From positions 81,077-145,076 of the forward strand of contig JALFIV010000033.1 of the NCBI GenBank assembly GCA_022775385.1: a DNA stretch of 64,000 nt, given 5' to 3'. Of this stretch, positions 1 through 64,000 are shown piece after piece. The stretch comes from Clostridiales bacterium. Its GTDB lineage: Bacteria; Bacillota; Clostridia; Oscillospirales; Butyricicoccaceae. A program made the translations under genes and the position numbers. A model generated the notes under the pieces. It did no database searches, was not told where the DNA came from, and was given only the letters and a program-made list of their open reading frames with translations. Positions within the stretch are counted from its first letter, which is position 1. Each line of letters begins with the position of its first letter.

Positions 1-2
1 AC

Positions 3-815
3 GACCAGCATGACCAGCTCGGGATTTTCCCGTTTGCCGTACAGGTTTCTCCCTGTCCGGTAGATTACGGCGAAACCGCATCCGGCAATTATTTTAATCT
101 GCTGAATCAGACCATTACGGATCTGTACGACGGTGTACAGGCTCTTGTCGATCAAAATTCCGCGCAGATTGATCGTTTACAGGAGTTAGGTGGAATTACC
201 GATGTCACGCTGGCGGGAGCGTCAATTGTGTCCGACCTAGTGGCGACAATACCGGAAGCGACCAGTGAGACGGACGGATACATGACAGCGGAGCAAGCCG
301 AGAAACTGTCGAATGCAGTAACAGACATTGCACTTGGCACAAGTGACGCGACGCTTGGAAAAACAGGCAGCGTAGTAACGATACCAGAAGCGACCAGTGA
401 GACGGACGGATTTATGACGACGGATCAAGTGACTAAGGTTGCAAATGCAGTCACCGATATCAAGGTTGACGGCACGGCACTGACCAAAACAAATGGTGCA
501 GTCAATCTTCCGGCGGCTACGGAGTCGAATCCGGGCGTGATGACGGCGGAACAGGTTACCGCGCTGACAACCGCGCAGGCGGACGCGACGGCGGCGCTCG
601 GACAGCTTGTTAAGGTCCATGTACAAGGCACGACCGATATGTACGGCAAGATATCGCTGCCGGACAGCAAGATCTATCCGCTGGCTGCACTGAGCAACAC
701 GTTTGCGATCACCGGTGAGTACAATCTCCGTGTGGTCAATGTGTCGACGGACAGTGCGATACTCGCAAAGAATACCGCGGTTGATTTCTGGATCATCGGT
801 CTAAAGAAAGGGTGA
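3..815 (+). CDS. Phage tail fibre / receptor-binding-type protein, 5' end outside the window
   Basis: The reading frame is open from the window edge to the stop at 813-815, so this is the C-terminal 270 residues of a longer protein. It shows three imperfect copies of a motif of the form IPEATSETDGxMTxxQ...KxxNAVTDI, beginning near 246, 378 and 507. Short repeats of this G-x-M-T-x-x-Q kind are typical of tail fibres and baseplate appendages of Firmicute phages. The C-terminal part is probably the distal receptor-binding region. The holin and endolysin follow directly, the usual order at the end of a late operon. The exact adhesin class cannot be told from this fragment. Confidence 0.7.
   Translation, partial: DQHDQLGIFPFAVQVSPCPVDYGETASGNYFNLLNQTITDLYDGVQALVDQNSAQIDRLQELGGITDVTLAGASIVSDLVATIPEATSETDGYMTAEQAEKLSNAVTDIALGTSDATLGKTGSVVTIPEATSETDGFMTTDQVTKVANAVTDIKVDGTALTKTNGAVNLPAATESNPGVMTAEQVTALTTAQADATAALGQLVKVHVQGTTDMYGKISLPDSKIYPLAALSNTFAITGEYNLRVVNVSTDSAILAKNTAVDFWIIGLKKG
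249..418 (+). repeat. 132-bp-period repeat inside the tail fibre gene
   Basis: A block beginning ATACCGGAAGCGACCAGTGA at 249 recurs almost exactly at 381 (one change in the first 20 bases), an offset of 132 bp or 44 codons. It encodes the repeated IPEATSETDG(Y/F)MT motif. The near identity at the DNA level suggests a fairly recent in-frame duplication, while the third protein copy (from about 507) has diverged. Confidence 0.75.
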
Positions 816-819
816 TTCG

Positions 820-1158
820 ATGAATTGTGCAGCATTTTTAATCACGTTTGTGTTTATCGTATTTGATTTTTTCAGCGGACTTGTGAAGGCATTTGCAACG
901 AATCATTTTACCAGCACAAAGATGAGGGAAGGTTTATTTCATAAGATCGGACTCGTGTTGTGTGTCGTGCTGGGCTATCTGATTGATTTTGCACAGGTCT
1001 ACTTGAACCTCGGTTTTTCTGTTCCAGTGACCGGCGCGATCTGTACATATATCGTTCTTATGGAAATCAGCTCGATTTTGGAAAACTTATGCGAGATGAA
1101 CCCGAACCTGATGCCGGATAAGCTGACGGAGATTTTCGGAGGCGGTCATCATGAGTAA
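820..1158 (+). CDS. Phage holin (toxin secretion/phage lysis holin family)
   Basis: A 112-residue membrane protein with three hydrophobic segments (about residues 4-25, 43-62 and 68-90). The motif FVFIVFDFFSGLVKA near the N-terminus and the LMEISSILEN segment near residue 85 fit the phage_holin_4 (TcdE-like) family. It would form the membrane lesion that releases the endolysin. It starts 4 bases after the tail fibre stop and overlaps the endolysin start by 8 bases, so the genes are translationally coupled. Confidence 0.85.
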   Translation: MNCAAFLITFVFIVFDFFSGLVKAFATNHFTSTKMREGLFHKIGLVLCVVLGYLIDFAQVYLNLGFSVPVTGAICTYIVLMEISSILENLCEMNPNLMPDKLTEIFGGGHHE

Positions 1159-2497
1159 GCAGATTTCGGACAACTGTCTCACGCTGGTCAAACGCTGGGA
1201 GGGCTGTGATCTCACGGCGTACCGCGATCCGGTCGGCGTCTGGACGATCGGCTACGGTACGACCGATGCGGACAGGTCCATCACGGGTGTGACCATCAAA
1301 AAGGGACTGAAAATCAGTCAGGAGACGGCGGAAAGCTGGCTCAGGAAGTCGCTTGAGACCAAATATCTGCCGCTCGTGCTCAAGTACGACGACCGGTATC
1401 ACTGGAATCAGAATCAGCTGGATGCACTCGTCTCGTTTGCGTATAACATCGGATCGATCGACCAACTGACCGCAAACGGAACGCGCTCGATCGCGCAGAT
1501 CAGCGCGCACATCACCGCATATAATAAGGCGGGAGGCAGGGTGCTGAACGGTCTGACCAATCGACGCCGCGAGGAAAAAGCATTGTTTGACAGGAAGGTG
1601 AGCACGGTGAGTACGAAGAAATACACTGTCACGTTCCAGACCGAGAGCAAATACAAGGTCGTCAGATACGGCGGCAACTCGGTTTACAACTCCGCCTGCG
1701 GTCCGGCATCGCTGTGCAATGCACTGCGGGCGGCGGGCATCGCGGATGTCGGTCTGCTGACGATGTGTAAGCTCGCGGTGTCCTGCGGCGCAAGGGTGGA
1801 CGGCGGGACGGATATGCAGACGCTCCTCAAGGCGGCGTCGGAAAAGTACGGATTTTCCTTCACCGGCACCTACAAGAACGCCTATCTGCGGAAGCATCTC
1901 AAAGCGGGTGGCACAGCGATCCTGCACGCGGGAAGCGCGTACCAGTTGTTTGCGAACGGCGGACACTTTGTCGCGGCGGTGGGTGCATCCGGTGATGTCA
2001 TTACCGTGCTCGACTCGTATTGGTACGACGGCAAGTACACGAGCACGACGCTCCGCAGGGACAACGTCAAGGTGATCGCCAAGGGCGTCATCCAGACCAG
2101 CCTGATCCAGTGCGGAAAGGCGACGATCGACCGCAATCCGAGCTATTATCTGATCATGCCGAAGCCTAAGACGGCAACGACCACTGCCAAGGTCAACGCC
2201 CGATCCGGCGCGGGCGTGACCAAGCGCAAGCTCGGCACGATCGACAAGGGCGCAACGCTGACGGTGCTGGAGGAGACCAGGAACTGGATCAAAACCGGCG
2301 TCTGGATCGCGAAAAAGCACTGTGAGTTGGAGGATGGCAGGGCGGTGACGCTGGCCAATCTCAACGCCAGAGCGGCCAACAGCATCAAGTCGGACAAGGT
2401 CGGCACGATCCGCAAGGGCGTGACATTGTCCGTGCTGGAGATGACCGAGAATTGGGTTAAGGTGTCCTTTTGGGTCGCGCGGAAGTATACGAAGTAA
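1151..2497 (+). CDS. Phage endolysin: GH24 lysozyme + C39-like peptidase + two SH3-like domains
   Basis: 448 residues in three parts. Residues 1-150 are a T4-lysozyme-like (GH24) muramidase with KRWEG (catalytic Glu17) and DPVGVWTIGYGTT. Residues about 155-330 resemble a papain-like C39 peptidase, with Cys183 in SACGPAS, a His in NGGHFVAAVG and an Asp in VLDSYWYDG. Two SH3-type wall-binding repeats follow, each with the signature NAR(S/A)...VGTI(D/R)KG. It has no signal peptide, so it relies on the holin. The C39-like part could cut a peptide bond in the wall or be a remnant. The architecture is seen in the sequence; the second activity is inferred. Confidence 0.88.
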   Translation: MSKQISDNCLTLVKRWEGCDLTAYRDPVGVWTIGYGTTDADRSITGVTIKKGLKISQETAESWLRKSLETKYLPLVLKYDDRYHWNQNQLDALVSFAYNIGSIDQLTANGTRSIAQISAHITAYNKAGGRVLNGLTNRRREEKALFDRKVSTVSTKKYTVTFQTESKYKVVRYGGNSVYNSACGPASLCNALRAAGIADVGLLTMCKLAVSCGARVDGGTDMQTLLKAASEKYGFSFTGTYKNAYLRKHLKAGGTAILHAGSAYQLFANGGHFVAAVGASGDVITVLDSYWYDGKYTSTTLRRDNVKVIAKGVIQTSLIQCGKATIDRNPSYYLIMPKPKTATTTAKVNARSGAGVTKRKLGTIDKGATLTVLEETRNWIKTGVWIAKKHCELEDGRAVTLANLNARAANSIKSDKVGTIRKGVTLSVLEMTENWVKVSFWVARKYTK

Positions 2498-2510
2498 AAG
2501 ACATGGCAAA

Positions 2511-2552
2511 GCCCCAGAGGACCATTGAATCCTCTGGGGCTGTTTCTTTTTC
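2511..2552 (+). terminator. Terminator after the endolysin
   Basis: Perfect 10-bp stem GCCCCAGAGG (2511-2520) / CCTCTGGGGC (2531-2540), a 10-base loop, then a T-rich tract (2541-2552). It ends the phage late operon and separates it from the AT-rich gene at 2649. Confidence 0.9.
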
Positions 2553-2648
2553 TATTTATAGAATGGTATATTTCTGGAATCTTTATAGATAAAAAGAGCA
2601 ATATATGGTATATTTAAGGAAAATATCGTCTTAAAGGAGAAATCTAGA

Positions 2649-3506
2649 ATGAGAAAAAGAATCTCTGAATCGAATATATTTCCGCAGTTCGACTTATTTA
2701 CAGAATACCAAAAGATTGAGAGTTTGATTTCTGAAAGACAAATTATTGGACAAATTAATCAATTCGGAAGAAATCTTACTCCCCAATTTACTATTGAGGA
2801 TTATATAGGACAATTGTATTTTAGCGACTGGAATTTACGCGGAACTTTTGTTTCTATAGAGGATATGCGCCAAGGGTTAGGGATCAAAAAAGAGAATTTC
2901 AACGCTGAAATCATTAGTCAGGACATGGTTTTGGATTTTCTTCAATATGCAGCTAATCTATGCAATAGAACTTGTCTGACCATAAATAGATGCAAAGTGG
3001 CATATATTGCAGATAAGAATTATCTTAGTATGCTGATAGAAATTATCACGAAGTTTGTGAAACATTTGGGTGCGGAGATTTCAATAGAGCCGGACGGTTC
3101 TGAAGTTTTTGTTGTCTATAAAAATGAGCTGGGAATTGTAGTTGCCGACGACCATCCGGATATTAAAGATAGCATTGTCGAGTACAAAAAGATTGATAAT
3201 AGGGGGGATTTAACGAGAAAAGGTGAAATACTATGCACTCTTTTTAAAAAGCTAGAGCCAGTTGAGAAAAAACTAAAAAGAACTGAGTATCGGAACCTGT
3301 GCGATGATACTACCTTTTTGTTCAATAGGACAGGTATACGGCATTGTGTTGAAACAGACAGAATTGCCAGTGAAACATTTTTAAAGATGAAACCAGAGGA
3401 ATTAGAAATATGGTATGATAGAACATTTGATATGTTTTTATCGTGTATGGTTATTTCTAAATATTTAGATATTAAAAATGAAATTAAGGATATAAAACGT
3501 ACATAG
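2649..3506 (+). CDS. Unrecognised AT-rich prophage cargo gene
   Basis: 285 residues, not recognised. The protein is soluble (no signal peptide or membrane segment), rich in Ile, Lys and Glu, with a helical C-terminal part ending EIKDIKRT. An AAAGGAG ribosome binding site at 2633-2639 precedes the ATG by 9 bases. Base composition is far more AT-rich than the phage late genes beside it. It sits after the lysis-module terminator and has its own terminator, the typical place for lysogenic-conversion or superinfection-exclusion genes. That role is only inferred from position. Confidence 0.7.
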   Translation: MRKRISESNIFPQFDLFTEYQKIESLISERQIIGQINQFGRNLTPQFTIEDYIGQLYFSDWNLRGTFVSIEDMRQGLGIKKENFNAEIISQDMVLDFLQYAANLCNRTCLTINRCKVAYIADKNYLSMLIEIITKFVKHLGAEISIEPDGSEVFVVYKNELGIVVADDHPDIKDSIVEYKKIDNRGDLTRKGEILCTLFKKLEPVEKKLKRTEYRNLCDDTTFLFNRTGIRHCVETDRIASETFLKMKPEELEIWYDRTFDMFLSCMVISKYLDIKNEIKDIKRT

Positions 3507-3531
3507 TAGGGAATGAGGTGGAATAGCGTGA

Positions 3532-3573
3532 CCGGAAACGGAGCTTGAAATGGCTCTGTTTCCGGATTTTTTG
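3532..3573 (+). terminator. Terminator after the cargo gene
   Basis: Stem CCGGAAACGGAGC (3532-3544) / GCTCTGTTTCCGG (3553-3565) with one mismatch, then ATTTTTTG. It lies between the cargo gene and the leftward tocopherol-cyclase-like gene and may serve both. It is the last clearly phage-linked feature, so the prophage end probably lies close by. Confidence 0.85.
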
Positions 3574-3576
3574 TAT

Positions 3577-4415
3577 TCAAGATTTCGGTGCATCGGAGGG
3601 CGGAACAAATTCATAGGCCGCGTGATGGCTGCTCAAATCAAAGACCGGTTTTCCGCGCTCCCACAGCCGAACGCGGATCTCCGCATTGCTGCTTTCACGA
3701 ATCGTGCCGGTCATATTGCCCTTGACAGGGGAGTGAAGCGCAAACCCATCGTGGGAAGGGTGGATATCCACTTCCAGCAGGAGCTTTCCCTGCGACAGGC
3801 AGATGTGGTGCGGACCGGCGCGAGGATGAGGACGCCGCGGTAGGTTGCGAGGCGGTATTCGCGGCCGCCGTACATAACAGCGCAGATGCATCCCTGAAAG
3901 CGGATGACGCAGAACGGGATATGCGCAATCGACACCATAATCGAGCGCGGCTCAGGAAAGCTGTTGCACTGCAGCCAGAGATACGAGCTGGGAAAGGACG
4001 TGCCGCTGTCCGTTTCGATGTATCCGTCGCCGCCGTCGAAACAGTATGGTTTGCCGTGAATGGTCACGCTGCCGCGGAGCGCGTGCGACATACTGATGAC
4101 GCCGTGGCGGCATTCCATCGGGAAGAATCGAAACGGTCCCATGATGTCCGTGTGCAGCGGCGTCAGCGCTCCGTAGGCGATCTCGCCGCTGATACCGGGA
4201 AGGTCGATCCTGCATCCGCGCCGCGAGAACTGACAGTCTCCGGCTCGGATGATTCCGCTGTGTACCGACAGCTCCGGCACGTCAAATTGCTCGGAACCGT
4301 CGGTGGAGATCACCTGAATGAATGCGCCGTGTTCGGTTCGTCCGGGAATGAACGCGGCCATATTCTGATCGTTTTGATGCTTGAAATACCAGCCCTCGAA
4401 GCGATTGTGTTTCAT
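3577..4415 (-). pseudogene. Tocopherol-cyclase-like protein, frameshifted
   Basis: The N-terminal part begins MKHNRFEGWYFKHQN, followed by NMAAFIPGRTEHGAFIQV, and looks like the bacterial tocopherol cyclase-related family found in many Clostridia (function unknown there). The frame starting at 4415 runs correctly to about 3835, then turns to nonsense. The -1/+2 frame takes over with GPHHICLSQGKLLLEVDI and runs to a TGA at 3577-3579. The frame change lies in the CG-rich stretch around 3825-3836. Joining both parts gives a family-sized protein of about 280 residues. It is either a recently inactivated gene or an error in the sequence. Confidence 0.7.
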
Positions 4416-4524
4416 GGGACTTCCTCCGGTGTGATTTACTGAGAACAGTATGGACCGGTATCCGTGAAATAATTTGTCCAGGAAAATATATTATTGTTAA
4501 TTCATCTAGACATAATATATTTCA

Positions 4525-4553
4525 TTGACAATATTTTGAATTTGGGATATTCT
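4525..4553 (+). promoter_or_regulatory. Candidate distal promoter of the two-gene islet
   Basis: TTGACA (4525-4530), 17-base spacer, TATTCT (4548-4553). It sits about 115 bases upstream of the first islet gene in an AT-rich leader with no convincing reading frame. Confidence 0.5.
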
Positions 4554-4616
4554 AAAATAAAGAACAACTGTTCGAATAAATATATTTCAGGTATTCTTTT
4601 ATTTTTTGGTGGATTA

Positions 4617-4625
4617 TGTTATACT
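4617..4625 (+). promoter_or_regulatory. Extended -10 promoter of the two-gene islet
   Basis: TGTTATACT is a perfect extended -10 element (TGn followed by TATACT at 4620-4625), 41 bases before the start codon at 4667. No good -35 is seen. An AAAGGA ribosome binding site lies at 4652-4657. Confidence 0.55.
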
Positions 4626-4666
4626 TTGTTTAGTATTGCAAGATTTTTCAGAAAGGATACTGTTCC

Positions 4667-5608
4667 ATGTCTAAAAAGGTTTATTTTTATAAAGTAGAAT
4701 TGTTTGATGAATCTAATAATAGAACTGCAAATTATGCTGATATAAAGTCACTTATTTCGCAAATTATTGATAGACATGCCAGTACTTGTTCTGATTTCAA
4801 AGTTGTTGATCTTTCACGTGAGGAACAATTGCACTATTTGGCGGATATTTTTGACTATAATGATAGTTTTCTGTTTATGCGTCTTAGCGCTCAAAAACCC
4901 ACTGGTAGTTATTTGCATCGGAATTACTCCACTAATATTCCTAATGAACTCTTGGAGGGAATTAGTGAGGATCAAGAAGGTATTGAGATTTATACATATG
5001 TATTACTGAATTATCAAACTGGTATTTTGGCATATTTGAGCCAAAAAGGTGCACCAAGTGTATCTGTTTTGAATTATTTTTTTGGAAAATATAATAACAG
5101 TTTTTCACTCAAACTCACTAAAATTCCAAATTCACGTGGTATCGAACTCATTTATAATACTCCCGAATCTCATATTTCTCAGATTGAAATCGAAGTACCA
5201 GTTCCAAGTGCTGATATGTTGCAATCAGTATTTCATTGGGATCAAAATGATATCTTAGATGCACAAACTATGGAAAATCTTAAATTTACAGTTCGACTGT
5301 CTGCTGACAAACGGAAAATGGTTACACAAACAGATCAAGAGACTCAAAGGATTATTGATATTATCAAAGAGAAATTACCTTTTTATCGTAAGGCTAAACT
5401 TCGTGCAAAAGCAAAAAATATTAAAACTCGAGAGTTTAATTTCTTTGAGGATTATTATAATTACCCAGTTGAGATTCCGACCTATAAGACTGTCGATCAT
5501 CATAAAGTTTATTATACTGCAAACGAATTTGTTTCAATATATAGAGATCATTTGCAGATGGCATATTATGAGAGTATAGATATATTAAAAGAAATTACAA
5601 ATCGATAA
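4667..5608 (+). CDS. Unrecognised 313-aa soluble protein, first gene of an AT-rich two-gene islet
   Basis: Not assigned to a family. It has no membrane segment or signal peptide. Features that may help recognition are an N-terminal KVYFYKVELFDESNN strand, the block SFLFMRLSAQKPTGSYLHRN near residue 67, a hydrophobic strand pair around residue 105-120 (YTYVLLNYQTGILAYLS), and a basic segment near residue 245 (RKAKLRAKAKNIKTRE). The second gene, a membrane protein, starts 15 bases downstream. The pairing and sizes (about 310 aa soluble, about 200 aa four-helix membrane) recall the layout of the Kiwa anti-phage system, but I see no diagnostic motif that would prove kinship. Composition is much more AT-rich than the chromosome. 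Confidence 0.8.
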   Translation: MSKKVYFYKVELFDESNNRTANYADIKSLISQIIDRHASTCSDFKVVDLSREEQLHYLADIFDYNDSFLFMRLSAQKPTGSYLHRNYSTNIPNELLEGISEDQEGIEIYTYVLLNYQTGILAYLSQKGAPSVSVLNYFFGKYNNSFSLKLTKIPNSRGIELIYNTPESHISQIEIEVPVPSADMLQSVFHWDQNDILDAQTMENLKFTVRLSADKRKMVTQTDQETQRIIDIIKEKLPFYRKAKLRAKAKNIKTREFNFFEDYYNYPVEIPTYKTVDHHKVYYTANEFVSIYRDHLQMAYYESIDILKEITNR

Positions 5609-5623
5609 GGAGTAGTATTTTTT

Positions 5624-6223
5624 ATGAAACAGCATATGGTAATTCTTAAAACAATTAAATATGCTGTTGTTTTTGTTGTTTTGGGATGTTTGAATACTCA
5701 TTTTCCATTTATCCCTCTTCCAAAAACTTCGAATGCAGAAGACATATATTCTGTTTTTATTACTGTCAGCACTGTTTTTGCAGGTTTTTCTTTCACCGCA
5801 TTGGGGTTGTTGCTCGGGCTATCTTCGGAAACACTGATTCAAAAAATAAAAAATACTTCAATAATGATAGATAAGGTTCGTCGAATAGTCTATAGTATTG
5901 TATGTTTCATGGTTTCCGCAATTTTGTCATTGATAGAAGTTCTTAAGATTACTGACAATATCATTTTGAATATATCAAATTTAGAATCGAGCTTAGACCA
6001 TGTTATCAATCATATTCAGAATGTTTTATACATGCTTAATATTGGATTTTTAATATGCGGTATTTTTTATTTTTCGATTGCAGTATACGATTTATATCAT
6101 CTTCTAAAGCGCATCTATTCATATAATTCTGCAGAAAGCAAAGCAAGGATTTCTGCTGTTCGGGAAGCGCTTGAACGAAATAAACGCATATTAGAGGATT
6201 TGGATAATGATAATGATGATTAA
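5624..6223 (+). CDS. Unrecognised 199-aa multi-pass membrane protein, second gene of the islet
   Basis: Four hydrophobic segments are visible: about residues 10-27 (YAVVFVVLGCLN), 41-66 (VFITVSTVFAGFSFTALGLL), 87-107 (RIVYSIVCFMVSAILSLIEV) and 134-156 (LNIGFLICGIFYFSIAVYDL). A charged cytosolic helix ends the protein (RISAVREALERNKRILED, then an acidic tail). An AAGGAG site (5607-5612) precedes the ATG. The short gap after the upstream gene and the shared terminator point to one transcript. A soluble sensor plus membrane effector is a common defence design, but the function here is unknown. Confidence 0.8.
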   Translation: MKQHMVILKTIKYAVVFVVLGCLNTHFPFIPLPKTSNAEDIYSVFITVSTVFAGFSFTALGLLLGLSSETLIQKIKNTSIMIDKVRRIVYSIVCFMVSAILSLIEVLKITDNIILNISNLESSLDHVINHIQNVLYMLNIGFLICGIFYFSIAVYDLYHLLKRIYSYNSAESKARISAVREALERNKRILEDLDNDNDD

Positions 6224-6234
6224 TTATGAAACAC

Positions 6235-6272
6235 ACCTGCAGAAACATATTCTGCAGGTTGTTTTTATGTTT
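6235..6272 (+). terminator. Terminator of the two-gene islet
   Basis: Stem ACCTGCAGA (6235-6243) / TCTGCAGGT (6251-6259), then TGTTTTTATGTTTC. Asparagine synthetase sequence begins within about 10 bases after it, so it also marks the edge of the inserted material. Confidence 0.85.
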
Positions 6273-6280
6273 CTATCCCC

Positions 6281-6715
6281 CTCCTCGACCGCAAAGACCG
6301 TATGAGTATGTACAGCGGACTCGAAGTCCGTGTTCCGTTCTGTGATCATCGGATTGCGGAATATCTGTATCATGTGCCGTGGCAGTGGAAAGACTTGAAC
6401 GGAGTGGAAAAGGGACTGCTGCGCGAGGCGGTCAGGGGATGGCTGCCGGATGAAGTGCGTCTGCGCAAAAAGAGTCCGTATCCCAAGACACACAATCCGG
6501 CATATCTCGAGGCGGTTTCGGAGCGTCTGCGCGGTCTGCTTGCGGAGGGGAGCTCGCCGATGTTTGATCTGGTGCGCAAGGATCGGCTGGAAAGTCTGCT
6601 GACCGATACCCGCGCACAGCCGTGGTACGGACAGCTGATGACAACCCCGCAGACCATCGCGTATTTTCTGCAGCTGGATTACTGGATGCGCACCTATCAT
6701 GTGCGTGTTCTGTGA
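6281..6715 (+). pseudogene. asnB: Asparagine synthase (glutamine-hydrolysing), C-terminal fragment
   Basis: Homology starts abruptly at about 6281 with LLDRKDRMSMYSGLEVRVPF, a core motif of the synthetase domain of class B asparagine synthetases, and runs to a normal C-terminus (stop 6713-6715). Only about 145 of the usual roughly 600 residues are present. The glutaminase domain and the ATP-pyrophosphatase loop are gone, so it cannot make asparagine. The sequence just upstream belongs to the AT-rich islet. The break is best read as an insertion/deletion in the resident asnB gene; its 5' part may lie beyond the left edge of the window. Confidence 0.88.
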
Positions 6716-6740
6716 GAGGATTGTTTTTTCGCAGTATACT

Positions 6741-6779
6741 GAAAACAAGGGCAGTCACACTCGTGCGGAGTGACTGCCC
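6741..6779 (-). terminator. Terminator of the PH-domain gene (possibly bidirectional)
   Basis: Stem GGGCAGTCAC (6749-6758) / GTGACTGCCC (6769-6779 region) with a short irregular loop. Read leftwards it is followed by TTGTTTTCAG, which suits the leftward gene at 6810. It may also stop transcripts from the asnB fragment. Confidence 0.75.
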
Positions 6780-6809
6780 CTGTTCGGTTTCATTTCATCC
6801 GTATTTCTG

Positions 6810-7181
6810 TCAGAACGTGTTTGCGGCGATCGCCTGACCGATTGCAACGATATCGGAGCCGCCGGTAAATTCAAACCGCACCTTGCCGAGACCGGAGAGA
6901 TAGATTTCGAGTTCGCTGTCCAGATCAAGGACGCCGGCGGTTTCTACGGAGAACGCAGAGATTTTGTTGTAGATGAGAGAGGTATAATCCTTCTTTTTAC
7001 CGGTGATTCCCTGTACATTGACGGAGATCACCCGTTTGTCTGTGAATACCACGTAATCACGCAGCGCAGTATAACTGGAGATCACTCTTTCTCCCGGAAC
7101 GAGCAGTGCGGCAACATCTCCGATGCGGGAATCTTTGTCCATTCTCAGCTTGATAATGGCACCGTTTTTGAAATCGATCAT
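6810..7181 (-). CDS. Bacterial PH-domain protein (YvbH-like)
   Basis: 123 residues from ATG 7181, chosen because a strong GAGGAGGAAAG site lies just upstream; the longer frame has no such site. The sequence VPGERVISSYTALRDYVVFT followed by DKRVISVNVQGITGKKKDY is the core of the small bacterial pleckstrin-homology domain family (YvbH/DUF1696). It is predicted to be a cytosolic single-domain protein, biochemical role unknown. It is monocistronic, with its own terminator, and divergent from ispD. Confidence 0.8.
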   Translation of the reverse strand: MIDFKNGAIIKLRMDKDSRIGDVAALLVPGERVISSYTALRDYVVFTDKRVISVNVQGITGKKKDYTSLIYNKISAFSVETAGVLDLDSELEIYLSGLGKVRFEFTGGSDIVAIGQAIAANTF

Positions 7182-7379
7182 GTTTCTTTCCTCCTCACAA
7201 GAAAAATGGGAAATGGGGTTGGAAGCTCTTGCGAAAATGCGTTTCCAAACCACATCTCTCGGTCTGAGCTTCTGTATGGATCTGATGTTACAATTTATCC
7301 CACTTCTATTCAATCACGATTACCGTCAAAATGCAAGAAAAATCTGCAAGACAGCGGGGATGTCCGATTCAGCCTCATC

Positions 7380-7408
7380 TTGCAAACCTCCCTTCGATCC
7401 CGTATAAT
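7380..7408 (+). promoter_or_regulatory. Promoter of ispD-ispF
   Basis: TTGCAA (7380-7385), 17-base spacer, TATAAT (7403-7408). Transcription would start near 7415, which makes the upstream GTG at 7420 an unlikely start and supports ATG 7444 for ispD. Confidence 0.8.
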
Positions 7409-7443
7409 ATGGGTAATGTGTGAAGAGGGAGCGGATAGAAACG

Positions 7444-8163
7444 ATGTTTGGAAAGAAAAAGAAGCAAACGCCGAAGGGGACGCTGGTCTATGCGGTGCTG
7501 CCCGCGGCAGGCACGTCGAGCAGAATGAACGGAGAAAACAAGCTGATGCTGGATCTGTGCGGAAAACCGGTGATCCGCCGGACGCTGGAGGCATTTGAGG
7601 CGTGTGAGGTGATCGACGGCATTGTGATTTCCTGCCGGGAGGAACAGCGGGAGGACTATCACGCGCTGTACAAAGCATGGGGACTGACCAAGCCGCTGAT
7701 CACGACTGTCGGCGGAGAGACGCGTGAGCACTCGGTGTATCAGGGCGTTCTCGCCTGTCCGCCGGAGGTCGGCTATGTCGCGATTCACGACGCCGCCCGT
7801 CCGTTCATCCTGCCGGAGCTGATCGCCAAAACGGTGGAGACCGCGCGCAGAGATACGGCGGCGGCGCTGGCGGTTCCGGTCAAGGACAGTATCAAGCGCA
7901 TTCAGAACGGACGGATGGTGGAGGATGTCCGACGTGATTCGATTGTCGCGGCACAGACGCCGCAGACCTTTGATATCGACCTGATCCGCGCGGCGCTCAA
8001 GCATGCGCTGGAATCCGGCATTCCGATGACGGATGATATCGGCGCGGCGGAGACCATCGGACAGCCGACCACGATCATCCAAGGCGACTATAACAACATC
8101 AAAATCACGACACAGGAGGATCTCCTGATGGGCGAGCGGATTATAAAGGAGCGCATGGGATGA
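7444..8163 (+). CDS. ispD: 2-C-methyl-D-erythritol 4-phosphate cytidylyltransferase
   Basis: Joins CTP and methylerythritol phosphate in the non-mevalonate isoprenoid pathway. The nucleotide-binding motif [20 protein letters not shown] lies at about residue 20-39, HDAARPF at about 117 and the TPQTF motif at about 180. An N-terminal basic run ([10 protein letters not shown]) is not part of the usual domain. The GAGGGAG site (7425-7431) lies 12 bases before the ATG. It overlaps ispF by 4 bases (ATGA), as in many bacteria where the two enzymes are encoded together. Confidence 0.95.
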
Positions 8164-8633
8164 GAATCGGACACGGATACGACGTACACCGCCTGAAAGA
8201 GGGCAGAAAGTGCATCATCGGCGGGGTGGAGATCGCGCACACCGCCGGTCTGGACGGACACAGCGATGCGGATGTCCTGACCCATGCGGTCATGGACGCC
8301 CTGCTCGGCGCGGCCTGTCTGGGTGATATCGGCCATCTGTTTCCGGACAATGACGATGCGTTTCTCGGCATCGACAGTCTGATTCTGCTGCGCCGCGTCC
8401 ATGCGGTTCTGCGGGAGCACGGCTACCGGCTGGGAAATCTGGATGCGACCATCATCGCACAGGCGCCCAGAATGGCGCCGCACATCGACGCGATGCGCAG
8501 AAATATTGCGGACTGTCTGGAGGCGGACATCGGCGCGGTCAGCATCAAGGCGACCACGGAGGAGCGTCTGGGCTTCACGGGGGAAAAGCTGGGGATTGCG
8601 GCGCATGCGGTCTGCCTGCTGGAGAACATCTGA
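8160..8633 (+). CDS. ispF: 2-C-methyl-D-erythritol 2,4-cyclodiphosphate synthase
   Basis: 157 residues, normal family length. It cyclises CDP-methylerythritol phosphate with loss of CMP. Zinc-binding DVH (residues 8-10, in GHGYDVHRL) and the [20 protein letters not shown] block are intact, as are GDIGHLFPD and the C-terminal [12 protein letters not shown]. It is co-transcribed with ispD and followed directly by a terminator. Confidence 0.97.
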
Positions 8634-8648
8634 CAATTGCACACAGCG

Positions 8649-8681
8649 CAGTCTTCCGCTCCGGCGGGAGGCTGTTTTTTT
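8649..8681 (+). terminator. Terminator after ispF
   Basis: Stem CAGTCTTCCGC (8649-8659) / GCGGGAGGCTG (8664-8674) with two G-T pairs, loop TCCG, then seven T residues. Confidence 0.9.
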
Positions 8682-8745
8682 GCACGGATTTCCGCTCCGC
8701 CGCATACAATGGGAACAGCCCGCAAGGACACAGGGGGAGTGCGGT

Positions 8746-8961
8746 ATGAGAGAAATGGGATGGATTGTCTGCTGTACCCAGAATGAGGCGTTACAGCTGA
8801 TGCGGCAGCTGCGGCGGTGCGGGATTTCGGGGACGGTCACCCGTCCGGCGCACAGACGGCACAAGTCGTGTTCCTGGGCGGTGCAGATTGCACGCGGTCA
8901 GCGGGAGCAGGCGGCGGCATGTCTGCGCACGGAATCAATCAAATGGGAATGGATGGAGTGA
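8746..8961 (+). CDS. DUF3343 small protein (putative Se/S carrier-like)
   Basis: 71 residues from ATG 8746 with a GGGGGAG site seven bases upstream. It matches the small DUF3343 family in length and layout: an N-terminal hydrophobic strand (GWIVCCTQNEALQLMRQL), a central basic segment, and a Cys in HKSCSWAVQI. DUF3343 proteins often sit beside class V aminotransferases or selenium-metabolism genes and have been suggested to carry selenium or sulfur. Here the next gene, 2 bases downstream, is exactly such an aminotransferase. The carrier role is inference. Confidence 0.75.
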   Translation: MREMGWIVCCTQNEALQLMRQLRRCGISGTVTRPAHRRHKSCSWAVQIARGQREQAAACLRTESIKWEWME

Positions 8962-8963
8962 CC

Positions 8964-10106
8964 ATGATTTATCTGGACAATGCGGCGACGACGCTCGGCA
9001 AGCCGGCGGCGGTGGGGCGGGCGGTGCTGGATGCGATGGCACACGCGGCGAGTGCGGGACGCAGTGCGCATGGACCGGCGGTCTGTGCGGCGAATATTCT
9101 GTTTGACACGCGGCGGATTGCGGCGCGGCTGTTTGATGCGGAGGATCCTGCACGGGTGATTTTTACCGCGAATGCAACCGAGGCGCTGAACACCGCGATC
9201 TTTTCGATGGGGAACTATGCGCGGCACTTTGCCGTGACCGGCATGGAGCACAACGCGGTACTCCGTCCGATGCAGGCGCTGTGCCGGAAGGGCGCGCGGA
9301 TGGATGTCCTTCCGACGCCGCTGTGGAGACCGGACATTCTGCTCGACAGTCTGACGCGGAAATGCCGCGAGGGACTGGACTGTCTGATTGTCAATCATGT
9401 CTCCAACGTATTCGGCTACTGCCTGCCGCTCGGGGAGATTGACGGCATTCTGTCGCAGTACGGCGTACCGTTGATCGTGGACGCCTCGCAGTCGGCGGGA
9501 ATCTGTGAGATATCCTGCCGGAAGCTTCCGAGCGCGGCGGCGGTGTGTATGCCGGGACACAAGGGATTGTACGGTCCGCAGGGAACCGGACTGCTGATCG
9601 CGCTCGCGGATGAGGTCACCGAGCCGTTCCGGTACGGCGGCACGGGGAGCCGGTCGTCGGAGGCGCAGATGCCGGATGAACTGCCCGACCGTCTGGAGGC
9701 CGGCACGCACAACATCGCGGGAATCGCGGGTCTGTTCGAGGGCATCCGCTTTGTCGAACAGGTGGGAACGGAGGCGGTCGCGCATCACGAGCGCGCCCTG
9801 CGCCGTCAGCTGACCCGTCTGCTGCGCGGGATGCCGGAGATCACCTGCTATGCCGCCCCGAAGGAGGAACTGCAGACCGGCGTGCTCTCGGTCACCTGCC
9901 GCGGCCTGTCCTGCGAACAGCTCGCACAGGGACTGGCACAGCGCGGCATCTGTGTGCGCGACGGACTGCACTGCGCGCCGCTTGCCCACCGGACGGCGGG
10001 GACGGAGGAGAGCGGAACCGTCCGGTTTTCTCCGGGATGGTTTCAGAACAGCCATCAGATCAAGCGCACGGCGGAGGCGGTCCGGCGCATTTTATCCGAC
10101 AGCTGA
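8964..10106 (+). CDS. Cysteine-desulfurase-like class V aminotransferase
   Basis: 380 residues from ATG 8964 (MIYLDNAATTLGKP). It is a PLP enzyme of the NifS/SufS-like class. The substrate/cofactor His is in TGMEHNAVLRP, the PLP lysine in MPGHKGLYGPQGTG, and the probable persulfide cysteine with its His in RDGLHCAPLAHRT near residue 336. The last motif is characteristic of the EF2568-type subfamily, whose physiological acceptor is not settled. The tight coupling to the DUF3343 gene suggests the two act together in sulfur or selenium transfer. Confidence 0.85.
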   Translation: MIYLDNAATTLGKPAAVGRAVLDAMAHAASAGRSAHGPAVCAANILFDTRRIAARLFDAEDPARVIFTANATEALNTAIFSMGNYARHFAVTGMEHNAVLRPMQALCRKGARMDVLPTPLWRPDILLDSLTRKCREGLDCLIVNHVSNVFGYCLPLGEIDGILSQYGVPLIVDASQSAGICEISCRKLPSAAAVCMPGHKGLYGPQGTGLLIALADEVTEPFRYGGTGSRSSEAQMPDELPDRLEAGTHNIAGIAGLFEGIRFVEQVGTEAVAHHERALRRQLTRLLRGMPEITCYAAPKEELQTGVLSVTCRGLSCEQLAQGLAQRGICVRDGLHCAPLAHRTAGTEESGTVRFSPGWFQNSHQIKRTAEAVRRILSDS

Positions 10107-10235
10107 GGAAGATAACCGGTTTTCCTGCGATCCGCTATTCACAGGAGCAGAAATATATGATAAACTAAAACAGAATAAAATGATTTTTTCCGGTTTTCGG
10201 AACAACCTGATTGAGGATAAGGAAGAGTAATCTGA

Positions 10236-11114
10236 ATGTTTAATGGCGCAATCCAATTATTTTTGCAGAATTTCACATCGATGCGTGTCAACGATGTGGT
10301 AGATATTGTTGTTGTCACATTCCTGATCTATCATTTTATCCGACTGGTTCGCGAAACCAGCACCTCGCAGATTATCCGCGGCGTGCTTGTTCTGCTGGCC
10401 GCCGTGGTCGTGTCGGATCTGCTGGATCTGGTTGTGCTCAGCACCCTGTTTCATACGATCATCACCTGGGGCATCATTGTTCTGGCGATTGTCTTTCAGC
10501 CCGAGCTGCGAAAGATGCTCCGCCGCGTGGGTGAGACCGGTGTGGCGTCGCTGTTTTTCTCCCGCCAGAGCAAGATCTCCATGGAGGAGGCCATCGTCAA
10601 GGAGATGGTCAAAGCCTGCAAGGAGATGTCCTGGTCGCGCACCGGTGCGCTGGTGATCTTTGAGCGGAGTGATTCGCTCGACGAGATCATCAAGACCGGC
10701 ACGCAGGTGAATGCCAAGGTCGTCGATGAGCTGATCCGCAACATCTTTTACGAAGGAGCGCCCCTGCACGACGGCGCGATGATCATCCGTGACGGACAGA
10801 TCTGCGCCGCCGGCTGTGTCCTTCCGCTGTCGGACAACCGCAATCTCGCCAAGGAGCTGGGAACCCGCCACCGTGCGGCGGTCGGCATGAGCGAGCGTGC
10901 GGATTCGGTCAGTCTGGTGGTCTCGGAGGAGACCGGCGCGATCTCCGTCGCAATCCGCGGTCAGCTGAAGCGAAATCTGATTCCGGAGCAGCTCGAGGAA
11001 CTGCTGACGGAGGAGCTGATTCCGCAGGCCGAGGAAGAGGAACAGGAACAGAAGGTCTCCCGTGTGGATGCCTTCCTTGAAAAGCTTTTGGGAATCCGAG
11101 GAGGCAGATCTTGA
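10236..11114 (+). CDS. cdaA: Diadenylate cyclase, membrane type
   Basis: 292 residues. Makes c-di-AMP from two ATP. Three N-terminal membrane helices span roughly residues 20-95 (DIVVVTFLIYHFIRL, GVLVLLAAVVVSDLLDLVV, TIITWGIIVLAIVFQPELR). The DAC domain follows, with catalytic DGA in PLHDGAMIIRDG and GTRHRAAVGMSE. The C-terminus is extended and acidic (EEEEQEQKV). The downstream cdaR-like regulator overlaps by 4 bases, the standard pairing in Firmicutes. c-di-AMP controls potassium uptake and wall homeostasis. Confidence 0.96.
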   Translation: MFNGAIQLFLQNFTSMRVNDVVDIVVVTFLIYHFIRLVRETSTSQIIRGVLVLLAAVVVSDLLDLVVLSTLFHTIITWGIIVLAIVFQPELRKMLRRVGETGVASLFFSRQSKISMEEAIVKEMVKACKEMSWSRTGALVIFERSDSLDEIIKTGTQVNAKVVDELIRNIFYEGAPLHDGAMIIRDGQICAAGCVLPLSDNRNLAKELGTRHRAAVGMSERADSVSLVVSEETGAISVAIRGQLKRNLIPEQLEELLTEELIPQAEEEEQEQKVSRVDAFLEKLLGIRGGRS

Positions 11115-12343
11115 AACAGTGGTTAAAAAAATATGATCTTTTAACCTTGATCATCTCGTTTGTTCTTGCAGTCGGTCTCTGGTGCTATGTCATGAACCAG
11201 GAGAACCCGACCCGCACGCTGGAATACCGCAATATCAACGTACAGCTGCAGGGGGCGGACGATCTGTACAACACATACAATCTCTCGGTCATCGAGGGCG
11301 CGGAGTCCACGGTCGACGTCCGCGTCTCGGCACAGAACAGCCGTCTTGCCAATCTGACGGCGTCGCAGATCAAGGTCGTTGCGAATCTGAAGGACTCGAT
11401 CTCCACGCCGGGAACCTATGATCTGGCGTATGAGGTCATTCTGCCGGAATCCGGCATGACCTGTGTGGAGAGCAATCCGTCCACCGTCAGCGTCACGGTC
11501 GACCGCATCGAGACCAAGTCGGTGCCGGTCGAGGTCGAAATCAGCGGCAAGACCCCGGAGGGATACAAAATCGGCGAGCCCGAGCTGCAGTCGGATACGG
11601 TCAACATCACCGGACCGGAGAATGAGCTGGACCGCGTCGCCAAGGCGGTCGTCGAGCTGGACGCAAAGAAGCTCAAGCAGTCGATTTCGGACGTCAGCTC
11701 GGAATACACCCTGGTCGACAGCAGCGGCAGAGCGGTCGACATGACCAACATCAGCCGCGAGGCGACCCGCGTCAAGGTATCCGTACCGGTTCTGCGCGTC
11801 CGCGAGGTCCCGCTGACGGTTTCGCTGACGCCGGAGGACGCCATCGAGTCCAAGAACGCCTCGGTCAAGCTGTCGTCGGACACCGTCAAGATTCAGGGCG
11901 ATCCGGAGGCGGTCGGTGCGATTTCGTCCATCGAGGTCGGCTCGATCAACATCAACAACGCAGAAAACGGCGATTCGTTCACGTTTGCGATCACGCCGCC
12001 GACCGGCATCACGCTGGCGGACGGTCAGGAGAGCAGCGTCCGTGCGGTTCTGAGCATGGACAGCACGGAACAGCGCAAGTTCCATGTGACCAACATCACG
12101 GTGACCGACACGGCACAGAGCGATGCCAAGGCGGTGGAGCTCATGACGCAGGAACTCACGGTGACACTGGTCGGCACAAAGAAAACACTGGATCAGCTGA
12201 ACGCTGACGATATCCATGTCGTGGCGCAGGTTAACACCGCGGAGCTCACGGCGGGCAGCCACAAGGTCGGCGTGACCATCGAGACGCCGAATGCGGTCTC
12301 GGTCAGCGGATCGTACAGCGTGGAAGTATCGGTTTGGGAATAA
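11111..12343 (+). CDS. cdaR: CdaA regulatory protein, YbbR-domain
   Basis: 410 residues from a TTG start that overlaps the cdaA stop. One N-terminal membrane anchor (LLTLIISFVLAVGLWCYVM) is followed by extracytoplasmic YbbR repeats at about residues 30-110, 120-200, 205-300 and 310-400. The second carries the typical KSVPVEVEISGKTPEGY pattern. In B. subtilis the homologue binds and modulates CdaA. There is no glmM directly downstream here, unlike in Bacillus. Confidence 0.9.
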   Translation: MKQWLKKYDLLTLIISFVLAVGLWCYVMNQENPTRTLEYRNINVQLQGADDLYNTYNLSVIEGAESTVDVRVSAQNSRLANLTASQIKVVANLKDSISTPGTYDLAYEVILPESGMTCVESNPSTVSVTVDRIETKSVPVEVEISGKTPEGYKIGEPELQSDTVNITGPENELDRVAKAVVELDAKKLKQSISDVSSEYTLVDSSGRAVDMTNISREATRVKVSVPVLRVREVPLTVSLTPEDAIESKNASVKLSSDTVKIQGDPEAVGAISSIEVGSININNAENGDSFTFAITPPTGITLADGQESSVRAVLSMDSTEQRKFHVTNITVTDTAQSDAKAVELMTQELTVTLVGTKKTLDQLNADDIHVVAQVNTAELTAGSHKVGVTIETPNAVSVSGSYSVEVSVWE

Positions 12344-12350
12344 CAAGCAT

Positions 12351-13937
12351 ATGTCTATTTTAGTAAACAATATCCGCATCCCGCTGGAGGCGGACACGGA
12401 GGAGGCGTTCCGCACCGCCTGTGCGCGGTGTGATCTGCCGCTCGGGCAGGTGACCGCCTCGGTGTACCGCGAATCGCTGGATGCACGGCGCGGGACGATC
12501 ACGCGCGTGCTCTCCGTCCTGCTGGACGGGATCCCGGAGGAGCAGGCGCTTGCCGAGCGCATCAACCGTCCGGATGTCCGGTACAAAAAGCCGGCGGAGG
12601 AGCCGAAACCCGCGGGACACAAGCCGCTCGCCCACCGTCCGGTGGTTGTCGGACTGGGACCGGCGGGACTGTTCGCGGCGCATCTGCTCGCGAAAAACGG
12701 CTACCGTCCGATTGTGCTCGAGCGCGGCGACTGTGTGGAAGACCGCGACAGGGCGGTCGAGGAGTTCTGGCGCGGCGGCGCGTTCTCCGAGCGGAGCAAC
12801 ATCCAGTTCGGCGAGGGCGGCGCGGGAGCCTATTCCGACGGCAAGCTGATGACGCGCATCCACGATCCGCTCAGCGAGGTCGTACTGCACACGCTGGTGG
12901 CGCACGGCGCGCCGGCGGACATCCTGACCAAGGCAAAACCGCACATCGGGACGGACATCCTCAAGGACGTCGTCCGCTCGATGCGCGAGGACATCATCCG
13001 GCTGGGCGGCGAGGTGCATTTCCGCACCGCACTCACCGGCATCATTCAGAAAAACGGGCGCCTGACCGGCATTCTGGCGGACGGACAGGAGATTGCCTGC
13101 GAGCAGCTGATTCTCGCAATCGGCCACAGCGCGCGTGACACGTTTGTCCGGCTGCACGACTGCGGACTCCGGATGGAGCCCAAGCCGTTTTCGGTCGGCG
13201 CGCGCATCGAGCATCTGCAGAGCGCGATCGACAGAGCGCGCTACGGACGGGCGGCGGGACATCCCGCACTGCCGCCGGCGGAGTACACGCTGTCCCACCG
13301 GCAGAACGGCAGAGCATGCTATTCGTTCTGTATGTGTCCGGGCGGACAGGTGGTCGCGGCGCAGAGCGAGGAACACACGGTGGTCACCAACGGCATGAGC
13401 TATCACGCCAGAGACGGCGTCAACGCCAATGCGGCGGTCGTGGTCTCGGTCGGACCGGAGGACTTTGACGGCTCGTCGGTGTTCGCTGGCATGGAGTTCC
13501 AGCGCAGGATTGAGCGCGCCGCCTACCGAGCCAACGGAAGCTATCGTGCGCCGTGTCAGCGCGTCGGCGATTTTCTGGAGGACAGACCGAGCAGAACATG
13601 CGGCTCGGTTCATCCGACCTATCCGGTCGGTGTCCGGTACGGGACGCTCACGGGCGTCCTGCCGGAGTTTGTCCTGCGTGAGATGCGCGACGGACTGCGC
13701 GTGTTCGGCAGAAAGATCCGCGGCTATGACGCGGCGGATGCGCTGCTGACCGGACCGGAGACCCGGACGTCCTCTCCCATCCGCATTGTGCGCGGAGAGG
13801 ATCGGTACAGCACCGGACTGACCGGTGTCATCCCGTGCGGCGAGGGCGCCGGCTATGCGGGAGGCATCATGAGCGCCGCGGTGGACGGATTGTCCTGTGC
13901 GTCGCGGATTATGGACGAATATCGTCCGTTTGATTAA
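12351..13937 (+). CDS. FAD-dependent dehydrogenase-like protein (COG2509 family)
   Basis: 528 residues from ATG 12351 (MSILVNNIRIPLEAD); the ribosome binding site is weak. The FAD motif VVVGLGPAGLFAAHLLAKNG (about residue 98) and a second conserved block FSERSNIQFGEGGAGAYSDG mark the family of uncharacterised FAD-dependent proteins widespread in Clostridia. The C-terminal FAD contact GEGAGYAGGIMSAAVDG is intact. The substrate is unknown. It starts 8 bases after cdaR and may share its transcript. Confidence 0.85.
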   Translation: MSILVNNIRIPLEADTEEAFRTACARCDLPLGQVTASVYRESLDARRGTITRVLSVLLDGIPEEQALAERINRPDVRYKKPAEEPKPAGHKPLAHRPVVVGLGPAGLFAAHLLAKNGYRPIVLERGDCVEDRDRAVEEFWRGGAFSERSNIQFGEGGAGAYSDGKLMTRIHDPLSEVVLHTLVAHGAPADILTKAKPHIGTDILKDVVRSMREDIIRLGGEVHFRTALTGIIQKNGRLTGILADGQEIACEQLILAIGHSARDTFVRLHDCGLRMEPKPFSVGARIEHLQSAIDRARYGRAAGHPALPPAEYTLSHRQNGRACYSFCMCPGGQVVAAQSEEHTVVTNGMSYHARDGVNANAAVVVSVGPEDFDGSSVFAGMEFQRRIERAAYRANGSYRAPCQRVGDFLEDRPSRTCGSVHPTYPVGVRYGTLTGVLPEFVLREMRDGLRVFGRKIRGYDAADALLTGPETRTSSPIRIVRGEDRYSTGLTGVIPCGEGAGYAGGIMSAAVDGLSCASRIMDEYRPFD

Positions 13938-13952
13938 AAAGGAGGAATTGTG

Positions 13953-14363
13953 ATGCAGCAGAATGCGATTGTAACCGAGCTGCTTCCGAATAATATTGCG
14001 CGTCTGCAGATTCAGCGGCAGACCGCGTGCGGCCACGACTGCAGCAAATGCGGCGGCTGCGGAGAGATGTACACCGCCCCGATCTTTGTCGAGGTGAAAA
14101 ACCGGATCCACGCCGAGGTCGGCGATCTGGTCAAGGTCGAGGGCAGCTCGAAGAACGTCCTCGGTCTTGCGGCGATTGTCTACGTCATCCCGTTTGTCCT
14201 GTTCTTTGTGTTCTACGCGATTGCGGCGGCGATGCACTCGTCCATCCCGGGTGTGTTCGCCATGATCGGCCTCGCGCTCGGCATTCTGGGCGCCAAGCTG
14301 TTCAGCGACTATCACAAGAAGCACGCCAAGCCGGTCTATGAGATGACCCGCATTCAGGCATAA
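13953..14363 (+). CDS. SoxR-reducing system / RseC family membrane protein
   Basis: 136 residues from ATG 13953, which has the better spacing (7 bases) to GGAGG at 13941-13945 than the GTG three bases earlier. The N-terminal cysteine cluster CGHDCSKCGGCGEMY (about residues 26-40) and two membrane helices (VLGLAAIVYVIPFVLFFVFY, IPGVFAMIGLALGILGAKLF) are the RseC signature. RseC proteins are tied to Rnf-type electron transfer in other bacteria. No rnf genes are near, so its partner is not visible here. Confidence 0.85.
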   Translation: MQQNAIVTELLPNNIARLQIQRQTACGHDCSKCGGCGEMYTAPIFVEVKNRIHAEVGDLVKVEGSSKNVLGLAAIVYVIPFVLFFVFYAIAAAMHSSIPGVFAMIGLALGILGAKLFSDYHKKHAKPVYEMTRIQA

Positions 14364-14367
14364 CCGG

Positions 14368-15246
14368 ATGTTCGGCTTTATCCGCCCGCTGAAAAGCGAG
14401 CTCAAGGTCCGCGAGTGGGAGCGGTTTCAGTCGGTCTACTGCGGACTGTGCCATACGATCCGGTCGCGGTACGGCATCGCGCAGACCCTCCTGCTCAGCT
14501 ACGACTGCACCTATCTCGCGCTCGTGCTGGACAGCACATCGGCGGGCTGTGAGACCTGCCGCCGGCGGTGCATTACCCATCCGTTCCGAAGGAGGACCTG
14601 TGCGCACGAGAGCGACGGCATCCGCCACGCGGCGGCGGTCAGCGTGATCCTGAACTGGCACAAGCTGCAGGACACGATTGACGACGAGAAGGGCTGGAAA
14701 CGTCTCGGCGCGAAGCTCCTGCGTCTGCTGCTCCGTCGCGGCTACCGGAAGGCACAGCGCGACAATCCGGAATTTGACCGCGCGGCCGCCGAACAGCTCC
14801 GGACGCTCAGCCGGATTCAGGACGAGCAGACCGCGTCGCTGGATATTCCGGCGGACACCTTTGCCGGTCTGCTGCGCGCGGCGGTTCCGCAGGAGCGGGA
14901 GGACGCCCGGATTCTCGGCGAGATGTTCTATCACACCGGACGGTGGATCTATCTGATCGACGCGTGCGATGATCTCGCGGACGATTTTGCATCCGGCAGC
15001 TACAATCCGGTTCGTCTGCGCTTTTCGCTCACTCAGCCGGATCTCACCCCGTGGAAGCAGGGACTGAACCACACTCTGCTGCAGTCGCTTGCGGCATCCT
15101 ATCATGCATATATTCTGCTGGACAGAAAGAAAGACGGCGGAATTATAGAAAATATTCTGTGCCAAGGTCTGCCGGAGGTCACGCGGCAGGTTTTGAACGG
15201 TACATTTGATCAAAACGGAGGAAAAAACAGGCATGGATCCATATAA
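14368..15246 (+). CDS. DUF5685 family protein
   Basis: 292 residues of unknown function. The N-terminus MFGFIRPLKSELKVREWERF with YCGLCHTI and the cysteine block CETCRRRCITHPF are typical of this clostridial family. Further on, YHTGRWIYLIDACDDLADD (near residue 190) gives a helical Asp-rich segment. It starts 4 bases after the RseC-like gene and overlaps the J-domain gene by 14 bases. The conserved DUF5685-DnaJ neighbourhood suggests a functional link, not proven. Confidence 0.8.
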   Translation: MFGFIRPLKSELKVREWERFQSVYCGLCHTIRSRYGIAQTLLLSYDCTYLALVLDSTSAGCETCRRRCITHPFRRRTCAHESDGIRHAAAVSVILNWHKLQDTIDDEKGWKRLGAKLLRLLLRRGYRKAQRDNPEFDRAAAEQLRTLSRIQDEQTASLDIPADTFAGLLRAAVPQEREDARILGEMFYHTGRWIYLIDACDDLADDFASGSYNPVRLRFSLTQPDLTPWKQGLNHTLLQSLAASYHAYILLDRKKDGGIIENILCQGLPEVTRQVLNGTFDQNGGKNRHGSI

Positions 15247-15859
15247 AATTCTCGATATCTCCCCGAATGCGACGGATGATGAAGTAAAGAGCGCCTACCG
15301 CGAGCTGGCGCGCAAGTATCATCCGGACAACTACGTCAACAACCCGCTGGCGGATCTGGCGCAGGAGAAGATGCAGCAGATCAACGAGGCGTATGACGCG
15401 ATCATGAAGGAGCGCAAATCCGGCGGCTCGGCGCGTTCGGGCGGGTATCAGAGCAGCGGCGGCTACCAGAGCGGCGGCTATGGCTACGCCGGTCAGTCGG
15501 CCGGATATCGCGGCGCCAACGCCAATATCTACAATCAGGTGCGCAACGCGATCAATGTCGGCAACATCGGCATGGCGGAGGGACTGCTCGACCGCGTGTC
15601 CGACCGCGACGCGGAATGGCACTATCTCCGCGCGAATGTCTGCTACCGCAAGGGATGGTTTGATGAGGCGATGCAGGAGATCAACCAGGCCTGCGGCATG
15701 GAGCCGAACAACTACGAATACCAGCGCACGAAGCAGGTGCTCAGCCAGAGTGCCCAGTACGGCGGCTACCGTCCGACGCAGGGCAACGATGCGATGGACT
15801 GCTGTGCGCAGCTGCTGTGTCTCAACTGCCTGTGTGACTGTATGGGAGGCGGCTGTTAA
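15233..15859 (+). CDS. J-domain protein with Gly/Tyr-rich linker and Cys-rich tail
   Basis: 208 residues from ATG 15233 with a CGGAGGA site. The J-domain (residues 1-60) has an intact HPD in ARKYHPDNYV, so it should stimulate DnaK. A Gly/Ser/Tyr-rich linker with repeats of SGGYQS follows (about 65-95), then a TPR-like region (about 100-165). The C-terminal tail packs seven cysteines into about 18 residues (positions 15799-15856). It lacks the zinc domain and substrate domain of true DnaJ. Confidence 0.85.
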   Translation: MDPYKILDISPNATDDEVKSAYRELARKYHPDNYVNNPLADLAQEKMQQINEAYDAIMKERKSGGSARSGGYQSSGGYQSGGYGYAGQSAGYRGANANIYNQVRNAINVGNIGMAEGLLDRVSDRDAEWHYLRANVCYRKGWFDEAMQEINQACGMEPNNYEYQRTKQVLSQSAQYGGYRPTQGNDAMDCCAQLLCLNCLCDCMGGGC

Positions 15860-16375
15860 GTGGCAATGGATAGGAAAAACAGGAATGGGACGCTTGCGAT
15901 GGGCGGCGTCCTCTCGGCGCTGGCGCTGATGTTTCTGCTGGCGGCGTCGATGCTGCCGGCCGGACGTCTGGGATGCGCGGCACTAGCCGGTGTGGTCGGC
16001 GCCGTGGTGCTCGTCCGCTGCGGCTGGAAAACCGGGATGATGAGCTGGATTGCCGTCTCGGTGCTCTCCCTGCTGCTCTCGCCGAGCAAGGGGAGCGCGA
16101 TGCTGTATACGATCTTTTTCGGTCCGTATACGCTGATGAAAAACCGCATCGAACGGCTGAACCGCGCGCCGCTCGAGTGGCTGCTCAAGTTTTTGTTCTG
16201 CATGGCGGTCTCGGTCCTGGTCTTTTTCTTCTCCGCCGACATCCTCGGTCTGTTCCCGCCGGTCATCGCCGGCAAGCTCTGGCTGTTTCTTCCGGCGGTC
16301 GCGGTGGTCTTTCTCGCGTATGATGTCGTGTTCTCCAAGATGATCGCGATGCTCATCGCCCGTCTGCCGAAATAA
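15860..16375 (+). CDS. Small integral membrane protein, unrecognised
   Basis: 171 residues from GTG 15860 (8 bases after a GGAGGCGG stretch); ATG 15866 is an alternative. Five or six hydrophobic segments are visible, among them GVLSALALMFLLAASMLPAG, LAGVVGAVVLVRC, WIAVSVLSLLLSP, LLKFLFCMAVSVLVFFFSAD and LWLFLPAVAVVFLAYDVVF. The size and spacing resemble small transporter S-components, but no family motif is clear. It follows the J-domain stop with no gap, so it belongs to the same transcript. Confidence 0.7.
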   Translation: MAMDRKNRNGTLAMGGVLSALALMFLLAASMLPAGRLGCAALAGVVGAVVLVRCGWKTGMMSWIAVSVLSLLLSPSKGSAMLYTIFFGPYTLMKNRIERLNRAPLEWLLKFLFCMAVSVLVFFFSADILGLFPPVIAGKLWLFLPAVAVVFLAYDVVFSKMIAMLIARLPK

Positions 16376-16401
16376 AACACAAAAAACCGATGAATTTCTT
16401 C

Positions 16402-16436
16402 AACCCGTATGTCTTGACGGCAAGATATACGGGTTG
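16402..16436. promoter_or_regulatory. Near-perfect palindrome overlapping the yicC promoter
   Basis: AACCCGTATGTCTTG (16402-16416) / CAAGATATACGGGTT (16421-16435) form a 15-bp inverted repeat with one G-T pair and an ACGG loop. There is no T tract after it. Its left arm contains the -35 and its right arm fills the spacer of the promoter TTGACG-N18-TATAAT (16414-16443). It is therefore a candidate operator or a promoter-overlapping RNA hairpin rather than a simple terminator. Confidence 0.6.
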
Positions 16437-16443
16437 TTATAAT
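16414..16443 (+). promoter_or_regulatory. Promoter of the yicC-remA-gmk-rpoZ operon
   Basis: TTGACG (16414-16419), 18-base spacer, TATAAT (16438-16443). Transcription would start near 16450, just before a 5'-leader hairpin. Confidence 0.75.
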
Positions 16444-16450
16444 ATACTGA

Positions 16451-16484
16451 AGACCCTTTTGTAATGAGTGAAAGAAAAGGGTCT
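16451..16484 (+). promoter_or_regulatory. 5'-leader hairpin upstream of yicC
   Basis: Perfect 10-bp stem AGACCCTTTT (16451-16460) / AAAAGGGTCT (16475-16484) with a 14-base loop, at the expected 5' end of the transcript. It may stabilise the mRNA or regulate initiation. No T tract follows. Confidence 0.55.
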
Positions 16485-16516
16485 CTGAGTAATGCATGAA
16501 AACAGGAGGGACCGGC

Positions 16517-17392
16517 TTGAAAAGCATGACTGGATACGGCAGAGCCCGTATGACCATCAGCGATCGGGAGATTACCGTCGAGATCCGTTCGGTAAACCAT
16601 CGCTATCTGGATGTCACCGTCAAGGCGCCGCGCATCTACGGATTTCTGGATGAGGCGGCGAAGAGCGCAATCGGCAAGTGGATTGCACGCGGCAAGGTCG
16701 ACATCTACATTTCCATCGACGCATCCGATGCCGGAGATGAGACCATTGTACTGAACAAGCGGATTCTGGAGAATTATCTGGATCTGCTGCATGAGATCCG
16801 CGACACCTATTCGCTGACGGACGACATCAGCGTGATGAGTATGGCGAAGCTGCCGGATGTGTTCACGGCGGAGAAGCAGGAGGCGGACGCCGAGGAGATC
16901 AAGCGCGATGTGCTGACAGTGCTTAGCGCCGCGGCGGAGGATTATGCCGCAATGCGTGAGCGCGAGGGCGAGAAGATGCGCGAGGACATCCTGAACCGGC
17001 GCGAGACCATTCTCGGTCTGGTGTCTCAGGTCGAGGCGCGCTCCCCGAAGGCGGTGGAGGAATACCGCGCCAAGCTGACCGCGCGCATGAACGAGGTGCT
17101 GTCGGACACGACGATTGATCCCCAGCGCATACTGGCGGAGGCGGCGATCTATGCCGACCGCACCGCGGTGGACGAGGAAACCGTCCGTCTGCGCAGCCAT
17201 ATGCAGCAGCTCCAGCTGATGGCGGACGACACCCATCCGACCGGCCGCAAGCTGGACTTCCTGGTACAGGAGATGAACCGCGAGGCGAACACCATCGGCT
17301 CCAAGGCAAACGACATGGAGCTTGCCAAGATTGTGGTCGATCTCAAGGCGGAGATTGAGAAGATCCGCGAGCAGGTTCAGAACATCGAGTAA
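16517..17392 (+). CDS. yicC: YicC family endoribonuclease
   Basis: 291 residues from TTG 16517, chosen because the family starts (M/L)KSMTGYGRA and a CAGGAGGG site ends 6 bases upstream; an in-frame ATG at 16496 would add seven atypical residues. Conserved blocks [13 protein letters not shown] and the C-terminal [20 protein letters not shown] are intact. YicC proteins act on RNA and affect stationary-phase survival. It heads the conserved yicC-remA-gmk-rpoZ-coaBC-priA order. Confidence 0.92.
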
Positions 17393-17406
17393 AGGAGCAT
17401 TCGCGT

Positions 17407-17667
17407 ATGAAGCTCATCAACATTGGTTTCGGCAATCTGGTTTCTGCCGACCGGGTGATTGCGGTGGTCGCACCGGAGTCCGCACCGGTCAAGCGTATCG
17501 TGCAGGAGGCACGGGAGCGGCAGATGGTCATCGACGGCACCTACGGACGGCGCACGCGCGCGGTTCTGGTGATGGACAGCGACCATGTTGTGCTCTCGGC
17601 CATCTCGCCGGATGCGATTGCGGGACGCGCAGACAGCCGGGACGAGGAATCCGAGGTGGCAGAATGA
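17407..17667 (+). CDS. remA: RemA/DUF370 family DNA-binding regulator
   Basis: 86 residues. The family core [20 protein letters not shown] and [19 protein letters not shown] is intact. In B. subtilis RemA forms ring oligomers that bind DNA and activate biofilm matrix genes. It overlaps gmk by 4 bases, as is usual in Firmicutes. Confidence 0.93.
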
Positions 17668-18257
17668 AAGAGCAGAAGGGCACACTGTTTGTGCTGACCG
17701 GTCCGTCCGGCGTCGGCAAGGGAACCCTGCTGTCGCATGTGCTCCCGCAGCTGGACTCGCTGTTTTTGTCGGTCTCCGCGACCACACGCGAGCCGCGTCC
17801 GGGAGAGCAGGACGGTGTCCATTACTATTTCCTGAGTCCGGAGCAGTTCCGCAGCCGGATCGAGGACGGTGCGTTTCTCGAGCATGCGCAGTTCAGCGGA
17901 AACTATTACGGCACGCCGTCCGCACCGATTGACGAGCATCTGAGCCGCGGCGAGGATGTGGTTCTTGAGATCGAGGTGCAGGGCGCGATGCAGATCCGTG
18001 AAAAGCGTCCGGATGCGGCGATGATCTTTGTCGCGCCGCCGGACTTTGCGACGCTGGAGGCGCGCCTGCGCGGCCGTCAGACCGAGGCGGAGGACGCGAT
18101 TGCACTTCGTCTGGAAACCGCGAAGCACGAGCTGCAGCAGATTCCGAAGTTCGACTACGTCGTCATCAACGACGACCTCACCCGTGCGGAGGAGGAGCTC
18201 AAGGCCGTATTCCTTGCGGAGCGCGCCCGCACGATGCACCGCACGTTCCATATTTAA
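17664..18257 (+). CDS. gmk: Guanylate kinase
   Basis: 197 residues from ATG 17664. Phosphorylates GMP to GDP. The P-loop [10 protein letters not shown] (residues 13-22), the GMP-binding [20 protein letters not shown] block and [13 protein letters not shown] are intact. Confidence 0.97.
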
Positions 18258-18320
18258 TTTGTCATTCACGTGCACGGCCGAGGCGGCCGTGCGGGATATC
18301 ATTGAAGGAGAGATACACTT

Positions 18321-18632
18321 ATGTTAAATCCGTCTATGCAGGATCTGATGAAGAAAGTCAACAACCGCTATCTGCTGGTCAATCTGGCGGCACAGCGTGC
18401 GCGCGACATCGCGCTCAAGGCGGAAGCGGCTGAGGAGAAGATTCCGGATAAGCCGGTCAAGCTTGCGCTGGACGAGATCGCCGCAGGTAAGATTGAATAC
18501 TGCGAGGGTCCGAAGCCGGAGCCGGCGGCGCCGGTGGAGGATGTTCTTGCATCCATCGATCTGGACGCAGTGGACGAAGATGTTCTTCTGGACGACGAGC
18601 CGGAAGAGGACGACACGGTAGAGGAGCTGTAA
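18321..18632 (+). CDS. rpoZ: RNA polymerase omega subunit
   Basis: 103 residues with an AAGGAGAG site. The N-terminal half matches omega (NPSMQDLMKKVNNRYLLVNL and the RARDIALKAE motif). A long acidic tail (EDVLLDDEPEEDDTVEEL) extends beyond the usual length of about 70 residues in Bacillus, common in Clostridia. It assists assembly of the core polymerase. Confidence 0.92.
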   Translation: MLNPSMQDLMKKVNNRYLLVNLAAQRARDIALKAEAAEEKIPDKPVKLALDEIAAGKIEYCEGPKPEPAAPVEDVLASIDLDAVDEDVLLDDEPEEDDTVEEL

Positions 18633-18636
18633 GCCC

Positions 18637-19845
18637 ATGGACGTTTCCGGAAAGACGGTTGTACTGGGCGTGACGGGCGGCATCGCCGCCTACAAGGCCT
18701 GTGATCTGGTCAGCCGGCTGAGGAAGAAAAACATCGAGGTCCGCGTCATCATGACCGAGCATGCCTGCGAGTTCGTCCAGCCGCTCACCTTTGAGGTGCT
18801 GTCCAACGCGCGCGTCGTGACCGACCAGTTCAACCGCGATTTCCCGTGGGAGGTCGAACACATTGCGCTGGCAAAGGCGGCGGATGTGTTCGCGGTCGTT
18901 CCGGCGACGGCGAATTTCCTCGCCAAGGCCGCAAACGGCATCGCGGACGACATGCTGTCCACGACGGTGCTCGCGACCCGCGCACCGCTGGTGATCGCAC
19001 CGGCGATGAACACCGCGATGTACGAGCATCCGGCGACACAGCAGAATATCGAGACCCTTCGTGCGCGCGGCGCGCAGTTTGTCGAGCCGGCGAGCGGTCA
19101 TCTGGCGTGCGGTGATTCCGGAAAGGGAAAGCTCGCGGATGTCGAAGTGATCGAAGAGGCGGTTCTGTCCGCGCTGACTGTCAAGGATCTCGCGGGAAAG
19201 ACCGTCACGGTCACGGCGGGACCGACGCGCGAGGCGCTCGACCCGGTGCGTTTTCTGTCCAACCATTCGACGGGAAAGATGGGCTATGCCATCGCGCGCT
19301 GTGCTGTGCGCCGCGGCGCACGTGTGAATCTGATCTCCGGACCGGTCTCGCTGACCCCGCCGCAGGGCGTCAATCTGATTCCGGTCACCTCCGCCTGCGA
19401 GATGCGCGAGGCGGTTTTGGAGGCACTGCCGCAGTCGGATATCGTTGTCAAGGCCGCCGCGGTCGGAGACTACCGTCCGGCGGAGTACGCCGACAACAAG
19501 ATCAAGAAAAAGAACGATGACATGAGCGTTTCGCTGGTGCGCAATCCGGACATTCTGGCGGAGATCGGCACCCTGCGCCGGGACGATCAGGTGATCTGCG
19601 GCTTCTCGATGGAGACCCGCGATCTGCTGGAGAACTCGGCGAAAAAGCTGAACGCGAAAAACTGTGACGTCATCGTCGCAAACAATCTCAAGACCAAGGG
19701 CGCGGGCTTCGCGGGAGACACCAATGTGGTCACCCTGCTGTACCGTGACGGTCGGGTGGAGCCGCTTGAGCTGATGAATAAGGGCGATGTGGCGGACATT
19801 CTGCTGGATCGTCTGGCCGCGCTCTCGGCGAAGCAAAACGTATGA
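18637..19845 (+). CDS. coaBC: Phosphopantothenoylcysteine decarboxylase / phosphopantothenate-cysteine ligase
   Basis: 402 residues, bifunctional coenzyme A synthesis enzyme. The N-terminal flavin-dependent CoaC domain has GVTGGIAAYKACDL, catalytic His in WEVEHIALAKAADV and PAMNTAMYEHPA. The CoaB domain starts near residue 185 (TVTVTAGPTREALDPVRFLS) with NHSTGKMGYA and KIKKKNDDMSV. It overlaps priA by 4 bases. Confidence 0.97.
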   Translation: MDVSGKTVVLGVTGGIAAYKACDLVSRLRKKNIEVRVIMTEHACEFVQPLTFEVLSNARVVTDQFNRDFPWEVEHIALAKAADVFAVVPATANFLAKAANGIADDMLSTTVLATRAPLVIAPAMNTAMYEHPATQQNIETLRARGAQFVEPASGHLACGDSGKGKLADVEVIEEAVLSALTVKDLAGKTVTVTAGPTREALDPVRFLSNHSTGKMGYAIARCAVRRGARVNLISGPVSLTPPQGVNLIPVTSACEMREAVLEALPQSDIVVKAAAVGDYRPAEYADNKIKKKNDDMSVSLVRNPDILAEIGTLRRDDQVICGFSMETRDLLENSAKKLNAKNCDVIVANNLKTKGAGFAGDTNVVTLLYRDGRVEPLELMNKGDVADILLDRLAALSAKQNV

Positions 19846-22298
19846 CAAGCCAGATTTGCCGTGCAGCGGTCAGCGCGGCAAATTTTGCATTTGACCGATT
19901 ATATGACTACCGTATCCCGGCGGAGCTGGAAAACCTGGTTCAGCCGGGTATGCGCATCCTTGTCCCGTTTGGAAAGGGAAACCGTCTGACCGAGGCGTTC
20001 GCCGTTCAGGTGATGCAGACATCGGAGGTGGAAAACCTCAAGGAGGTTCAGTCCGTGCTCGATCTCGAGCCGGTGCTGGATGAGCATCAGATTCATCTGG
20101 CGGCATGGATGTGCTCGTCGCTGTACAGCACGTTTTTCGACTGCGCCAAGGTGATGCTGCCCTCCGGACTGTGGTTCCGCCACGAGGAGTGGTATCAGCT
20201 CGCGGACGGGATCACACAGGAGCAGCTGGACGCGCGGGCACAGCACGAGCCGATTCTGACGCTGTTCTCGGTGAAAAAGCCCAGACGCTCGCTCAAGGAC
20301 ATCCGCGCCGAGGTGCCGGATTCCAATCTGATGCGGCGGCTGAACGAGCTGTGCCGGCAGGAGATCCTGCGGTTTTCCAGCTCGTTCTCGCGCAAGATCG
20401 GGGACAAGAGCGTCAAAATGTTGGCGCTCGATATGCCGGCGGATCAGGCGGCGCGGCGGGCGGAGCGCGGACGCAGTCCGGTTCGTCTGGAGGTCGTGGG
20501 CTGTCTCGCGGACGGCGGAGCGCTCAGCCGGCAGGAGCTGATGTATCAGACCGGCGCGTCAGCCGGCATCCTCTCCACCATGGTAAAGCAGGGCATCCTG
20601 CGTGAGTGGGAGGAAGAGGCATTCCGTATGCCGGACTTCTCGCACTGTGAACGCGAGCCGATGGGAACGCTGACAAACGCGCAGCGGGAGGCGTACGACC
20701 GCATCTCCCCGCGGATGGATACCGATCAGCCGGAGGCGGCGCTGCTGTACGGCGTGACCGGAAGCGGAAAGACGCAGGTGTACCTGCATCTGATCGAGCG
20801 GGCGCTCCGGCAGGGAAAGGGCGCACTCGTGCTCGTTCCGGAGATCGGCTTGACCCCGCAGATGATCCGCCGCTTTGTCTGCTGTTTCGGCGCCTCGCGT
20901 GTCGCGGTGCTTCATTCGGCGCTGTCGGTCGGGGAGCGGTATGACAGCTGGAAGCGTATCCGCTCGGGCGAGGCGCAGGTGGTGGTCGGCACGCGCTCGG
21001 CGGTGTTCGCACCGGTGCAAAACCTCGGACTGCTCGTCATCGACGAGGAACAGGACGATGCGTACAAATCCGAGCAGTCGCCGTGCTATCACGCCCGGGA
21101 AATCGCCAAATACCGCGTGATGCAGGAAAAAGCGCTGCTCGTGCTCGGCTCGGCGACGCCGTCGATTGAGACTTTTTACGGTGCGAAAACCGGAAGGTAT
21201 CCGATGGCGGTTCTGCGGGAACGCTATGCAGGGACACAGCTGCCGCAGGTCACGATTGCGGACCAGCGCGAAGCGGCGCGGCAGGGATGCTTTGGCTCGA
21301 TCGGACCGGTTCTGCGCGATGCGGTTGCGGAAACCCTCCGTGACGGGCATCAGGCGATTTTGTTTCTGAACCGGCGCGGCGCCGCGCGGCAGGTCACCTG
21401 CACCGGATGCGGCTGGCGTCCGGAGTGCCCGTCGTGCAGCGTCTCGATGACCTATCACTCCGCCAACCACCGGCTGATGTGTCACTACTGCGGCCATTCC
21501 GAGCCGCTTCCGCGCGCCTGTCCGGTGTGCGGCAGTACGCACCTCAAGACCGAGGGTGCGGGCACCCAGCGCGTGGAGCAGGAGCTGCACGAGCTGTTTC
21601 CGAAGGCGCGTGTACTGCGCATGGATGCGGACACGACGCGGGCGAAAAACGCCCATGAAAAACTGCTCGCGGAGTTTGCCGCGGGCGGTGCGGACATCCT
21701 GCTCGGCACCCAGATGGTCACCAAGGGACTGGATTTTGACCGGGTCGCGCTGGTCGGTGTCATTGACGCCGATCAGATGCTGTTTGCGCAGGACTACCGC
21801 GCGCGGGAGCGCACGTTTTCACTGCTGACACAGGTGGTCGGACGGGCGGGACGGCGCGATGTGCGCGGACGGGCGGTCATTCAGACCTACTCGCCGAATC
21901 ACGACGTGATTCTGAACGCCGCGCGGCAGGACTACGAGCGGTTTTATGAACAGGAGATCGAGCTGCGGCAGGCGCTGCAGTGTCCGCCGGCGGCGCAGAT
22001 TCTGACGCTGACCGCCTCGGCGGAGAGCGAGCGCGACGTGCTCGAGGCGCTGGTCTATGTGCGTCAGCGGATTGAGGGTCTGATGAACGATCAGTTTGCG
22101 GATTTCCGCTATCCCGTGCTCGGACCGGCTCCGGCATCCGTGCTGCGCGTCATGAACCGGTATCGGTATCACCTGACCATCCGATGCCCCGACAACAGGA
22201 GAAGACGAGAGCTGATCGGCGGGATTCTGCGGGAGTTTGCCGCGAATCGTCAGTTCCGTTCGGTCGCTCTGTTTGCGGATGTCAATCCGCTGGAATAA
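19842..22298 (+). CDS. priA: Primosomal protein N', replication restart helicase
   Basis: 818 residues. Reloads the replicative helicase at stalled forks. The 3'-DNA-binding domain fills the N-terminus. Walker A is GVTGSGKTQVY, the DEAH-type box is VIDEEQDDAYKSEQSP, and the zinc-binding cysteines lie in CTGCGWRPECPSCSVSM and CHYCGHSEPLPRACPVCGS. Helicase motifs V-VI (LLGTQMVTKGLDFDRVALVG, QVVGRAGRRD) are intact. Confidence 0.97.
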   Translation: MTSQICRAAVSAANFAFDRLYDYRIPAELENLVQPGMRILVPFGKGNRLTEAFAVQVMQTSEVENLKEVQSVLDLEPVLDEHQIHLAAWMCSSLYSTFFDCAKVMLPSGLWFRHEEWYQLADGITQEQLDARAQHEPILTLFSVKKPRRSLKDIRAEVPDSNLMRRLNELCRQEILRFSSSFSRKIGDKSVKMLALDMPADQAARRAERGRSPVRLEVVGCLADGGALSRQELMYQTGASAGILSTMVKQGILREWEEEAFRMPDFSHCEREPMGTLTNAQREAYDRISPRMDTDQPEAALLYGVTGSGKTQVYLHLIERALRQGKGALVLVPEIGLTPQMIRRFVCCFGASRVAVLHSALSVGERYDSWKRIRSGEAQVVVGTRSAVFAPVQNLGLLVIDEEQDDAYKSEQSPCYHAREIAKYRVMQEKALLVLGSATPSIETFYGAKTGRYPMAVLRERYAGTQLPQVTIADQREAARQGCFGSIGPVLRDAVAETLRDGHQAILFLNRRGAARQVTCTGCGWRPECPSCSVSMTYHSANHRLMCHYCGHSEPLPRACPVCGSTHLKTEGAGTQRVEQELHELFPKARVLRMDADTTRAKNAHEKLLAEFAAGGADILLGTQMVTKGLDFDRVALVGVIDADQMLFAQDYRARERTFSLLTQVVGRAGRRDVRGRAVIQTYSPNHDVILNAARQDYERFYEQEIELRQALQCPPAAQILTLTASAESERDVLEALVYVRQRIEGLMNDQFADFRYPVLGPAPASVLRVMNRYRYHLTIRCPDNRRRRELIGGILREFAANRQFRSVALFADVNPLE

Positions 22299-22327
22299 CA
22301 TCAACGACAACCAAGGAGGAATTTTCC

Positions 22328-22795
22328 ATGATTCGAGAGATTATCAAGCATCCGGATCCGGTGCTGTATAAAAAGTGCCACGCGGTCACCAAGTTTGACG
22401 CGAGACTGGGCAAGATTCTGGACGACATGGCGGACACGATGATGTCCGCAAACGGCGTCGGACTCGCCGGTCCGCAGATCGGTATGCTGCGCCGCATCTG
22501 TGTCGTCCTCGACACCACCGACAACGACAAGGTCATCGAGCTGATCAATCCGGAGGTTGTCGAGACCTCCGGTTCCCAGACCGGAACCGAGGGCTGCCTG
22601 AGCTTCCCGGATGAATTCGGCACGGTCACCCGTCCGCGCGTCGTCACCGTCCGCGCACAGGATCGGCATGGCGAGTGGTTCACGCTGACGCGCGAGGATC
22701 TGACCGCGCGCGCGTTCCTGCACGAGATCGACCATCTGGACGGCCACGTGTTCAAGGAGAAGGTCGAAGATATCTTCGAGCCGGAAGCGGAGTAA
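22328..22795 (+). CDS. def: Peptide deformylase
   Basis: 155 residues from ATG 22328 after a strong AAGGAGG site. Removes the formyl group from nascent proteins. The three motifs are intact: GVGLAGPQIG, EGCLSFPDEFG (metal-binding Cys) and HEIDHLDGHVF (HExxH). The next gene is fmt, which makes the formyl-tRNA, a common pairing. Confidence 0.97.
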   Translation: MIREIIKHPDPVLYKKCHAVTKFDARLGKILDDMADTMMSANGVGLAGPQIGMLRRICVVLDTTDNDKVIELINPEVVETSGSQTGTEGCLSFPDEFGTVTRPRVVTVRAQDRHGEWFTLTREDLTARAFLHEIDHLDGHVFKEKVEDIFEPEAE

Positions 22796-22808
22796 GGAGA
22801 GAGCCCGG

Positions 22809-23750
<942 letters not shown>

Positions 23751-23797
23751 ACCCGCCGAAGGGGAAAAGAGAGCAATTCCAAAAGGAGGAATGTGTG

Positions 23798-24529
23798 ATG
23801 ATTCCCGGTTATTATGGTTACGGTGTCGGATATCATTCCGGATATTCGATCTATTTGATTTTGATGGCGGTCTGCTTTGTGTTCTCGCTGTGGGCGCAGG
23901 CATCGGTCAATTCCGCCTTCCGGCGGTATTCCCGCGTGGCGACGCGGCGGGGTCTGACCGGACGGCAGGCGGCGGAGTGCGTGCTGCGCGCAAACGGCGT
24001 CAGCGGCATTCAGTTCGCCCGCATCGGCGGAAGCTTGACCGACAACTTCAACCCGACTACCGGCGTCATCAGCCTGTCGTCGGATGTCTATGACTCCACC
24101 TCGGTCGCATCGGTCGGCGTGGCGGCACATGAGGCCGGTCACGCGGTTCAGCATGCGGTCGGCTATGGTCCGATCCGCCTGCGCATGGCGATCATTCCGA
24201 TCTGTTCGTTCGGCTCCCGCATGTCGTGGCCGCTGCTGGTCATCGGTCTTGCGGTGGGCATCACACCGCTGATCGGTCTGGGCGTCGCGTTTTTCGCGCT
24301 GTCCACCCTGTTTCAGCTGGTGACGCTGCCGGTCGAGCTGGATGCCTCCCACCGTGCGCTTGCGGCACTGCGGGACGGCGGACTGCTGACCGAGGACGAA
24401 CTGCCGATGGCGCGCAAGACGCTGACAGCCGCAGCGATGACCTATCTTGCGGCGCTCGCGACCAGTATCGTACAGCTGCTCCGTCTGCTGGCGATTTTCG
24501 GAAACAGACGCGGAGGACGGGATGACTGA
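23798..24529 (+). CDS. Zinc metallopeptidase, YugP family
   Basis: 243 residues from ATG 23798 with an AAAGGAGGA site. The zinc motif HEAGHAVQHA lies near residue 111 after DSTSVASVGVAA. Membrane helices are at the N-terminus (SIYLILMAVCFVFSLWAQ) and in the middle (SWPLLVIGLAVGITPLIGLGV), with another at the C-terminus. The physiological substrate is unknown. It overlaps rsmB by 8 bases. Confidence 0.9.
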   Translation: MIPGYYGYGVGYHSGYSIYLILMAVCFVFSLWAQASVNSAFRRYSRVATRRGLTGRQAAECVLRANGVSGIQFARIGGSLTDNFNPTTGVISLSSDVYDSTSVASVGVAAHEAGHAVQHAVGYGPIRLRMAIIPICSFGSRMSWPLLVIGLAVGITPLIGLGVAFFALSTLFQLVTLPVELDASHRALAALRDGGLLTEDELPMARKTLTAAAMTYLAALATSIVQLLRLLAIFGNRRGGRDD

Positions 24530-25859
24530 GACCAGAAAAACCGCGCGGGAGGCCGCGGCGCGGGCGCTGTTCGCGATTGAGGAGAACGGTGCATGGAGCG
24601 CGCAGGCGGTTCAGCGCGAAGCGGCGGAGATGGATAAGCGGGATGCGGCGCTGGCGACGGCGCTCGTCGGCGGTGTGCTTCAGCACAAGGCGATGTGCGA
24701 TTTCTACCTGTCCCATTTTTCCAGCGTCCGGCTGAAGAAACTCCAGCCGCGCATTTTGACCCTGCTGCGGCTTGCGGTCTATCAGATCGTCTGGATGGAC
24801 CGCATTCCGGATTCGGCGGCGGTCAACGAGACGATCCGGCTGGCAAAATCGCTGTGTCATGCCGGCAAGCGCACGACGGGATACCTCAACGGCGTCCTGC
24901 GCGCGGTGGCGCGGAGCAGGGACAATCTGCCCAGGCCGGACTGCGCGACCAAAGAGGAATTTTACTCGCTGTTTTACAGCACGCCGCGCTGGCTGACCGC
25001 GCTGCTGATCGAGCAGTTCGGCGAGCGCGAGACAAAAAAACTGCTGGAGGCGAACAACCGGCCGGCGCCCACCGTCCTGCGGGTCAACACCCTGCGTGCG
25101 GATGCGGAAAGCATACTGCGTGAGCTGACCGAGCAGGGCGTGCAGGCGGAGCGCCACCCGTCCATTCCGAACTGCCTCGTGGTCAAGGGAACCGGCAGCA
25201 TCGCATCGCTGCCGTGCTTTGCGGACGGACGGGTGACGGTACAGGACGGCGCGAGCCAGATGAGCGTGTACGCACTCGACCCGATGCCGGACAGCACGGT
25301 GATCGACTGCTGCGCTGCGCCGGGCGGAAAGAGCTTTTTCCTGTCCGAGCGCATGAAAAACACCGGCACGGTGTACTCCTGCGATATCTTTCCGCATAAG
25401 CTTACCAAGATCCGCGAGGGCGCACAGCGGCTGGGCTGCACGAATGTGACCGCATTCCTGCAGGATGCGTCTCAGTTCCGTCCCGAGTGGGAGGAAACGG
25501 CGGACTATGTCCTGTGCGACGTCCCGTGCTCCGGTCTGGGCATCATCCGGAAAAAGCCGGAGATCCGCTACAAGGATCCTGCGGAGCTGATGCAGCTGCC
25601 GGAGATTCAGCGGGCGATTCTGGACAACTGCGCGCGCTATGTGCGTCCGGGCGGCACGCTGGTCTATTCGACCTGTACGGTGCTGGAGCGGGAGAATCAG
25701 GACGTTGTCCATGCGTTTCTCGCATCCCATCCGGACTTCCGGCTGAGCCGGTTTTCTCTGCCGGTCTGCGATACCGCTGTGGAGGGGGAAATCACCCTTC
25801 TGCCGCATGTTCACGGAACCGATGGTTTTTTTGTTGCAAAATTAGTAAAAATGGATTAG
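24522..25859 (+). CDS. rsmB: 16S rRNA (cytosine 967-C5)-methyltransferase
   Basis: 445 residues from ATG 24522, inside the preceding gene's end. The N-terminal NusB-like RNA-binding domain (about residues 1-140, with IVWMDRIPDSAAVNETIRLA) is followed by the SAM domain with CCAAPGGKSFFLSE, the catalytic loop DVPCSGLGIIRKKPEIRYK and VYSTCTVLERENQD (second catalytic Cys). Confidence 0.95.
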   Translation: MTETRKTAREAAARALFAIEENGAWSAQAVQREAAEMDKRDAALATALVGGVLQHKAMCDFYLSHFSSVRLKKLQPRILTLLRLAVYQIVWMDRIPDSAAVNETIRLAKSLCHAGKRTTGYLNGVLRAVARSRDNLPRPDCATKEEFYSLFYSTPRWLTALLIEQFGERETKKLLEANNRPAPTVLRVNTLRADAESILRELTEQGVQAERHPSIPNCLVVKGTGSIASLPCFADGRVTVQDGASQMSVYALDPMPDSTVIDCCAAPGGKSFFLSERMKNTGTVYSCDIFPHKLTKIREGAQRLGCTNVTAFLQDASQFRPEWEETADYVLCDVPCSGLGIIRKKPEIRYKDPAELMQLPEIQRAILDNCARYVRPGGTLVYSTCTVLERENQDVVHAFLASHPDFRLSRFSLPVCDTAVEGEITLLPHVHGTDGFFVAKLVKMD

Positions 25860-25907
25860 TATAATGGTGTATGAGATTGTGCAGACAGATAAGGAGCATC
25901 GTTTTTT

Positions 25908-26954
25908 ATGACAAAACCGGAGATCAAATGCAGAACGATACCGGAGCTGAAGGAAGAACTCGCGGCGCTGGGGGAAAAGCCGTTCCGCGCACAGCAGATC
26001 TTCCGCTGGATGCATACCGGGGTCTCGGATTTTGACGAGATGACAAATCTGTCCAAACCGCTGCGCACCAAGCTGCGGGAGAACTATCTGCTCACCGCGC
26101 CGCGCATCGTGCGCAAGCAGGTCTCGGCGCTGGACGGAACAATCAAGTACTTATGGGAGCTGCACGACGGAAACTGTGTGGAGAGCGTCTTCATGCGTTA
26201 TCACCACGGCAATTCCGCCTGTGTGTCCAGTCAGGTCGGCTGCCGCATGGGATGCAAGTTCTGTGCCTCCGGCATCGGCGGTCTGGTTCGCAGTCTGTCT
26301 GCGGGGGAGATTCTTGACCAGATCCTGTTTATGCAGAAGGACACGGGGGAGCGGATTTCCAACATTGTACTGATGGGAACCGGTGAGCCGCTGGACAACT
26401 ATGACAACGTGCTCCGGTTTCTGGAGCTGGTCGGCTCGCCCGACGGGCTGAACATCGGACAGCGCCATATCTCGCTGTCCACCTCCGGACTGGCGGATCA
26501 GATCGACCGTCTCGCGGAGGAGAAACTTCAGATCACGCTGTCGGTCTCGCTCCATTCGCCGGACAACGAGTCGCGCAGCGCGATGATGCCGGTCAACCGG
26601 TCGTATCCGGTGGAGCGGCTGATCCGGTCGTGCCGTCACTATTTCGATGTGACCGGACGGCGGGTCTCTTACGAATACACGATGATTGACGGGGTGAGCG
26701 ACCGCCCGTGGCAGGCGAAAAAACTCGCGGCACTGCTGCACGGACGTCCGGCGCATGTCAATCTGATCCCGCTCAACGCGGTGACCGAGAGCGGGCTTCG
26801 GCCTTCGACCAGACAGCATGTCAGCGCATTCCAGAAGATTCTGGAGTCGAGCGGTGTGACGGCGACGGTGAGACGGACACTCGGTCCGGACATCGACGCC
26901 TCCTGTGGACAGCTGCGGCGGAGTTATATCGAGCAATCCAACGAGAAAGAGTGA
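25908..26954 (+). CDS. rlmN: 23S rRNA/tRNA adenine C2-methyltransferase (radical SAM)
   Basis: 348 residues. Methylates A2503 of 23S rRNA and A37 of some tRNAs. The radical SAM cluster motif CRMGCKFCAS (CxxxCxxC) and SSQVGC before it are intact, as is GEPLDNYDNV. The C-terminal methyl-carrier Cys lies in DIDASCGQLR. An imperfect promoter-like pair (TTGCAA at 25834, TATAAT at 25860, spacing 20) precedes it, so it may be partly independent of rsmB. Confidence 0.96.
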   Translation: MTKPEIKCRTIPELKEELAALGEKPFRAQQIFRWMHTGVSDFDEMTNLSKPLRTKLRENYLLTAPRIVRKQVSALDGTIKYLWELHDGNCVESVFMRYHHGNSACVSSQVGCRMGCKFCASGIGGLVRSLSAGEILDQILFMQKDTGERISNIVLMGTGEPLDNYDNVLRFLELVGSPDGLNIGQRHISLSTSGLADQIDRLAEEKLQITLSVSLHSPDNESRSAMMPVNRSYPVERLIRSCRHYFDVTGRRVSYEYTMIDGVSDRPWQAKKLAALLHGRPAHVNLIPLNAVTESGLRPSTRQHVSAFQKILESSGVTATVRRTLGPDIDASCGQLRRSYIEQSNEKE

Positions 26955-26958
26955 TGAA

Positions 26959-27693
26959 ATGAACGTATACGGCAAGACAGATAAGGGCCTGGTTCGGTCG
27001 AACAATCAGGACACCTATCGCACAGAACTGAATCAAAACGGATGCGCTTATCTCATCCTCTGCGACGGCATGGGCGGTGCCCGTGCGGGAAATGTGGCGA
27101 GCGAAAAGACGGCGGAGGTTTTCCTGCAGTATCTGCAGGAGCACTGTGAGCCGGAGATGCAGCGCGATGAACTGGCACAGATTCTGGTCGACGGCGCGGC
27201 ACTGGCCAACAGGACGGTATACGAGATGGCGGAAAACGACCCCGGGCAGTACAGCGGCATGGGTACGACGCTGGTCGGCGGTGTCGCGGTCGGAAACCGG
27301 GTCGTACTGGCAAACATCGGCGATTCGCGCGCCTATGTGATCGACGGCGGACGGATTGCGCAGGTGACGGAGGATCACTCGGTTGTGGAGGAAATGGTCC
27401 GCGCCGGAAAACTCACCAAGGAAGAAGCGAGACACTACCCGGGACGCAATCTGATCACCCGTGCGGTCGGTGTCGACGCGGACGTCGAGCCGGATCTGTA
27501 CGAAGTGATCCTGCGGGACGGACAAATTCTGCTGCTCTGCTCCGACGGACTGAGCGGCATGCTCACGGACAGCGAGATCGCGGAGATCGTCGCGTCCGAA
27601 GAGAATTTTGAGCGCGCGTGCGAAACGCTGATCGCGGGTGCATGCGGCGCAGGCGGAACTGACAACATCACGGTTGTTTTATATACAAAGTAG
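26959..27693 (+). CDS. prpC: PP2C-type Ser/Thr protein phosphatase
   Basis: 244 residues from ATG 26959. It reverses phosphorylation by the downstream PASTA kinase. Metal-binding aspartates are in LCDGMGGARAGNVAS (residues about 35-49), VLANIGDSRAYVI and LCSDGLSGML, with GGTDNITVVL at the C-terminus. The phosphatase-kinase pair is the standard Firmicute arrangement. Confidence 0.95.
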   Translation: MNVYGKTDKGLVRSNNQDTYRTELNQNGCAYLILCDGMGGARAGNVASEKTAEVFLQYLQEHCEPEMQRDELAQILVDGAALANRTVYEMAENDPGQYSGMGTTLVGGVAVGNRVVLANIGDSRAYVIDGGRIAQVTEDHSVVEEMVRAGKLTKEEARHYPGRNLITRAVGVDADVEPDLYEVILRDGQILLLCSDGLSGMLTDSEIAEIVASEENFERACETLIAGACGAGGTDNITVVLYTK

Positions 27694-27703
27694 GAGATAG
27701 AAT

Positions 27704-29776
27704 ATGTCTGATAATATCGGCAAAGTTTTTGGCGGCCGCTATGAAGTGCGCGAGATCATCGGCACCGGCGGTATGGCCGTTGTGTACAAAGCATATGACA
27801 CCGTGCTGCATCGTTATGTGGCAATCAAGGTTTTGAAAGAAGAGTTCGCGGCGGACAACGAGTTCCGCAAGCGTTTTAACAACGAGGCACAGGCGGTAGC
27901 CAAGCTGTCTCACAATAATATCGTTTCGATCTATGACGTCTCGCAGGATCACTCCGAGGCGGAGTACATCGTCATGGAGCTGTGCGAGGGCGTCACGCTC
28001 AAGGATTACCTGCGCAAGAAGCATCATCTGTCGTGGCAGGAGACGGTTTACTTCTCCCAGCAGGTGGCGCGCGCACTGGATCACGCGCACAGCCGCGGCA
28101 TCATCCATCAGGACATCAAGCCGCATAACATCATGCTGCTGCGCGACAGCACGGCAAAGGTGATGGACTTCGGCATCGCAAGCTTCGCCAACAGCCAGGA
28201 GACCAAGAAGGTCTCGGAGGCGATCGGCTCGGTGCACTACATCTCGCCGGAACAGGCGAAGGGCATCAAGGTCGACTACCGAACGGATCTGTATTCGCTC
28301 GGCGTTGTCATGTACGAGATGCTGACCGGCACTCTGCCGTTCCGCGGCGATACCGCGGTGGCAGTCGTTATGCAGCACATCAACACGGTTCCGCCCAAGC
28401 CGAGTGAGCTGATGCCGGATATTCCGCCGGCGATGGACGAGATCGTCATGCATGCGATGTGTGCGAATGCGTCCCAGCGGTACAGCTCCGCCATGGAACT
28501 GCTCAACGATCTGGAGCGTATCCGCAGCAATCCGAATTTGTATCTGAACTACACCAACCGCGCATCCTCCGCCACCCGGGCGATCCGCTACGATGACGAG
28601 GAGCAGGCGACGCAGCTCATCCGCGGCGTTCCGGTGGATCCGGACGCGGGCTATCATATGTATGAGGACGACGATGAGGAGGAGTACGAGGAGTACACTC
28701 CGCGCCGCGGCGGCAGAAAGAAGCAGCCGTCGGGCACCGGCATCATCATCGGTGGCCTGGTTGCGGTAGTTGCGGCCGCGCTGTTTGCGCTGTGGGCGAT
28801 CTTCAGCGGCGGCTCCAACGTCAAACTGACTGTGCCGGACTTTGTCGGCATGAACTACTACGAGGAAATCGAAGGAACCAACTACGAGAAGCAGTTCACC
28901 ATCCGCGTCGAGGAGGCACCGATTGAGGACGAGACCGACTACGAGGACGGCGAAGTCATGATGCAGGATCCGGAGGCGGGCGAGAAGGTCAAGCGCGGCG
29001 GAAAGATTTCGCTCATGATCGCCTCGCTGGGCGCCGACGCCGAGGCACAGCCGGAGGAGGACACCGAGGAGGAGCCGGAGGAAGAGCTGGTCAATATTCC
29101 GTCGGTCGAGGGAAGCTCGTATCAGAACGCGGCTTCTGCACTCAAGGCACTCGGACTGAAGGTCTCCCGGGAAGAGGAAAACTCGGACACGGTGGATAAG
29201 GACGATGTCATTTCGTCCGATCCGGCCAGCGGCGAGGAGGTCGAGAAGGGTTCGACTGTCACACTGACGGTATCCATCGGACCGAAGGAGGAAAAGGTCT
29301 CCGTGCCGAATCTGTTCGGAATGACACAGAGCGAGGCGGTTTCCGCCTTGGAAAAGCTCGGTCTCTCGGTCGGTGACATTGACATGGAGGAGAGCGACGA
29401 GCCGGTCGGCACCATCATCCGTCAGACGGTCTCGCCGGGAAACGAGGTCGCAAAGGGAACGTCCGTCGGTATCGTGCTTGCAGCCGAGCCGCCGGAGTAT
29501 GAGGACGAAGAATTCCCCGAGGAGGCCGATCCGTCGGATTCCAGCGTGGGTTTTACTAAGGACGGCGGAACGACCTATATCAAAATTGCTCTGCCGTCCG
29601 ACCGCAGCAGTGTCAACGTCCGTGTTACGGTCGCCGGAAATACGCTGTACGACAGCTCGGTGAACTGCAACCGCGATTCATTCACCGTTCATGCCTCGTA
29701 TTCCGGAACCGAACGGGTTCAGGTGACCATGGACGGACAGACCATCTACGACGGTGACTATAATTTTGCATCATGA
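27704..29776 (+). CDS. prkC: PASTA-domain Ser/Thr protein kinase
   Basis: 690 residues. Kinase domain at about 1-275: glycine loop GTGGMAVVYKAYD, lysine in YVAIKVLKEEF, catalytic loop reading HQDIKPHNIMLL instead of the usual HRD, and MDFGIAS (DFG). An acidic juxtamembrane region precedes one membrane helix (GIIIGGLVAVVAAALFALWA, about 348-367). Outside are three PASTA repeats starting with PDFVGM, PSVEGS and PNLFGM. A C-terminal beta-rich tail follows. It senses wall fragments to control growth and cell wall synthesis. Confidence 0.95.
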   Translation: MSDNIGKVFGGRYEVREIIGTGGMAVVYKAYDTVLHRYVAIKVLKEEFAADNEFRKRFNNEAQAVAKLSHNNIVSIYDVSQDHSEAEYIVMELCEGVTLKDYLRKKHHLSWQETVYFSQQVARALDHAHSRGIIHQDIKPHNIMLLRDSTAKVMDFGIASFANSQETKKVSEAIGSVHYISPEQAKGIKVDYRTDLYSLGVVMYEMLTGTLPFRGDTAVAVVMQHINTVPPKPSELMPDIPPAMDEIVMHAMCANASQRYSSAMELLNDLERIRSNPNLYLNYTNRASSATRAIRYDDEEQATQLIRGVPVDPDAGYHMYEDDDEEEYEEYTPRRGGRKKQPSGTGIIIGGLVAVVAAALFALWAIFSGGSNVKLTVPDFVGMNYYEEIEGTNYEKQFTIRVEEAPIEDETDYEDGEVMMQDPEAGEKVKRGGKISLMIASLGADAEAQPEEDTEEEPEEELVNIPSVEGSSYQNAASALKALGLKVSREEENSDTVDKDDVISSDPASGEEVEKGSTVTLTVSIGPKEEKVSVPNLFGMTQSEAVSALEKLGLSVGDIDMEESDEPVGTIIRQTVSPGNEVAKGTSVGIVLAAEPPEYEDEEFPEEADPSDSSVGFTKDGGTTYIKIALPSDRSSVNVRVTVAGNTLYDSSVNCNRDSFTVHASYSGTERVQVTMDGQTIYDGDYNFAS

Positions 29777-29794
29777 GAAATTCGAAGGGATAAC

Positions 29795-30682
29795 ATGAGT
29801 GAAAACGGAATTATTTTAAAGGGAATCGGCGGATTCTACTATGTCGATACGGCCGCGGGTCTTGTGGAATGCAAGGCTCGCGGCAAATTCCGCATTCAAG
29901 GCGGAAAACCGGTGATCGGAGACCGGGTCACCATCCAGTTGAATGACGACGGGACCGGATACATCCTGTCCATGGAGCCGAGAAAGACCGAGCTGCTGCG
30001 TCCGGCGGTCGCCAACATCGACCAGCTGCTCATCGTCTGTACGGCGGCGCCGCCGAAAACCGAACCGTTCCTGATCGACAAGATCACCTCGATCGCGTCG
30101 CGCAAGAACATGGACACGGTTATCGTCATCAATAAAGTCGATCTCGACCGCGGCGATCATCTCGCGGCAATCTACACCAAGGCGGGATTTCCGGTCTACC
30201 GCGTCAGCGCCGAGACCGGAGAGGGGATTGAGGAACTCCGCGGCTGTCTGCGCGGACGCATCTCCGCGTTCGCCGGCAACTCCGGCGTCGGAAAATCCAG
30301 CCTGCTCAACCGGCTGTATCCGCAGTTCCACGCGCAGGTCGGCACGATAAGCGAGAAGATCGAGCGCGGACGGCACACAACCCGCCATGTCGAGCTGATG
30401 AAGCTGCCGGAGGGCGGTTATCTGGCGGACACGCCGGGATTCTCCGCATTTCAGGCGGAAAAGATGGATCTCGTGCTGGCGGCCGATCTGCAGGACACAT
30501 TCCGCGAGTTTGAGCCGTATCTCGGACGATGCCGCTTTACCGGCTGCGCGCATGTCAAGGAAAAGGGCTGCGCGGTCCGCGCGGCGGTCGAGGCGGGAGA
30601 GATTCCGAAGGAGCGCCACGAGAGCTACTGCCGGCTGTACGAGAGTGTCAAGGACATCAAGGAATGGAGTCTGAACAAATGA
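29795..30682 (+). CDS. rsgA: Ribosome small subunit-dependent GTPase A
   Basis: 295 residues. Late 30S assembly GTPase with circularly permuted motifs: NKVDLDRGD (G4) comes before GNSGVGKSSLLN (G1) and DTPGFSAF (G3). The N-terminal OB fold and the C-terminal zinc knuckle (CRFTGCAHVKEKGCAVR) are present. It lies directly after the kinase gene, as in B. subtilis, and overlaps thiN by 4 bases. Confidence 0.96.
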   Translation: MSENGIILKGIGGFYYVDTAAGLVECKARGKFRIQGGKPVIGDRVTIQLNDDGTGYILSMEPRKTELLRPAVANIDQLLIVCTAAPPKTEPFLIDKITSIASRKNMDTVIVINKVDLDRGDHLAAIYTKAGFPVYRVSAETGEGIEELRGCLRGRISAFAGNSGVGKSSLLNRLYPQFHAQVGTISEKIERGRHTTRHVELMKLPEGGYLADTPGFSAFQAEKMDLVLAADLQDTFREFEPYLGRCRFTGCAHVKEKGCAVRAAVEAGEIPKERHESYCRLYESVKDIKEWSLNK

Positions 30683-31299
30683 CGGCGCTGATTCTGGCCT
30701 CCGCACCCGAGCGGGAGTACGATTATGTCCGCGAGCTGGCACAGCAGGCCGACTGCATCGTCTGTGCCGACGGCGGCGTGCGCCATGCGCGCGCGTGCGG
30801 ACTGCATCCCGATCTGGTGATCGGGGATTTTGACTCGGGAACCCTGCCGGCGGACTGCGAGGTCATCCGGCTGAAACCGGAGAAGGACGACAGCGATCTG
30901 ATGTGCTGTGCCAGAGAGGCAATCCGCCGCGGTGCGGATACGATCTGGATCGCCTGTGCATCGGGCGGACGCATCGACCATTTTCTCGCCAATCTGTTCC
31001 TGCTCGAGTATCTCGGCCGCGAGGGGATCGACGCGCTGTTTTTTGACAGCCGCAACCGCGTCCGCTTTCACGGCGGCGGCACACAGCGGTACACGGCGGA
31101 TCCGGCCTACCGCTACGTCGGGATCATCCCGCTGGATGCACAGCTGCACGGCGTGACCCTGCGCGGACTCAAGTATCCGCTGACGGACGCCGAGCTCGAC
31201 CGCGCGTCGGTCATCAGTATTTCCAACGAGGCGGTGTCGGCGGAATACAGCATTGCAATCGAAGACGGACGGGCATTGGTCGTCGAAAGCCGCGACTGA
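30679..31299 (+). CDS. thiN: Thiamine diphosphokinase
   Basis: 206 residues from ATG 30679. Converts thiamine to thiamine diphosphate. Conserved motifs CADGGVRHARACGLHPDL, VIGDFDSG, PEKDDSDLMCC and GGRIDHFLANL are all present. In Bacillus rpe stands between rsgA and thiN. Here thiN overlaps rsgA directly. Confidence 0.93.
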   Translation: MTALILASAPEREYDYVRELAQQADCIVCADGGVRHARACGLHPDLVIGDFDSGTLPADCEVIRLKPEKDDSDLMCCAREAIRRGADTIWIACASGGRIDHFLANLFLLEYLGREGIDALFFDSRNRVRFHGGGTQRYTADPAYRYVGIIPLDAQLHGVTLRGLKYPLTDAELDRASVISISNEAVSAEYSIAIEDGRALVVESRD

Positions 31300-31336
31300 T
31301 GCCGTTTGATCGAATACAAACAAGGAGGATATGAAC

Positions 31337-31573
31337 ATGAACGTATACAAGACAAAGGGAACCTGCTCCCGTGAGATCCGTTACAGCGTCAAGGACGGCA
31401 TTGTGGAGGATATCGAGGTCATCGGCGGCTGCGCCGGCAATCTGGCGGGCATCTGCCGCCTGATCAAGGGCATGCCGGTCGAGCAGGTGATCAAGGCATT
31501 CAAGGGTGTTGACTGCAACGGACGCGGCACTTCCTGCCCGGATCAGATTGCAACCGCGCTGGAACAGGCTTGA
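31337..31573 (+). CDS. TSCPD-domain protein (TIGR03905 family)
   Basis: 78 residues from ATG 31337, chosen because the AAGGAGG (31322-31328) is 8 bases upstream; the ATG at 31331 is too close. The whole protein is one TSCPD domain with cysteines in TCSRE, GGCAGN and RGTSCPDQIA. The same domain occurs at the C-terminus of some ribonucleotide reductases, where it may bind metal. Stand-alone forms have no assigned function. Confidence 0.9.
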   Translation: MNVYKTKGTCSREIRYSVKDGIVEDIEVIGGCAGNLAGICRLIKGMPVEQVIKAFKGVDCNGRGTSCPDQIATALEQA

Positions 31574-31629
31574 TTTGCATGATGAACACGTGCAAGTTGC
31601 AGAGCTGAATACTGCATTTATGCAAAATG

Positions 31630-31659
31630 ACGCCGTTCGGGATGCGAACGGCGTTTTTT
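31630..31659 (+). terminator. Terminator of the yicC-to-TSCPD gene run
   Basis: Perfect stem ACGCCGTTCG (31630-31639) / CGAACGGCGT (31645-31654) followed by TTTTT. Confidence 0.92.
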
Positions 31660-31711
31660 GTGTGCAATGTTCTGGAAAAATAAAAACGGGGCAAAAAATG
31701 TGAAAATGCGG

Positions 31712-31740
31712 TTGAAAAAATCATATTCCTAGTCTATAAT
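31712..31740 (+). promoter_or_regulatory. Promoter of the aminotransferase gene
   Basis: TTGAAA (31712-31717), 17-base spacer, TATAAT (31735-31740), giving a leader of about 80 bases. Confidence 0.8.
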
Positions 31741-31827
31741 GAGTAAGACTTCAAAAGAAATGTAACTGTGCGTTTCGCAAGTAACCGAAATTCAACAGGC
31801 AAATGATACATTTGGTTCTGAAAGGAA

Positions 31828-33033
31828 ATGATGGCAATGGTTAAACCAATTTCAAAAATTGCTTCCGCAATCAGCCCGTCCGCAACCCTCGCAATCAATG
31901 CGCTGTACAAGCAGATGCAGGCTGACGGCATCGATGTCGTCGGATTCGGCGCAGGCGAGCCGGATTTCAACACGCCGGACAACATCAAAGCGGCCGGAAT
32001 CGCGGCAATTGAGGAGAATCAGACGAGATATACCCCGGCAGCCGGTCTGATGTCGCTGCGCAAGGCGGTCTGTGCGCGCATGAAGGAGGACCTCGGTCTG
32101 GACTACGAGCCGTCGCAGGTTGTTGTTGCCTCGGGTGCAAAGCACAGTGTGTATGCCGCCATCATGGTATGCTGTGATCCGGGCGACGAGGTCATCATCG
32201 CCGCACCGTACTGGCTGAGCTATTCCGAGATGGTCCGCATGGCGGGCGCCGTTCCGGTTGAGGTCGTTGCATCCAAGGAGCAGCACTTCAAGATCACGGC
32301 AGAGCAGCTGGAGGCAGCCATCACCCCGAAGACCAAGATGTTCATGCTGAACTCGCCGTCCAACCCGACCGGCATGGTCTACACGAAGGAAGAGCTGGAG
32401 GCGCTTGCAGCGGTCTGCGAGAAGCACGGCATCTATGTTCTGGCGGATGACATCTACTATAAGCTGGTATATGACGGAATCGAGTACACCTCCATCGCAT
32501 CGGTATCCCCGGCGATGAAGGAACAGTGCATCATTGTCAACGGTGTCTCCAAGACCTACGCGATGACCGGCTGGAGAGTCGGCTACACGCTGTCCAACGA
32601 GACTGTGGCAAAGGCGATGTCGAGCTATCTGAGCCACTCCACCGGCGCACCGGCAACGCCGGCGCAGTATGCCGCCATCGAGGCTCTGACCGGTCCGCAG
32701 GACTCGGTTGAGACCATGCGTCAGGAGTTCGAGAAGCGCCGCGACCATCTGGTAGAGCGCATGAACAAGGTTCCGGGCGTCTCCTGCCTCAAGCCGCAGG
32801 GCGCATTCTATGTTATGATGGATATGTCCGGCTTTGTCGGCAAGGAGATGTACGGTCATGTGATCGAAAACGATGTCGATTTCGCACAGCTCTTCCTGGA
32901 GAAGGGTCTGGTTGCCACCGTTCCGACTTCTGCGTTCGCGGCGCCGAATTATCTGCGCTGGTCGTATGCGACCTCGCTCGAGCAGATCGACAAGGGCATC
33001 GACCGTCTGGAAAAGTTTATCGCTGAGGCGTAA
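31828..33033 (+). CDS. Pyridoxal-phosphate aspartate aminotransferase (class I)
   Basis: About 400 residues. The N-terminus has ATG codons at 31828, 31831 and 31837 behind one AAAGGA site; 31831 or 31837 has the more usual spacing. It matches AspB-type enzymes: GFGAGEPDFNTP, NSPSNPTG, DDIYYKLVY and the PLP lysine in NGVSKTYAMTGWRVGY (near residue 237). It interconverts aspartate and oxaloacetate. It is monocistronic, with promoter and terminator visible. Confidence 0.93.
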   Translation: MMAMVKPISKIASAISPSATLAINALYKQMQADGIDVVGFGAGEPDFNTPDNIKAAGIAAIEENQTRYTPAAGLMSLRKAVCARMKEDLGLDYEPSQVVVASGAKHSVYAAIMVCCDPGDEVIIAAPYWLSYSEMVRMAGAVPVEVVASKEQHFKITAEQLEAAITPKTKMFMLNSPSNPTGMVYTKEELEALAAVCEKHGIYVLADDIYYKLVYDGIEYTSIASVSPAMKEQCIIVNGVSKTYAMTGWRVGYTLSNETVAKAMSSYLSHSTGAPATPAQYAAIEALTGPQDSVETMRQEFEKRRDHLVERMNKVPGVSCLKPQGAFYVMMDMSGFVGKEMYGHVIENDVDFAQLFLEKGLVATVPTSAFAAPNYLRWSYATSLEQIDKGIDRLEKFIAEA

Positions 33034-33058
33034 GACAGATCAGATCCAAATAGATACG

Positions 33059-33101
33059 GGACTCACCGATACGGCTTTGTATCAGTGAGTCCTAATTTTT
33101 T
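33059..33101 (+). terminator. Terminator after the aminotransferase
   Basis: Stem GGACTCACCGATAC (33059-33072) / GTATCAGTGAGTCC (33079-33092), one wobble pair, then TAATTTTTT. Confidence 0.9.
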
Positions 33102-33135
33102 GACAAACAATCCGATGTTTTGTGTACAAATGATA

Positions 33136-33164
33136 TTGAAGTTTCGGACAATATCCCCTAAAAT
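33136..33164 (+). promoter_or_regulatory. Promoter of purB
   Basis: TTGAAG (33136-33141), 17-base spacer, TAAAAT (33159-33164). A small GGCGC/GCGCC hairpin lies in the leader just before the AAAGGA site. I see no purine riboswitch. Confidence 0.6.
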
Positions 33165-33214
33165 AATAACAGCTGTATTCGGCGCGGAGAGTGCGCCGGG
33201 AAAGGAACGTAACT

Positions 33215-34645
33215 ATGAGCAATATTTATGAAAGCCCGTTTTGTTCGAGATATGCAAGCCCGGAGATGCTGTATGTCTTTTCGCCGGATATGAAGTTCTC
33301 CACCTGGAGACGTCTTTGGGTGTCTCTGGCTAAGGCGGAGAAGGAGCTCGGTCTGCCGATCACGCAGGAGCAGATCGACGAGATGGAAGCAAACATCGAC
33401 AACATCGACTACGATGTCGCCAGAGCGCGTGAGAAGGAAGTCCGTCACGACGTCATGGCACACGTTTATACCTTCGGCAAGGCCGCACCGAAGGCCGCCG
33501 GCATCATCCATCTGGGTGCGACCAGCGCTTACGTCGGCGACAACACTGACATCATCCAGCTCAAGGAGGGTCTGCTGCTCGTCCGCAAGAAGCTGGTTGC
33601 CGTCATCCGCAAGCTGAGCGCATTTGCTGACGCACACAAGGATCAGCCGACCCTCGGCTTCACGCATTTCCAGCCGGCACAGCTGACCACCGTCGGCAAG
33701 CGCGCGACCCTCTGGATCAACGAGCTGCTGATGGATCTGGACGAGGTCGAGTTCCGCATCGCAAACCTGCGTATGCTCGGCTCCAAGGGTACGACCGGCA
33801 CGCAGGCGAGCTTCATGGAGCTGTTCGACGGCGACCATGAGAAGATCAAGAAGATGGAGCAGATGATCGCCGACGACTTCGGTTTCCCGGGTGTCGTTCC
33901 GGTTTCCGGTCAGACCTACTCCCGCAAGATCGACGCACAGGTTGTCGCAACCCTCGGCGGCATCGCACAGTCCGCGAGCAAGTTTGCCACCGACATGCGT
34001 CTGCTCCAGCACCTGAAGGAGCTGGAAGAGCCGTTTGAGGCTCATCAGATCGGCTCCTCCGCGATGCCGTACAAGCGCAATCCGATGCGCTCCGAGCGTA
34101 TCTGCGCACTGGCACGCTATGTCATCACGGACACGCTGAATCCGGCGTTCACCTCCGCGACCCAGTGGTTCGAGCGCACGCTGGATGACTCCGCAAACAA
34201 GCGCGTCTCCATTCCGGAGGCATTCCTCGGTGTCGACGCCATCCTGAACATCATGATCAACATCGCAGAGGGCATCGTGGTTTACCCGAAGGTCATCGAG
34301 CAGCGCGTGATGAGCGAACTGCCGTTCATGGCGACCGAGAACATCATGATGAGTGCGGTCAAGCGCGGCGGAAACCGTCAGGAACTGCATGAGCGCATCC
34401 GCCAGCACTCCATGGCGGCCGGCAAGCGCGTCAAGGAGGAGGGTCTGGACAACGACCTGATCGACCGCATCGCCGCCGACCCGATGTTCGGCCTGACCAA
34501 GGAGGAGATCGTCGCAGAGCTCGATCCGAAGGCATACATCGGCCGTGCACCCCAGCAGGTCGAGGACTTCATCGCAAACGACGTCATGCCGCGCATCCGC
34601 CCGTATCTGGACGACGAGGAGCTCAAGGTCGAAATCAACTTGTAA
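33215..34645 (+). CDS. purB: Adenylosuccinate lyase
   Basis: 476 residues from ATG 33215. Catalyses two fumarate-releasing steps of purine synthesis. Motifs: HDVMAHVYTFG, LGATSAYVGDNTD (catalytic His region), and the flexible-loop signature GSSAMPYKRNPMRSE with the catalytic Ser. It is monocistronic. Confidence 0.95.
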   Translation: MSNIYESPFCSRYASPEMLYVFSPDMKFSTWRRLWVSLAKAEKELGLPITQEQIDEMEANIDNIDYDVARAREKEVRHDVMAHVYTFGKAAPKAAGIIHLGATSAYVGDNTDIIQLKEGLLLVRKKLVAVIRKLSAFADAHKDQPTLGFTHFQPAQLTTVGKRATLWINELLMDLDEVEFRIANLRMLGSKGTTGTQASFMELFDGDHEKIKKMEQMIADDFGFPGVVPVSGQTYSRKIDAQVVATLGGIAQSASKFATDMRLLQHLKELEEPFEAHQIGSSAMPYKRNPMRSERICALARYVITDTLNPAFTSATQWFERTLDDSANKRVSIPEAFLGVDAILNIMINIAEGIVVYPKVIEQRVMSELPFMATENIMMSAVKRGGNRQELHERIRQHSMAAGKRVKEEGLDNDLIDRIAADPMFGLTKEEIVAELDPKAYIGRAPQQVEDFIANDVMPRIRPYLDDEELKVEINL

Positions 34646-34676
34646 GCGCAAGAATTGGAATAATATAGCAGCCATG

Positions 34677-34708
34677 CCCCGGCAGGATTTCCTGTCGGGG
34701 TCTTTTTT
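34677..34708 (+). terminator. Terminator after purB
   Basis: Stem CCCCGGCAGG (34677-34686) / CCTGTCGGGG (34691-34700), then TCTTTTTT. Confidence 0.93.
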
Positions 34709-34790
34709 GACAAAAGACGGAGAAAAATGGTATTTCACAAAGAGGAATGGGGAATTCTCTGTGAAATTTTGTTGAATTTCGCCAGTTTAT

Positions 34791-34819
34791 TTGACTTCCA
34801 CACCCGTTTCGTATATAAT
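34791..34819 (+). promoter_or_regulatory. Promoter of secD-secF
   Basis: TTGACT (34791-34796), 17-base spacer, TATAAT (34814-34819), close to consensus. Confidence 0.88.
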
Positions 34820-34856
34820 ATAACCGTTCATTGTCACAATCTAGGAGGCGACTAAT

Positions 34857-36149
34857 TTGAAAAAGAGTATTCTGTCCTTTGTGGCTGTTCTGCTGGTAAT
34901 TGCATTGCTCTGCTGTACAGCTGTCTTTGGACTCACCGTCGGACCGATCCAGATCCCCAACGTGCTGGATGAAGAAAACGGCATCCGCCGCGGACTGGAT
35001 CTGGTGGGCGGTTCATCCATCACGTTCGAAGCACAGCTTCCGGACGGGTACAACACATCCAACCTGCAGTCGGATATGAATTCCGTGCAGGCGATGATGA
35101 CCAAGCGTCTGGATTCCCTCGGCTACACCGAAGCGACGGTCGAGCTGGTGGGAGACACCCGCATCAAGGTCGACATCCCGGCGATCTCCGACCCGCAGGA
35201 AGCGGTCGAGGTTCTGGGCGCAACCGCACAGCTGCAGTTCCTGAATGCCGACGGCGAGGTCATCCTCGGCGGCTCGGACATCAAGAGCGCATCGGCAGGC
35301 TACGGCAAGGTCAGCCAGACATCGGTTGCGGAGGAGCACTATGTCAACGTTGAGTTCACCGACGAGGCCGCGGAGAAGTGGACGGAAGCCACCAAGCTCG
35401 CGGCACAGGCGGAGGACGGCAAGAACTACATCAAGATCGTCATGGACGAGGAAACCCTGTCCTCTCCGTCCGTCTCCAGCGAGTATGCGGAGACCGGCAT
35501 CACGGGCGGCGGATGCATCATTTCGGGCAATTTCGATGCGGATTCCGCAAGAACGCTTGCCGAGCAGATCAACATCGGCCAGCTGCCGTTCACGCTGGAA
35601 GAGGTATCCATGAGCGCGGTCGGACCGTCCCTCGGTGAGAAGGCGCTGTCCACCAGCCTGACGGCGGGCGCCATCGGCATTCTGCTCGTCATGATCTTCA
35701 TGATCGTCATGTACCGTGTACCGGGCTTCATTGCATCCATCGCACTGCTGTTCTACACCGCACTGGACGCCGTCATCCTGACGGTTGCCCATGTCAATCT
35801 CTCCCTGCCGGGCATCGCAGGCATCATCCTGTCCATCGGCATGGCGGTCGACGCCAACGTCATCATCTTTGAGCGAATCAAGGACGAACTGCACAACGGC
35901 AAGACCGTCCGCGCGGCGATCGACTCCGGCTTCAGCCGCGCATGGACCGCGATCATCGACTCGAACATCACGACGATCATTGCTGCCGTTGTCCTGTACT
36001 TCTTCGGCTCCGGTACGGTAGTCGGCTTTGCGATCACGTTCGGCATCGGCGTTGTTCTGTCCATGTTCACGGCGGTTACCGTCACTCGTTTCCTTCTGAG
36101 ACGGATTGTCGAGTTCAATATCCGCAATCCGAAGCTCTACGGCGCGTAA
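34857..36149 (+). CDS. secD: Protein translocase subunit SecD
   Basis: 430 residues from a TTG start with AGGAGG (34843-34848) 8 bases upstream. Signal-anchor helix SILSFVAVLLVIALLCCTAV, then the periplasm-type P1 domain with GIRRGLDLVGGSSITFEA. The C-terminal half holds five further helices, including GIAGIILSIGMAVDANVIIF with the Asp needed for proton coupling in the family. It works with SecF to pull secreted proteins out of SecYEG. Confidence 0.95.
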   Translation: MKKSILSFVAVLLVIALLCCTAVFGLTVGPIQIPNVLDEENGIRRGLDLVGGSSITFEAQLPDGYNTSNLQSDMNSVQAMMTKRLDSLGYTEATVELVGDTRIKVDIPAISDPQEAVEVLGATAQLQFLNADGEVILGGSDIKSASAGYGKVSQTSVAEEHYVNVEFTDEAAEKWTEATKLAAQAEDGKNYIKIVMDEETLSSPSVSSEYAETGITGGGCIISGNFDADSARTLAEQINIGQLPFTLEEVSMSAVGPSLGEKALSTSLTAGAIGILLVMIFMIVMYRVPGFIASIALLFYTALDAVILTVAHVNLSLPGIAGIILSIGMAVDANVIIFERIKDELHNGKTVRAAIDSGFSRAWTAIIDSNITTIIAAVVLYFFGSGTVVGFAITFGIGVVLSMFTAVTVTRFLLRRIVEFNIRNPKLYGA

Positions 36150-36167
36150 GAAAGGAGAGGAGTTATC

Positions 36168-37277
36168 ATGGAAAAGAAACGGTTTTCTATCGTTAAGAAA
36201 TTCCCGATTTTCGCAATTATCTCTTTGATTCTGATTGCGCCGGGTCTGATCGGACTGGTTACCCTGCCGTTTGGTCTGAATCTGTTCAATATGGATGTCG
36301 ACTTTGTCGGCGGCACCAGCATGACCTTCAACCTGCACACCGAGGTCACCAGTGAGATGTCGGGTGAGGAGATCCCGCAGCTGGTCGAGAACGCCTGCGG
36401 TGTGGCTCCGTCCACCGTACAGAAGACGGGCGAAAACAATGAGTCGGTACTCATCAAGTGCACCGAGCTGGACAACGGTCAGCAGACCGCGGTTGTCAAC
36501 GCGATGCAGGAGAAATACAGCCTGACGGATGAGGACACCGAGAGCGTCGAGCATGTCAATGCCACCATCGGCCGCGAGGCCCAGAACAAGGCGGTCACCG
36601 CGGCGGTCATCGCAGTCCTGCTCATGCTGCTGTACATCACGATCCGTTTTGAGTTCACCTCCGGTCTTGCGGCGGTCACCTGTCTGGCGCACGACCTGCT
36701 GGTCATCCTGTCGGCATATATCGTCCTGCGCATCCCGTTCAACACGACGTTTATCGCGGTTGCGCTGACGATCCTGGGCTACTCGATCAACGCGTCCATC
36801 ATCGTGTTCGACCGCATCCGTGAGAACCGCCGGTTCGCACGCCGCGAGAGCTTTGAGGATACGGTGGAGGTCAGTGTCTGGCAGACGGTACGCCGCACGC
36901 TGTTCACGTCGATTACGACCCTGCTGACCATCGGCATGATCTTTATCTTCGGTGTCACCTCGCTGCGTCAGTTCACCCTGCCGATCATCATCGGTATCGT
37001 CGCGGGCGGCTATTCCTCGATCTTCCTGGCCGGCTCACTCTGGGCAAAGTACCGCGGCATGCTCCGCAAGAACCGCCGCGCAAAGGCATCGGCCAAGCTG
37101 GCATCCCGTGACGCGGGCAAGCCGAAGACGGCATCCGAGACCGAGGAGTCCAAGGCGGACGCACCGGTACCGGAGGCACAGCCTGCTCCGGCAACACCGG
37201 CGCCGGCTTCCGCAGCAGCTCCGGCTCAGCGGAGAAACAACTCCAAGAAAAACAAGAGAAAGAAGAAAAAGCACTGA
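36168..37277 (+). CDS. secF: Protein translocase subunit SecF
   Basis: 369 residues. Six membrane helices, with NMDVDFVGGTSMTFN after the first and ILGYSINASIIVFDRIRENR as the conserved motif. A C-terminal tail of about 60 residues beyond the last helix is rich in Ala/Pro then Lys/Asn/Arg (ending RKKKKH), probably cytosolic and RNA- or ribosome-facing. It sits 18 bases after secD. Confidence 0.95.
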   Translation: MEKKRFSIVKKFPIFAIISLILIAPGLIGLVTLPFGLNLFNMDVDFVGGTSMTFNLHTEVTSEMSGEEIPQLVENACGVAPSTVQKTGENNESVLIKCTELDNGQQTAVVNAMQEKYSLTDEDTESVEHVNATIGREAQNKAVTAAVIAVLLMLLYITIRFEFTSGLAAVTCLAHDLLVILSAYIVLRIPFNTTFIAVALTILGYSINASIIVFDRIRENRRFARRESFEDTVEVSVWQTVRRTLFTSITTLLTIGMIFIFGVTSLRQFTLPIIIGIVAGGYSSIFLAGSLWAKYRGMLRKNRRAKASAKLASRDAGKPKTASETEESKADAPVPEAQPAPATPAPASAAAPAQRRNNSKKNKRKKKKH

Positions 37278-37294
37278 GTGCGTGATTGGAATGA

Positions 37295-37325
37295 GGCAGT
37301 CGGATGAGAATCCGGCTGCCTTTTT
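37295..37325 (+). terminator. Terminator after secF
   Basis: Stem GGCAGTCGGA (37295-37304) / TCCGGCTGCC (37311-37320), one G-T pair, then TTTTT. Confidence 0.92.
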
Positions 37326-37410
37326 CTGTACGCTCTGCATCAGACAAGCAGCAGAAAAATGAACAAATTCAAACGAAATGTATCAAATATTGCAAATATC
37401 CACAAGGAAA

Positions 37411-37439
37411 TTGACAAATGTATAAAAAATTGATATAGT
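37411..37439 (+). promoter_or_regulatory. Promoter of the debranching enzyme-mutY pair
   Basis: TTGACA (37411-37416), 17-base spacer, TATAGT (37434-37439). Confidence 0.85.
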
Positions 37440-37479
37440 CTAATTATTATTTCATTTGCATGGAAGGGGTGGATCTGCG

Positions 37480-39693
37480 ATGGAGGAGCTTGAAGCAAGG
37501 AAACAGAATACTGTCCCCCGATTTGTATGGGGAATGAATCCTGAAAAGGCAAGCCTGACGGAGCAAGAGTACCACAGTTTTCACGATACCGTTCCGGTTG
37601 TACGGATGACCGAGCGGACGACACATCCGATCCGCGAGATTGCAGGATTCAAGACCTGCCCGGGACACTGCCTGCAGAACGGCGCGTTTGAACTCTGGGG
37701 CGGTGTGAATTTTACAATTCAATCCCAGCACGCGACCTATGTCGAGCTGGTATTGTTTGAACGTCACGCGGAGGCACCATTTGCCGTACTGCCGTTTCCG
37801 GATGACTACCGGATCGGCAATGTCTATTCAATGATTGTATTCGGTCTGGATATTGAAGATTTCGAATATGCATACCGGATGGACGGTCCATACGATCCGG
37901 AAAAGGGTCTGTTGTTTGATCGGAAGAATCTGCTGCTCGATCCGTATGCCCGTGCGGTTGCCGGTCAGTCGGACTGGGGAACCCGTCCGCTGAGCGGCTT
38001 TGATTACCGTGCGCGTGTCACCAAGACCGGATTTGACTGGCGCGGTGTTCACCGTCCGCAGATCCCGATGAACGATCTGATTATCTACGAGGCACATGTG
38101 CGCGGTTTTACCCGCGATCCGTCCTCAAACGTCAGCAATCCGGGTACATTTGACGGACTGATGGAGAAGATTCCCTATCTCAAGGAACTGGGCGTCAATG
38201 CGGTCGAGCTGATGCCGATCTTTGAGTTCGATGAGATGAACGCGATGCGCGTACACGACGGTAATCTTCTGCTGGACTACTGGGGTTATAATCCAGTGTG
38301 TTTTTTCGCCCCGAACACGGCGTATTCGGCACACAAGGAGTTCACCAACGTCGGCGATGAACTGCGCCGGCTGATCCGTCAGCTCCACCGCAACAATATG
38401 GAGGTCATTCTCGACGTCGTATTCAACCACACGGCGGAGGGAAACGAGGACGGTTCGATTTTCTCTCTCAAGGGTGTCGACAACATTTATTATATGCTCG
38501 CTCCCGATGGATCGTATTACAACTTCAGCGGATGCGGCAATACTGTAAATTGCAACCATCCGATTGTACAGCAGCTGATTCTGGACTGTCTGCGCTACTG
38601 GGTGGTGGAATATCAGGTCGACGGCTTCCGCTTTGACCTCGCGTCCATCCTCGGACGAAATGAGGACGGAACGCCGATGAACAAGCCGCCGCTGCTGGAG
38701 CGGCTGGCCTTTGATCCGATTCTGGCCGATGTCAAGCTGATTGCCGAGGCGTGGGATGCCGGCGGACTGTATCAGGTCGGCTCGTTCCCGTCCAGAGAAA
38801 AGCGCTGGTCGGAGTGGAACGGAAAATACCGCGACGATATGCGCTGTTTCCTCAAGGGCGACAGCGGCATGGCAACGCTTGCGACCTACCGCATCCTCGG
38901 CTCTCCCGACCTGTATCATCCGGAGATCCGCGGCGACGGCGCCTCGGTCAATTTCCTGACCTGTCACGACGGCTTTACGCTGGCGGATCTGTTTGCATAC
39001 AATGTCAAGCACAACGAGGCAAACGGCTGGGACAATACCGACGGCGAGAACAACAACAACAGCTGGAACTGCGGTGTGGAGGGCGAGACCGACAATCAGG
39101 ACATCAAGAACCTCCGCCGCCGTATGCAGAAAAACGCGATTGCGGTGCTCATGTGCTCGCGCGGCACGCCGATGATTCTCGCGGGCGACGAATTCGGCAA
39201 TTCGCAGTTCGGAAATAACAACGCCTACTGTCAGGACAACGAGATCTCCTGGCTGGACTGGAATCTGCTAGAAAAAAACAGCGATCTGTTTGAATTCTTC
39301 CGCTATATGATCCATTTCCGCCGGGAGCATCCGATCCTGCGCAAGCATACCGAACCGGCGCGCAGCCGTTTCCCGGAGTACAGCCTGCACGCGAAGGAAC
39401 CGTGGGATGCCAACTATCAGGAAGACACCCGCGTGATCGGCGTAGCGTTTGCCGGACGCAATGAGGCGGATACCGAAGATGATATCATCTATATCGGCAT
39501 CAATTCGCACTGGGATGCGCATACGATTCGTCTGCCGGAGCTGCCGGGACGGATGCAGTGGCATCTCGCAGTGAACACCAACGGTGCCCATCCGGACGAC
39601 TGCTATGCACCGAAGGATATGCCGAAGATTTACAACGGTGTATTCACCATGCCGCCGCGCACAGTGATCATCGCACAGGCGAAAATCGTATGA
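37480..39693 (+). CDS. Glycogen debranching enzyme / isoamylase (CBM48-GH13)
   Basis: 737 residues from ATG 37480 (GGAAGGGGTGG site 7 bases upstream). It cuts alpha-1,6 branches of glycogen or starch dextrins. CBM48-like domain at about 60-150, GH13 barrel at about 160-600. Catalytic residues: nucleophile Asp in QVDGFRFDLASILG, acid/base Glu in LIAEAWDAGG, and Asp in NFLTCHDGFTLADL. No other glycogen genes are nearby, so it is an outlying member of the pathway. It overlaps mutY by 4 bases. Confidence 0.92.
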   Translation: MEELEARKQNTVPRFVWGMNPEKASLTEQEYHSFHDTVPVVRMTERTTHPIREIAGFKTCPGHCLQNGAFELWGGVNFTIQSQHATYVELVLFERHAEAPFAVLPFPDDYRIGNVYSMIVFGLDIEDFEYAYRMDGPYDPEKGLLFDRKNLLLDPYARAVAGQSDWGTRPLSGFDYRARVTKTGFDWRGVHRPQIPMNDLIIYEAHVRGFTRDPSSNVSNPGTFDGLMEKIPYLKELGVNAVELMPIFEFDEMNAMRVHDGNLLLDYWGYNPVCFFAPNTAYSAHKEFTNVGDELRRLIRQLHRNNMEVILDVVFNHTAEGNEDGSIFSLKGVDNIYYMLAPDGSYYNFSGCGNTVNCNHPIVQQLILDCLRYWVVEYQVDGFRFDLASILGRNEDGTPMNKPPLLERLAFDPILADVKLIAEAWDAGGLYQVGSFPSREKRWSEWNGKYRDDMRCFLKGDSGMATLATYRILGSPDLYHPEIRGDGASVNFLTCHDGFTLADLFAYNVKHNEANGWDNTDGENNNNSWNCGVEGETDNQDIKNLRRRMQKNAIAVLMCSRGTPMILAGDEFGNSQFGNNNAYCQDNEISWLDWNLLEKNSDLFEFFRYMIHFRREHPILRKHTEPARSRFPEYSLHAKEPWDANYQEDTRVIGVAFAGRNEADTEDDIIYIGINSHWDAHTIRLPELPGRMQWHLAVNTNGAHPDDCYAPKDMPKIYNGVFTMPPRTVIIAQAKIV

Positions 39694-40745
39694 CCGAACA
39701 GCAGAGACTGGCACAGGTGCCGGAGCTGCTGCTGCGGTGGTATGACGGCAGCAGGCGGATTCTTCCGTGGCGTGAAAACCCGGAGCCGTATCGGGTCTGG
39801 GTATCGGAAATTATGCTGCAGCAGACTCGGGTGGAGGCGGTGATTCCGTACTTTGAGCGGTTCCTGTCCGCGCTCCCGACGGTTTCCGATCTGGCGCAGG
39901 CGCCGGAGCCGCAGCTGATGAAGCTGTGGGAGGGACTGGGCTATTACAGCCGCGTCCGCAATCTGCAGAAGGCGGCACAGGTGGTCTGTGAGCAGTACGG
40001 CGGCAAGATGCCGGATACGAGCGAACAGCTGAGCAAGCTCCCCGGCATCGGCGCGTATACCGCCGGTGCGATCGCGTCCATCGCGTTCGGAGAACGCTGT
40101 ACCGCGGTGGACGGCAATGTCCTGCGCGTCATCTCCCGCGTGCTCGAGCGCGGGTGGGATATCCGTGCGGTGTCGGTCAAGAAGCAGGTGACCGCGCTGG
40201 TCGCAGAAATTGTTCCGGATGACCGTCCGGGTGATTTCAATCAGTCGCTGATGGAGCTGGGTGCGATGGTCTGTCTGCCCAACGGACAGCCGAAATGTGC
40301 ATCCTGTCCGCTGTATGCGCTCTGCCTGAGCCGCGAGCACGGACGGCAGGAGGAGATCCCGGTCAAGCCGCCCAAAAAGCAGCGTCCGGTGGAAGAGCGC
40401 GTCGTATATCTGCTGTTCCGGGACGGAAAAACCGCGCTGCACAGACGCCCGTCCGACGGTCTGCTCGCCGGTATGTGGGAGTTTCCCAACCGGCTTGTGT
40501 CGGAGAAGGAAGGCACCTGTGTTACGGTACCGCTGACCGATATTTCGGAGGGAAAGCGTGCGGGACACGTGTTCACCCATCTGGAATGGCAGATGCGCGG
40601 CATCACGGCACAGGCGCAGGAGGCAGGAGATTACTGCTGGGTGACTGCGGATCAGCTGCGGGACGAGATTACCCTGCCGACGGCGTTCCGCGTCTACCGG
40701 AAACAGGCACTGCAGATTTTGGAGAAACAGCGCGCAAACAACTAG
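39690..40745 (+). CDS. mutY: A/G-specific adenine glycosylase
   Basis: 351 residues from ATG 39690. Removes adenine opposite 8-oxoguanine. The catalytic Glu lies in VSEIMLQQTRVEAV, the HhH motif in LPGIGAYTAGAIASIAF with the Asp in AVDGNVLRV. The iron-sulfur cysteines are in CLPNGQPKCASCPLYALC. The C-terminal NUDIX-like recognition domain (LLFRDGKTALHRRPSDGLLA) reads 8-oxoG. Confidence 0.95.
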   Translation: MTEQQRLAQVPELLLRWYDGSRRILPWRENPEPYRVWVSEIMLQQTRVEAVIPYFERFLSALPTVSDLAQAPEPQLMKLWEGLGYYSRVRNLQKAAQVVCEQYGGKMPDTSEQLSKLPGIGAYTAGAIASIAFGERCTAVDGNVLRVISRVLERGWDIRAVSVKKQVTALVAEIVPDDRPGDFNQSLMELGAMVCLPNGQPKCASCPLYALCLSREHGRQEEIPVKPPKKQRPVEERVVYLLFRDGKTALHRRPSDGLLAGMWEFPNRLVSEKEGTCVTVPLTDISEGKRAGHVFTHLEWQMRGITAQAQEAGDYCWVTADQLRDEITLPTAFRVYRKQALQILEKQRANN

Positions 40746-40754
40746 ACGAAGCAG

Positions 40755-40784
40755 GCACGCGGAGCGCTTCCGCGTGCTTTTTCT
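40755..40784 (+). terminator. Terminator after mutY
   Basis: Perfect stem GCACGCGGA (40755-40763) / TCCGCGTGC (40769-40777), loop GCGCT, then TTTTTCT. Confidence 0.92.
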
Positions 40785-40865
40785 CCATATACACTAGAAA
40801 AAATTCCAATCGTATGCAGAAATAACCTGCAGGACAGCAAAAGGGGAAATGGGAGGTGTCTCTGT

Positions 40866-42389
40866 ATGGAAAACCAGGAGATTGCCAAGGCGCTGGACGA
40901 ACTGCTGGACGAAATTGCGAAGGATACGGAAGAGCGGCATGACGAGGAAATCCGCCGCTGGCTGACGGCGGGAACGATGCGGATCTGGGCGGCGAACCAT
41001 CTGCTGTCGGAGGATTATCTGCGCGTTCTTCCGGTGTTCACCGGACAGGCCTGTACGGCGGCGCAGGTGATCACGGCGCTGGACTGTGCCGGAGAGCCGG
41101 GGCGGATGCTTGCGGTTCCGGCGTTCTTCCGGAAGATCGCCGCGCGCGATGCCGAACAGGGGACAAGCAGGAGCCGTGACACTGCGGAGGCGGTCGGACG
41201 GTTTCTTGTGCTGGCCGCGCTGGTCAACGGCGATTTCACGATGGAGGAAGCCGCGGCACTGCGGGAGATCACCGATCTGCTGTTTGATTACTGCGATGCA
41301 CAGGGGGTCGCCGCCGGAGCGGTTCGGGAGGATCATGTCGACAAAGTGACGCCGCTCAGCAGGACGGGATACTACCAAAATGCGCCGGAGGATGCGGAAC
41401 ACGCGGATGCGGCGGAGCCGGTCAATCAGATTCCGCCGAACTGTGCGCCTGACGGTCATCCGGATAGAGAGAATGCGCCGCCGCCGTGCTCTGTGCCGGA
41501 GCAGAATACGGAACCCGAACCGGCGGACGCATCCGTTCGAACGACCCCGCCCGCGGAGCAGACGGAAGAAACGCTGGAGAGCGTCCTGTCCGAGCTTCAC
41601 GCATTGGTCGGACTGGACAACGTCAAAAGCGATGTGCAGAGCCTGATGAACTTTATCCGGATCTGTCAGCTGCGGACACAGCGCGGCATGAAAGTTCCTG
41701 TGATTTCGTATCATCTGGTGTTCACCGGAAATCCCGGAACAGGAAAGACCACGGTGGCGCGTCTGGTCGCCAAATTGTATTATCTCATGGGGATTCTCCC
41801 ACAGGGACAGCTGGTGGAAACCGACCGGAGCGGTCTGGTGGCGGGATATCTCGGTCAGACCGCAATCAAGACGCAGAAGGTCATTCAGGAGGCGCTGGGA
41901 GGCGTTCTGTTTATCGACGAAGCGTATGCACTGGCAAACGATCCGGAGGACAGCTACGGCAAAGAGGCGATCGAGACCATTCTCAAGGCGATGGAGGATC
42001 ACCGCGGCGAACTGGTTGTCATTGTCGCCGGATATGACAATCTGATGCATCAGTTTATCGATGCCAACCCGGGACTGCGTTCGCGGTTCAATAAGTATTT
42101 TCACTTTCCGGATTACAGCGGAGCGGATCTGCTGCGTATTTTCCGGCGGTTCTGTGCGTCAAACGGATATACGCTGGCGGAGGATGCGGCGGAGCCGCTG
42201 CAGAACAAGCTGAATGAGATGTATGAAAACAGGGAGGAGCATTTCGGCAATGCGCGGGCAGTCCGCAATCTCTTTGAACACGCGATCCATCATCAGGCAG
42301 ACCGGCTCGTCATGGACAATGACATCACCGATCGGGAATTGACCGAGCTGACACGGGATGATGTTCTTGACGCCATGGAGGGGAGATAA
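40866..42389 (+). CDS. CbbX/SpoVK-type AAA+ ATPase with TerB-like N-terminal region
   Basis: 507 residues. Residues about 1-155 are helical, with a TerB-like stretch (GRFLVLAALVNGDFTMEEAA). A Pro/Glu-rich linker (about 165-230) leads to an AAA+ domain: LVGLDNVKSDVQSL, Walker A TGNPGTGKTTVARL (near 285), Walker B GGVLFIDEAYAL, sensor and arginine-finger region NPGLRSRFNKYFHFPDYS. These hexameric ATPases remodel other proteins (CbbX acts on Rubisco). The target here is unknown. The next two genes follow without gaps, so they are its likely partners. Confidence 0.85.
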   Translation: MENQEIAKALDELLDEIAKDTEERHDEEIRRWLTAGTMRIWAANHLLSEDYLRVLPVFTGQACTAAQVITALDCAGEPGRMLAVPAFFRKIAARDAEQGTSRSRDTAEAVGRFLVLAALVNGDFTMEEAAALREITDLLFDYCDAQGVAAGAVREDHVDKVTPLSRTGYYQNAPEDAEHADAAEPVNQIPPNCAPDGHPDRENAPPPCSVPEQNTEPEPADASVRTTPPAEQTEETLESVLSELHALVGLDNVKSDVQSLMNFIRICQLRTQRGMKVPVISYHLVFTGNPGTGKTTVARLVAKLYYLMGILPQGQLVETDRSGLVAGYLGQTAIKTQKVIQEALGGVLFIDEAYALANDPEDSYGKEAIETILKAMEDHRGELVVIVAGYDNLMHQFIDANPGLRSRFNKYFHFPDYSGADLLRIFRRFCASNGYTLAEDAAEPLQNKLNEMYENREEHFGNARAVRNLFEHAIHHQADRLVMDNDITDRELTELTRDDVLDAMEGR

Positions 42390-43283
42390 ATGAGCAGACA
42401 TAGTTTTACGCAGTGGCTCTGCCGGGAGACGCTCTCTGCCAAAGGAGCGCTGCTGATGCTGTATGAGCGGCGGGATCAGATGAAGTATCAGGAAGGACCG
42501 CGGCTGGAACACAGCTATATGGAACAGATCGGACCGTATGAGGAACCGGTCATCCGGGCGGAAATCGAATGTGAAATCCTGAAAAAGAAACAGCAGATGA
42601 TTCAGACTGCGATCAATCGGAGAGAGCCGGTGGATGAGGCCGCCATCGATGCGGAACTGGAGCAGATGCGTCAGCAGATGTTCCGGGAGGCAGAGGGAGA
42701 TGCGGCGCCGCAGGAATATGCCGTGCTCTCGGATGAGCAGAACGAACAGCTTCGGGAGCTGTACCACAAAATTGTCGCGGAATTTCATCCGCAGATGCAT
42801 CCCGAGCTGACACAGGCGCATCGGGAGTTGTTTCAGAAAGCGCAGGATGCATACCGGCGGCGGGATCTTTCGGCACTGCAGCTCATCTATGATATGCTGA
42901 AAAGTGCACAGGGAGATGGGCTGGGACTGCTTCTCACAGTCAGTATCGGCGCCGGCGATGAGAATGCGGAGGCATCTGCCGAGGAGTTTGACACCGACTA
43001 TTCGCTCGCCGCAGAGCTGTACGATAGCTTCGCGCCCACCGGCGAAGACGCTGTTTTCCACGGGGAGTGTGCGCGGTGCCGGGAGCTGACGGAGGAGGTC
43101 ACACGCGAGATGGATCTCATCCGCAGTGCGTTTCCGTTTACGGCGGCGGAGATGCTCGCCGATCCGGAGAAGATCCGGGCGTATAAGGAAGAACTCGCTT
43201 ACCGTCTGCGCACGGCACAGCAGGAGCGGGAAAGACGGGAGCGCGAGATCAAAGAAATGATAGAAAGTGTGGGTCAGTCATGA
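42390..43283 (+). CDS. Coiled-coil protein with degenerate J-domain-like segment
   Basis: 297 residues starting in the base after the AAA+ gene stop. Charged helices flank a segment (about residues 120-170: QLRELYHKIVAEFHPQMHPE) that looks like a J-domain, with HPQ in place of the HPD that contacts DnaK. The C-terminus is a long charged helix (RLRTAQQERERREREIKEM). Loss of HPD means it probably cannot stimulate DnaK, and may instead be an adaptor. A family name cannot be given. Confidence 0.7.
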   Translation: MSRHSFTQWLCRETLSAKGALLMLYERRDQMKYQEGPRLEHSYMEQIGPYEEPVIRAEIECEILKKKQQMIQTAINRREPVDEAAIDAELEQMRQQMFREAEGDAAPQEYAVLSDEQNEQLRELYHKIVAEFHPQMHPELTQAHRELFQKAQDAYRRRDLSALQLIYDMLKSAQGDGLGLLLTVSIGAGDENAEASAEEFDTDYSLAAELYDSFAPTGEDAVFHGECARCRELTEEVTREMDLIRSAFPFTAAEMLADPEKIRAYKEELAYRLRTAQQERERREREIKEMIESVGQS

Positions 43284-43735
43284 ATCAGCAGGAACAGCAG
43301 GCGCCGCAGTCCTTCCGCGGCAGAATGTATCAGAGAGACAGCGCTCGTCCGAAGGAAAACCGGATTCTGGTGCTCAAGACCGGAATTGCCGGACTGCAGT
43401 TTAACATCGAAAACGAGGAGGAGCGCAGAGCGCTGCAGGAGATCACACCCGGAACAGAGCTGATGCTGTTCCGCGAACCGGATAATGAGTATGATGAATG
43501 GGCGATTGCGGTTCATCTGACACAGCAGGACAAGCTTGGATTTATATCACGATTCAAAAATGAGACCATTGCCCGGCTGATGGACGCCGGAAAGAAGTTC
43601 GTGGGTGTGGTCGACGATCCGGAGACCGATCCGGAGGCGAAGGAGATTGCGGAAAAGGAACTGCGCAGGAGCCGGCGCGCACCGACGGAGAACATGGCGC
43701 TTCCGTTTTCCATCTATCTGATCGAGGAGGCGTGA
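43280..43735 (+). CDS. HIRAN-domain protein
   Basis: 151 residues overlapping the previous gene by 4 bases. The HIRAN core is clear: TPGTELMLFREPDNEYDEWA, IAVHLTQQDKLGFISRFKNE. HIRAN domains bind 3' DNA ends in the helicase HLTF and occur in bacteria alone or fused to nucleases. Here it is stand-alone, with a basic helix (EKELRRSRRAPTE) near the end. It is the third gene of the AAA+ operon. Confidence 0.85.
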   Translation: MNQQEQQAPQSFRGRMYQRDSARPKENRILVLKTGIAGLQFNIENEEERRALQEITPGTELMLFREPDNEYDEWAIAVHLTQQDKLGFISRFKNETIARLMDAGKKFVGVVDDPETDPEAKEIAEKELRRSRRAPTENMALPFSIYLIEEA

Positions 43736-43830
43736 GGACGGAATCGGGATGCCGTCCGCTGGTTCGTTACACCCAGAAACCTCACGGAAAAACCGTCTGT
43801 TTTTGCCTCAATTCATGGTGTGTTTGAGGA

Positions 43831-43859
43831 TTGACGCACACAGAGTATCGCTGTATACT
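43831..43859 (+). promoter_or_regulatory. Promoter of the MFS transporter gene
   Basis: TTGACG (43831-43836), 17-base spacer, TATACT (43854-43859). Confidence 0.8.
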
Positions 43860-43898
43860 GAACCCGTTTTGAAATTTAGGGAAAAGTAGGAGAATCCA

Positions 43899-45158
43899 AT
43901 GAGTGGTACTTTGACGCGCCGGGTGTGCCCGAGCGCACTGGCGGGACGGTTGTTTTTTCTGTGTGCACTGACGTATATCATCGCGCTGTTCGGCAGACTG
44001 AGCTATTCCTCGGTCATGGCGGAGCTGATTGCATCCGAGGGACTGAGCAAGAGTCAGGCGGGACTGATCGGCACAGCGCTGTGCGGTGTATACGGTGTGT
44101 TTCAGGTATTCAGCGGCATGATCGGCGACCGGATCAGCCCGAAAAAGCTGATTTTCACCGGCGTGATGGGATCGGCAATTCTGAATCTGATTATGGGAAT
44201 GACCGGATCGTACTCGATTATGCTGGTTGTCTGGGCGGTCAACGGTGTATTCCAGTCGTTTGTCTGGTCGCCGGTCGCCCGTATTTTCGCCGAGATGATG
44301 CCGCCGGAGCGGCGGAAAAAGTCGTGTAGCGATGCGGCGATCACCTATCCGCTGGCGACTGTGCTGGTCTATCTGCTCGCGTCGGTCATGCTCGCCACGC
44401 TCGGATGGCGCAGTGTCTTTCTGATTTCCGCGGCGATGATGATTGCCGTTTCGATCTACTGGCTGTTCCGCATGACCTGGTTTGAGAGGCAGACGCGGGA
44501 GAACGGCGAGATCGAGACCATTGAGCTCAACGAACAGGAACAGAAAAACGGTGACAGCCTGCTCCGTCTGATGATGGTCTCCGGTGTCATTTTTGCGGTG
44601 GTCGGCGCGCTGTCTCACGGCATGCTGCGCGACGGCATTCAGTCGTGGGTCCCGTCTTTGATGACGGAGAATTTCCATTTCGGCACCTCGCTGTCGGTCG
44701 CACTCGCCATCATTCTGCCGCTCGTGAATATCTCCGGCGTGTTTATCACCAAGGCGATTGCCAAAAAACACATTCGCAACGAGCTGAACGGTTCCGCAGG
44801 ATTTTTCTGTGTGACGATTGTCTCGCTTTTAATTCTGTACGCGGTGTGTGACAGCAACGCGGTTCTGTCTCTGCTCATGATGACGGTTGCAAGTACCTGC
44901 ATGGTCGGATCAAACATCATGCTGATCAATCTGATGCCGATCCATTTCGGCGTTATCGGCCGTTCGTCCTCGATCACCGGCGTGCTCAACTGCTCCGCCT
45001 ATCTGGGTTCGGCGCTGTCGAGCTACGGCATCGGCGTCGTCGCCGAGCATTTCGGATGGAGGGGCGCAGTACTGGTGTGGGTGATCTTCTCGGTCTTTGC
45101 CATGTTCCTCGCGCTGTGCGGCTCCCGCCGGTGGGGAAGATACCGTCATAATATCTGA
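43899..45158 (+). CDS. MFS transporter, organophosphate antiporter-like
   Basis: 419 residues with 12 predicted helices in two groups of six separated by a charged loop near residue 200-225. The motif GLSKSQAGLIGTALCGVYGV then FSGMIGDRISPKKLI is the loop 2-3 signature, and LVVWAVNGVFQSFVWSPVAR resembles UhpC/GlpT relatives. The substrate may be a sugar- or glycerol-phosphate, but the binding residues cannot be judged by eye. It is monocistronic. Confidence 0.85.
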   Translation: MSGTLTRRVCPSALAGRLFFLCALTYIIALFGRLSYSSVMAELIASEGLSKSQAGLIGTALCGVYGVFQVFSGMIGDRISPKKLIFTGVMGSAILNLIMGMTGSYSIMLVVWAVNGVFQSFVWSPVARIFAEMMPPERRKKSCSDAAITYPLATVLVYLLASVMLATLGWRSVFLISAAMMIAVSIYWLFRMTWFERQTRENGEIETIELNEQEQKNGDSLLRLMMVSGVIFAVVGALSHGMLRDGIQSWVPSLMTENFHFGTSLSVALAIILPLVNISGVFITKAIAKKHIRNELNGSAGFFCVTIVSLLILYAVCDSNAVLSLLMMTVASTCMVGSNIMLINLMPIHFGVIGRSSSITGVLNCSAYLGSALSSYGIGVVAEHFGWRGAVLVWVIFSVFAMFLALCGSRRWGRYRHNI

Positions 45159-45162
45159 GAAC

Positions 45163-45207
45163 GAAAAAATGTGCTGTAATTAGGGAAAACTCCCCGATTA
45201 CAGCACA
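45163..45207 (-). terminator. Hairpin at the end of the transporter gene, T tract only on the minus strand
   Basis: Inverted repeat TGTGCTGTAAT (45170-45180) / ATTACAGCACA (45197-45207). Read leftwards it is followed by TTTTTTCGT, a good terminator for leftward transcripts coming out of the tRNA-Pro island. Read rightwards it is followed by AAAAAAA, so it is not a standard terminator for the transporter gene. Confidence 0.6.
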
Positions 45208-45217
45208 AAAAAATTCC

Positions 45218-45246
45218 TTGCAATTAATTTGCAGGTATGCTATCAT
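45218..45246 (+). promoter_or_regulatory. Promoter of tRNA-Pro
   Basis: TTGCAA (45218-45223), 17-base spacer, TATCAT (45241-45246), ending 18 bases before the tRNA. Confidence 0.65.
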
Positions 45247-45264
45247 TGTTTTGTTGGAAAATTA

Positions 45265-45383
<119 letters not shown>

Positions 45384-45416
45384 TTTTTCTAATGTAAATA
45401 TATTGCTATATACACC

Positions 45417-45436
45417 TTGCCATTTGTTTGCCACTT
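45417..45436. other. Left arm-type integrase sites of element 1
   Basis: TTGCCATTT (45417-45425) and TTGCCACTT (45428-45436), 11 bp apart. They match the five-fold repeat at the right end (53595-53644) and lie about 75 bp inside the core repeat, as expected for lambda-type integrase arm sites. Confidence 0.75.
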
Positions 45437-45544
45437 GAAGCCTGACATAATATATCTTTTTCACCTTTGAGATTCTACGAAAAAAACAGCAATCCGCTAT
45501 CTTGTAGCCGGTTGCTGTCCTCATTTATGTACAGAGAAGGGCGG

Positions 45545-46240
45545 TCAAATATGATCGCCCGCCTGTTCCTGTCTGATCTCACGCTTGTATTTGTAATAGC
45601 TGTTCCTGCTGATGCCCGCCAGCGTGATAACATCCGAATCATCAAGGTGTCCCTCAAAGTCCTTGCTGTGCTTCTGTATGATCTGCTTTGCGGCAATAGA
45701 TTTCTTGGTAGTGATCTTTGCACCCGCCGCGCGTCCTACCTGCTTGCCCTGTGCCTGCGCTCTGCGCACGCCCTCCGATGTTCTCATATGCAGATAGTCA
45801 ACCTCATGCTGTGCAGTCTCAAACGCCGCCTTGATCTGATTCTCTGCCAGAATCATCAAAGCGCGGTTTACACCTTCCAGAATCGCGTCTGCTACGTCTG
45901 TTCCGGTCATTGCAATTTGCGCGGTTGCCTTGAAGTTCTCTGTATTCAATGGGGCGTCCTTGATGAATACGAGATTGACGCCGCGTTCATACAGTTCTTT
46001 ATAGGTCTCAAACCCTTCGGTTGCGGTTCGTGCCATTCTCGACACTTCGTCAAATACCACGGTGTCACCCTCTCGCAGAGTTTTTTTCAGCTTATTCCAC
46101 GCTGGTCTATCCATGGTTGTTCCCGTGAAGGATTCTGTAATCACAACCGCGTCCGGATAAACAGACTTGATGTTGTATATCTGTCTTTCCAACTTCTGCT
46201 CCTTCGTGCTTACTCTCGCATATCCGAACACCCGTGCCAT
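45545..46240 (-). CDS. Serine recombinase (resolvase/invertase family)
   Basis: 231 residues. N-terminal catalytic domain with FGYARVSTKEQKLERQ (nucleophile Ser near residue 10) and VVFDEVSRMARTATEGFETY. A C-terminal helix-turn-helix follows at about 190-225 (DSDVITLAGISRNSYYKYKR). AAGGAGATAG lies upstream of ATG 46240. In a mobile element this size it would resolve multimers or invert DNA. Integration itself is better explained by the tyrosine integrase at the other end. Confidence 0.9.
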   Translation of the reverse strand: MARVFGYARVSTKEQKLERQIYNIKSVYPDAVVITESFTGTTMDRPAWNKLKKTLREGDTVVFDEVSRMARTATEGFETYKELYERGVNLVFIKDAPLNTENFKATAQIAMTGTDVADAILEGVNRALMILAENQIKAAFETAQHEVDYLHMRTSEGVRRAQAQGKQVGRAAGAKITTKKSIAAKQIIQKHSKDFEGHLDDSDVITLAGISRNSYYKYKREIRQEQAGDHI

Positions 46241-46442
46241 GCTAACCTATCTCCTTTTAGTACCAGTTTTGACGGTCGTTTATTTCTATACTTATATTCT
46301 AGCATAAAAACGCCCGTTTCGTCAACAGTTTTGGTACTATTCAAGATAGGTTTATTTTGCTACTGGGAATAATCTTGTTTGGTATCCGTTTGCACTTTAG
46401 CTATTTTAACTACTAAAGTAAATGAAGAAAAGAATCACTCCG

Positions 46443-46973
46443 TCATGCTGGAATGCTGGCGGGTCTTTCGTGCTTGTTTCTGCAAAACAGCCTTTTTCCT
46501 TTTAGATGGTTATCTCTCCACGTGCCATTGTCTGTGAACGTCCTGACGCGCTCCACCAATTCTTTCTGATTCTCAGGCGTGAACCGGTAATAGCTTACAT
46601 GAATGATCGCGCTACCTGATTCTGTCCGTGCAACCTCCCGCAACAGCTGAACCGGTGCATTCGTCACAAGATGCACGGTGAATGTTCCGCTTGTTTCCGG
46701 TTCGATGATATACAGATATTCCAGCGATTCCGAACGATTTCTGACAATGCGCATGATTGCCTGCATATATTCTACCGCGTGATCGTATGTGAATGCGCCC
46801 TTGATGAAATGACGGAAACGGGCAGACTTTCCCACAGTGAGGCAATAGTAGCTCATTCCGTCTGCAAAATCTCGTTGCAGATATCTTTCCAATTTCTCAA
46901 CCGCGCGCTTGTTGTTTTGTTTCCTAATCGGCTTGGAAGATTCAAAGCACTTCTTTGCTCTTGCGGTTTTCAC
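46443..46973 (-). CDS. Rep-like protein, diverged relative of the HUH initiator
   Basis: 176 residues from a GTG at 46973 with AGAGGAGAG 8 bases upstream; the open frame continues upstream through a tandem repeat but without a start signal. The segment YLYIIEPETSGTFTVHLVTN aligns by eye with FIRVIENKHGEGRFHIHMLL of the initiator at 48193, but the metal-binding H-x-H is reduced to V-H. It may have lost nicking activity and act as a regulator or plasmid-copy factor. The relationship is inferred from this alignment only. Confidence 0.55.
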   Translation of the reverse strand: MKTARAKKCFESSKPIRKQNNKRAVEKLERYLQRDFADGMSYYCLTVGKSARFRHFIKGAFTYDHAVEYMQAIMRIVRNRSESLEYLYIIEPETSGTFTVHLVTNAPVQLLREVARTESGSAIIHVSYYRFTPENQKELVERVRTFTDNGTWRDNHLKGKRLFCRNKHERPASIPA

Positions 46974-48192
46974 AGCTTTTCTCTCCTCTGTCTTGACTTG
47001 CGGGTTATGGTCTCCGGATTTTGGCGGGAAGGGTTTCAAATGCTGTCGCGCTTGCTTCACAACGCCCCGTGCGCGCTGTTCTGGCAGGCATGGGAACGGT
47101 ATGGCATTGTGTCGGCTTGCGCGTGTGGCTGGCTGTCGCCAGATTCTGGCGGGATAGGGAAGGGGACAGACACGGCGGCTCTGCATCCGGCAGGTGGTAC
47201 AGATAGTTCACACATAGTTTCGGTGCAAAAGAAAGCGGTTTCAAATGCTGGCGCACGCGCCTTGCAACGCCCTGTGCGCGCTGTTCGCGTTGCTATGGGA
47301 ACGATATGGCATTGCGTCGGCTTGCGCGTGTGGCTGGCTGTCGCCAGATTCTGGCGGGATAGGGAAGGGGACAGACGCGGCGGCTCTGCATCCGGCAGAC
47401 GGCATGGAATACTTTCACGGTTTTAAGCGCTAAAGTATTCGCGTAAAGAAAACACCCTCGCATTTGTCCTACGTTGCCCTGTATTGCGTGGGAACTATCG
47501 CAATACATCAGGTACGGCAAACGCACGCGCACACGTACGCACGCGCACCGGCGATGGGTTTTGGGAATATTTTGTGCACAAAGTAGGGCGTTCGGTCGTG
47601 GGGAAACGCGGCAGAAACGCCGCGCAAACAGGGGGGGATAGTTCACGGCACCCGCCCCGTGTCTGATCGGGATTGCCGCGTATTTTTTTGCGCTGAATGT
47701 GTGCCTGTTGTCCTGCCTTGCACCGATACAGTTGATTTTCGAACAAGAACATTTGTTCTTAACCTGAGTTATCTTCTGTCCCTGTTCTGCATGGTCAGTA
47801 ACGAGCGAAAGAACCTGATGGTCTGCGCGTCCACTTTGCTTCGGTTCGTTTTGCTGTCTCTGCTCATGCTAGTGTCTTGTCCCTTGGCTCTGATCTCATG
47901 CGTTGTGTCAGAACAATCATGAAGCTGTGTACAGCCGTGCAAGCCCTGCCCACTGACCAGTGACCAGATACACGCCTGCGCTCCCGTCCTGATCTGTGAC
48001 CAGCAGACCGGCAGGCGGGCGGGGTCGCGCGCGTGTGTATATTTTCCGTTCCCTACTTTTCAGTATAAGAACATTTGTACTGTCGGGCAAGATGCTTGGT
48101 GTGATTTCTCACAGCGCGTTACTAAGATATACATTATTCCTAGCCTATTACAAAGCGTTCCGCTTTGTTCCTGTCTCTGTATTTATGTAGGC
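46974..48192. other. 1.2-kb non-coding region between the two Rep-like genes, candidate origin
   Basis: No convincing gene on either strand. It holds a 205-bp-period tandem repeat (47032-47404), a GC-rich hairpin-prone stretch near 47600-47625, a perfect 16-bp palindrome AAGAACATTTGTTCTT (47745-47760) and a partial copy AAGAACATTTGT (48067-48078) inside a CAGTA/TACTG inverted repeat. This is what a rolling-circle origin with iterons could look like, next to the initiator gene. Confidence 0.45.
47032..47404. repeat. 205-bp-period tandem repeat
   Basis: Two copies, about 47032-47199 and 47237-47404, each beginning GGTTTCAAATGCTG and containing a near-identical core from ATGGCATTG through CTGGCTGTCGCCAGATTC to GGGACAGAC. 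The offset is 205 bp. The second half is almost unchanged and the first half has several differences. Confidence 0.85.
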
Positions 48193-48984
48193 TTACAGGC
48201 GCATTCTCCCGCCCGTATCCCTGTATTCTCTGTCTGTCCTGCTTGCCCGCTTTGTCCGTGATCTTTGGCTCTGCGGTTTCAAGGCATACTTACAGTATGC
48301 AAAGATGCCCCACTCATTTCTTATTTCCTCTGATTCAATGATTTCTGCGCCGACTGGCGGGATGATAGAAGCGTTATCATGTACCCATTCACCCGTGATC
48401 TCAGGGCGTACCAGATTGCGTGAACCGCTCCAACGGCGCACACCCGCCGCCGCTGTGTGCCGTTCCTTGGTCAGATAATACACGATGCCTGAGGCAAAGC
48501 GCGCGTCATCCCCGTACTTGTTCAGATATTGAATATCAATATCCGTTCCGAACTCCCACAGTGACCGGACTTCTTCAAAGTCATTGCCGCCTGTCGCGTT
48601 CAACAGCATATGAATATGAAAGCGTCCTTCGCCGTGCTTGTTCTCAATCACGCGGATAAATTTTACTTCCTGTCCGCGCCGCTTGCGTTCCGCTCTCAGC
48701 TTTCGTATAAATCGCTGGAATGCAGAAATAACACCGCGCCGGTCTGGTGGAAGATGGGCGTTATCAAACGACAGTGTGACCATGTAATCCCGTCCCGTGA
48801 AGTTTGCCGCCGCGACATATTCAAATTGCTTATTGCTCTGCTTTGCATTCAGCTTCTTTCGCGCAAGGGAAGATAGCTTCTGCTTTTCGTGCCGCTGTCG
48901 CGGCGTGTCGCTCGGTTCTGGTCGGTTGTATGTCACTACCTCAACCAGTGCGCCCGCCCGCACTGTGCGTCTGTATCGTGCCAA
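48193..48984 (-). CDS. HUH-type rolling-circle replication initiator (ORF2/G2P-like Rep)
   Basis: 263 residues from TTG 48984 with AGGAGG (48992-48997) 7 bases upstream. Motif YMVTLSFDN near residue 68, the metal-binding HUH in GEGRFHIHMLLN (near residue 125), and a later Tyr/Lys region ASGIVYYLTKERH with the probable nicking tyrosine. This is the Rep type of filamentous and micro-phages and related plasmids. It nicks the origin and primes rolling-circle copying. The tail is basic. Confidence 0.85.
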   Translation of the reverse strand: MARYRRTVRAGALVEVVTYNRPEPSDTPRQRHEKQKLSSLARKKLNAKQSNKQFEYVAAANFTGRDYMVTLSFDNAHLPPDRRGVISAFQRFIRKLRAERKRRGQEVKFIRVIENKHGEGRFHIHMLLNATGGNDFEEVRSLWEFGTDIDIQYLNKYGDDARFASGIVYYLTKERHTAAAGVRRWSGSRNLVRPEITGEWVHDNASIIPPVGAEIIESEEIRNEWGIFAYCKYALKPQSQRSRTKRASRTDREYRDTGGRMRL

Positions 48985-49053
48985 TAAAAAGCCTCCTGTT
49001 TTTCATTGCAAATGCCTACGCCCGCCGCAACCACTGCGGCGGGCGTATTTAAC

Positions 49054-49443
49054 TTATAACAGCGTCCACGTTTGAAGCTGTTTCCGTTCCGGTTCTCCTA
49101 ATAGAATGTTATATGTAGTCCACGACGATTGACGCTGCCCGAATACCTCCTGCACTGCGTCGCCTATCTCAATTGGAAGAACAAGAATTGTTTTCCCGTT
49201 CGCTCTGGCGTTTCCGCGTCTGTGATAGCCTTTGATGTACGCATAGCAGTTCTTGATACTCCTATCAAGCCGCTTGCTGTCCTGCATGTCCGCAAGCGGC
49301 TTTCCCTCAGTCTGTTCAATCCGTTCTTTTGCGATACCGTCCAGCTGATTCAAGAACTGTTCCAGCTGTGACGGTTTCATATACGGTTTGCCGGTTGTCA
49401 TATCGACATAGCCGCGCATATACAAGAAATCCTCTAATAGCAT
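49054..49443 (-). CDS. Hypothetical protein of element 1 (129 aa)
   Basis: Not recognised. Soluble, helical in the first half (SQLEQFLNQLDGIAKERIEQ), with the strand NGKTILVLPIEIGD in the second. A consensus AGGAGG site precedes ATG 49443. It is the last gene of a leftward block (50850 to 49054) that leads to the Rep gene. There is no P-loop, so it is not a phage assembly ATPase. Confidence 0.65.
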   Translation of the reverse strand: MLLEDFLYMRGYVDMTTGKPYMKPSQLEQFLNQLDGIAKERIEQTEGKPLADMQDSKRLDRSIKNCYAYIKGYHRRGNARANGKTILVLPIEIGDAVQEVFGQRQSSWTTYNILLGEPERKQLQTWTLL

Positions 49444-49464
49444 TGTTGCTGTCCTCCTGTACTG

Positions 49465-49725
49465 TCATCGGTTTGCGTCCCGATAACCCCGCAAGTACCA
49501 TGTCCAGTGCGCGTGTGTGCCGGTCTTGTCCACAAGGTCATCAAATGACTTGCCGTCTGTCATCGTCACCAGCAGGCATTTTTCGCTTGCTGGAAGCTGG
49601 AAAAGGAAGTCATTCAGCTGTTCCAGTGTCTTTGCCTGTCTGCTGTTCTTTGCGTCCCGATATCCCAATAACCACGACAGTTCATTGATACCACAGCACA
49701 CCTCAACCATATCATGTACTGTCAT
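49465..49725 (-). CDS. Hypothetical protein of element 1 (86 aa)
   Basis: Not recognised. It starts MTVHDMVEVCCGINELSWLL and has a central LLVTMTDGKSFDDLVDK segment. The repeated phrase GYRDAKN/GYRDANR appears in both halves, suggesting an internal duplication. It is soluble and lies 6 bases after the upstream gene's stop, so it is likely co-transcribed. Confidence 0.6.
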   Translation of the reverse strand: MTVHDMVEVCCGINELSWLLGYRDAKNSRQAKTLEQLNDFLFQLPASEKCLLVTMTDGKSFDDLVDKTGTHAHWTWYLRGYRDANR

Positions 49726-49731
49726 CGTCTT

Positions 49732-50019
49732 TTACCCCTTATATCCTGCCTGTGTCATCTTGTCGCCGCTGGAAACAGCCCCCGCCAAAGAGCCGCCGCC
49801 GCTGTGTGTTTTGCGCTTGACCGGCACAAACACAACCGCTTCATGTTCCAGCGTGTCAATGTCCTGCGCCATCTTCTGAACGGTTTCCCTCCATAGTGCC
49901 GCCGCGTCACCGTCGAACATTCCCGCCAGTGCCGCCAGTGCGGTATAGTGTGCGCGCAAATGGCGCGCCGCCATTCTGATTCTGATAGCCGCAGAAATCT
50001 GTCTGTTATGTACATTCAT
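49732..50019 (-). CDS. Hypothetical protein of element 1 (95 aa)
   Basis: Not recognised. Ala/Arg-rich helical N-terminal half (AAIRIRMAARHLRAHYTALA), then an acidic helix and a Gly/Ser-rich C-terminus. It overlaps the neighbour at 50006 by 14 bases, which supports translation of both as part of one operon. Confidence 0.6.
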   Translation of the reverse strand: MNVHNRQISAAIRIRMAARHLRAHYTALAALAGMFDGDAAALWRETVQKMAQDIDTLEHEAVVFVPVKRKTHSGGGSLAGAVSSGDKMTQAGYKG

Positions 50020-50275
50020 TCATATCACCTGCATAAACCTTCGATAATTTGTTGATGTCCTTCTGCATATCATATACAAGCTGGTCATACACAAGGAACG
50101 ATTCCACGAACTTAACCGCCCACAACGGCGTGTCCTGCGGCAGGTTGAACAGGTCAACGCCGCATTCGTACATATGACCACGCATCGTGTTTACGTTATT
50201 GTGCTTCAATTCAACGTCAATCAACGCCGCGTCTGTCCGTGCGAACACCGACTTATAGAAATCTTCTCTTGTCAT
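50006..50275 (-). CDS. Hypothetical protein of element 1 (89 aa)
   Basis: Not recognised. Soluble and mostly helical, with PLWAVKFVESFLVYDQLVYD near the C-terminus. It starts at ATG 50275, 10 bases after the stop of the small membrane protein. Its role is unknown. Confidence 0.6.
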   Translation of the reverse strand: MTREDFYKSVFARTDAALIDVELKHNNVNTMRGHMYECGVDLFNLPQDTPLWAVKFVESFLVYDQLVYDMQKDINKLSKVYAGDMNECT

Positions 50276-50284
50276 CGTGCGCCC

Positions 50285-50404
50285 TCACAGTCCGTATTTT
50301 GCAATGTCTTTGACCAGGAAACCGGCAAAGAATCCTGCTCCGGCACTCCCCGCAATCAGCGCGGCAAGTGCCATGGTTGTGGATATGATTTCAAAAGCAA
50401 TCAT
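50285..50404 (-). CDS. 39-aa single-pass membrane peptide
   Basis: ATG at 50404 with AAGGAG six bases upstream. The peptide is almost wholly one membrane helix (MALAALIAGSAGAGFFAGFL) with a short basic end (VKDIAKYGL). In an element with a filamentous-phage-like Rep it could be a coat-type protein, but it could equally be a holin- or toxin-like peptide. Length and Ala/Gly content are all that can be judged. Confidence 0.55.
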   Translation of the reverse strand: MIAFEIISTTMALAALIAGSAGAGFFAGFLVKDIAKYGL

Positions 50405-50595
50405 GTTTACTCCTTGCTCCGGCGGGCGTGATCTGCTATTATAAATAGTAGATAGACGCCCTTGTGTGTTTGTCGTGTGAATCCCTCTCGGTGCTTTGGT
50501 CGGCGGCTGAGAGGGCTTTTCTTTTGCCTGCGCCCGCCCCTGATCGGACAGGGAAGAAGTACGGCGGCGGGCGCGCCGCGTTGCTCCGTGCCATG

Positions 50596-50850
50596 TCATT
50601 CCTGTACCGGTCTGATCTGACCGTAGCGGTTCGGCTGTGTCATCTGCACGGGATTGGTGAGGAAGTCAAGCAGGTCATAGTAGTTAATCATCTTTCCATG
50701 ACCAACACGAATAGACGGAACAACACCGGACTTTACCAGCCCGCGCACAAAATGCAGTGTTACCCGTGTGTCCGGATCGTCATTCTTGAGCATTTCAACC
50801 GCTTCGGCTGGGTATCTCATCAAAGGAGTGCTTGCTTTTGATTCTGTCAT
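50596..50850 (-). CDS. Small helix-turn-helix/excisionase-like protein
   Basis: 84 residues with an AGGAGG site. The segment VTLHFVRGLVKSGVVPSIRV followed by GHGKMINYYDLLDFL is the winged-helix pattern of Xis/MerR-like DNA-binding proteins. It overlaps the upstream repressor gene by 4 bases. A role as excisionase or early regulator of element 1 is likely but inferred. Confidence 0.65.
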   Translation of the reverse strand: MTESKASTPLMRYPAEAVEMLKNDDPDTRVTLHFVRGLVKSGVVPSIRVGHGKMINYYDLLDFLTNPVQMTQPNRYGQIRPVQE

Positions 50851-51056
50851 GGCTGTACCTCCTGTGTGTCAATAATTTCGGTTACGTCAACGCCGATTGC
50901 TTTTGCGATTTTGCCGATAGTTGAAAGGCTTGCCCTTCCTCTTTTTAAGCAAGTGTCAACTGTCGCACGTGGTATTCCCGCTTTCATTGCTACCTCTTTC
51001 GTATTTAAGCAAGCACGGGCGCACGCTAAATCATATTTTTCCCTAACTATATTCAT
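50847..51056 (-). CDS. XRE-family regulator (Cro-like), leftward
   Basis: 69 residues from ATG 51056 (TTGGAGG six bases upstream; a TTG at 51068 is less likely). A full helix-turn-helix is visible: NTKEVAMKAGIPRATVDTCL then GRASLSTIGKIAKAIGVDV. It is divergent from the second XRE gene at 51190 across a region with repeated operator-like sequences, the standard lysogeny-type switch. Confidence 0.85.
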   Translation of the reverse strand: MNIVREKYDLACARACLNTKEVAMKAGIPRATVDTCLKRGRASLSTIGKIAKAIGVDVTEIIDTQEVQP

Positions 51057-51068
51057 ATTTTCCTCCAA

Positions 51069-51155
51069 ATAAACGCGTTTGCGATATACCTATACTCTCA
51101 TAATAAACGCATTTTCGATATATGTCAACCCCTTTATTCTGCTTGCGTTTGCGTT
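51069..51155. promoter_or_regulatory. Operator repeats between divergent XRE regulators
   Basis: ATAAACGCGTTTGCGATATA (51069-51088) recurs as ATAAACGCATTTTCGATATA (51103-51122), 34 bp apart. GCGTTTGCG appears again near 51146. The first copy holds a perfect palindrome AAACGCGTTT. The spacing of three helical turns suits cooperative binding of repressor dimers. Confidence 0.7.
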
Positions 51156-51189
51156 CATCCTATGTTTTAATAATAGAGTAGGTGAGATT

Positions 51190-51714
51190 ATGGAAAAAAA
51201 CATTCATGATATGATAAGAGAATTCTTGAAAACCGCAAATATAAGCAACCGAAAGTTTGCTAAATTTGCGGGGATTCCTGTTTCTTCTTTTCAGACTATG
51301 CTTGATAGAGAAAGTGAATTAAAGGCTTCGACATACGTTAAAATTTCAAGTGCAATGTATATAATTATGTGTCAGGCACCCGACGTTAGAACAGTTGTCA
51401 ATAATGGCATTATAATTGAAACACCAACAAAAGAGCGTGAACGGCTATTTGAAATATTTGACCTTATCACTGAGTTATCTTTTGATGCCGATGCGAATCA
51501 AAACATAAAGAACAGCGCGATAAATACTACAAAAACAGAAGAATCTATTTATAAGAACGAACCTCTGGAAAATAAAACACTTCTTGCTTTTCACTCTCTT
51601 AATGAAGAAGGACAGAAAGCGGCTGTTGACCAAATCGAACTACTGACGCAAATCCCCAAATATCAAAAACAGATAAAAAAAATCCCGCCCGAAAATGGAC
51701 AGGATGATAATTGA
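51190..51714 (+). CDS. XRE-family repressor, rightward
   Basis: 174 residues from ATG 51190. N-terminal helix-turn-helix (TANISNRKFAKFAGIPVSSF, then ELKASTYVKISSAMY). The C-terminal half is helical (LLAFHSLNEEGQKAAVDQIE), a pattern common in phage repressors without an S24 protease. It is the likely lysogeny-maintenance repressor of element 1. Confidence 0.85.
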   Translation: MEKNIHDMIREFLKTANISNRKFAKFAGIPVSSFQTMLDRESELKASTYVKISSAMYIIMCQAPDVRTVVNNGIIIETPTKERERLFEIFDLITELSFDADANQNIKNSAINTTKTEESIYKNEPLENKTLLAFHSLNEEGQKAAVDQIELLTQIPKYQKQIKKIPPENGQDDN

Positions 51715-51739
51715 CTTTCTTCTCTTGTGCGGTTATACT
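51711..51739 (+). promoter_or_regulatory. Promoter of the antitoxin-type RNA
   Basis: TTGACT (51711-51716), 17-base spacer, TATACT (51734-51739). No gene follows on this strand before the terminator at 51931. Confidence 0.8.
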
Positions 51740-51745
51740 TGAGAT

Positions 51746-51934
51746 AGAAGAAGGGCACTGCTGGTATGCTGTGCGCCCTTGGTGCAGTTTTCTAAAGAAG
51801 AAGTAACCGCTAGTTTTGCAGGCTCGGCGGTCACACAAGAACAGAAAAGAAGGGCACTGCTGACAGTTGTCCCTCACTTATTTTACTTCAAAGAAGTAAC
51901 CGCGAGCGTAGGAACTTGGCGGTTACTTCTTTTT
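51746..51934 (+). ncRNA. Candidate antisense antitoxin RNA
   Basis: About 190 bases from the promoter at 51711 to the terminator at 51891-51934. It contains two imperfect repeats: AGGGCACTGCTG at 51752 and 51851, and AAGAAGTAACCGC at 51798 and 51891. Its 3' end is complementary to the last codons and the 3' untranslated part of the holin-like toxin mRNA from the other strand. This is the txpA/RatA layout, in which the antitoxin pairs with the toxin mRNA's 3' end. Confidence 0.65.
51891..51934 (+). terminator. Terminator of the antitoxin RNA
   Basis: Perfect stem AAGAAGTAACCGC (51891-51903) / GCGGTTACTTCTT (51919-51931) followed by TTT. The right arm includes the toxin's stop codon region on the other strand. 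Confidence 0.9.
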
Positions 51935-52009
51935 ATATATCTGAACAATAAGAGATATAATGCCGATGATGACAAGCGTATATGTAAATAACGCTTCGTA
52001 TGAAACCAT
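51923..52009 (-). CDS. Holin-like type I toxin, 28 aa
   Basis: ATG at 52009-52007, stop TAA at 51925-51923. The peptide begins MVSYEALFTYTLVIIG, has one membrane helix and ends IYKKK. This matches the small 'putative holin-like toxin' family of Firmicutes (TxpA/BsrG type) in start, length and basic tail. A GGGAGGG ribosome site lies just upstream but is held in an inverted repeat with the leader (52010-52058), as in other type I toxin mRNAs. A leftward promoter TTGTAT-N17-TATTGT is at 52117-52145. Confidence 0.8.
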   Translation of the reverse strand: MVSYEALFTYTLVIIGIISLIVQIYKKK

Positions 52010-52058
52010 GGGCAACCCTCCCTTCGTCGACAGACTACGGAGGGTAAAGAAGTTGCCC
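52010..52058 (-). promoter_or_regulatory. 5'-leader hairpin sequestering the toxin ribosome binding site
   Basis: On the plus strand, GGGCAAC (52010-52016) pairs with GTTGCCC (52052-52058) and ACCCTCC (52015-52021) with GGAGGGT (52039-52045). In the leftward mRNA this buries the GGAGGG site directly before the toxin ATG. Confidence 0.7.
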
Positions 52059-52181
52059 TCCATCCGAAAGGTTAGAAGGGCGAACCGCCTACCGTTTTAC
52101 TGGCAGTGCCAACACCACAATATCATACCATTCGACAAAATACAAGCGTCTGTATCACAGAACGGAAAGGGCGGGTGAATC

Positions 52182-53582
52182 ATGGCGTCTTTCAGAAAGC
52201 GCGGCAACAGTTATGAAATCAGGGTGTCCATGGGCTATGATCTGAACAATCATCAGATTATTCGATACCGCACATGGACACCGCCCGCCGGTATGTCTGA
52301 ATCAAAAGCCGCGAAAGAAGTACAGCGTCAAGCGGTTCTGTTTGAAGAAGAATGCAAACGCGGGCGGGTTGTTTCCGGTTCAACAAAGTTTGCTGAATTC
52401 ATTCAAATCTGGTTTGATGACTATGCGTCTGTTCAGCTTCGCCCCACAACGATTCAAGGGTATCGACAACTGTTTAAGCGAATTATTCCTGCTCTTGGTC
52501 ATCTTCGGATGGATCGCATACAGCCGCACCATTTACAGGCGTTCTACAAGAACCTTGCCGAACCAGGCATTAGAGATGATGGGAAACTTCGGTTCAAATG
52601 TGATCTTGACGCAATGCGAAATGAAAAAGGATGGACACAAACGAAACTTTCTGATCTGGCGGGCGTGTCCATTACTACAATCAGACAAATAGCGGCGGGT
52701 AAGAATGTCAGCAAAGAGACTGCGGAAAAGGTTTCCGCCTGCTTTGATGCTTCTGTTGCTGATCTGTTTGAACCGCTTTCAGTTAATGCGGTTCTTTCAT
52801 CCAATTCCATCAGCCATTATCACAAGGCAATTTCTTCTGTGCTCAAAACTGCTGTTCAATGGGGATATATCACAGACAATCCATGCGACAGAATCAGCCC
52901 ACCAAAGGTTGAACGGAAAGAAGCCGCGTATCTGGATGACAAGCAGACACTGGAACTGCTTGATCTGCTGGAAACTATTCCAGATTCAAAATATGATTTC
53001 TATGTCGCTTATACCATGTTATTGTTCACTGGATTGCGCCGGTCTGAATTGCTTGGCTTGCGCTGGCATGATGTTGATTTGAATACTGGCGTTCTGTCCG
53101 TACGTCAAACTGTTAAGTATATAGAGGGAAAAGGCGTCATATTTGATGATACGAAAACCGGTTCTTCTCGTCGTAGCTTCAAAATGCCTGCTGATTTAAT
53201 CCCTCTGCTGAAGAATTATAGGGCTTGGCAGAATGCCCGCCGCCTGCGCATGGGCGACAGGTGGGAAGATAATGGTTTGCTGTTCACCAATGATTTCGGC
53301 GCACCTATGCGCCCCGATACACTGTCCAGCAACTTTCGCCGTCTGATATCCGGCAGTGGACTTCCTGACATTCACCTTCACAGTCTCAGACACACAAACG
53401 CTACGTTGCTGATCGCAAACGGCACGAACGTTCAGACGGTGGCAAAGCGTCTAGGTCATAGTACCTCTAGCACCACAACCCGAATATACGCGCACGCAAT
53501 ACAAGCGGCAGACGCCGCCGCCGCGGATGCTGTCCCGCTATTCCGTACATCACGGGAAAAAAGCAAGGGTGGGGCGGGATAG
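52182..53582 (+). CDS. Tyrosine-type integrase of element 1, with inserted XRE-like domain
   Basis: 466 residues. An arm-binding domain is at 1-55 (ASFRKRGNSYEIRVSMGYD). The core-binding domain starts near 65 and is interrupted at about 138-200 by an XRE-like helix-turn-helix (MRNEKGWTQTKLSDLAGVSI, TIRQIAAGKNVSKETAEKVS). The catalytic domain has Arg in LLFTGLRRSELLGL, HSLRHTNATLL, and GHSTSSTTTRIYAHA with the nucleophile Tyr. It lies 180 bp from the right att repeat. It should integrate the element into tRNA-Pro. The inserted domain may let it bind operator-like DNA and repress itself. Confidence 0.92.
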   Translation: MASFRKRGNSYEIRVSMGYDLNNHQIIRYRTWTPPAGMSESKAAKEVQRQAVLFEEECKRGRVVSGSTKFAEFIQIWFDDYASVQLRPTTIQGYRQLFKRIIPALGHLRMDRIQPHHLQAFYKNLAEPGIRDDGKLRFKCDLDAMRNEKGWTQTKLSDLAGVSITTIRQIAAGKNVSKETAEKVSACFDASVADLFEPLSVNAVLSSNSISHYHKAISSVLKTAVQWGYITDNPCDRISPPKVERKEAAYLDDKQTLELLDLLETIPDSKYDFYVAYTMLLFTGLRRSELLGLRWHDVDLNTGVLSVRQTVKYIEGKGVIFDDTKTGSSRRSFKMPADLIPLLKNYRAWQNARRLRMGDRWEDNGLLFTNDFGAPMRPDTLSSNFRRLISGSGLPDIHLHSLRHTNATLLIANGTNVQTVAKRLGHSTSSTTTRIYAHAIQAADAAAADAVPLFRTSREKSKGGAG

Positions 53583-53594
53583 GTCGCCCTTTGC

Positions 53595-53644
53595 TTGCCA
53601 CTTATTTGCCACTTGTTTGCCATCGTGCCACTTATTTGCCACTT
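53595..53644. other. Right arm-type integrase sites of element 1
   Basis: Five copies of TTGCCACTT or close variants at 53595, 53606, 53617 (partial), 53626 and 53636, about 10-11 bp apart (one helical turn). They start 13 bases after the integrase stop and match the two copies at the left end (45417-45436). Confidence 0.82.
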
Positions 53645-53760
53645 GCGCACTTCATTGTATATGGATTGAAATGTTCTTAAAATAAAATAAACTCTCTATA
53701 CTATGCATTGATTTTCATTATAATATTCCGTTATATCTTGAATCAAACTTATTTCTTGAT

Positions 53761-53849
53761 ACTGGGGGTCAAGAAGCCGTGGGTTCAAGTCCCGCCACTC
53801 GGACCATGTGAAAGCCTGATTTCTTCGGAAATCGGGCTTTTTTGTAACT
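53761..53849. repeat. Middle att repeat: attR of element 1 and attL of element 2
   Basis: 89-bp copy of tRNA-Pro positions from the anticodon loop to CCA plus the terminator hairpin (53812-53843). The tRNA 5' half is absent, so it cannot make a tRNA. The G at 53808 is shared with the third copy at 60154-60191 and differs from the T at the true tRNA (45342), which fits element 1 having brought the T with it. Confidence 0.9.
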
Positions 53850-53853
53850 GTTT

Positions 53854-54697
53854 TTAATTTGTGCCTTCTTTTACGACATTCTGACGACAGAATTTCCGAT
53901 TTAATTCCGCGCGAAATGCTTCTACATCCGGATGTACATAGACAGCGGCAGTGATTTTTAATATCATGATGCCCGAGTAATTTGCTGATCGTATAGATGT
54001 CAACACCCCTACGCATCAGCTGTGAGGCGTAGCTGTGCCGGAGTTCATGCGCGGTACAGCGGTATTCCTCCGGGAACGACAGGAAGAAATGATATACGCG
54101 TCTGGAAAAATGATTGGGTTCTTTGAAGCCGTCTCCGCGCGGAGCAGGGAAGACTTACAGGGATCGCTTCGGCTGACGCTGGATCAGAGCAAGCGTGTCA
54201 GGCATCAGCGGGATAGTCCGATAGCTGTTCCACTTGGGCGGTCTGACTGCAGGACGTCCGTTCTCCGGAGATACGGACCGCTGAACGTGCAGAATCGCAC
54301 GCTCCATGTCGATATCGCCCCACATCAGCCCCGGAAGCTCCCCGCGCCGCAGACCGGTCTCCAGCAGGAATACAATGGCATCGAATGTTCCGGAAGCTTC
54401 TGCTTTAATCTCGTCGATCTGCTGATCGGTAAGTGTTCTGCGCTCTTTCGGCTTTGCCTCTGAGCGCGTCTGCACATACTTGCACGGGTTTTTGTAAATT
54501 AAGTCATTGTCAATAGCCGTATCAAAGATTGCGGACAGCGTGATCCGCAGCTTCTTCAGCAGGGAGGCGGAGCAGCTGGTTTTGCCGGCGAAAAATCCCT
54601 GAATGTCTGCGGGACGGATGTCAGCCAGCTTCCTGCCGACGGTCGCTTTGTATTCGAACCGTCCGTCATTGCGCTGATGCTTCTTTTTCCGTGCCAT
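53854..54697 (-). pseudogene. Tyrosine integrase of element 2, broken
   Basis: Start ATG 54697 after AAAGGAG. The N-terminal arm domain (MARKKKHQRNDGRFEYKATV) runs straight into RKLADIRPADIQGFF, so roughly 60-100 residues of arm and linker are missing in frame. A TAA interrupts the catalytic domain near 54155 (KRSL-stop-VFPAPRGDG). Further on a one-base gain in an A run near 53957-53961 shifts the frame after LLGHHDIK; the true end (ITAAVYVHPDVEAF) continues in the next frame to 53854. HELRHSYASQL is still readable. It sits beside the middle att repeat, the expected place for this element's integrase. Confidence 0.85.
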
Positions 54698-54737
54698 AAA
54701 AACATCTCCTTTATTTACTTTTCGGGTTTGATATAGT

Positions 54738-54779
54738 AAAATAAAGGGGTAGAAAGACCGTCGAAAGTTTTCTACCCCA
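54738..54779 (-). terminator. Terminator of the zinc-ribbon membrane protein gene
   Basis: Inverted repeat GGGGTAGAAA (54746-54755) / TTTCTACCCC (54769-54778). Read leftwards it is followed by TTTATTTTAC. A second hairpin at 54782-54814 (CCCGTCTCTGGTG / CACCGGAGGCGGG) has its T run on the plus strand and would stop rightward transcription. Confidence 0.65.
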
Positions 54780-54827
54780 TGCCCGTCTCTGGTGTTGGCG
54801 CACCGGAGGCGGGATTTTTTTGTTTGA

Positions 54828-55790
54828 TTAATTCTTACCTTTTTGCTCAACAGGGAACGTGAAAGCACGTTCACCATTGTTTTTGTCTGGATCAAATCCT
54901 CCAAGCATCACATAGTTTATGTTTTTAATGCTATTGTCTGAATAGAAAATGCAATAGAGCTTATCGTTTTCAGCATCATACCATATGCCAGAAGAGTAAT
55001 CAGATGAAGTATTTCCGTACTTATCTACGCTTTCAATAGCAGATTTGTTTTCCATCCATTCCTTTACAGAAGCATAATCACCCCAGACTTCAATAACAAT
55101 TGCATTTTTGATCTTAGTATTTCCAGCAGTGAATGAATTGCGAGCTTTGACGCTCATAACAGACAAACCATTAATAGTTCCATCCAGCCGGTCATAATTA
55201 TATGGTGTGCCGAATTCGCCCTCTGCTCCTATGAGGCGCCCACGACATTCCTCATCTTCCAGAACCTCTGGATCGGAAGATTCTGTGCTAGATTTCTCTT
55301 GTGTAACCTCAACAATAGCAGTATCATCAGCAGAGGTATCTTCTGGGGGGAGCATAATAATTCCTGCACACAAAAGCACGGCAGATAGTATTACCGCAAT
55401 CCCTAGAGGTATTCTTGCTTTCGTGCGAATCATTGGATTTATTATTAATCCGCTGAGCATCATTAAGCCAGCTGACGTAGTGGAATCAAGAAGAAAAAGT
55501 ATACCTAAAAGGATAAAGAAAACTGAGACTATCCATCCAAAAATAGGAGGAATATTTTTGTGAGACTGACCTTGATAATCACTTGCAGATGAGGTGTTTG
55601 TGTGATTATTCTCGGTTGCTTTTTGAACAGTATCGCTTGCAGCCTTGATATTATGCCACATATTTTCACGATTTTGGAGTTTTCTCCCTTTCTTTATTGC
55701 TTTTTTATTGAGAGAATAACCACAATGTGGGCATATTTTTGCTTTATCTGAAATCTTGTTTCCGCATTCAATGCATTTAATCAATGCCAT
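54828..55790 (-). CDS. Zinc-ribbon membrane protein, prophage cargo of element 2
   Basis: 320 residues from ATG 55790 (AAGGAG 8 bases upstream). N-terminal zinc ribbon CIECGNKISDKAKICPHCGY, then two hydrophobic stretches at about 85-140 (IFGWIVSVFFILLGILFLLD, IPLGIAVILSAVLLCAGIIM), an acidic Ser/Thr linker and an extracellular-type beta-rich domain of about 130 residues. It resembles membrane proteins often found beside phage repressors, where superinfection exclusion is suspected. Composition is AT-rich. No specific function can be assigned. Confidence 0.75.
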   Translation of the reverse strand: MALIKCIECGNKISDKAKICPHCGYSLNKKAIKKGRKLQNRENMWHNIKAASDTVQKATENNHTNTSSASDYQGQSHKNIPPIFGWIVSVFFILLGILFLLDSTTSAGLMMLSGLIINPMIRTKARIPLGIAVILSAVLLCAGIIMLPPEDTSADDTAIVEVTQEKSSTESSDPEVLEDEECRGRLIGAEGEFGTPYNYDRLDGTINGLSVMSVKARNSFTAGNTKIKNAIVIEVWGDYASVKEWMENKSAIESVDKYGNTSSDYSSGIWYDAENDKLYCIFYSDNSIKNINYVMLGGFDPDKNNGERAFTFPVEQKGKN

Positions 55791-55848
55791 GATCAATTCT
55801 CCTTAACTTCTCTCTACAAATACTTGCGTTGCAGGAGAGATAAAAATC

Positions 55849-56469
55849 TTATTTTACCAAGCTGGTAAAAGCGACTGCCTTGCCGAGGATTCGGATATCA
55901 TTCATCCGCTCACCAAAGTATGATTTTGGTTCATATGCCGGATTCTCCGGTTTGAGCGTAATATAGTCCTCGTAGAGGTATACGCGCTTCAGAGTTGCCT
56001 CATCATCTACCAATACAGCCGCGATCTGTCCGTGCTCGACTCTCGGCTGTTGGCGGATGTACACGATATCGCCGTCATTGATACGGGCATTTATCATACT
56101 GTCACCCTTGCAACGAAGGCAAAAATCAGCATCAATGCTTTCATCCATATCAATATATTCATCAATATTTTCTTCCGCAAGAATTGATTCTCCGCAGGCA
56201 ATTGTGCCGAGCAGGGGAACTTTTTTTGTTTTTGGAAGAGGCATGATATTTGGTATTCTGAGAAAATCCGTGGATGGACGATCAAAAAAGTAATTCGGCG
56301 TTACATTCAGGGCACCGCATAACAACTCAATTGTATCTGGATCAGGGCGATTCTGATCGTTTTCCCAATTGCTAATAGAATTATGTGCAGCGCCGATCAT
56401 AGCGGCAAGCTCTTTTTGAGTTAATTTGCACGACTTGCGGGCTGAACGCAATTTAGCTCCAAATGTCAC
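55849..56469 (-). CDS. LexA-like phage repressor (XRE + S24 peptidase)
   Basis: 206 residues from GTG 56469 with AGGAGG 9 bases upstream. Helix-turn-helix at 1-60 (LTQKELAAMIGAAHNSISNW). The S24 autoprotease domain follows, with cleavage region LGTIACGESIL, catalytic Ser in CKGDSMINARINDGD and Lys in DDEATLKRVYLYED. It would keep element 2 silent and self-cleave upon RecA activation. It is divergent from a Cro-like gene across a palindromic operator array. Confidence 0.92.
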   Translation of the reverse strand: MTFGAKLRSARKSCKLTQKELAAMIGAAHNSISNWENDQNRPDPDTIELLCGALNVTPNYFFDRPSTDFLRIPNIMPLPKTKKVPLLGTIACGESILAEENIDEYIDMDESIDADFCLRCKGDSMINARINDGDIVYIRQQPRVEHGQIAAVLVDDEATLKRVYLYEDYITLKPENPAYEPKSYFGERMNDIRILGKAVAFTSLVK

Positions 56470-56512
56470 GAAGAATACACCTCCTTAGTTTGATGAGGTT
56501 AATGTATCACAA

Positions 56513-56620
56513 AATTTCGAAATTGTAAATAAATATTTCGATAATTTCGAAAATTCATATCGAAATTTCGAAAATATCGAATATTATAGTAGATAGAGTT
56601 TCGAAAATATCGAAGTTTGG
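56513..56620. promoter_or_regulatory. Operator array of element 2 (TTTCGA repeats)
   Basis: Between the divergent regulators lie at least five copies of TTTCGA or its complement, including the perfect palindrome AATTTCGAAATT (56513-56524), AATTTCGAAAA near 56533, ATCGAAATTTCGAAAATATCGAA around 56559-56581 (in parts) and TTTCGAAAATATCGAA near 56600-56615. This is dense enough to cover both promoters. Confidence 0.75.
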
Positions 56621-56630
56621 AGGTGAATAA

Positions 56631-56852
56631 ATGAACGTAGGAAAGCGGGTTTTCGAATACTTGAAGCAAAACGGCATTTCTCAGACTCACATAAGCAAGG
56701 AATCCGGAATTCCATTGCCAAAGCTAAACTTAGCTCTCAACGGAGAACGGAGACTGACTTTCGAAGAGTATGAAGAAATCTGTTGGGTATTAGGAGTATC
56801 TGTAGATCAGTTTCTTTCTCCGAGAAAACCAAATAACGAAGAACCGAGGTGA
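56631..56852 (+). CDS. Cro-like XRE protein of element 2
   Basis: 73 residues from ATG 56631 with a TTGGAGGTG site. Helix-turn-helix NGISQTHISKESGIPLPKLN followed by LTFEEYEEICWVLGVSVDQF. It is divergent from the S24 repressor and faces the remnant early region, as expected for the lytic-side regulator. Confidence 0.85.
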   Translation: MNVGKRVFEYLKQNGISQTHISKESGIPLPKLNLALNGERRLTFEEYEEICWVLGVSVDQFLSPRKPNNEEPR

Positions 56853-56857
56853 CAACC

Positions 56858-56950
56858 ATGACTATGTATTACGAGGAGACGGCGCTCGTCGAGCAGATCA
56901 AGCGCAGCGAGGAGATCGAACGGAGAAGAAAGGGGTGGGAACAGGAATGA
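56858..56950 (+). CDS. Small phage protein (30 aa)
   Basis: ATG 56858 behind a GAGGTG site, five bases after the Cro-like gene. Highly charged peptide (ALVEQIKRSEEIERRRKGWE). The stop overlaps the start of the next small gene (ATGA). Function unknown. Confidence 0.5.
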   Translation: MTMYYEETALVEQIKRSEEIERRRKGWEQE

Positions 56951-57027
56951 ATTACAAACAGGAAGACACACAGAAGATCATCAATGAGATGCGGACGGCA
57001 TCGCGCCGGACGGATTGCGAGGAATAA
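56947..57027 (+). CDS. Small phage protein (26 aa)
   Basis: ATG 56947 overlapping the previous stop, ending TAA 57025-57027. Charged peptide (MNYKQEDTQKIINEMRTASR). It may be the truncated start of a larger early gene. Unknown. Confidence 0.4.
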   Translation: MNYKQEDTQKIINEMRTASRRTDCEE

Positions 57028-57116
57028 AAATGCGCCCAGCGGGACGGACGTCCCAACTGAGCGCACGTATGAAAAAAAGACAATATTATTATATCACAGA
57101 AACAGGAGAAAGCAAC

Positions 57117-58463
57117 ATGAATGTTTCAAAAAAATCCGGTGAAGTTGTCATTGATCTGCTGAGTGCGACACTGACATAGACACGGCTGGATTACAAAAAG
57201 CTGAAGGAAAGCTATGAGCGCCTGCTGCAGGACCAGCGCGACTACAACCACGATCTTCCGGCGATGAACACGGAGAATCAGGAGCTGAAGCGTCAGCTTG
57301 CCGAACAGAACAATAGCTGGAATGCAAGGCGCATCCGCAACGAGCTGACCGCCGGCATTATCCAGGGCGAAAGCATGGGGAAGATTGCGAACCGGTTTTA
57401 CTCCGTGATGGGGAGCAACCGGAAAGCGGCAGTGCGCAACGCACGCACGGCGGTGACCTCGGCGCAGAACGGCGGACGGATGGACGCGATGCGGCGGGCG
57501 TTGGAGCAGGGATATCCGGCGAAAAAGCAGTGGGTCGCGACGATGGACGAGCGCACCAGACTGTCGCACATCCTGCTTGGCGGCGAGACCGTGGATGCCG
57601 ACAAGCCGTTTTCAAACAGACTGATGTACCTGGGAGATCCGGACGGCGACCCGTCTGAGGTGTACAACTGCCGCTGTACTATGGTGGACGCAGACGACCG
57701 GTTCCGCACCGCGCAGGACGATGAGCTGGACGCGATGTATCAGGCGTGGAAGGCGGAGAAGCTGGATGCGGTTGCAAAATCCTACAATTCTGATATAATG
57801 GAATCAGATCTAGGAAAATTCAAGAAGCGTCTGCGTGCAGACGACAGGATAACAAAAGAGTACTATGCCGAGTTAAAAGAAAAGTTTTCTCACGGTGCAG
57901 ACGATGCAAAGAAAATGTTTGAGAAGTTTGTTCCTCCAGATAGCGTTGAAAATTCTGATTTCGAAGGTACGGCGCGGTTTAATACAAGGACAAAGAAAAT
58001 ATCCATGCATTATCAGGCGGACTTACATAACGAAAGAGGCGCTTGCGCTACTTGGTTTCATGAGCACGGTCATTTGATTGATGACGCAATGGGTAGTGTT
58101 TCAAATAGTGATGAGTTCATGGATATCCTGCGAGAAGATGCGATCGCATATCGAAAGAACTTCGGAAAGGTAAACAATTTGACAACGTGGGACAAGATCG
58201 ACCGAGGAGTATCAGTGGAGTTGAACGACATGAGAAGGCATTCGGCAGTATCGGATATTTTCGAAGGCGTAACAAACGGAAATGTTTCTGGAGTTGCGGG
58301 TCACAGACCAGGTTACTGGGACGATGACTCGAACATTACATCTGAAGCATTCGCTCATATGTTTGAAGCACAGTTTGATAAAGCTCGCTATGAAGAAATG
58401 AAAAAGTATTTTCCGAACGGAATGAAATATTTTGAAGCGTTGATGAAGGAGGCGTTGAAATGA
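57117..58463 (+). pseudogene. MuF/SPP1 gp7-like head protein with C-terminal metallopeptidase toxin domain (deletion fusion)
   Basis: The frame begins at ATG 57117 (MNVSKKSGEVVIDLL), meets a TAG at 57177-57179, and stays open in the same frame to 58463. The first part is a small coiled-coil early protein. From about 57318 it becomes the MuF head-morphogenesis domain (RNARTAVTSAQNGGRMDAM, FSNRLMYLGDPDGDPSEVYN with NCRCT). So a deletion has joined an early gene to a late one. After residue 173 of the 57264 frame comes a different, AT-rich domain carrying the zinc motif HEHGH (58059-58073) and a downstream SEAFAHMFEAQF. MuF proteins with variable C-terminal toxins are a known phage class. The catalytic role is inferred from the motif. 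Confidence 0.75.
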
Positions 58464-58675
58464 AAAAATGCTTTAAGATTGCTTCACGTAAGTTTTTCAG
58501 TCATTTTAGATATTTCGCGGAATTACCTCCGAATATTGATTTCGACGAAGAGGAATACGCAGACCTGCTTCTCAAGTGTGTGGAGGACAATTTCGACTAC
58601 ACGATAGAAATGTATGGAACTGTTCCGTCAAAGTCTCATTGGGAATATAAGGATCTTGAAGTAATTATTGACTGA
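58460..58675 (+). CDS. Candidate immunity protein to the MuF metallopeptidase
   Basis: 71 residues overlapping the toxin-domain stop by 4 bases. Acidic and small (PPNIDFDEEEYADLLLKCVE), AT-rich like the toxin domain and unlike the head-protein part. Position, size and charge match an immunity gene. Family not recognised. Confidence 0.55.
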   Translation: MKKCFKIASRKFFSHFRYFAELPPNIDFDEEEYADLLLKCVEDNFDYTIEMYGTVPSKSHWEYKDLEVIID

Positions 58676-58732
58676 CCACATACCGCCCATCTTCGGATCG
58701 GCGGTTTTGTTTTACCAAAAAGAGGTGATACG

Positions 58733-59099
58733 ATGGCAGAGCTTGTTATTAGGTCGGACAACGCCGACAAGATCAAGCAGGCACTGCACGATCAGGTGTT
58801 GCAGGCGCTGGATGAATGTGGCGTGATTGCGGCGAAGGCGGCGCAGCAGACTGTCGCACATCCTGAAGGGACAGGAGACCGTGGATGCCGACAAGCCGTT
58901 TTCCAACGGACTGATGTACCCGGGCGATCCGGACGGTGATCCGTCCGAGGTGTACAACTGCCGCTGTACGATGGTGGACGCAGACGACCGGTTCCGCACC
59001 GCGCAGGACGATGAGCTGGACGCGATGTATCAGGCGTGGAAGGCGGAGAAGATTGGCACGGAAACGGTTGCAAAGGGCGGAAGAAATGGTATAATTTAA
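58733..59099 (+). pseudogene. gp10-like head-tail protein fused out of frame to a second MuF copy
   Basis: 58733-58850 encodes the start of an HK97 gp10-like head-tail joining protein (MAELVIRSDNADKIKQALHD...AAKAAQQ). At AGACTGTCGCACATCCTG (58847-58864), also present in the first MuF gene at 57559-57576, it switches to MuF sequence. That MuF part is read in another frame (from about 58848: LSHILKGQETVDADKPFSNG, then EVYNCRCTMVDADDRFRTAQ) and stops at 59097-59099. The second MuF copy is nearly identical to 57660-57760. This is a scar of recombination at short homology, not a working gene. Confidence 0.75.
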
Positions 59100-59138
59100 A
59101 CAAAGAAAAAACCACTGACAAAGATTTCGCCAGATGGA

Positions 59139-59570
59139 ATGCATATCTTGAATCCAATGGACGCACAGCGATATAAACGCATGAAGTCCAAGTTAGCGGA
59201 ACAGGGGTGTCCAGTGGTTGCAGCATCTGGTGATGACGTACAGTTTTTGCTTGCGTTTGGCGCAGAGGCCATTTCTGATGAATACGGCATTATGCACTTA
59301 GGCGATATTCCGAGTGCATCAGCTTTCTTTGAGGAAATTATACATTTTTCGCAGTTGAAAAAGTACGGAATACTGAATTCTGATGACTACATTGAGCGCG
59401 CGGCCAGAGAAGTAGCTGCAAACCGAAAGCTGCTTCGCCATGGAAAAGCATATGGATTTACGAAAGAGGACTTTGAGGAGATTTCAACGAATTTAAAATA
59501 CTGGGAAGCAGATTTCAGAAAGAAAGCAGGTGTTCCATATGACGAAAGTAACAGCAAAAGGGAAATTTAA
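59139..59570 (+). CDS. Detached MuF-type C-terminal domain, possible second toxin
   Basis: 143 residues, possibly translated from ATG 59139, or once the tail of the MuF copy just upstream (a second frame, RKKWYNLNKEKTTDKDFARW, bridges 59075-59160). The centre reads SAFFEEIIHFSQLKKYG followed by ERAAREVAANRKLL. The Glu/His pairs hint at an enzyme, but the domain is not recognised. AT-rich. It is followed by two small genes in the position of immunity genes. Confidence 0.5.
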   Translation: MHILNPMDAQRYKRMKSKLAEQGCPVVAASGDDVQFLLAFGAEAISDEYGIMHLGDIPSASAFFEEIIHFSQLKKYGILNSDDYIERAAREVAANRKLLRHGKAYGFTKEDFEEISTNLKYWEADFRKKAGVPYDESNSKREI

Positions 59571-59721
59571 TACTTCGTTTGGAATGGCTTTTTTGGTCGA
59601 GAATCCACCGGCGTTACGAGTTGGGGAAAGCATTTCCGTTGACGGAGATGTATATCAGATTAAGCGGATTGTATTGCCATCCCGTCCAACAGACGCAGAT
59701 GTAGTTGCGATCTATGTTTAA
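59539..59721 (+). CDS. Candidate immunity protein (60 aa)
   Basis: ATG 59539, overlapping the preceding domain by 32 bases. A small beta-rich protein (SFGMAFLVENPPALRVGESI, VYQIKRIVLPSRPTDADVV). Not recognised. Its place after a toxin-like domain suggests immunity. Confidence 0.5.
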   Translation: MTKVTAKGKFNTSFGMAFLVENPPALRVGESISVDGDVYQIKRIVLPSRPTDADVVAIYV

Positions 59722-59747
59722 ACATAAAACCGCTGAGGTGGTATAGT

Positions 59748-59969
59748 GTGAAATGGCTTGACAATATGACCTCAGCGATTGAGCGCGGAGAAACCGGAGT
59801 TTGTCCGTGCTGCGGAAAGACTTTAGTGGAAGAATATGATATTTGCAGTGAATGTGGATGGGAAAACGATCCGATTCAGCGAGAAAAGCTTGATCTTAGT
59901 GGCGGAGCCAATCGGATGTCACTGAAGGAAGCCAGAGCCGCTTATGCTGCTGGAAAAACGGTACAATAA
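59748..59969 (+). CDS. Cysteine-rich CPCC-family protein
   Basis: 73 residues from GTG 59748 with GAGGTGG upstream. CPCCGKTLVEEYDICSECGW fits the CPCC zinc-ribbon family, which is frequent in polymorphic toxin loci as an immunity protein. It closes the toxin-immunity remnant. Confidence 0.75.
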   Translation: MKWLDNMTSAIERGETGVCPCCGKTLVEEYDICSECGWENDPIQREKLDLSGGANRMSLKEARAAYAAGKTVQ

Positions 59970-59971
59970 CA

Positions 59972-59999
59972 CCGCCTTGCTTTTGCTTGGCGGTTTTCT
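59972..59999 (+). terminator. Terminator after the CPCC gene
   Basis: Stem ACCGCC (59972-59977 region) / GGCGGT with a TTGCTTTTGCTT loop, then TTTTCTT. Confidence 0.7.
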
Positions 60000-60029
60000 T
60001 ATGCCCGAACAGATGAATGATTATGATTT

Positions 60030-60160
60030 GCCCTTATAACAGGAAACGAGAAACACAGGTGCTGCAGTGGACGCAGAGCAATGACGACGGAGAGAACATC
60101 AACCTCCAGCAGATTGAAACAACAACATTCTCTTTCTATCCTGACACAATGATCATGTGA
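60030..60160 (+). pseudogene. Remnant of a phage structural gene ending at the att site
   Basis: An open stretch reading QVLQWTQSNDDGENINLQQI then TTTFSFYPDTMIM ends at a TGA that overlaps the att repeat. It has no start of its own. It looks like the 3' end of a late phage gene cut off by deletion. Confidence 0.4.
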
Positions 60161-60191
60161 AAGCCTGATTTCTTCGGAAATCGGGCTTTTT
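60154..60191. repeat. Third, partial att repeat: attR of element 2
   Basis: 38 bp identical to 53805-53842: CATGTGAAAGCC followed by the terminator hairpin. The tRNA part upstream of CCA is missing here. It marks the right edge of element 2 and the return to chromosome. Confidence 0.75.
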
Positions 60192-60600
60192 CACAGTATT
60201 TTTCGAAATGGAGATAAAATGAAGAAAAAGATGGAACGAAATGATGGAGCTATTATTAAAGATAACAGAAATCGACGATTGTTGAAAAGGAGTATATTAT
60301 TGATCCTATTGTTGAGTTAGTATTTAAGATAATTCTAATTTTTAATAGAGGCATTTTTATATAGAAACGGGCGGAATGCTTCAATTGATTCATTATAAGA
60401 AAAGGGTGTTGTGATTAATTATTCTATTATATGGAATATGGCGGGCTAATAATAAGTGAGCTGCAGGAATTTCACAGTGCCCGACACAAAAGGATGAAAT
60501 GTGCCATCCTGAAGGGGTTATGGCTCAGAATAGTTGACTCTTGCGGATCATTTTTAACATAAATTTATCATATGATTTGTGCTTTATCTCCTAATTCGAC
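60192..60600. other. AT-rich region without a convincing gene
   Basis: About 400 bases with short frames only. A 33-codon frame at 60219-60320 has a GGAG site (MKKKMERNDGAII, hydrophobic end) and could be a small peptide, with low support. A GGAT/ATCC hairpin lies near 60503-60516. I see no riboswitch. Confidence 0.4.
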
Positions 60601-60629
60601 TTGAAAATGGGAAGAATGGCTGGTATAAT
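60601..60629 (+). promoter_or_regulatory. Promoter of the large surface protein gene
   Basis: TTGAAA (60601-60606), 17-base spacer, TATAAT (60624-60629) with the extended TGG before it. The leader is about 105 bases. Confidence 0.88.
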
Positions 60630-60741
60630 TTATGCAATATATAAAAATCGATGAAAAACAGGATGCCAAACACAGGGGTTCACGGCGTTCTGTGCTGAGT
60701 TGATTTATCCGTCATCTTCCAAAATGATTTGGAAAAGGAGA

Positions 60742-63531
60742 ATGAAACTGGCAAAACAGAACAATGCAAAAAAAGTGCTGGCAACCATGCTGGCCGCATC
60801 TATGACCGTCGGCAGTGCGGGAACAATTGCGCTTGCCGATGAGGTAGAGACCGGAGCCGAGGAAGCTGTCGATGTCAGCACTGTGACAACGGTTTCGGAC
60901 GCTCCGGCTCCGGAAGCTCCGGCGGCCGAAGACACCTCTTCCGGCGAGTCCGCAGAGTCGGGATCCACGGCAATCATCACGGTTGACGATCCGGAGATTA
61001 CCGCGGCTAATGAAGAAACTGCAGCAAAGAATGAAGAGGCTGCAGACAAGAATGAGGAAACGGTCGACGAGAACAACGAAACGGCCGACAAGAATGAGGA
61101 AATCTCTGATGGTGAGGTTGAAAATCCGGATCTTGACCTGAAGGACAAGCCGGAGACGCCGGATACGTCGGATAAAACGCCGGAAGATGCCAATTCGGAC
61201 ATTCAGGACTACAATTCTGATGTGGACGACTACAATGATTCCGCAGACAAGTACAATGAGGATGTCGCTGACTACAATGACAAAGCGAATGCCTACAACG
61301 AAAAGGTTCAGGAAGAGTACGAGTCTGCGAAGAAGGAATATGATGATGCCAAGGCCGCATATGAAGAAGAACTGAAAAAGTACGAAGAGGACAGCAAGCA
61401 GTACGAATCGGATAATGCGGCATATCAGCAGTATCTGAAGGACAAGGAAGCATATGAAAAGGCATATGAAGACTATCTGGCAGCGCTGGAGCAGTACGAA
61501 AAGGACAACGCGCAGTACGAAAAGGACGATGCGGCGTATCAGCAGTATCTGAAGGATAAGGCTGCGTATGACAAGGCATATGCAGAATATCTGGCTGCGA
61601 TGGAGCAGTACAAGAACGACAAGAAGGCATATGATAAGTATCTGGCTGCGAAGGAAGCATATGACGATGCCAAGGCCGCTTATGATACCGCGCATGCACA
61701 GTGGGTCATCGAGTCCGGCATCTATGATGGTGTCGTTGGTTACAATGACTTCATCGATACAAAAAATACAGACATTGCTTCACAGAATGCAGACATCGCG
61801 GCAAAGAACGATGCACTGAAGGACAGCATCGTCTCCGGAACGGTAAAGGATGCATCGGAGAACGATCAGGCAATCCAAGACAATGTCAAAACGACGGCCG
61901 CTGTCAAAGAGGGCGTCAGGCGTGCGCTCGCTCAGTACACGGTACTTCAGACGAAGAAAGCTGCTCTGATTAAGATGAAGTCGAAAATTGAGTCGTATTC
62001 CGGAAAGATCGGCGACGAGGATTATGGTGATTACCTGAGAAAGGTAAAGGATTATAACACGCTCGTCGATGAGTACAACAAGGATATTGCGGCATACAAT
62101 GCTGCGGTTGATGCGTACAACGAAGCAGTAGATAACTATAATTCCACGAAGGATACGGAGGATGTCACCAACGGCAGTACCGAAACCGGAACGGCTGACT
62201 GGGGCAACATCAAGTCTGATTCCACGCTGACCCATATTGATGTCAAGTACAGCGCCGCTTCGACCAAGGACAAGGAGACGATCGACAACGGAGACGGAAC
62301 CACTTCTACGAACTACACCGATACCGTAACCGGTTATACGGTAACGGGTATTTATCCGACAAGTGACTCCAAGAGTTATGGTGTCAATTATACCAGCAAT
62401 GGTATACAGAAGACCCATAGCTTGCAGAAGAGCAGAGATGAATTTACGTCGATCAGACGCAATCTGAGCTTTAAGGGCGACTCGGTTACCGTAAGCTTCT
62501 ATATGACCGTCGAGGATTTGGCGGGCAAGAAAACCGGTCTGACGATTCAGCTCGACCCGAGTTCGGTTTATCCGGAGGGTACGTATTACAACGGCTCGAA
62601 TGCAAGCAGACTGGCAAAGTATAAGGATACCGAAGGCAATAGCATTCCGACCGTCACGATAGACGGTAAGAAATACTATGACATCAGCGGTATGTCAGTA
62701 TTTGTTGTTTCTACCATGACCTGTGACGGATTCAGATGGGAGACAAAATCCGGCAAAACACAGGGAAAACCGAACGGTCTTGATCTGGTTCTCAGCCTGC
62801 AGACGCTGTTTGATATCCACAAGGGTGCAACCGAAAAGACGCTGGCATTCCTCTCCTATGAGAGCCAGCTGAATGCAAATGCAGAACTGGGCGATGAGCC
62901 GAAGTTCGATCAGACCGAGCCGGACAAGGTCGGGGAGCCGACTGAGCCGACTGCACCGGAGAAACCGGACGAGGTAGAGAAGCCGACTGCGCCGACTGCA
63001 CCGGAATTGACGGTGACCGAACCGGATAAGGTTGGTAAGCCGACTGCTCCGACTGCGCCGACCGCGCCGAACGCGCCGACCGAAGTCAAGAATCCTGGCG
63101 ATGCGCCGATCAAGCCGGTATTTGACAAGACCGAACCGACCGAGCCGACCCTGCTGGGAATGCTCGAGAACGTAGAGCGTCTCGAGCAGCTGACCGAGTA
63201 CGAACAGACCACGGTTGTCATTCCGGATGAGGATGAGCCGGAGGAGGAAGACCCTGAGACGGACGAGCCGGAGGACGCCCCGGACGATAAGAAGAAGGAG
63301 AAAGGGAAGCGCGTCTGCGGTGAAGCCTCGCTCTATTCCTCCCGGCAGATGGGGCTGACCATCCTGAATCGTCTGGGTGTGACGGGGCAGAAGCCGCCTG
63401 TGGACACACCGGCCCCTGCGCCTAAGGCACCGGAAACCCCGCCCGCCCCGGTCATCGACCTGGACGGCAAGACCGAGGACGGCTCGATGCCGTTCAATAT
63501 TCTCATGAAACAGCTGGAACTGATGCACTGA
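60742..63531 (+). CDS. Secreted coiled-coil, proline-rich surface protein
   Basis: 929 residues from ATG 60742 (AAAAGGAGA site). Signal peptide with likely cleavage after IALA (residue 32). Then an acidic Asn/Glu heptad-like region (AAKNEEAADKNEETVDENN). A Tyr/Ala/Lys coiled coil at about 175-330 has the repeated phrase AYQQYLKDK(E/A)AY, like the A-repeats of streptococcal antigen I/II. A beta-rich domain follows at about 480-700, then Pro/Thr repeats of TEPDKVG(E/K)PT at about 725-800. It has no LPxTG or membrane anchor, so attachment is unclear. It lies just outside the att site. Confidence 0.8.
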   Translation: MKLAKQNNAKKVLATMLAASMTVGSAGTIALADEVETGAEEAVDVSTVTTVSDAPAPEAPAAEDTSSGESAESGSTAIITVDDPEITAANEETAAKNEEAADKNEETVDENNETADKNEEISDGEVENPDLDLKDKPETPDTSDKTPEDANSDIQDYNSDVDDYNDSADKYNEDVADYNDKANAYNEKVQEEYESAKKEYDDAKAAYEEELKKYEEDSKQYESDNAAYQQYLKDKEAYEKAYEDYLAALEQYEKDNAQYEKDDAAYQQYLKDKAAYDKAYAEYLAAMEQYKNDKKAYDKYLAAKEAYDDAKAAYDTAHAQWVIESGIYDGVVGYNDFIDTKNTDIASQNADIAAKNDALKDSIVSGTVKDASENDQAIQDNVKTTAAVKEGVRRALAQYTVLQTKKAALIKMKSKIESYSGKIGDEDYGDYLRKVKDYNTLVDEYNKDIAAYNAAVDAYNEAVDNYNSTKDTEDVTNGSTETGTADWGNIKSDSTLTHIDVKYSAASTKDKETIDNGDGTTSTNYTDTVTGYTVTGIYPTSDSKSYGVNYTSNGIQKTHSLQKSRDEFTSIRRNLSFKGDSVTVSFYMTVEDLAGKKTGLTIQLDPSSVYPEGTYYNGSNASRLAKYKDTEGNSIPTVTIDGKKYYDISGMSVFVVSTMTCDGFRWETKSGKTQGKPNGLDLVLSLQTLFDIHKGATEKTLAFLSYESQLNANAELGDEPKFDQTEPDKVGEPTEPTAPEKPDEVEKPTAPTAPELTVTEPDKVGKPTAPTAPTAPNAPTEVKNPGDAPIKPVFDKTEPTEPTLLGMLENVERLEQLTEYEQTTVVIPDEDEPEEEDPETDEPEDAPDDKKKEKGKRVCGEASLYSSRQMGLTILNRLGVTGQKPPVDTPAPAPKAPETPPAPVIDLDGKTEDGSMPFNILMKQLELMH

Positions 63532-63551
63532 GCATCGTCCGGCTGTTTTTA
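63507..63551 (+). terminator. Candidate terminator after the surface protein
   Basis: ACAGCTGG near 63507, inside the gene's end, can pair with CCGGCTGT (63539-63546 region), followed by TTTTTAT. The long loop includes the stop codon. Confidence 0.5.
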
Positions 63552-63585
63552 TAACCGCAATATGTGAATTATGGAGGTAAACAAA

Positions 63586-64000
63586 ATGAGCAAGATTCTG
63601 GAACTGCGCAATAAGCGCAACACCCTCTGGGAACAGACCAAGGCGTTCCTGGAGCAGCACCGCGGCGAGAACGGCCTTGTGGCCTCCGACGCTGTGGAGC
63701 AGTACAACAAGATGGCGCAGGAGGTCAAGGACCTGGGTACGGAGATCGAGCGTCTGGAGCAGCAGGCGCAGATTGACGCCCAGCTGGCGGCGCCCACTTC
63801 CACCCCTGTGCACGGCAACCCCAAGGCCAGCGCCCCCAAGGACAAGGATGCACGTCCCACCGCGACCGCTGAGTACAGCGATGCGTTCTGGAACATGATC
63901 CGCGCCCGCGGCAGCTACGGCGAGATCCACAACGCACTGTCCATCGGCGAGGATACCGAAGGCGGCTACACTGTGCCGGACGAGTTCGAGAAGAAGCTGG
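63586..64000 (+). CDS. HK97-family phage major capsid protein, N-terminal part
   Basis: ATG 63586 with GGAGG upstream; the frame is open to the window edge. Residues 1-70 are the coiled-coil scaffold-like delta region (ILELRNKRNTLWEQTKAFLE). After a Pro/Lys-rich linker comes EYSDAFWNMIRARG and the capsid start EDTEGGYTVPDEFEKKL, typical of HK97-fold capsids. Terminase, portal and protease genes are not upstream, so this is either a rearranged prophage or a remnant. Confidence 0.85.
   Translation, partial: MSKILELRNKRNTLWEQTKAFLEQHRGENGLVASDAVEQYNKMAQEVKDLGTEIERLEQQAQIDAQLAAPTSTPVHGNPKASAPKDKDARPTATAEYSDAFWNMIRARGSYGEIHNALSIGEDTEGGYTVPDEFEKKL

Follow-up and report, generated by a model that had tools for sequence, protein, structure and literature searches.

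The window analysed here, a stretch of 64,000 nucleotides from a Clostridiales bacterium, contains three adjoining genes that encode an AAA+ ATPase, a coiled-coil protein with a J-like domain and a HIRAN protein (Table 1). All three open reading frames lie on the + strand; the gap between the AAA and J genes is 0 and the J and HIRAN genes overlap by 4 bases. An initial annotation had described three abutting or overlapping genes at 40866–43735, and its coordinates are exact. The trio is presumably co-transcribed. A hairpin with a T-run ends the upstream mutY gene, and the trio is therefore probably a separate unit with its own transcription start, to which no promoter was assigned. This hairpin is missing from the list of a generic terminator scan; a comparable hairpin and T-run is also found 3' of mutY in genome G008.

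In G008 the same gene order is found, with a glycogen-debranching enzyme (GDB), MutY and an MFS protein that are 86, 69 and 86% identical to those of the window, and no trio between them; the homology picks up again at about position 43777. No GC shift that would signal transfer was seen, with 56–59% GC in the trio vs 55–62% in the flanks. MutY was considered as a partner of the trio and rejected, as mutY is not located beside the other trios. Downstream, a tRNA-Pro (45265–45340) is followed by a recombinase gene (45545–46240, – strand) and by integrase-like and phage structural-like genes, and the region 45265–64000 is probably a mobile element or prophage that starts 1.5 kb past the trio.

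Table 1. Positions of the trio genes, their main motifs and the surrounding features in the window
Feature	Position	Strand	Basis
Accessory insert; in G008 the MFS gene directly follows mutY	40746..43776	.	Comparison with G008
Hairpin and T-run ending mutY, between upstream genes and trio	40748..40783	+	RNA fold, -21.7 kcal/mol, z -4.6
Gene 1, AAA+ ATPase of CbbX/SpoVK/EccA type, 507 aa	40866..42389	+	PF00004, AAA_lid_6 (both over the cutoff)
Helical N-terminal domain of gene 1, specific to the trio, then low-complexity linker	40866..41390	+	Conserved across trio loci
Walker A motif of gene 1, GNPGTGKTT	41727..41753	+	Direct reading; identical in 14/14 relatives checked
Gene 2, coiled-coil protein, internal J-like domain at about residues 108–172, 297 aa	42390..43283	+	J profile
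HPQ tripeptide replacing HPD in gene 2	42786..42794	+	Sequence
Gene 3, HIRAN protein, 151 aa	43280..43735	+	PF08797
N69-E-Y71-D72 of gene 3, aligned with HLTF N91-P-Y93-D94	43484..43495	+	Profile alignment

Predicted features of the three proteins

Gene 1 matches PF00004 (66 bits) and the AAA_lid_6 model (64 bits), both above the Pfam cutoff, which bears out the AAA+ call made initially. Against the NCBIfam equivalog models it scores 293 bits for SpoVK (cutoff 423), 250 for EccA (467) and 231 for CbbX (459), below each cutoff, and it is therefore a relative of these proteins and none of them proper. Its AAA core matches CbbX crystal sequences (E 3e-53 to 4e-53). The Walker B motif GGVLFIDEAY is intact in the same 14 relatives in which Walker A was checked, and a tyrosine is kept at the position aligned with pore loop 1 of CbbX, where the mutation Y114A abolishes remodelling but leaves the ATPase activity (PMC5437159). 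Judged by its sequence, gene 1 belongs to the CbbX/SpoVK/EccA family of AAA+ proteins, with which it shares the AAA core and lid, both Walker motifs and the pore-loop tyrosine. It does not reach the cutoff of any named member, it carries an extra trio-specific N-terminal domain and linker, and no Rubisco, sporulation or type VII context was seen at the trio loci.

This N-terminal domain has no Pfam match. It had been labelled TerB-like, yet TerB (PF05099) gave zero matches up to an E-value of 10 for three trio N-termini, and only in a distant relative, L025, was there a TerB score, at 17 bits below the cutoff of 24.4; the label is unproven. The AlphaFold model of the window's N-terminus (pLDDT 41) was too poor for a fold search. 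More distant versions of the domain are found in solo AAA proteins from another family of the order (f13), and none was found by its profile in viral contigs. In f13 the solo AAA genes (L105–L117) are often divergent from a gene for a zinc-ribbon and membrane-segment protein with an Ig-like domain. The IetAS system was rejected as a match, with an IteA/IetA score of 33.5 bits vs a cutoff of 510, from a match confined to the AAA core, and with no protease gene in the cassette.

Gene 2 scores 22 bits against PF00226 (DnaJ), below the cutoff of 27.8, while a profile of its 26-member family matches solved DnaJ domains with an E-value of 1.7e-6. In its AlphaFold model (pLDDT 81) long helices flank helices II–III of a J domain; a fold search with this model returned only coiled-coil matches, none below E 0.001. 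None of the five trios that we found has the HPD tripeptide (HPQ, HPQ, HPA, HPA and HPS), whereas HPD is kept in all 34 J-HIRAN pairs without an AAA+ gene that were read. The net charge of helix II, taken over the 16 residues before the motif, averages -0.2 in the trios (-1 in the window) against +3.1 in the HPD type. By these sequence criteria the trio J protein has lost both features of Hsp70 contact, the HPD and the basic face of helix II, and the aspartate is replaced by residues that differ among the trios, as is expected of a relaxed constraint. The suggestion of a degenerate J protein with HPQ is thus correct for the trios, but this state is derived within their clade, as the pairs that lack the AAA+ gene keep HPD. 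Since the trio J proteins form one clade, the loss of HPD and the gain of the AAA+ gene represent a single event and not independent replication.

In one genus (L079–L081, L086, L089, L091 and L092; all 7 genomes seen) an HPE-type J gene without HIRAN follows two ABC exporter genes. This clade, possibly sister to the trio J proteins, is also without HPD, so that loss of the motif is not specific to the gain of the AAA+ gene. The genes of ~580 aa before the HPE-type J were tried as Hsp70s and rejected, as they are the ABC exporters. A dedicated adjoining Hsp70 was likewise rejected; only the canonical, unlinked DnaK was found.

J-like proteins without HPD are known elsewhere, in Pam16 and in kinetoplastid Pam18. 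In Trypanosoma the J-like Pam18 has HSD in place of HPD, and TbPam16/18, which probably work independently of Hsp70, have been co-opted for the replication of mitochondrial DNA (PMC11349236), a precedent for the change in the trio. The trio J protein differs from them in that it is bacterial, has an unrelated coiled-coil architecture, lacks a membrane anchor and has an AAA+ gene as its partner in cis.

Gene 3 reaches 43.6 bits against PF08797 (cutoff 24.7), in agreement with its first designation as a HIRAN protein, and the profile of its family matches the human HLTF HIRAN structures (E 2e-8). The equivalents of HLTF N91, Y93 and D94 are kept, HLTF Y72 corresponds to F41, so that an aromatic residue is retained, and HLTF R71 corresponds to Q40. 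In HLTF, mutation of N91 (with N90) kills HIRAN function and Y93 stacks on DNA bases (PMC4666394, PMC11237066), while R71 is needed for binding of the 3'-OH (PMC11366124). With the N, Y, D and aromatic positions kept and the arginine replaced by Q40, DNA binding by gene 3 is plausible, although unproven. The likeness to the HIRAN proteins of the HLTF/Rad5 type, which act in fork reversal, may extend to the pairing of an ATP-driven motor with a protein that reads DNA ends. Gene 3 is, however, a stand-alone protein without an SNF2 motor or RING, and the motor of the trio is of the CbbX type.

Other genes of this HIRAN family were found without a J gene or in fused form. In L152 (genome G830) the HIRAN lies in a ~1200-aa frame, fused to a RecJ-like nuclease on one side and a RecQ-like helicase on the other (domains by reading); frames of similar length with HIRAN matches occur in G1090, G1148, G903 and G971 and are known from the matches only. 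In L031 (3451–6641) the gene of a short UvrA-like protein (937 aa) overlaps the HIRAN gene by 4 bases, without J. In L025 (4517–6793), a long-branch relative, HIRAN is followed by an AAA protein whose C-terminal extension is like the C-terminal domain of RNA polymerase alpha, again without J; the same genome (G231) additionally carries a normal J-HIRAN pair.

Another possibility is that HIRAN serves as a subunit that regulates or binds proteins, a role proposed for HipI beside HipA kinases, and that the machine is unconnected with DNA. The PADLOC matches of our HIRAN proteins are PDC-M03B models, apparently the HIRAN half of HipA-HIRAN pairs (PDC-M03), which were described as defence candidates in which HIRAN is likely an antitoxin (PMC11706625), and the loss of the R71 equivalent would fit such a role. 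The trio resembles these pairs in having a HIRAN domain in a defence-associated operon and differs in its partners, J and AAA+; no HipA kinase was recognised in the neighbourhoods examined. Based on the retained asparagine, aromatic and aspartate residues of the pocket, the fusion between RecJ and a helicase and the overlap with the uvrA-like gene, we consider a role away from DNA quite unlikely.

Distribution and genomic setting of the trio and the J-HIRAN pair

Five loci carry orthologous proteins in the order AAA-J-HIRAN: the window, G013 from the same family, G246 from another family of the order, L001 from an uncultured member of the Clostridia and L123 on an IMG/VR contig. The genes abut or overlap by a few bases; in L001 and L123 the contig ends within the AAA gene, and by reading only its C-terminus is present in L001. 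The J gene is absent from the other 11 genomes of the window's genus, one of which shows the empty site, and searches for HIRAN and for the AAA N-terminus listed no match in the genomes of the genus that they covered. The same splits appear in the AAA tree and in the J tree, with the window and L123 apart from L007 and L024, which span two families, and L001 groups with the window and L123 in the J tree. G013 and G246 group together in both trees (100/99 in each), although G013 shares the family of the window. Such shared splits across families indicate that the cassette was inherited and moved as a unit, and the trio is an accessory, horizontally moving cassette.

In an unbiased sample of 391 genomes of the class, the J profile picked out 29 strong relatives in addition to the window, and in 20 of them HIRAN lies directly downstream. 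These junctions mostly overlap by 4–16 bases, and further J-HIRAN pairs were found in other classes of the phylum. No AAA gene was found within the stretch read around the pairs of the class sample or of the other classes, and the AAA-linked HIRAN proteins form one clade (support 93/85). The conserved core is thus the J-HIRAN pair, with the AAA+ gene as an add-on in one clade. The initial annotation had treated the trio as a unit that should stay together; our survey of gene neighbourhoods does find the three genes contiguous in other genomes, with shared tree splits, but the unit that is conserved more widely is the pair.

It can be argued from this distribution that the AAA+ gene is a mere neighbour and that J-HIRAN works alone, or with DnaK despite the lost HPD. 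Most loci indeed conserve J-HIRAN without an AAA+ gene, and nearly every genome checked has a canonical DnaK. Yet the AAA gene overlaps or abuts J in every trio with a readable junction, the trees of the two share their splits, the AAA-linked HIRAN proteins are a single clade, and both Hsp70-contact features are gone from the trio J protein, all of which makes this reading very unlikely.

No J was found on plasmids or in phages, where HIRAN gave only weak matches in five Pseudomonas phage records; two relatives lie on IMG/VR contigs. On a phage-like contig (L122, 4286–5435) a start like that of a terminase small subunit runs into the C-terminal half of the J gene; a HIRAN with 68% identity to that of the window comes next, and the arrangement is possibly an integration junction. 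In one branch (L028, L030, L082–L085, L090 and L127) J-HIRAN is directly preceded by a Sel1/TPR-repeat gene, reduced to a short remnant in L082, which is perhaps a third partner in place of the AAA+ protein.

Restriction or BREX genes stand next to about ten of the 40 J-HIRAN loci, and two of these are trios. In two unrelated families a run of BrxP, BrxC, PglZ, BrxL, a small protein and a DndA-like protein lies directly upstream; the BREX-type genes precede AAA-J-HIRAN in G246 (L143/L024) and J-HIRAN in G740 (L144/L082), the latter with a Sel1-like remnant between. This arrangement resembles BREX type 4. The trio would nevertheless be an add-on and not a BREX core gene, and no BREX type 4 genes were recognised on reading the open reading frames among the window's neighbours. 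McrB-McrC stands beside J-HIRAN in two genomes, on opposite sides, and the trio of L123 is adjoined by an m5C methylase and Vsr. Other loci have an LlaJI restriction enzyme, a type I HsdR with an IrrE-type peptidase, further methylases and, by reading only, HsdS/HsdM-like genes. On a putative viral contig with a type I restriction gene (L120) a Y-family DNA polymerase (IMS) gene at 2936–4177 lies beside J-HIRAN.

When 123 neighbours were scanned with PADLOC, 74 families were matched at E<1e-12, with BrxL, PglZ, methylases and restriction enzymes among them; for 114 control neighbours the number was ten, without any restriction or BREX family. The two totals do not translate into numbers of genes, since many of the 74 models stand for a protein already matched by another, and the controls are few and unevenly spread over taxa. 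No defence genes were recognised among the immediate neighbours in the window, G013 and L001. That relatives lie beside BREX, McrBC and restriction genes speaks for a role in defence or in DNA-end biology. The damage or defence role proposed at the outset therefore gains from the relatives, while restriction or BREX neighbours are present in only two of the five trios.

One option is that the cassette is an anti-phage system of its own, with HIRAN as the sensor of phage DNA ends and a complex of the AAA+ and J proteins that blocks or destroys the proteins of the phage unaided. The accessory and mobile nature of the cassette, the two trios near BREX or a methylase and the two relatives on IMG/VR contigs would all suit such a system. 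On the other hand it encodes no effector of the nuclease, protease or toxin kind, three of the trios are found away from defence islands, and beyond shared domains there is no close match to a PADLOC system; we regard this option as unlikely.

A candidate machine for protein remodelling at DNA ends

A mechanism that fits these data, and to which we give slightly less than an even chance, is that the trio is a mobile cassette for DNA-end-directed protein remodelling in which the AAA+ protein has replaced Hsp70, in a setting of defence or DNA ends. HIRAN would dock on 3'-ended or single-stranded DNA, for example at a restriction break or a stalled fork. The J-like coiled-coil protein would serve as a scaffold that links HIRAN to the motor, and the CbbX-type AAA+ hexamer would grip a protein bound at the DNA and thread or remodel it. 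The J-HIRAN pair, which is ancestral and far commoner, would probably use the DnaK of the cell as its motor, recruited via HPD; in the trio clade this link may have been lost and a dedicated AAA+ protein may have taken over. The setting would most likely be defence, acting with restriction and BREX systems or protecting the cell from them, and the cassette could either aid these systems or repair collateral breaks. That the trio forms one functional unit that has left Hsp70 is a part of this chain that we hold with more confidence than the whole. Against it stand the HIRAN-AAA arrangement of L025 without J, the Q40 at the position of HLTF R71, the origin in a single clade, the HPE clade, the restriction or BREX neighbours in no more than two of the five trios and the small, uneven control set.

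All domains of the trio are already known. The initial annotation had called the role of the trio not described, and in the part of the literature that we searched we likewise found no paper on either the J-HIRAN pair or the trio. To our knowledge HIRAN has scarcely been studied in bacteria, and we know of no Hsp70 co-chaperone that reads DNA ends. A wider proposal, possible but doubtful, is that a modular J scaffold couples the DNA-end reader HIRAN to interchangeable motors, commonly Hsp70 and here a CbbX-type AAA+ protein, as an unrecognised class of machine that serves restriction and BREX defence. If widespread, J-HIRAN beside McrBC, BREX and restriction genes would tie chaperone action to restriction or to break repair. 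The trio amounts to a natural experiment, its J protein having apparently swapped Hsp70 for an AAA+ partner, and through it both partner switching and the function of bacterial HIRAN can be tested in laboratory strains.
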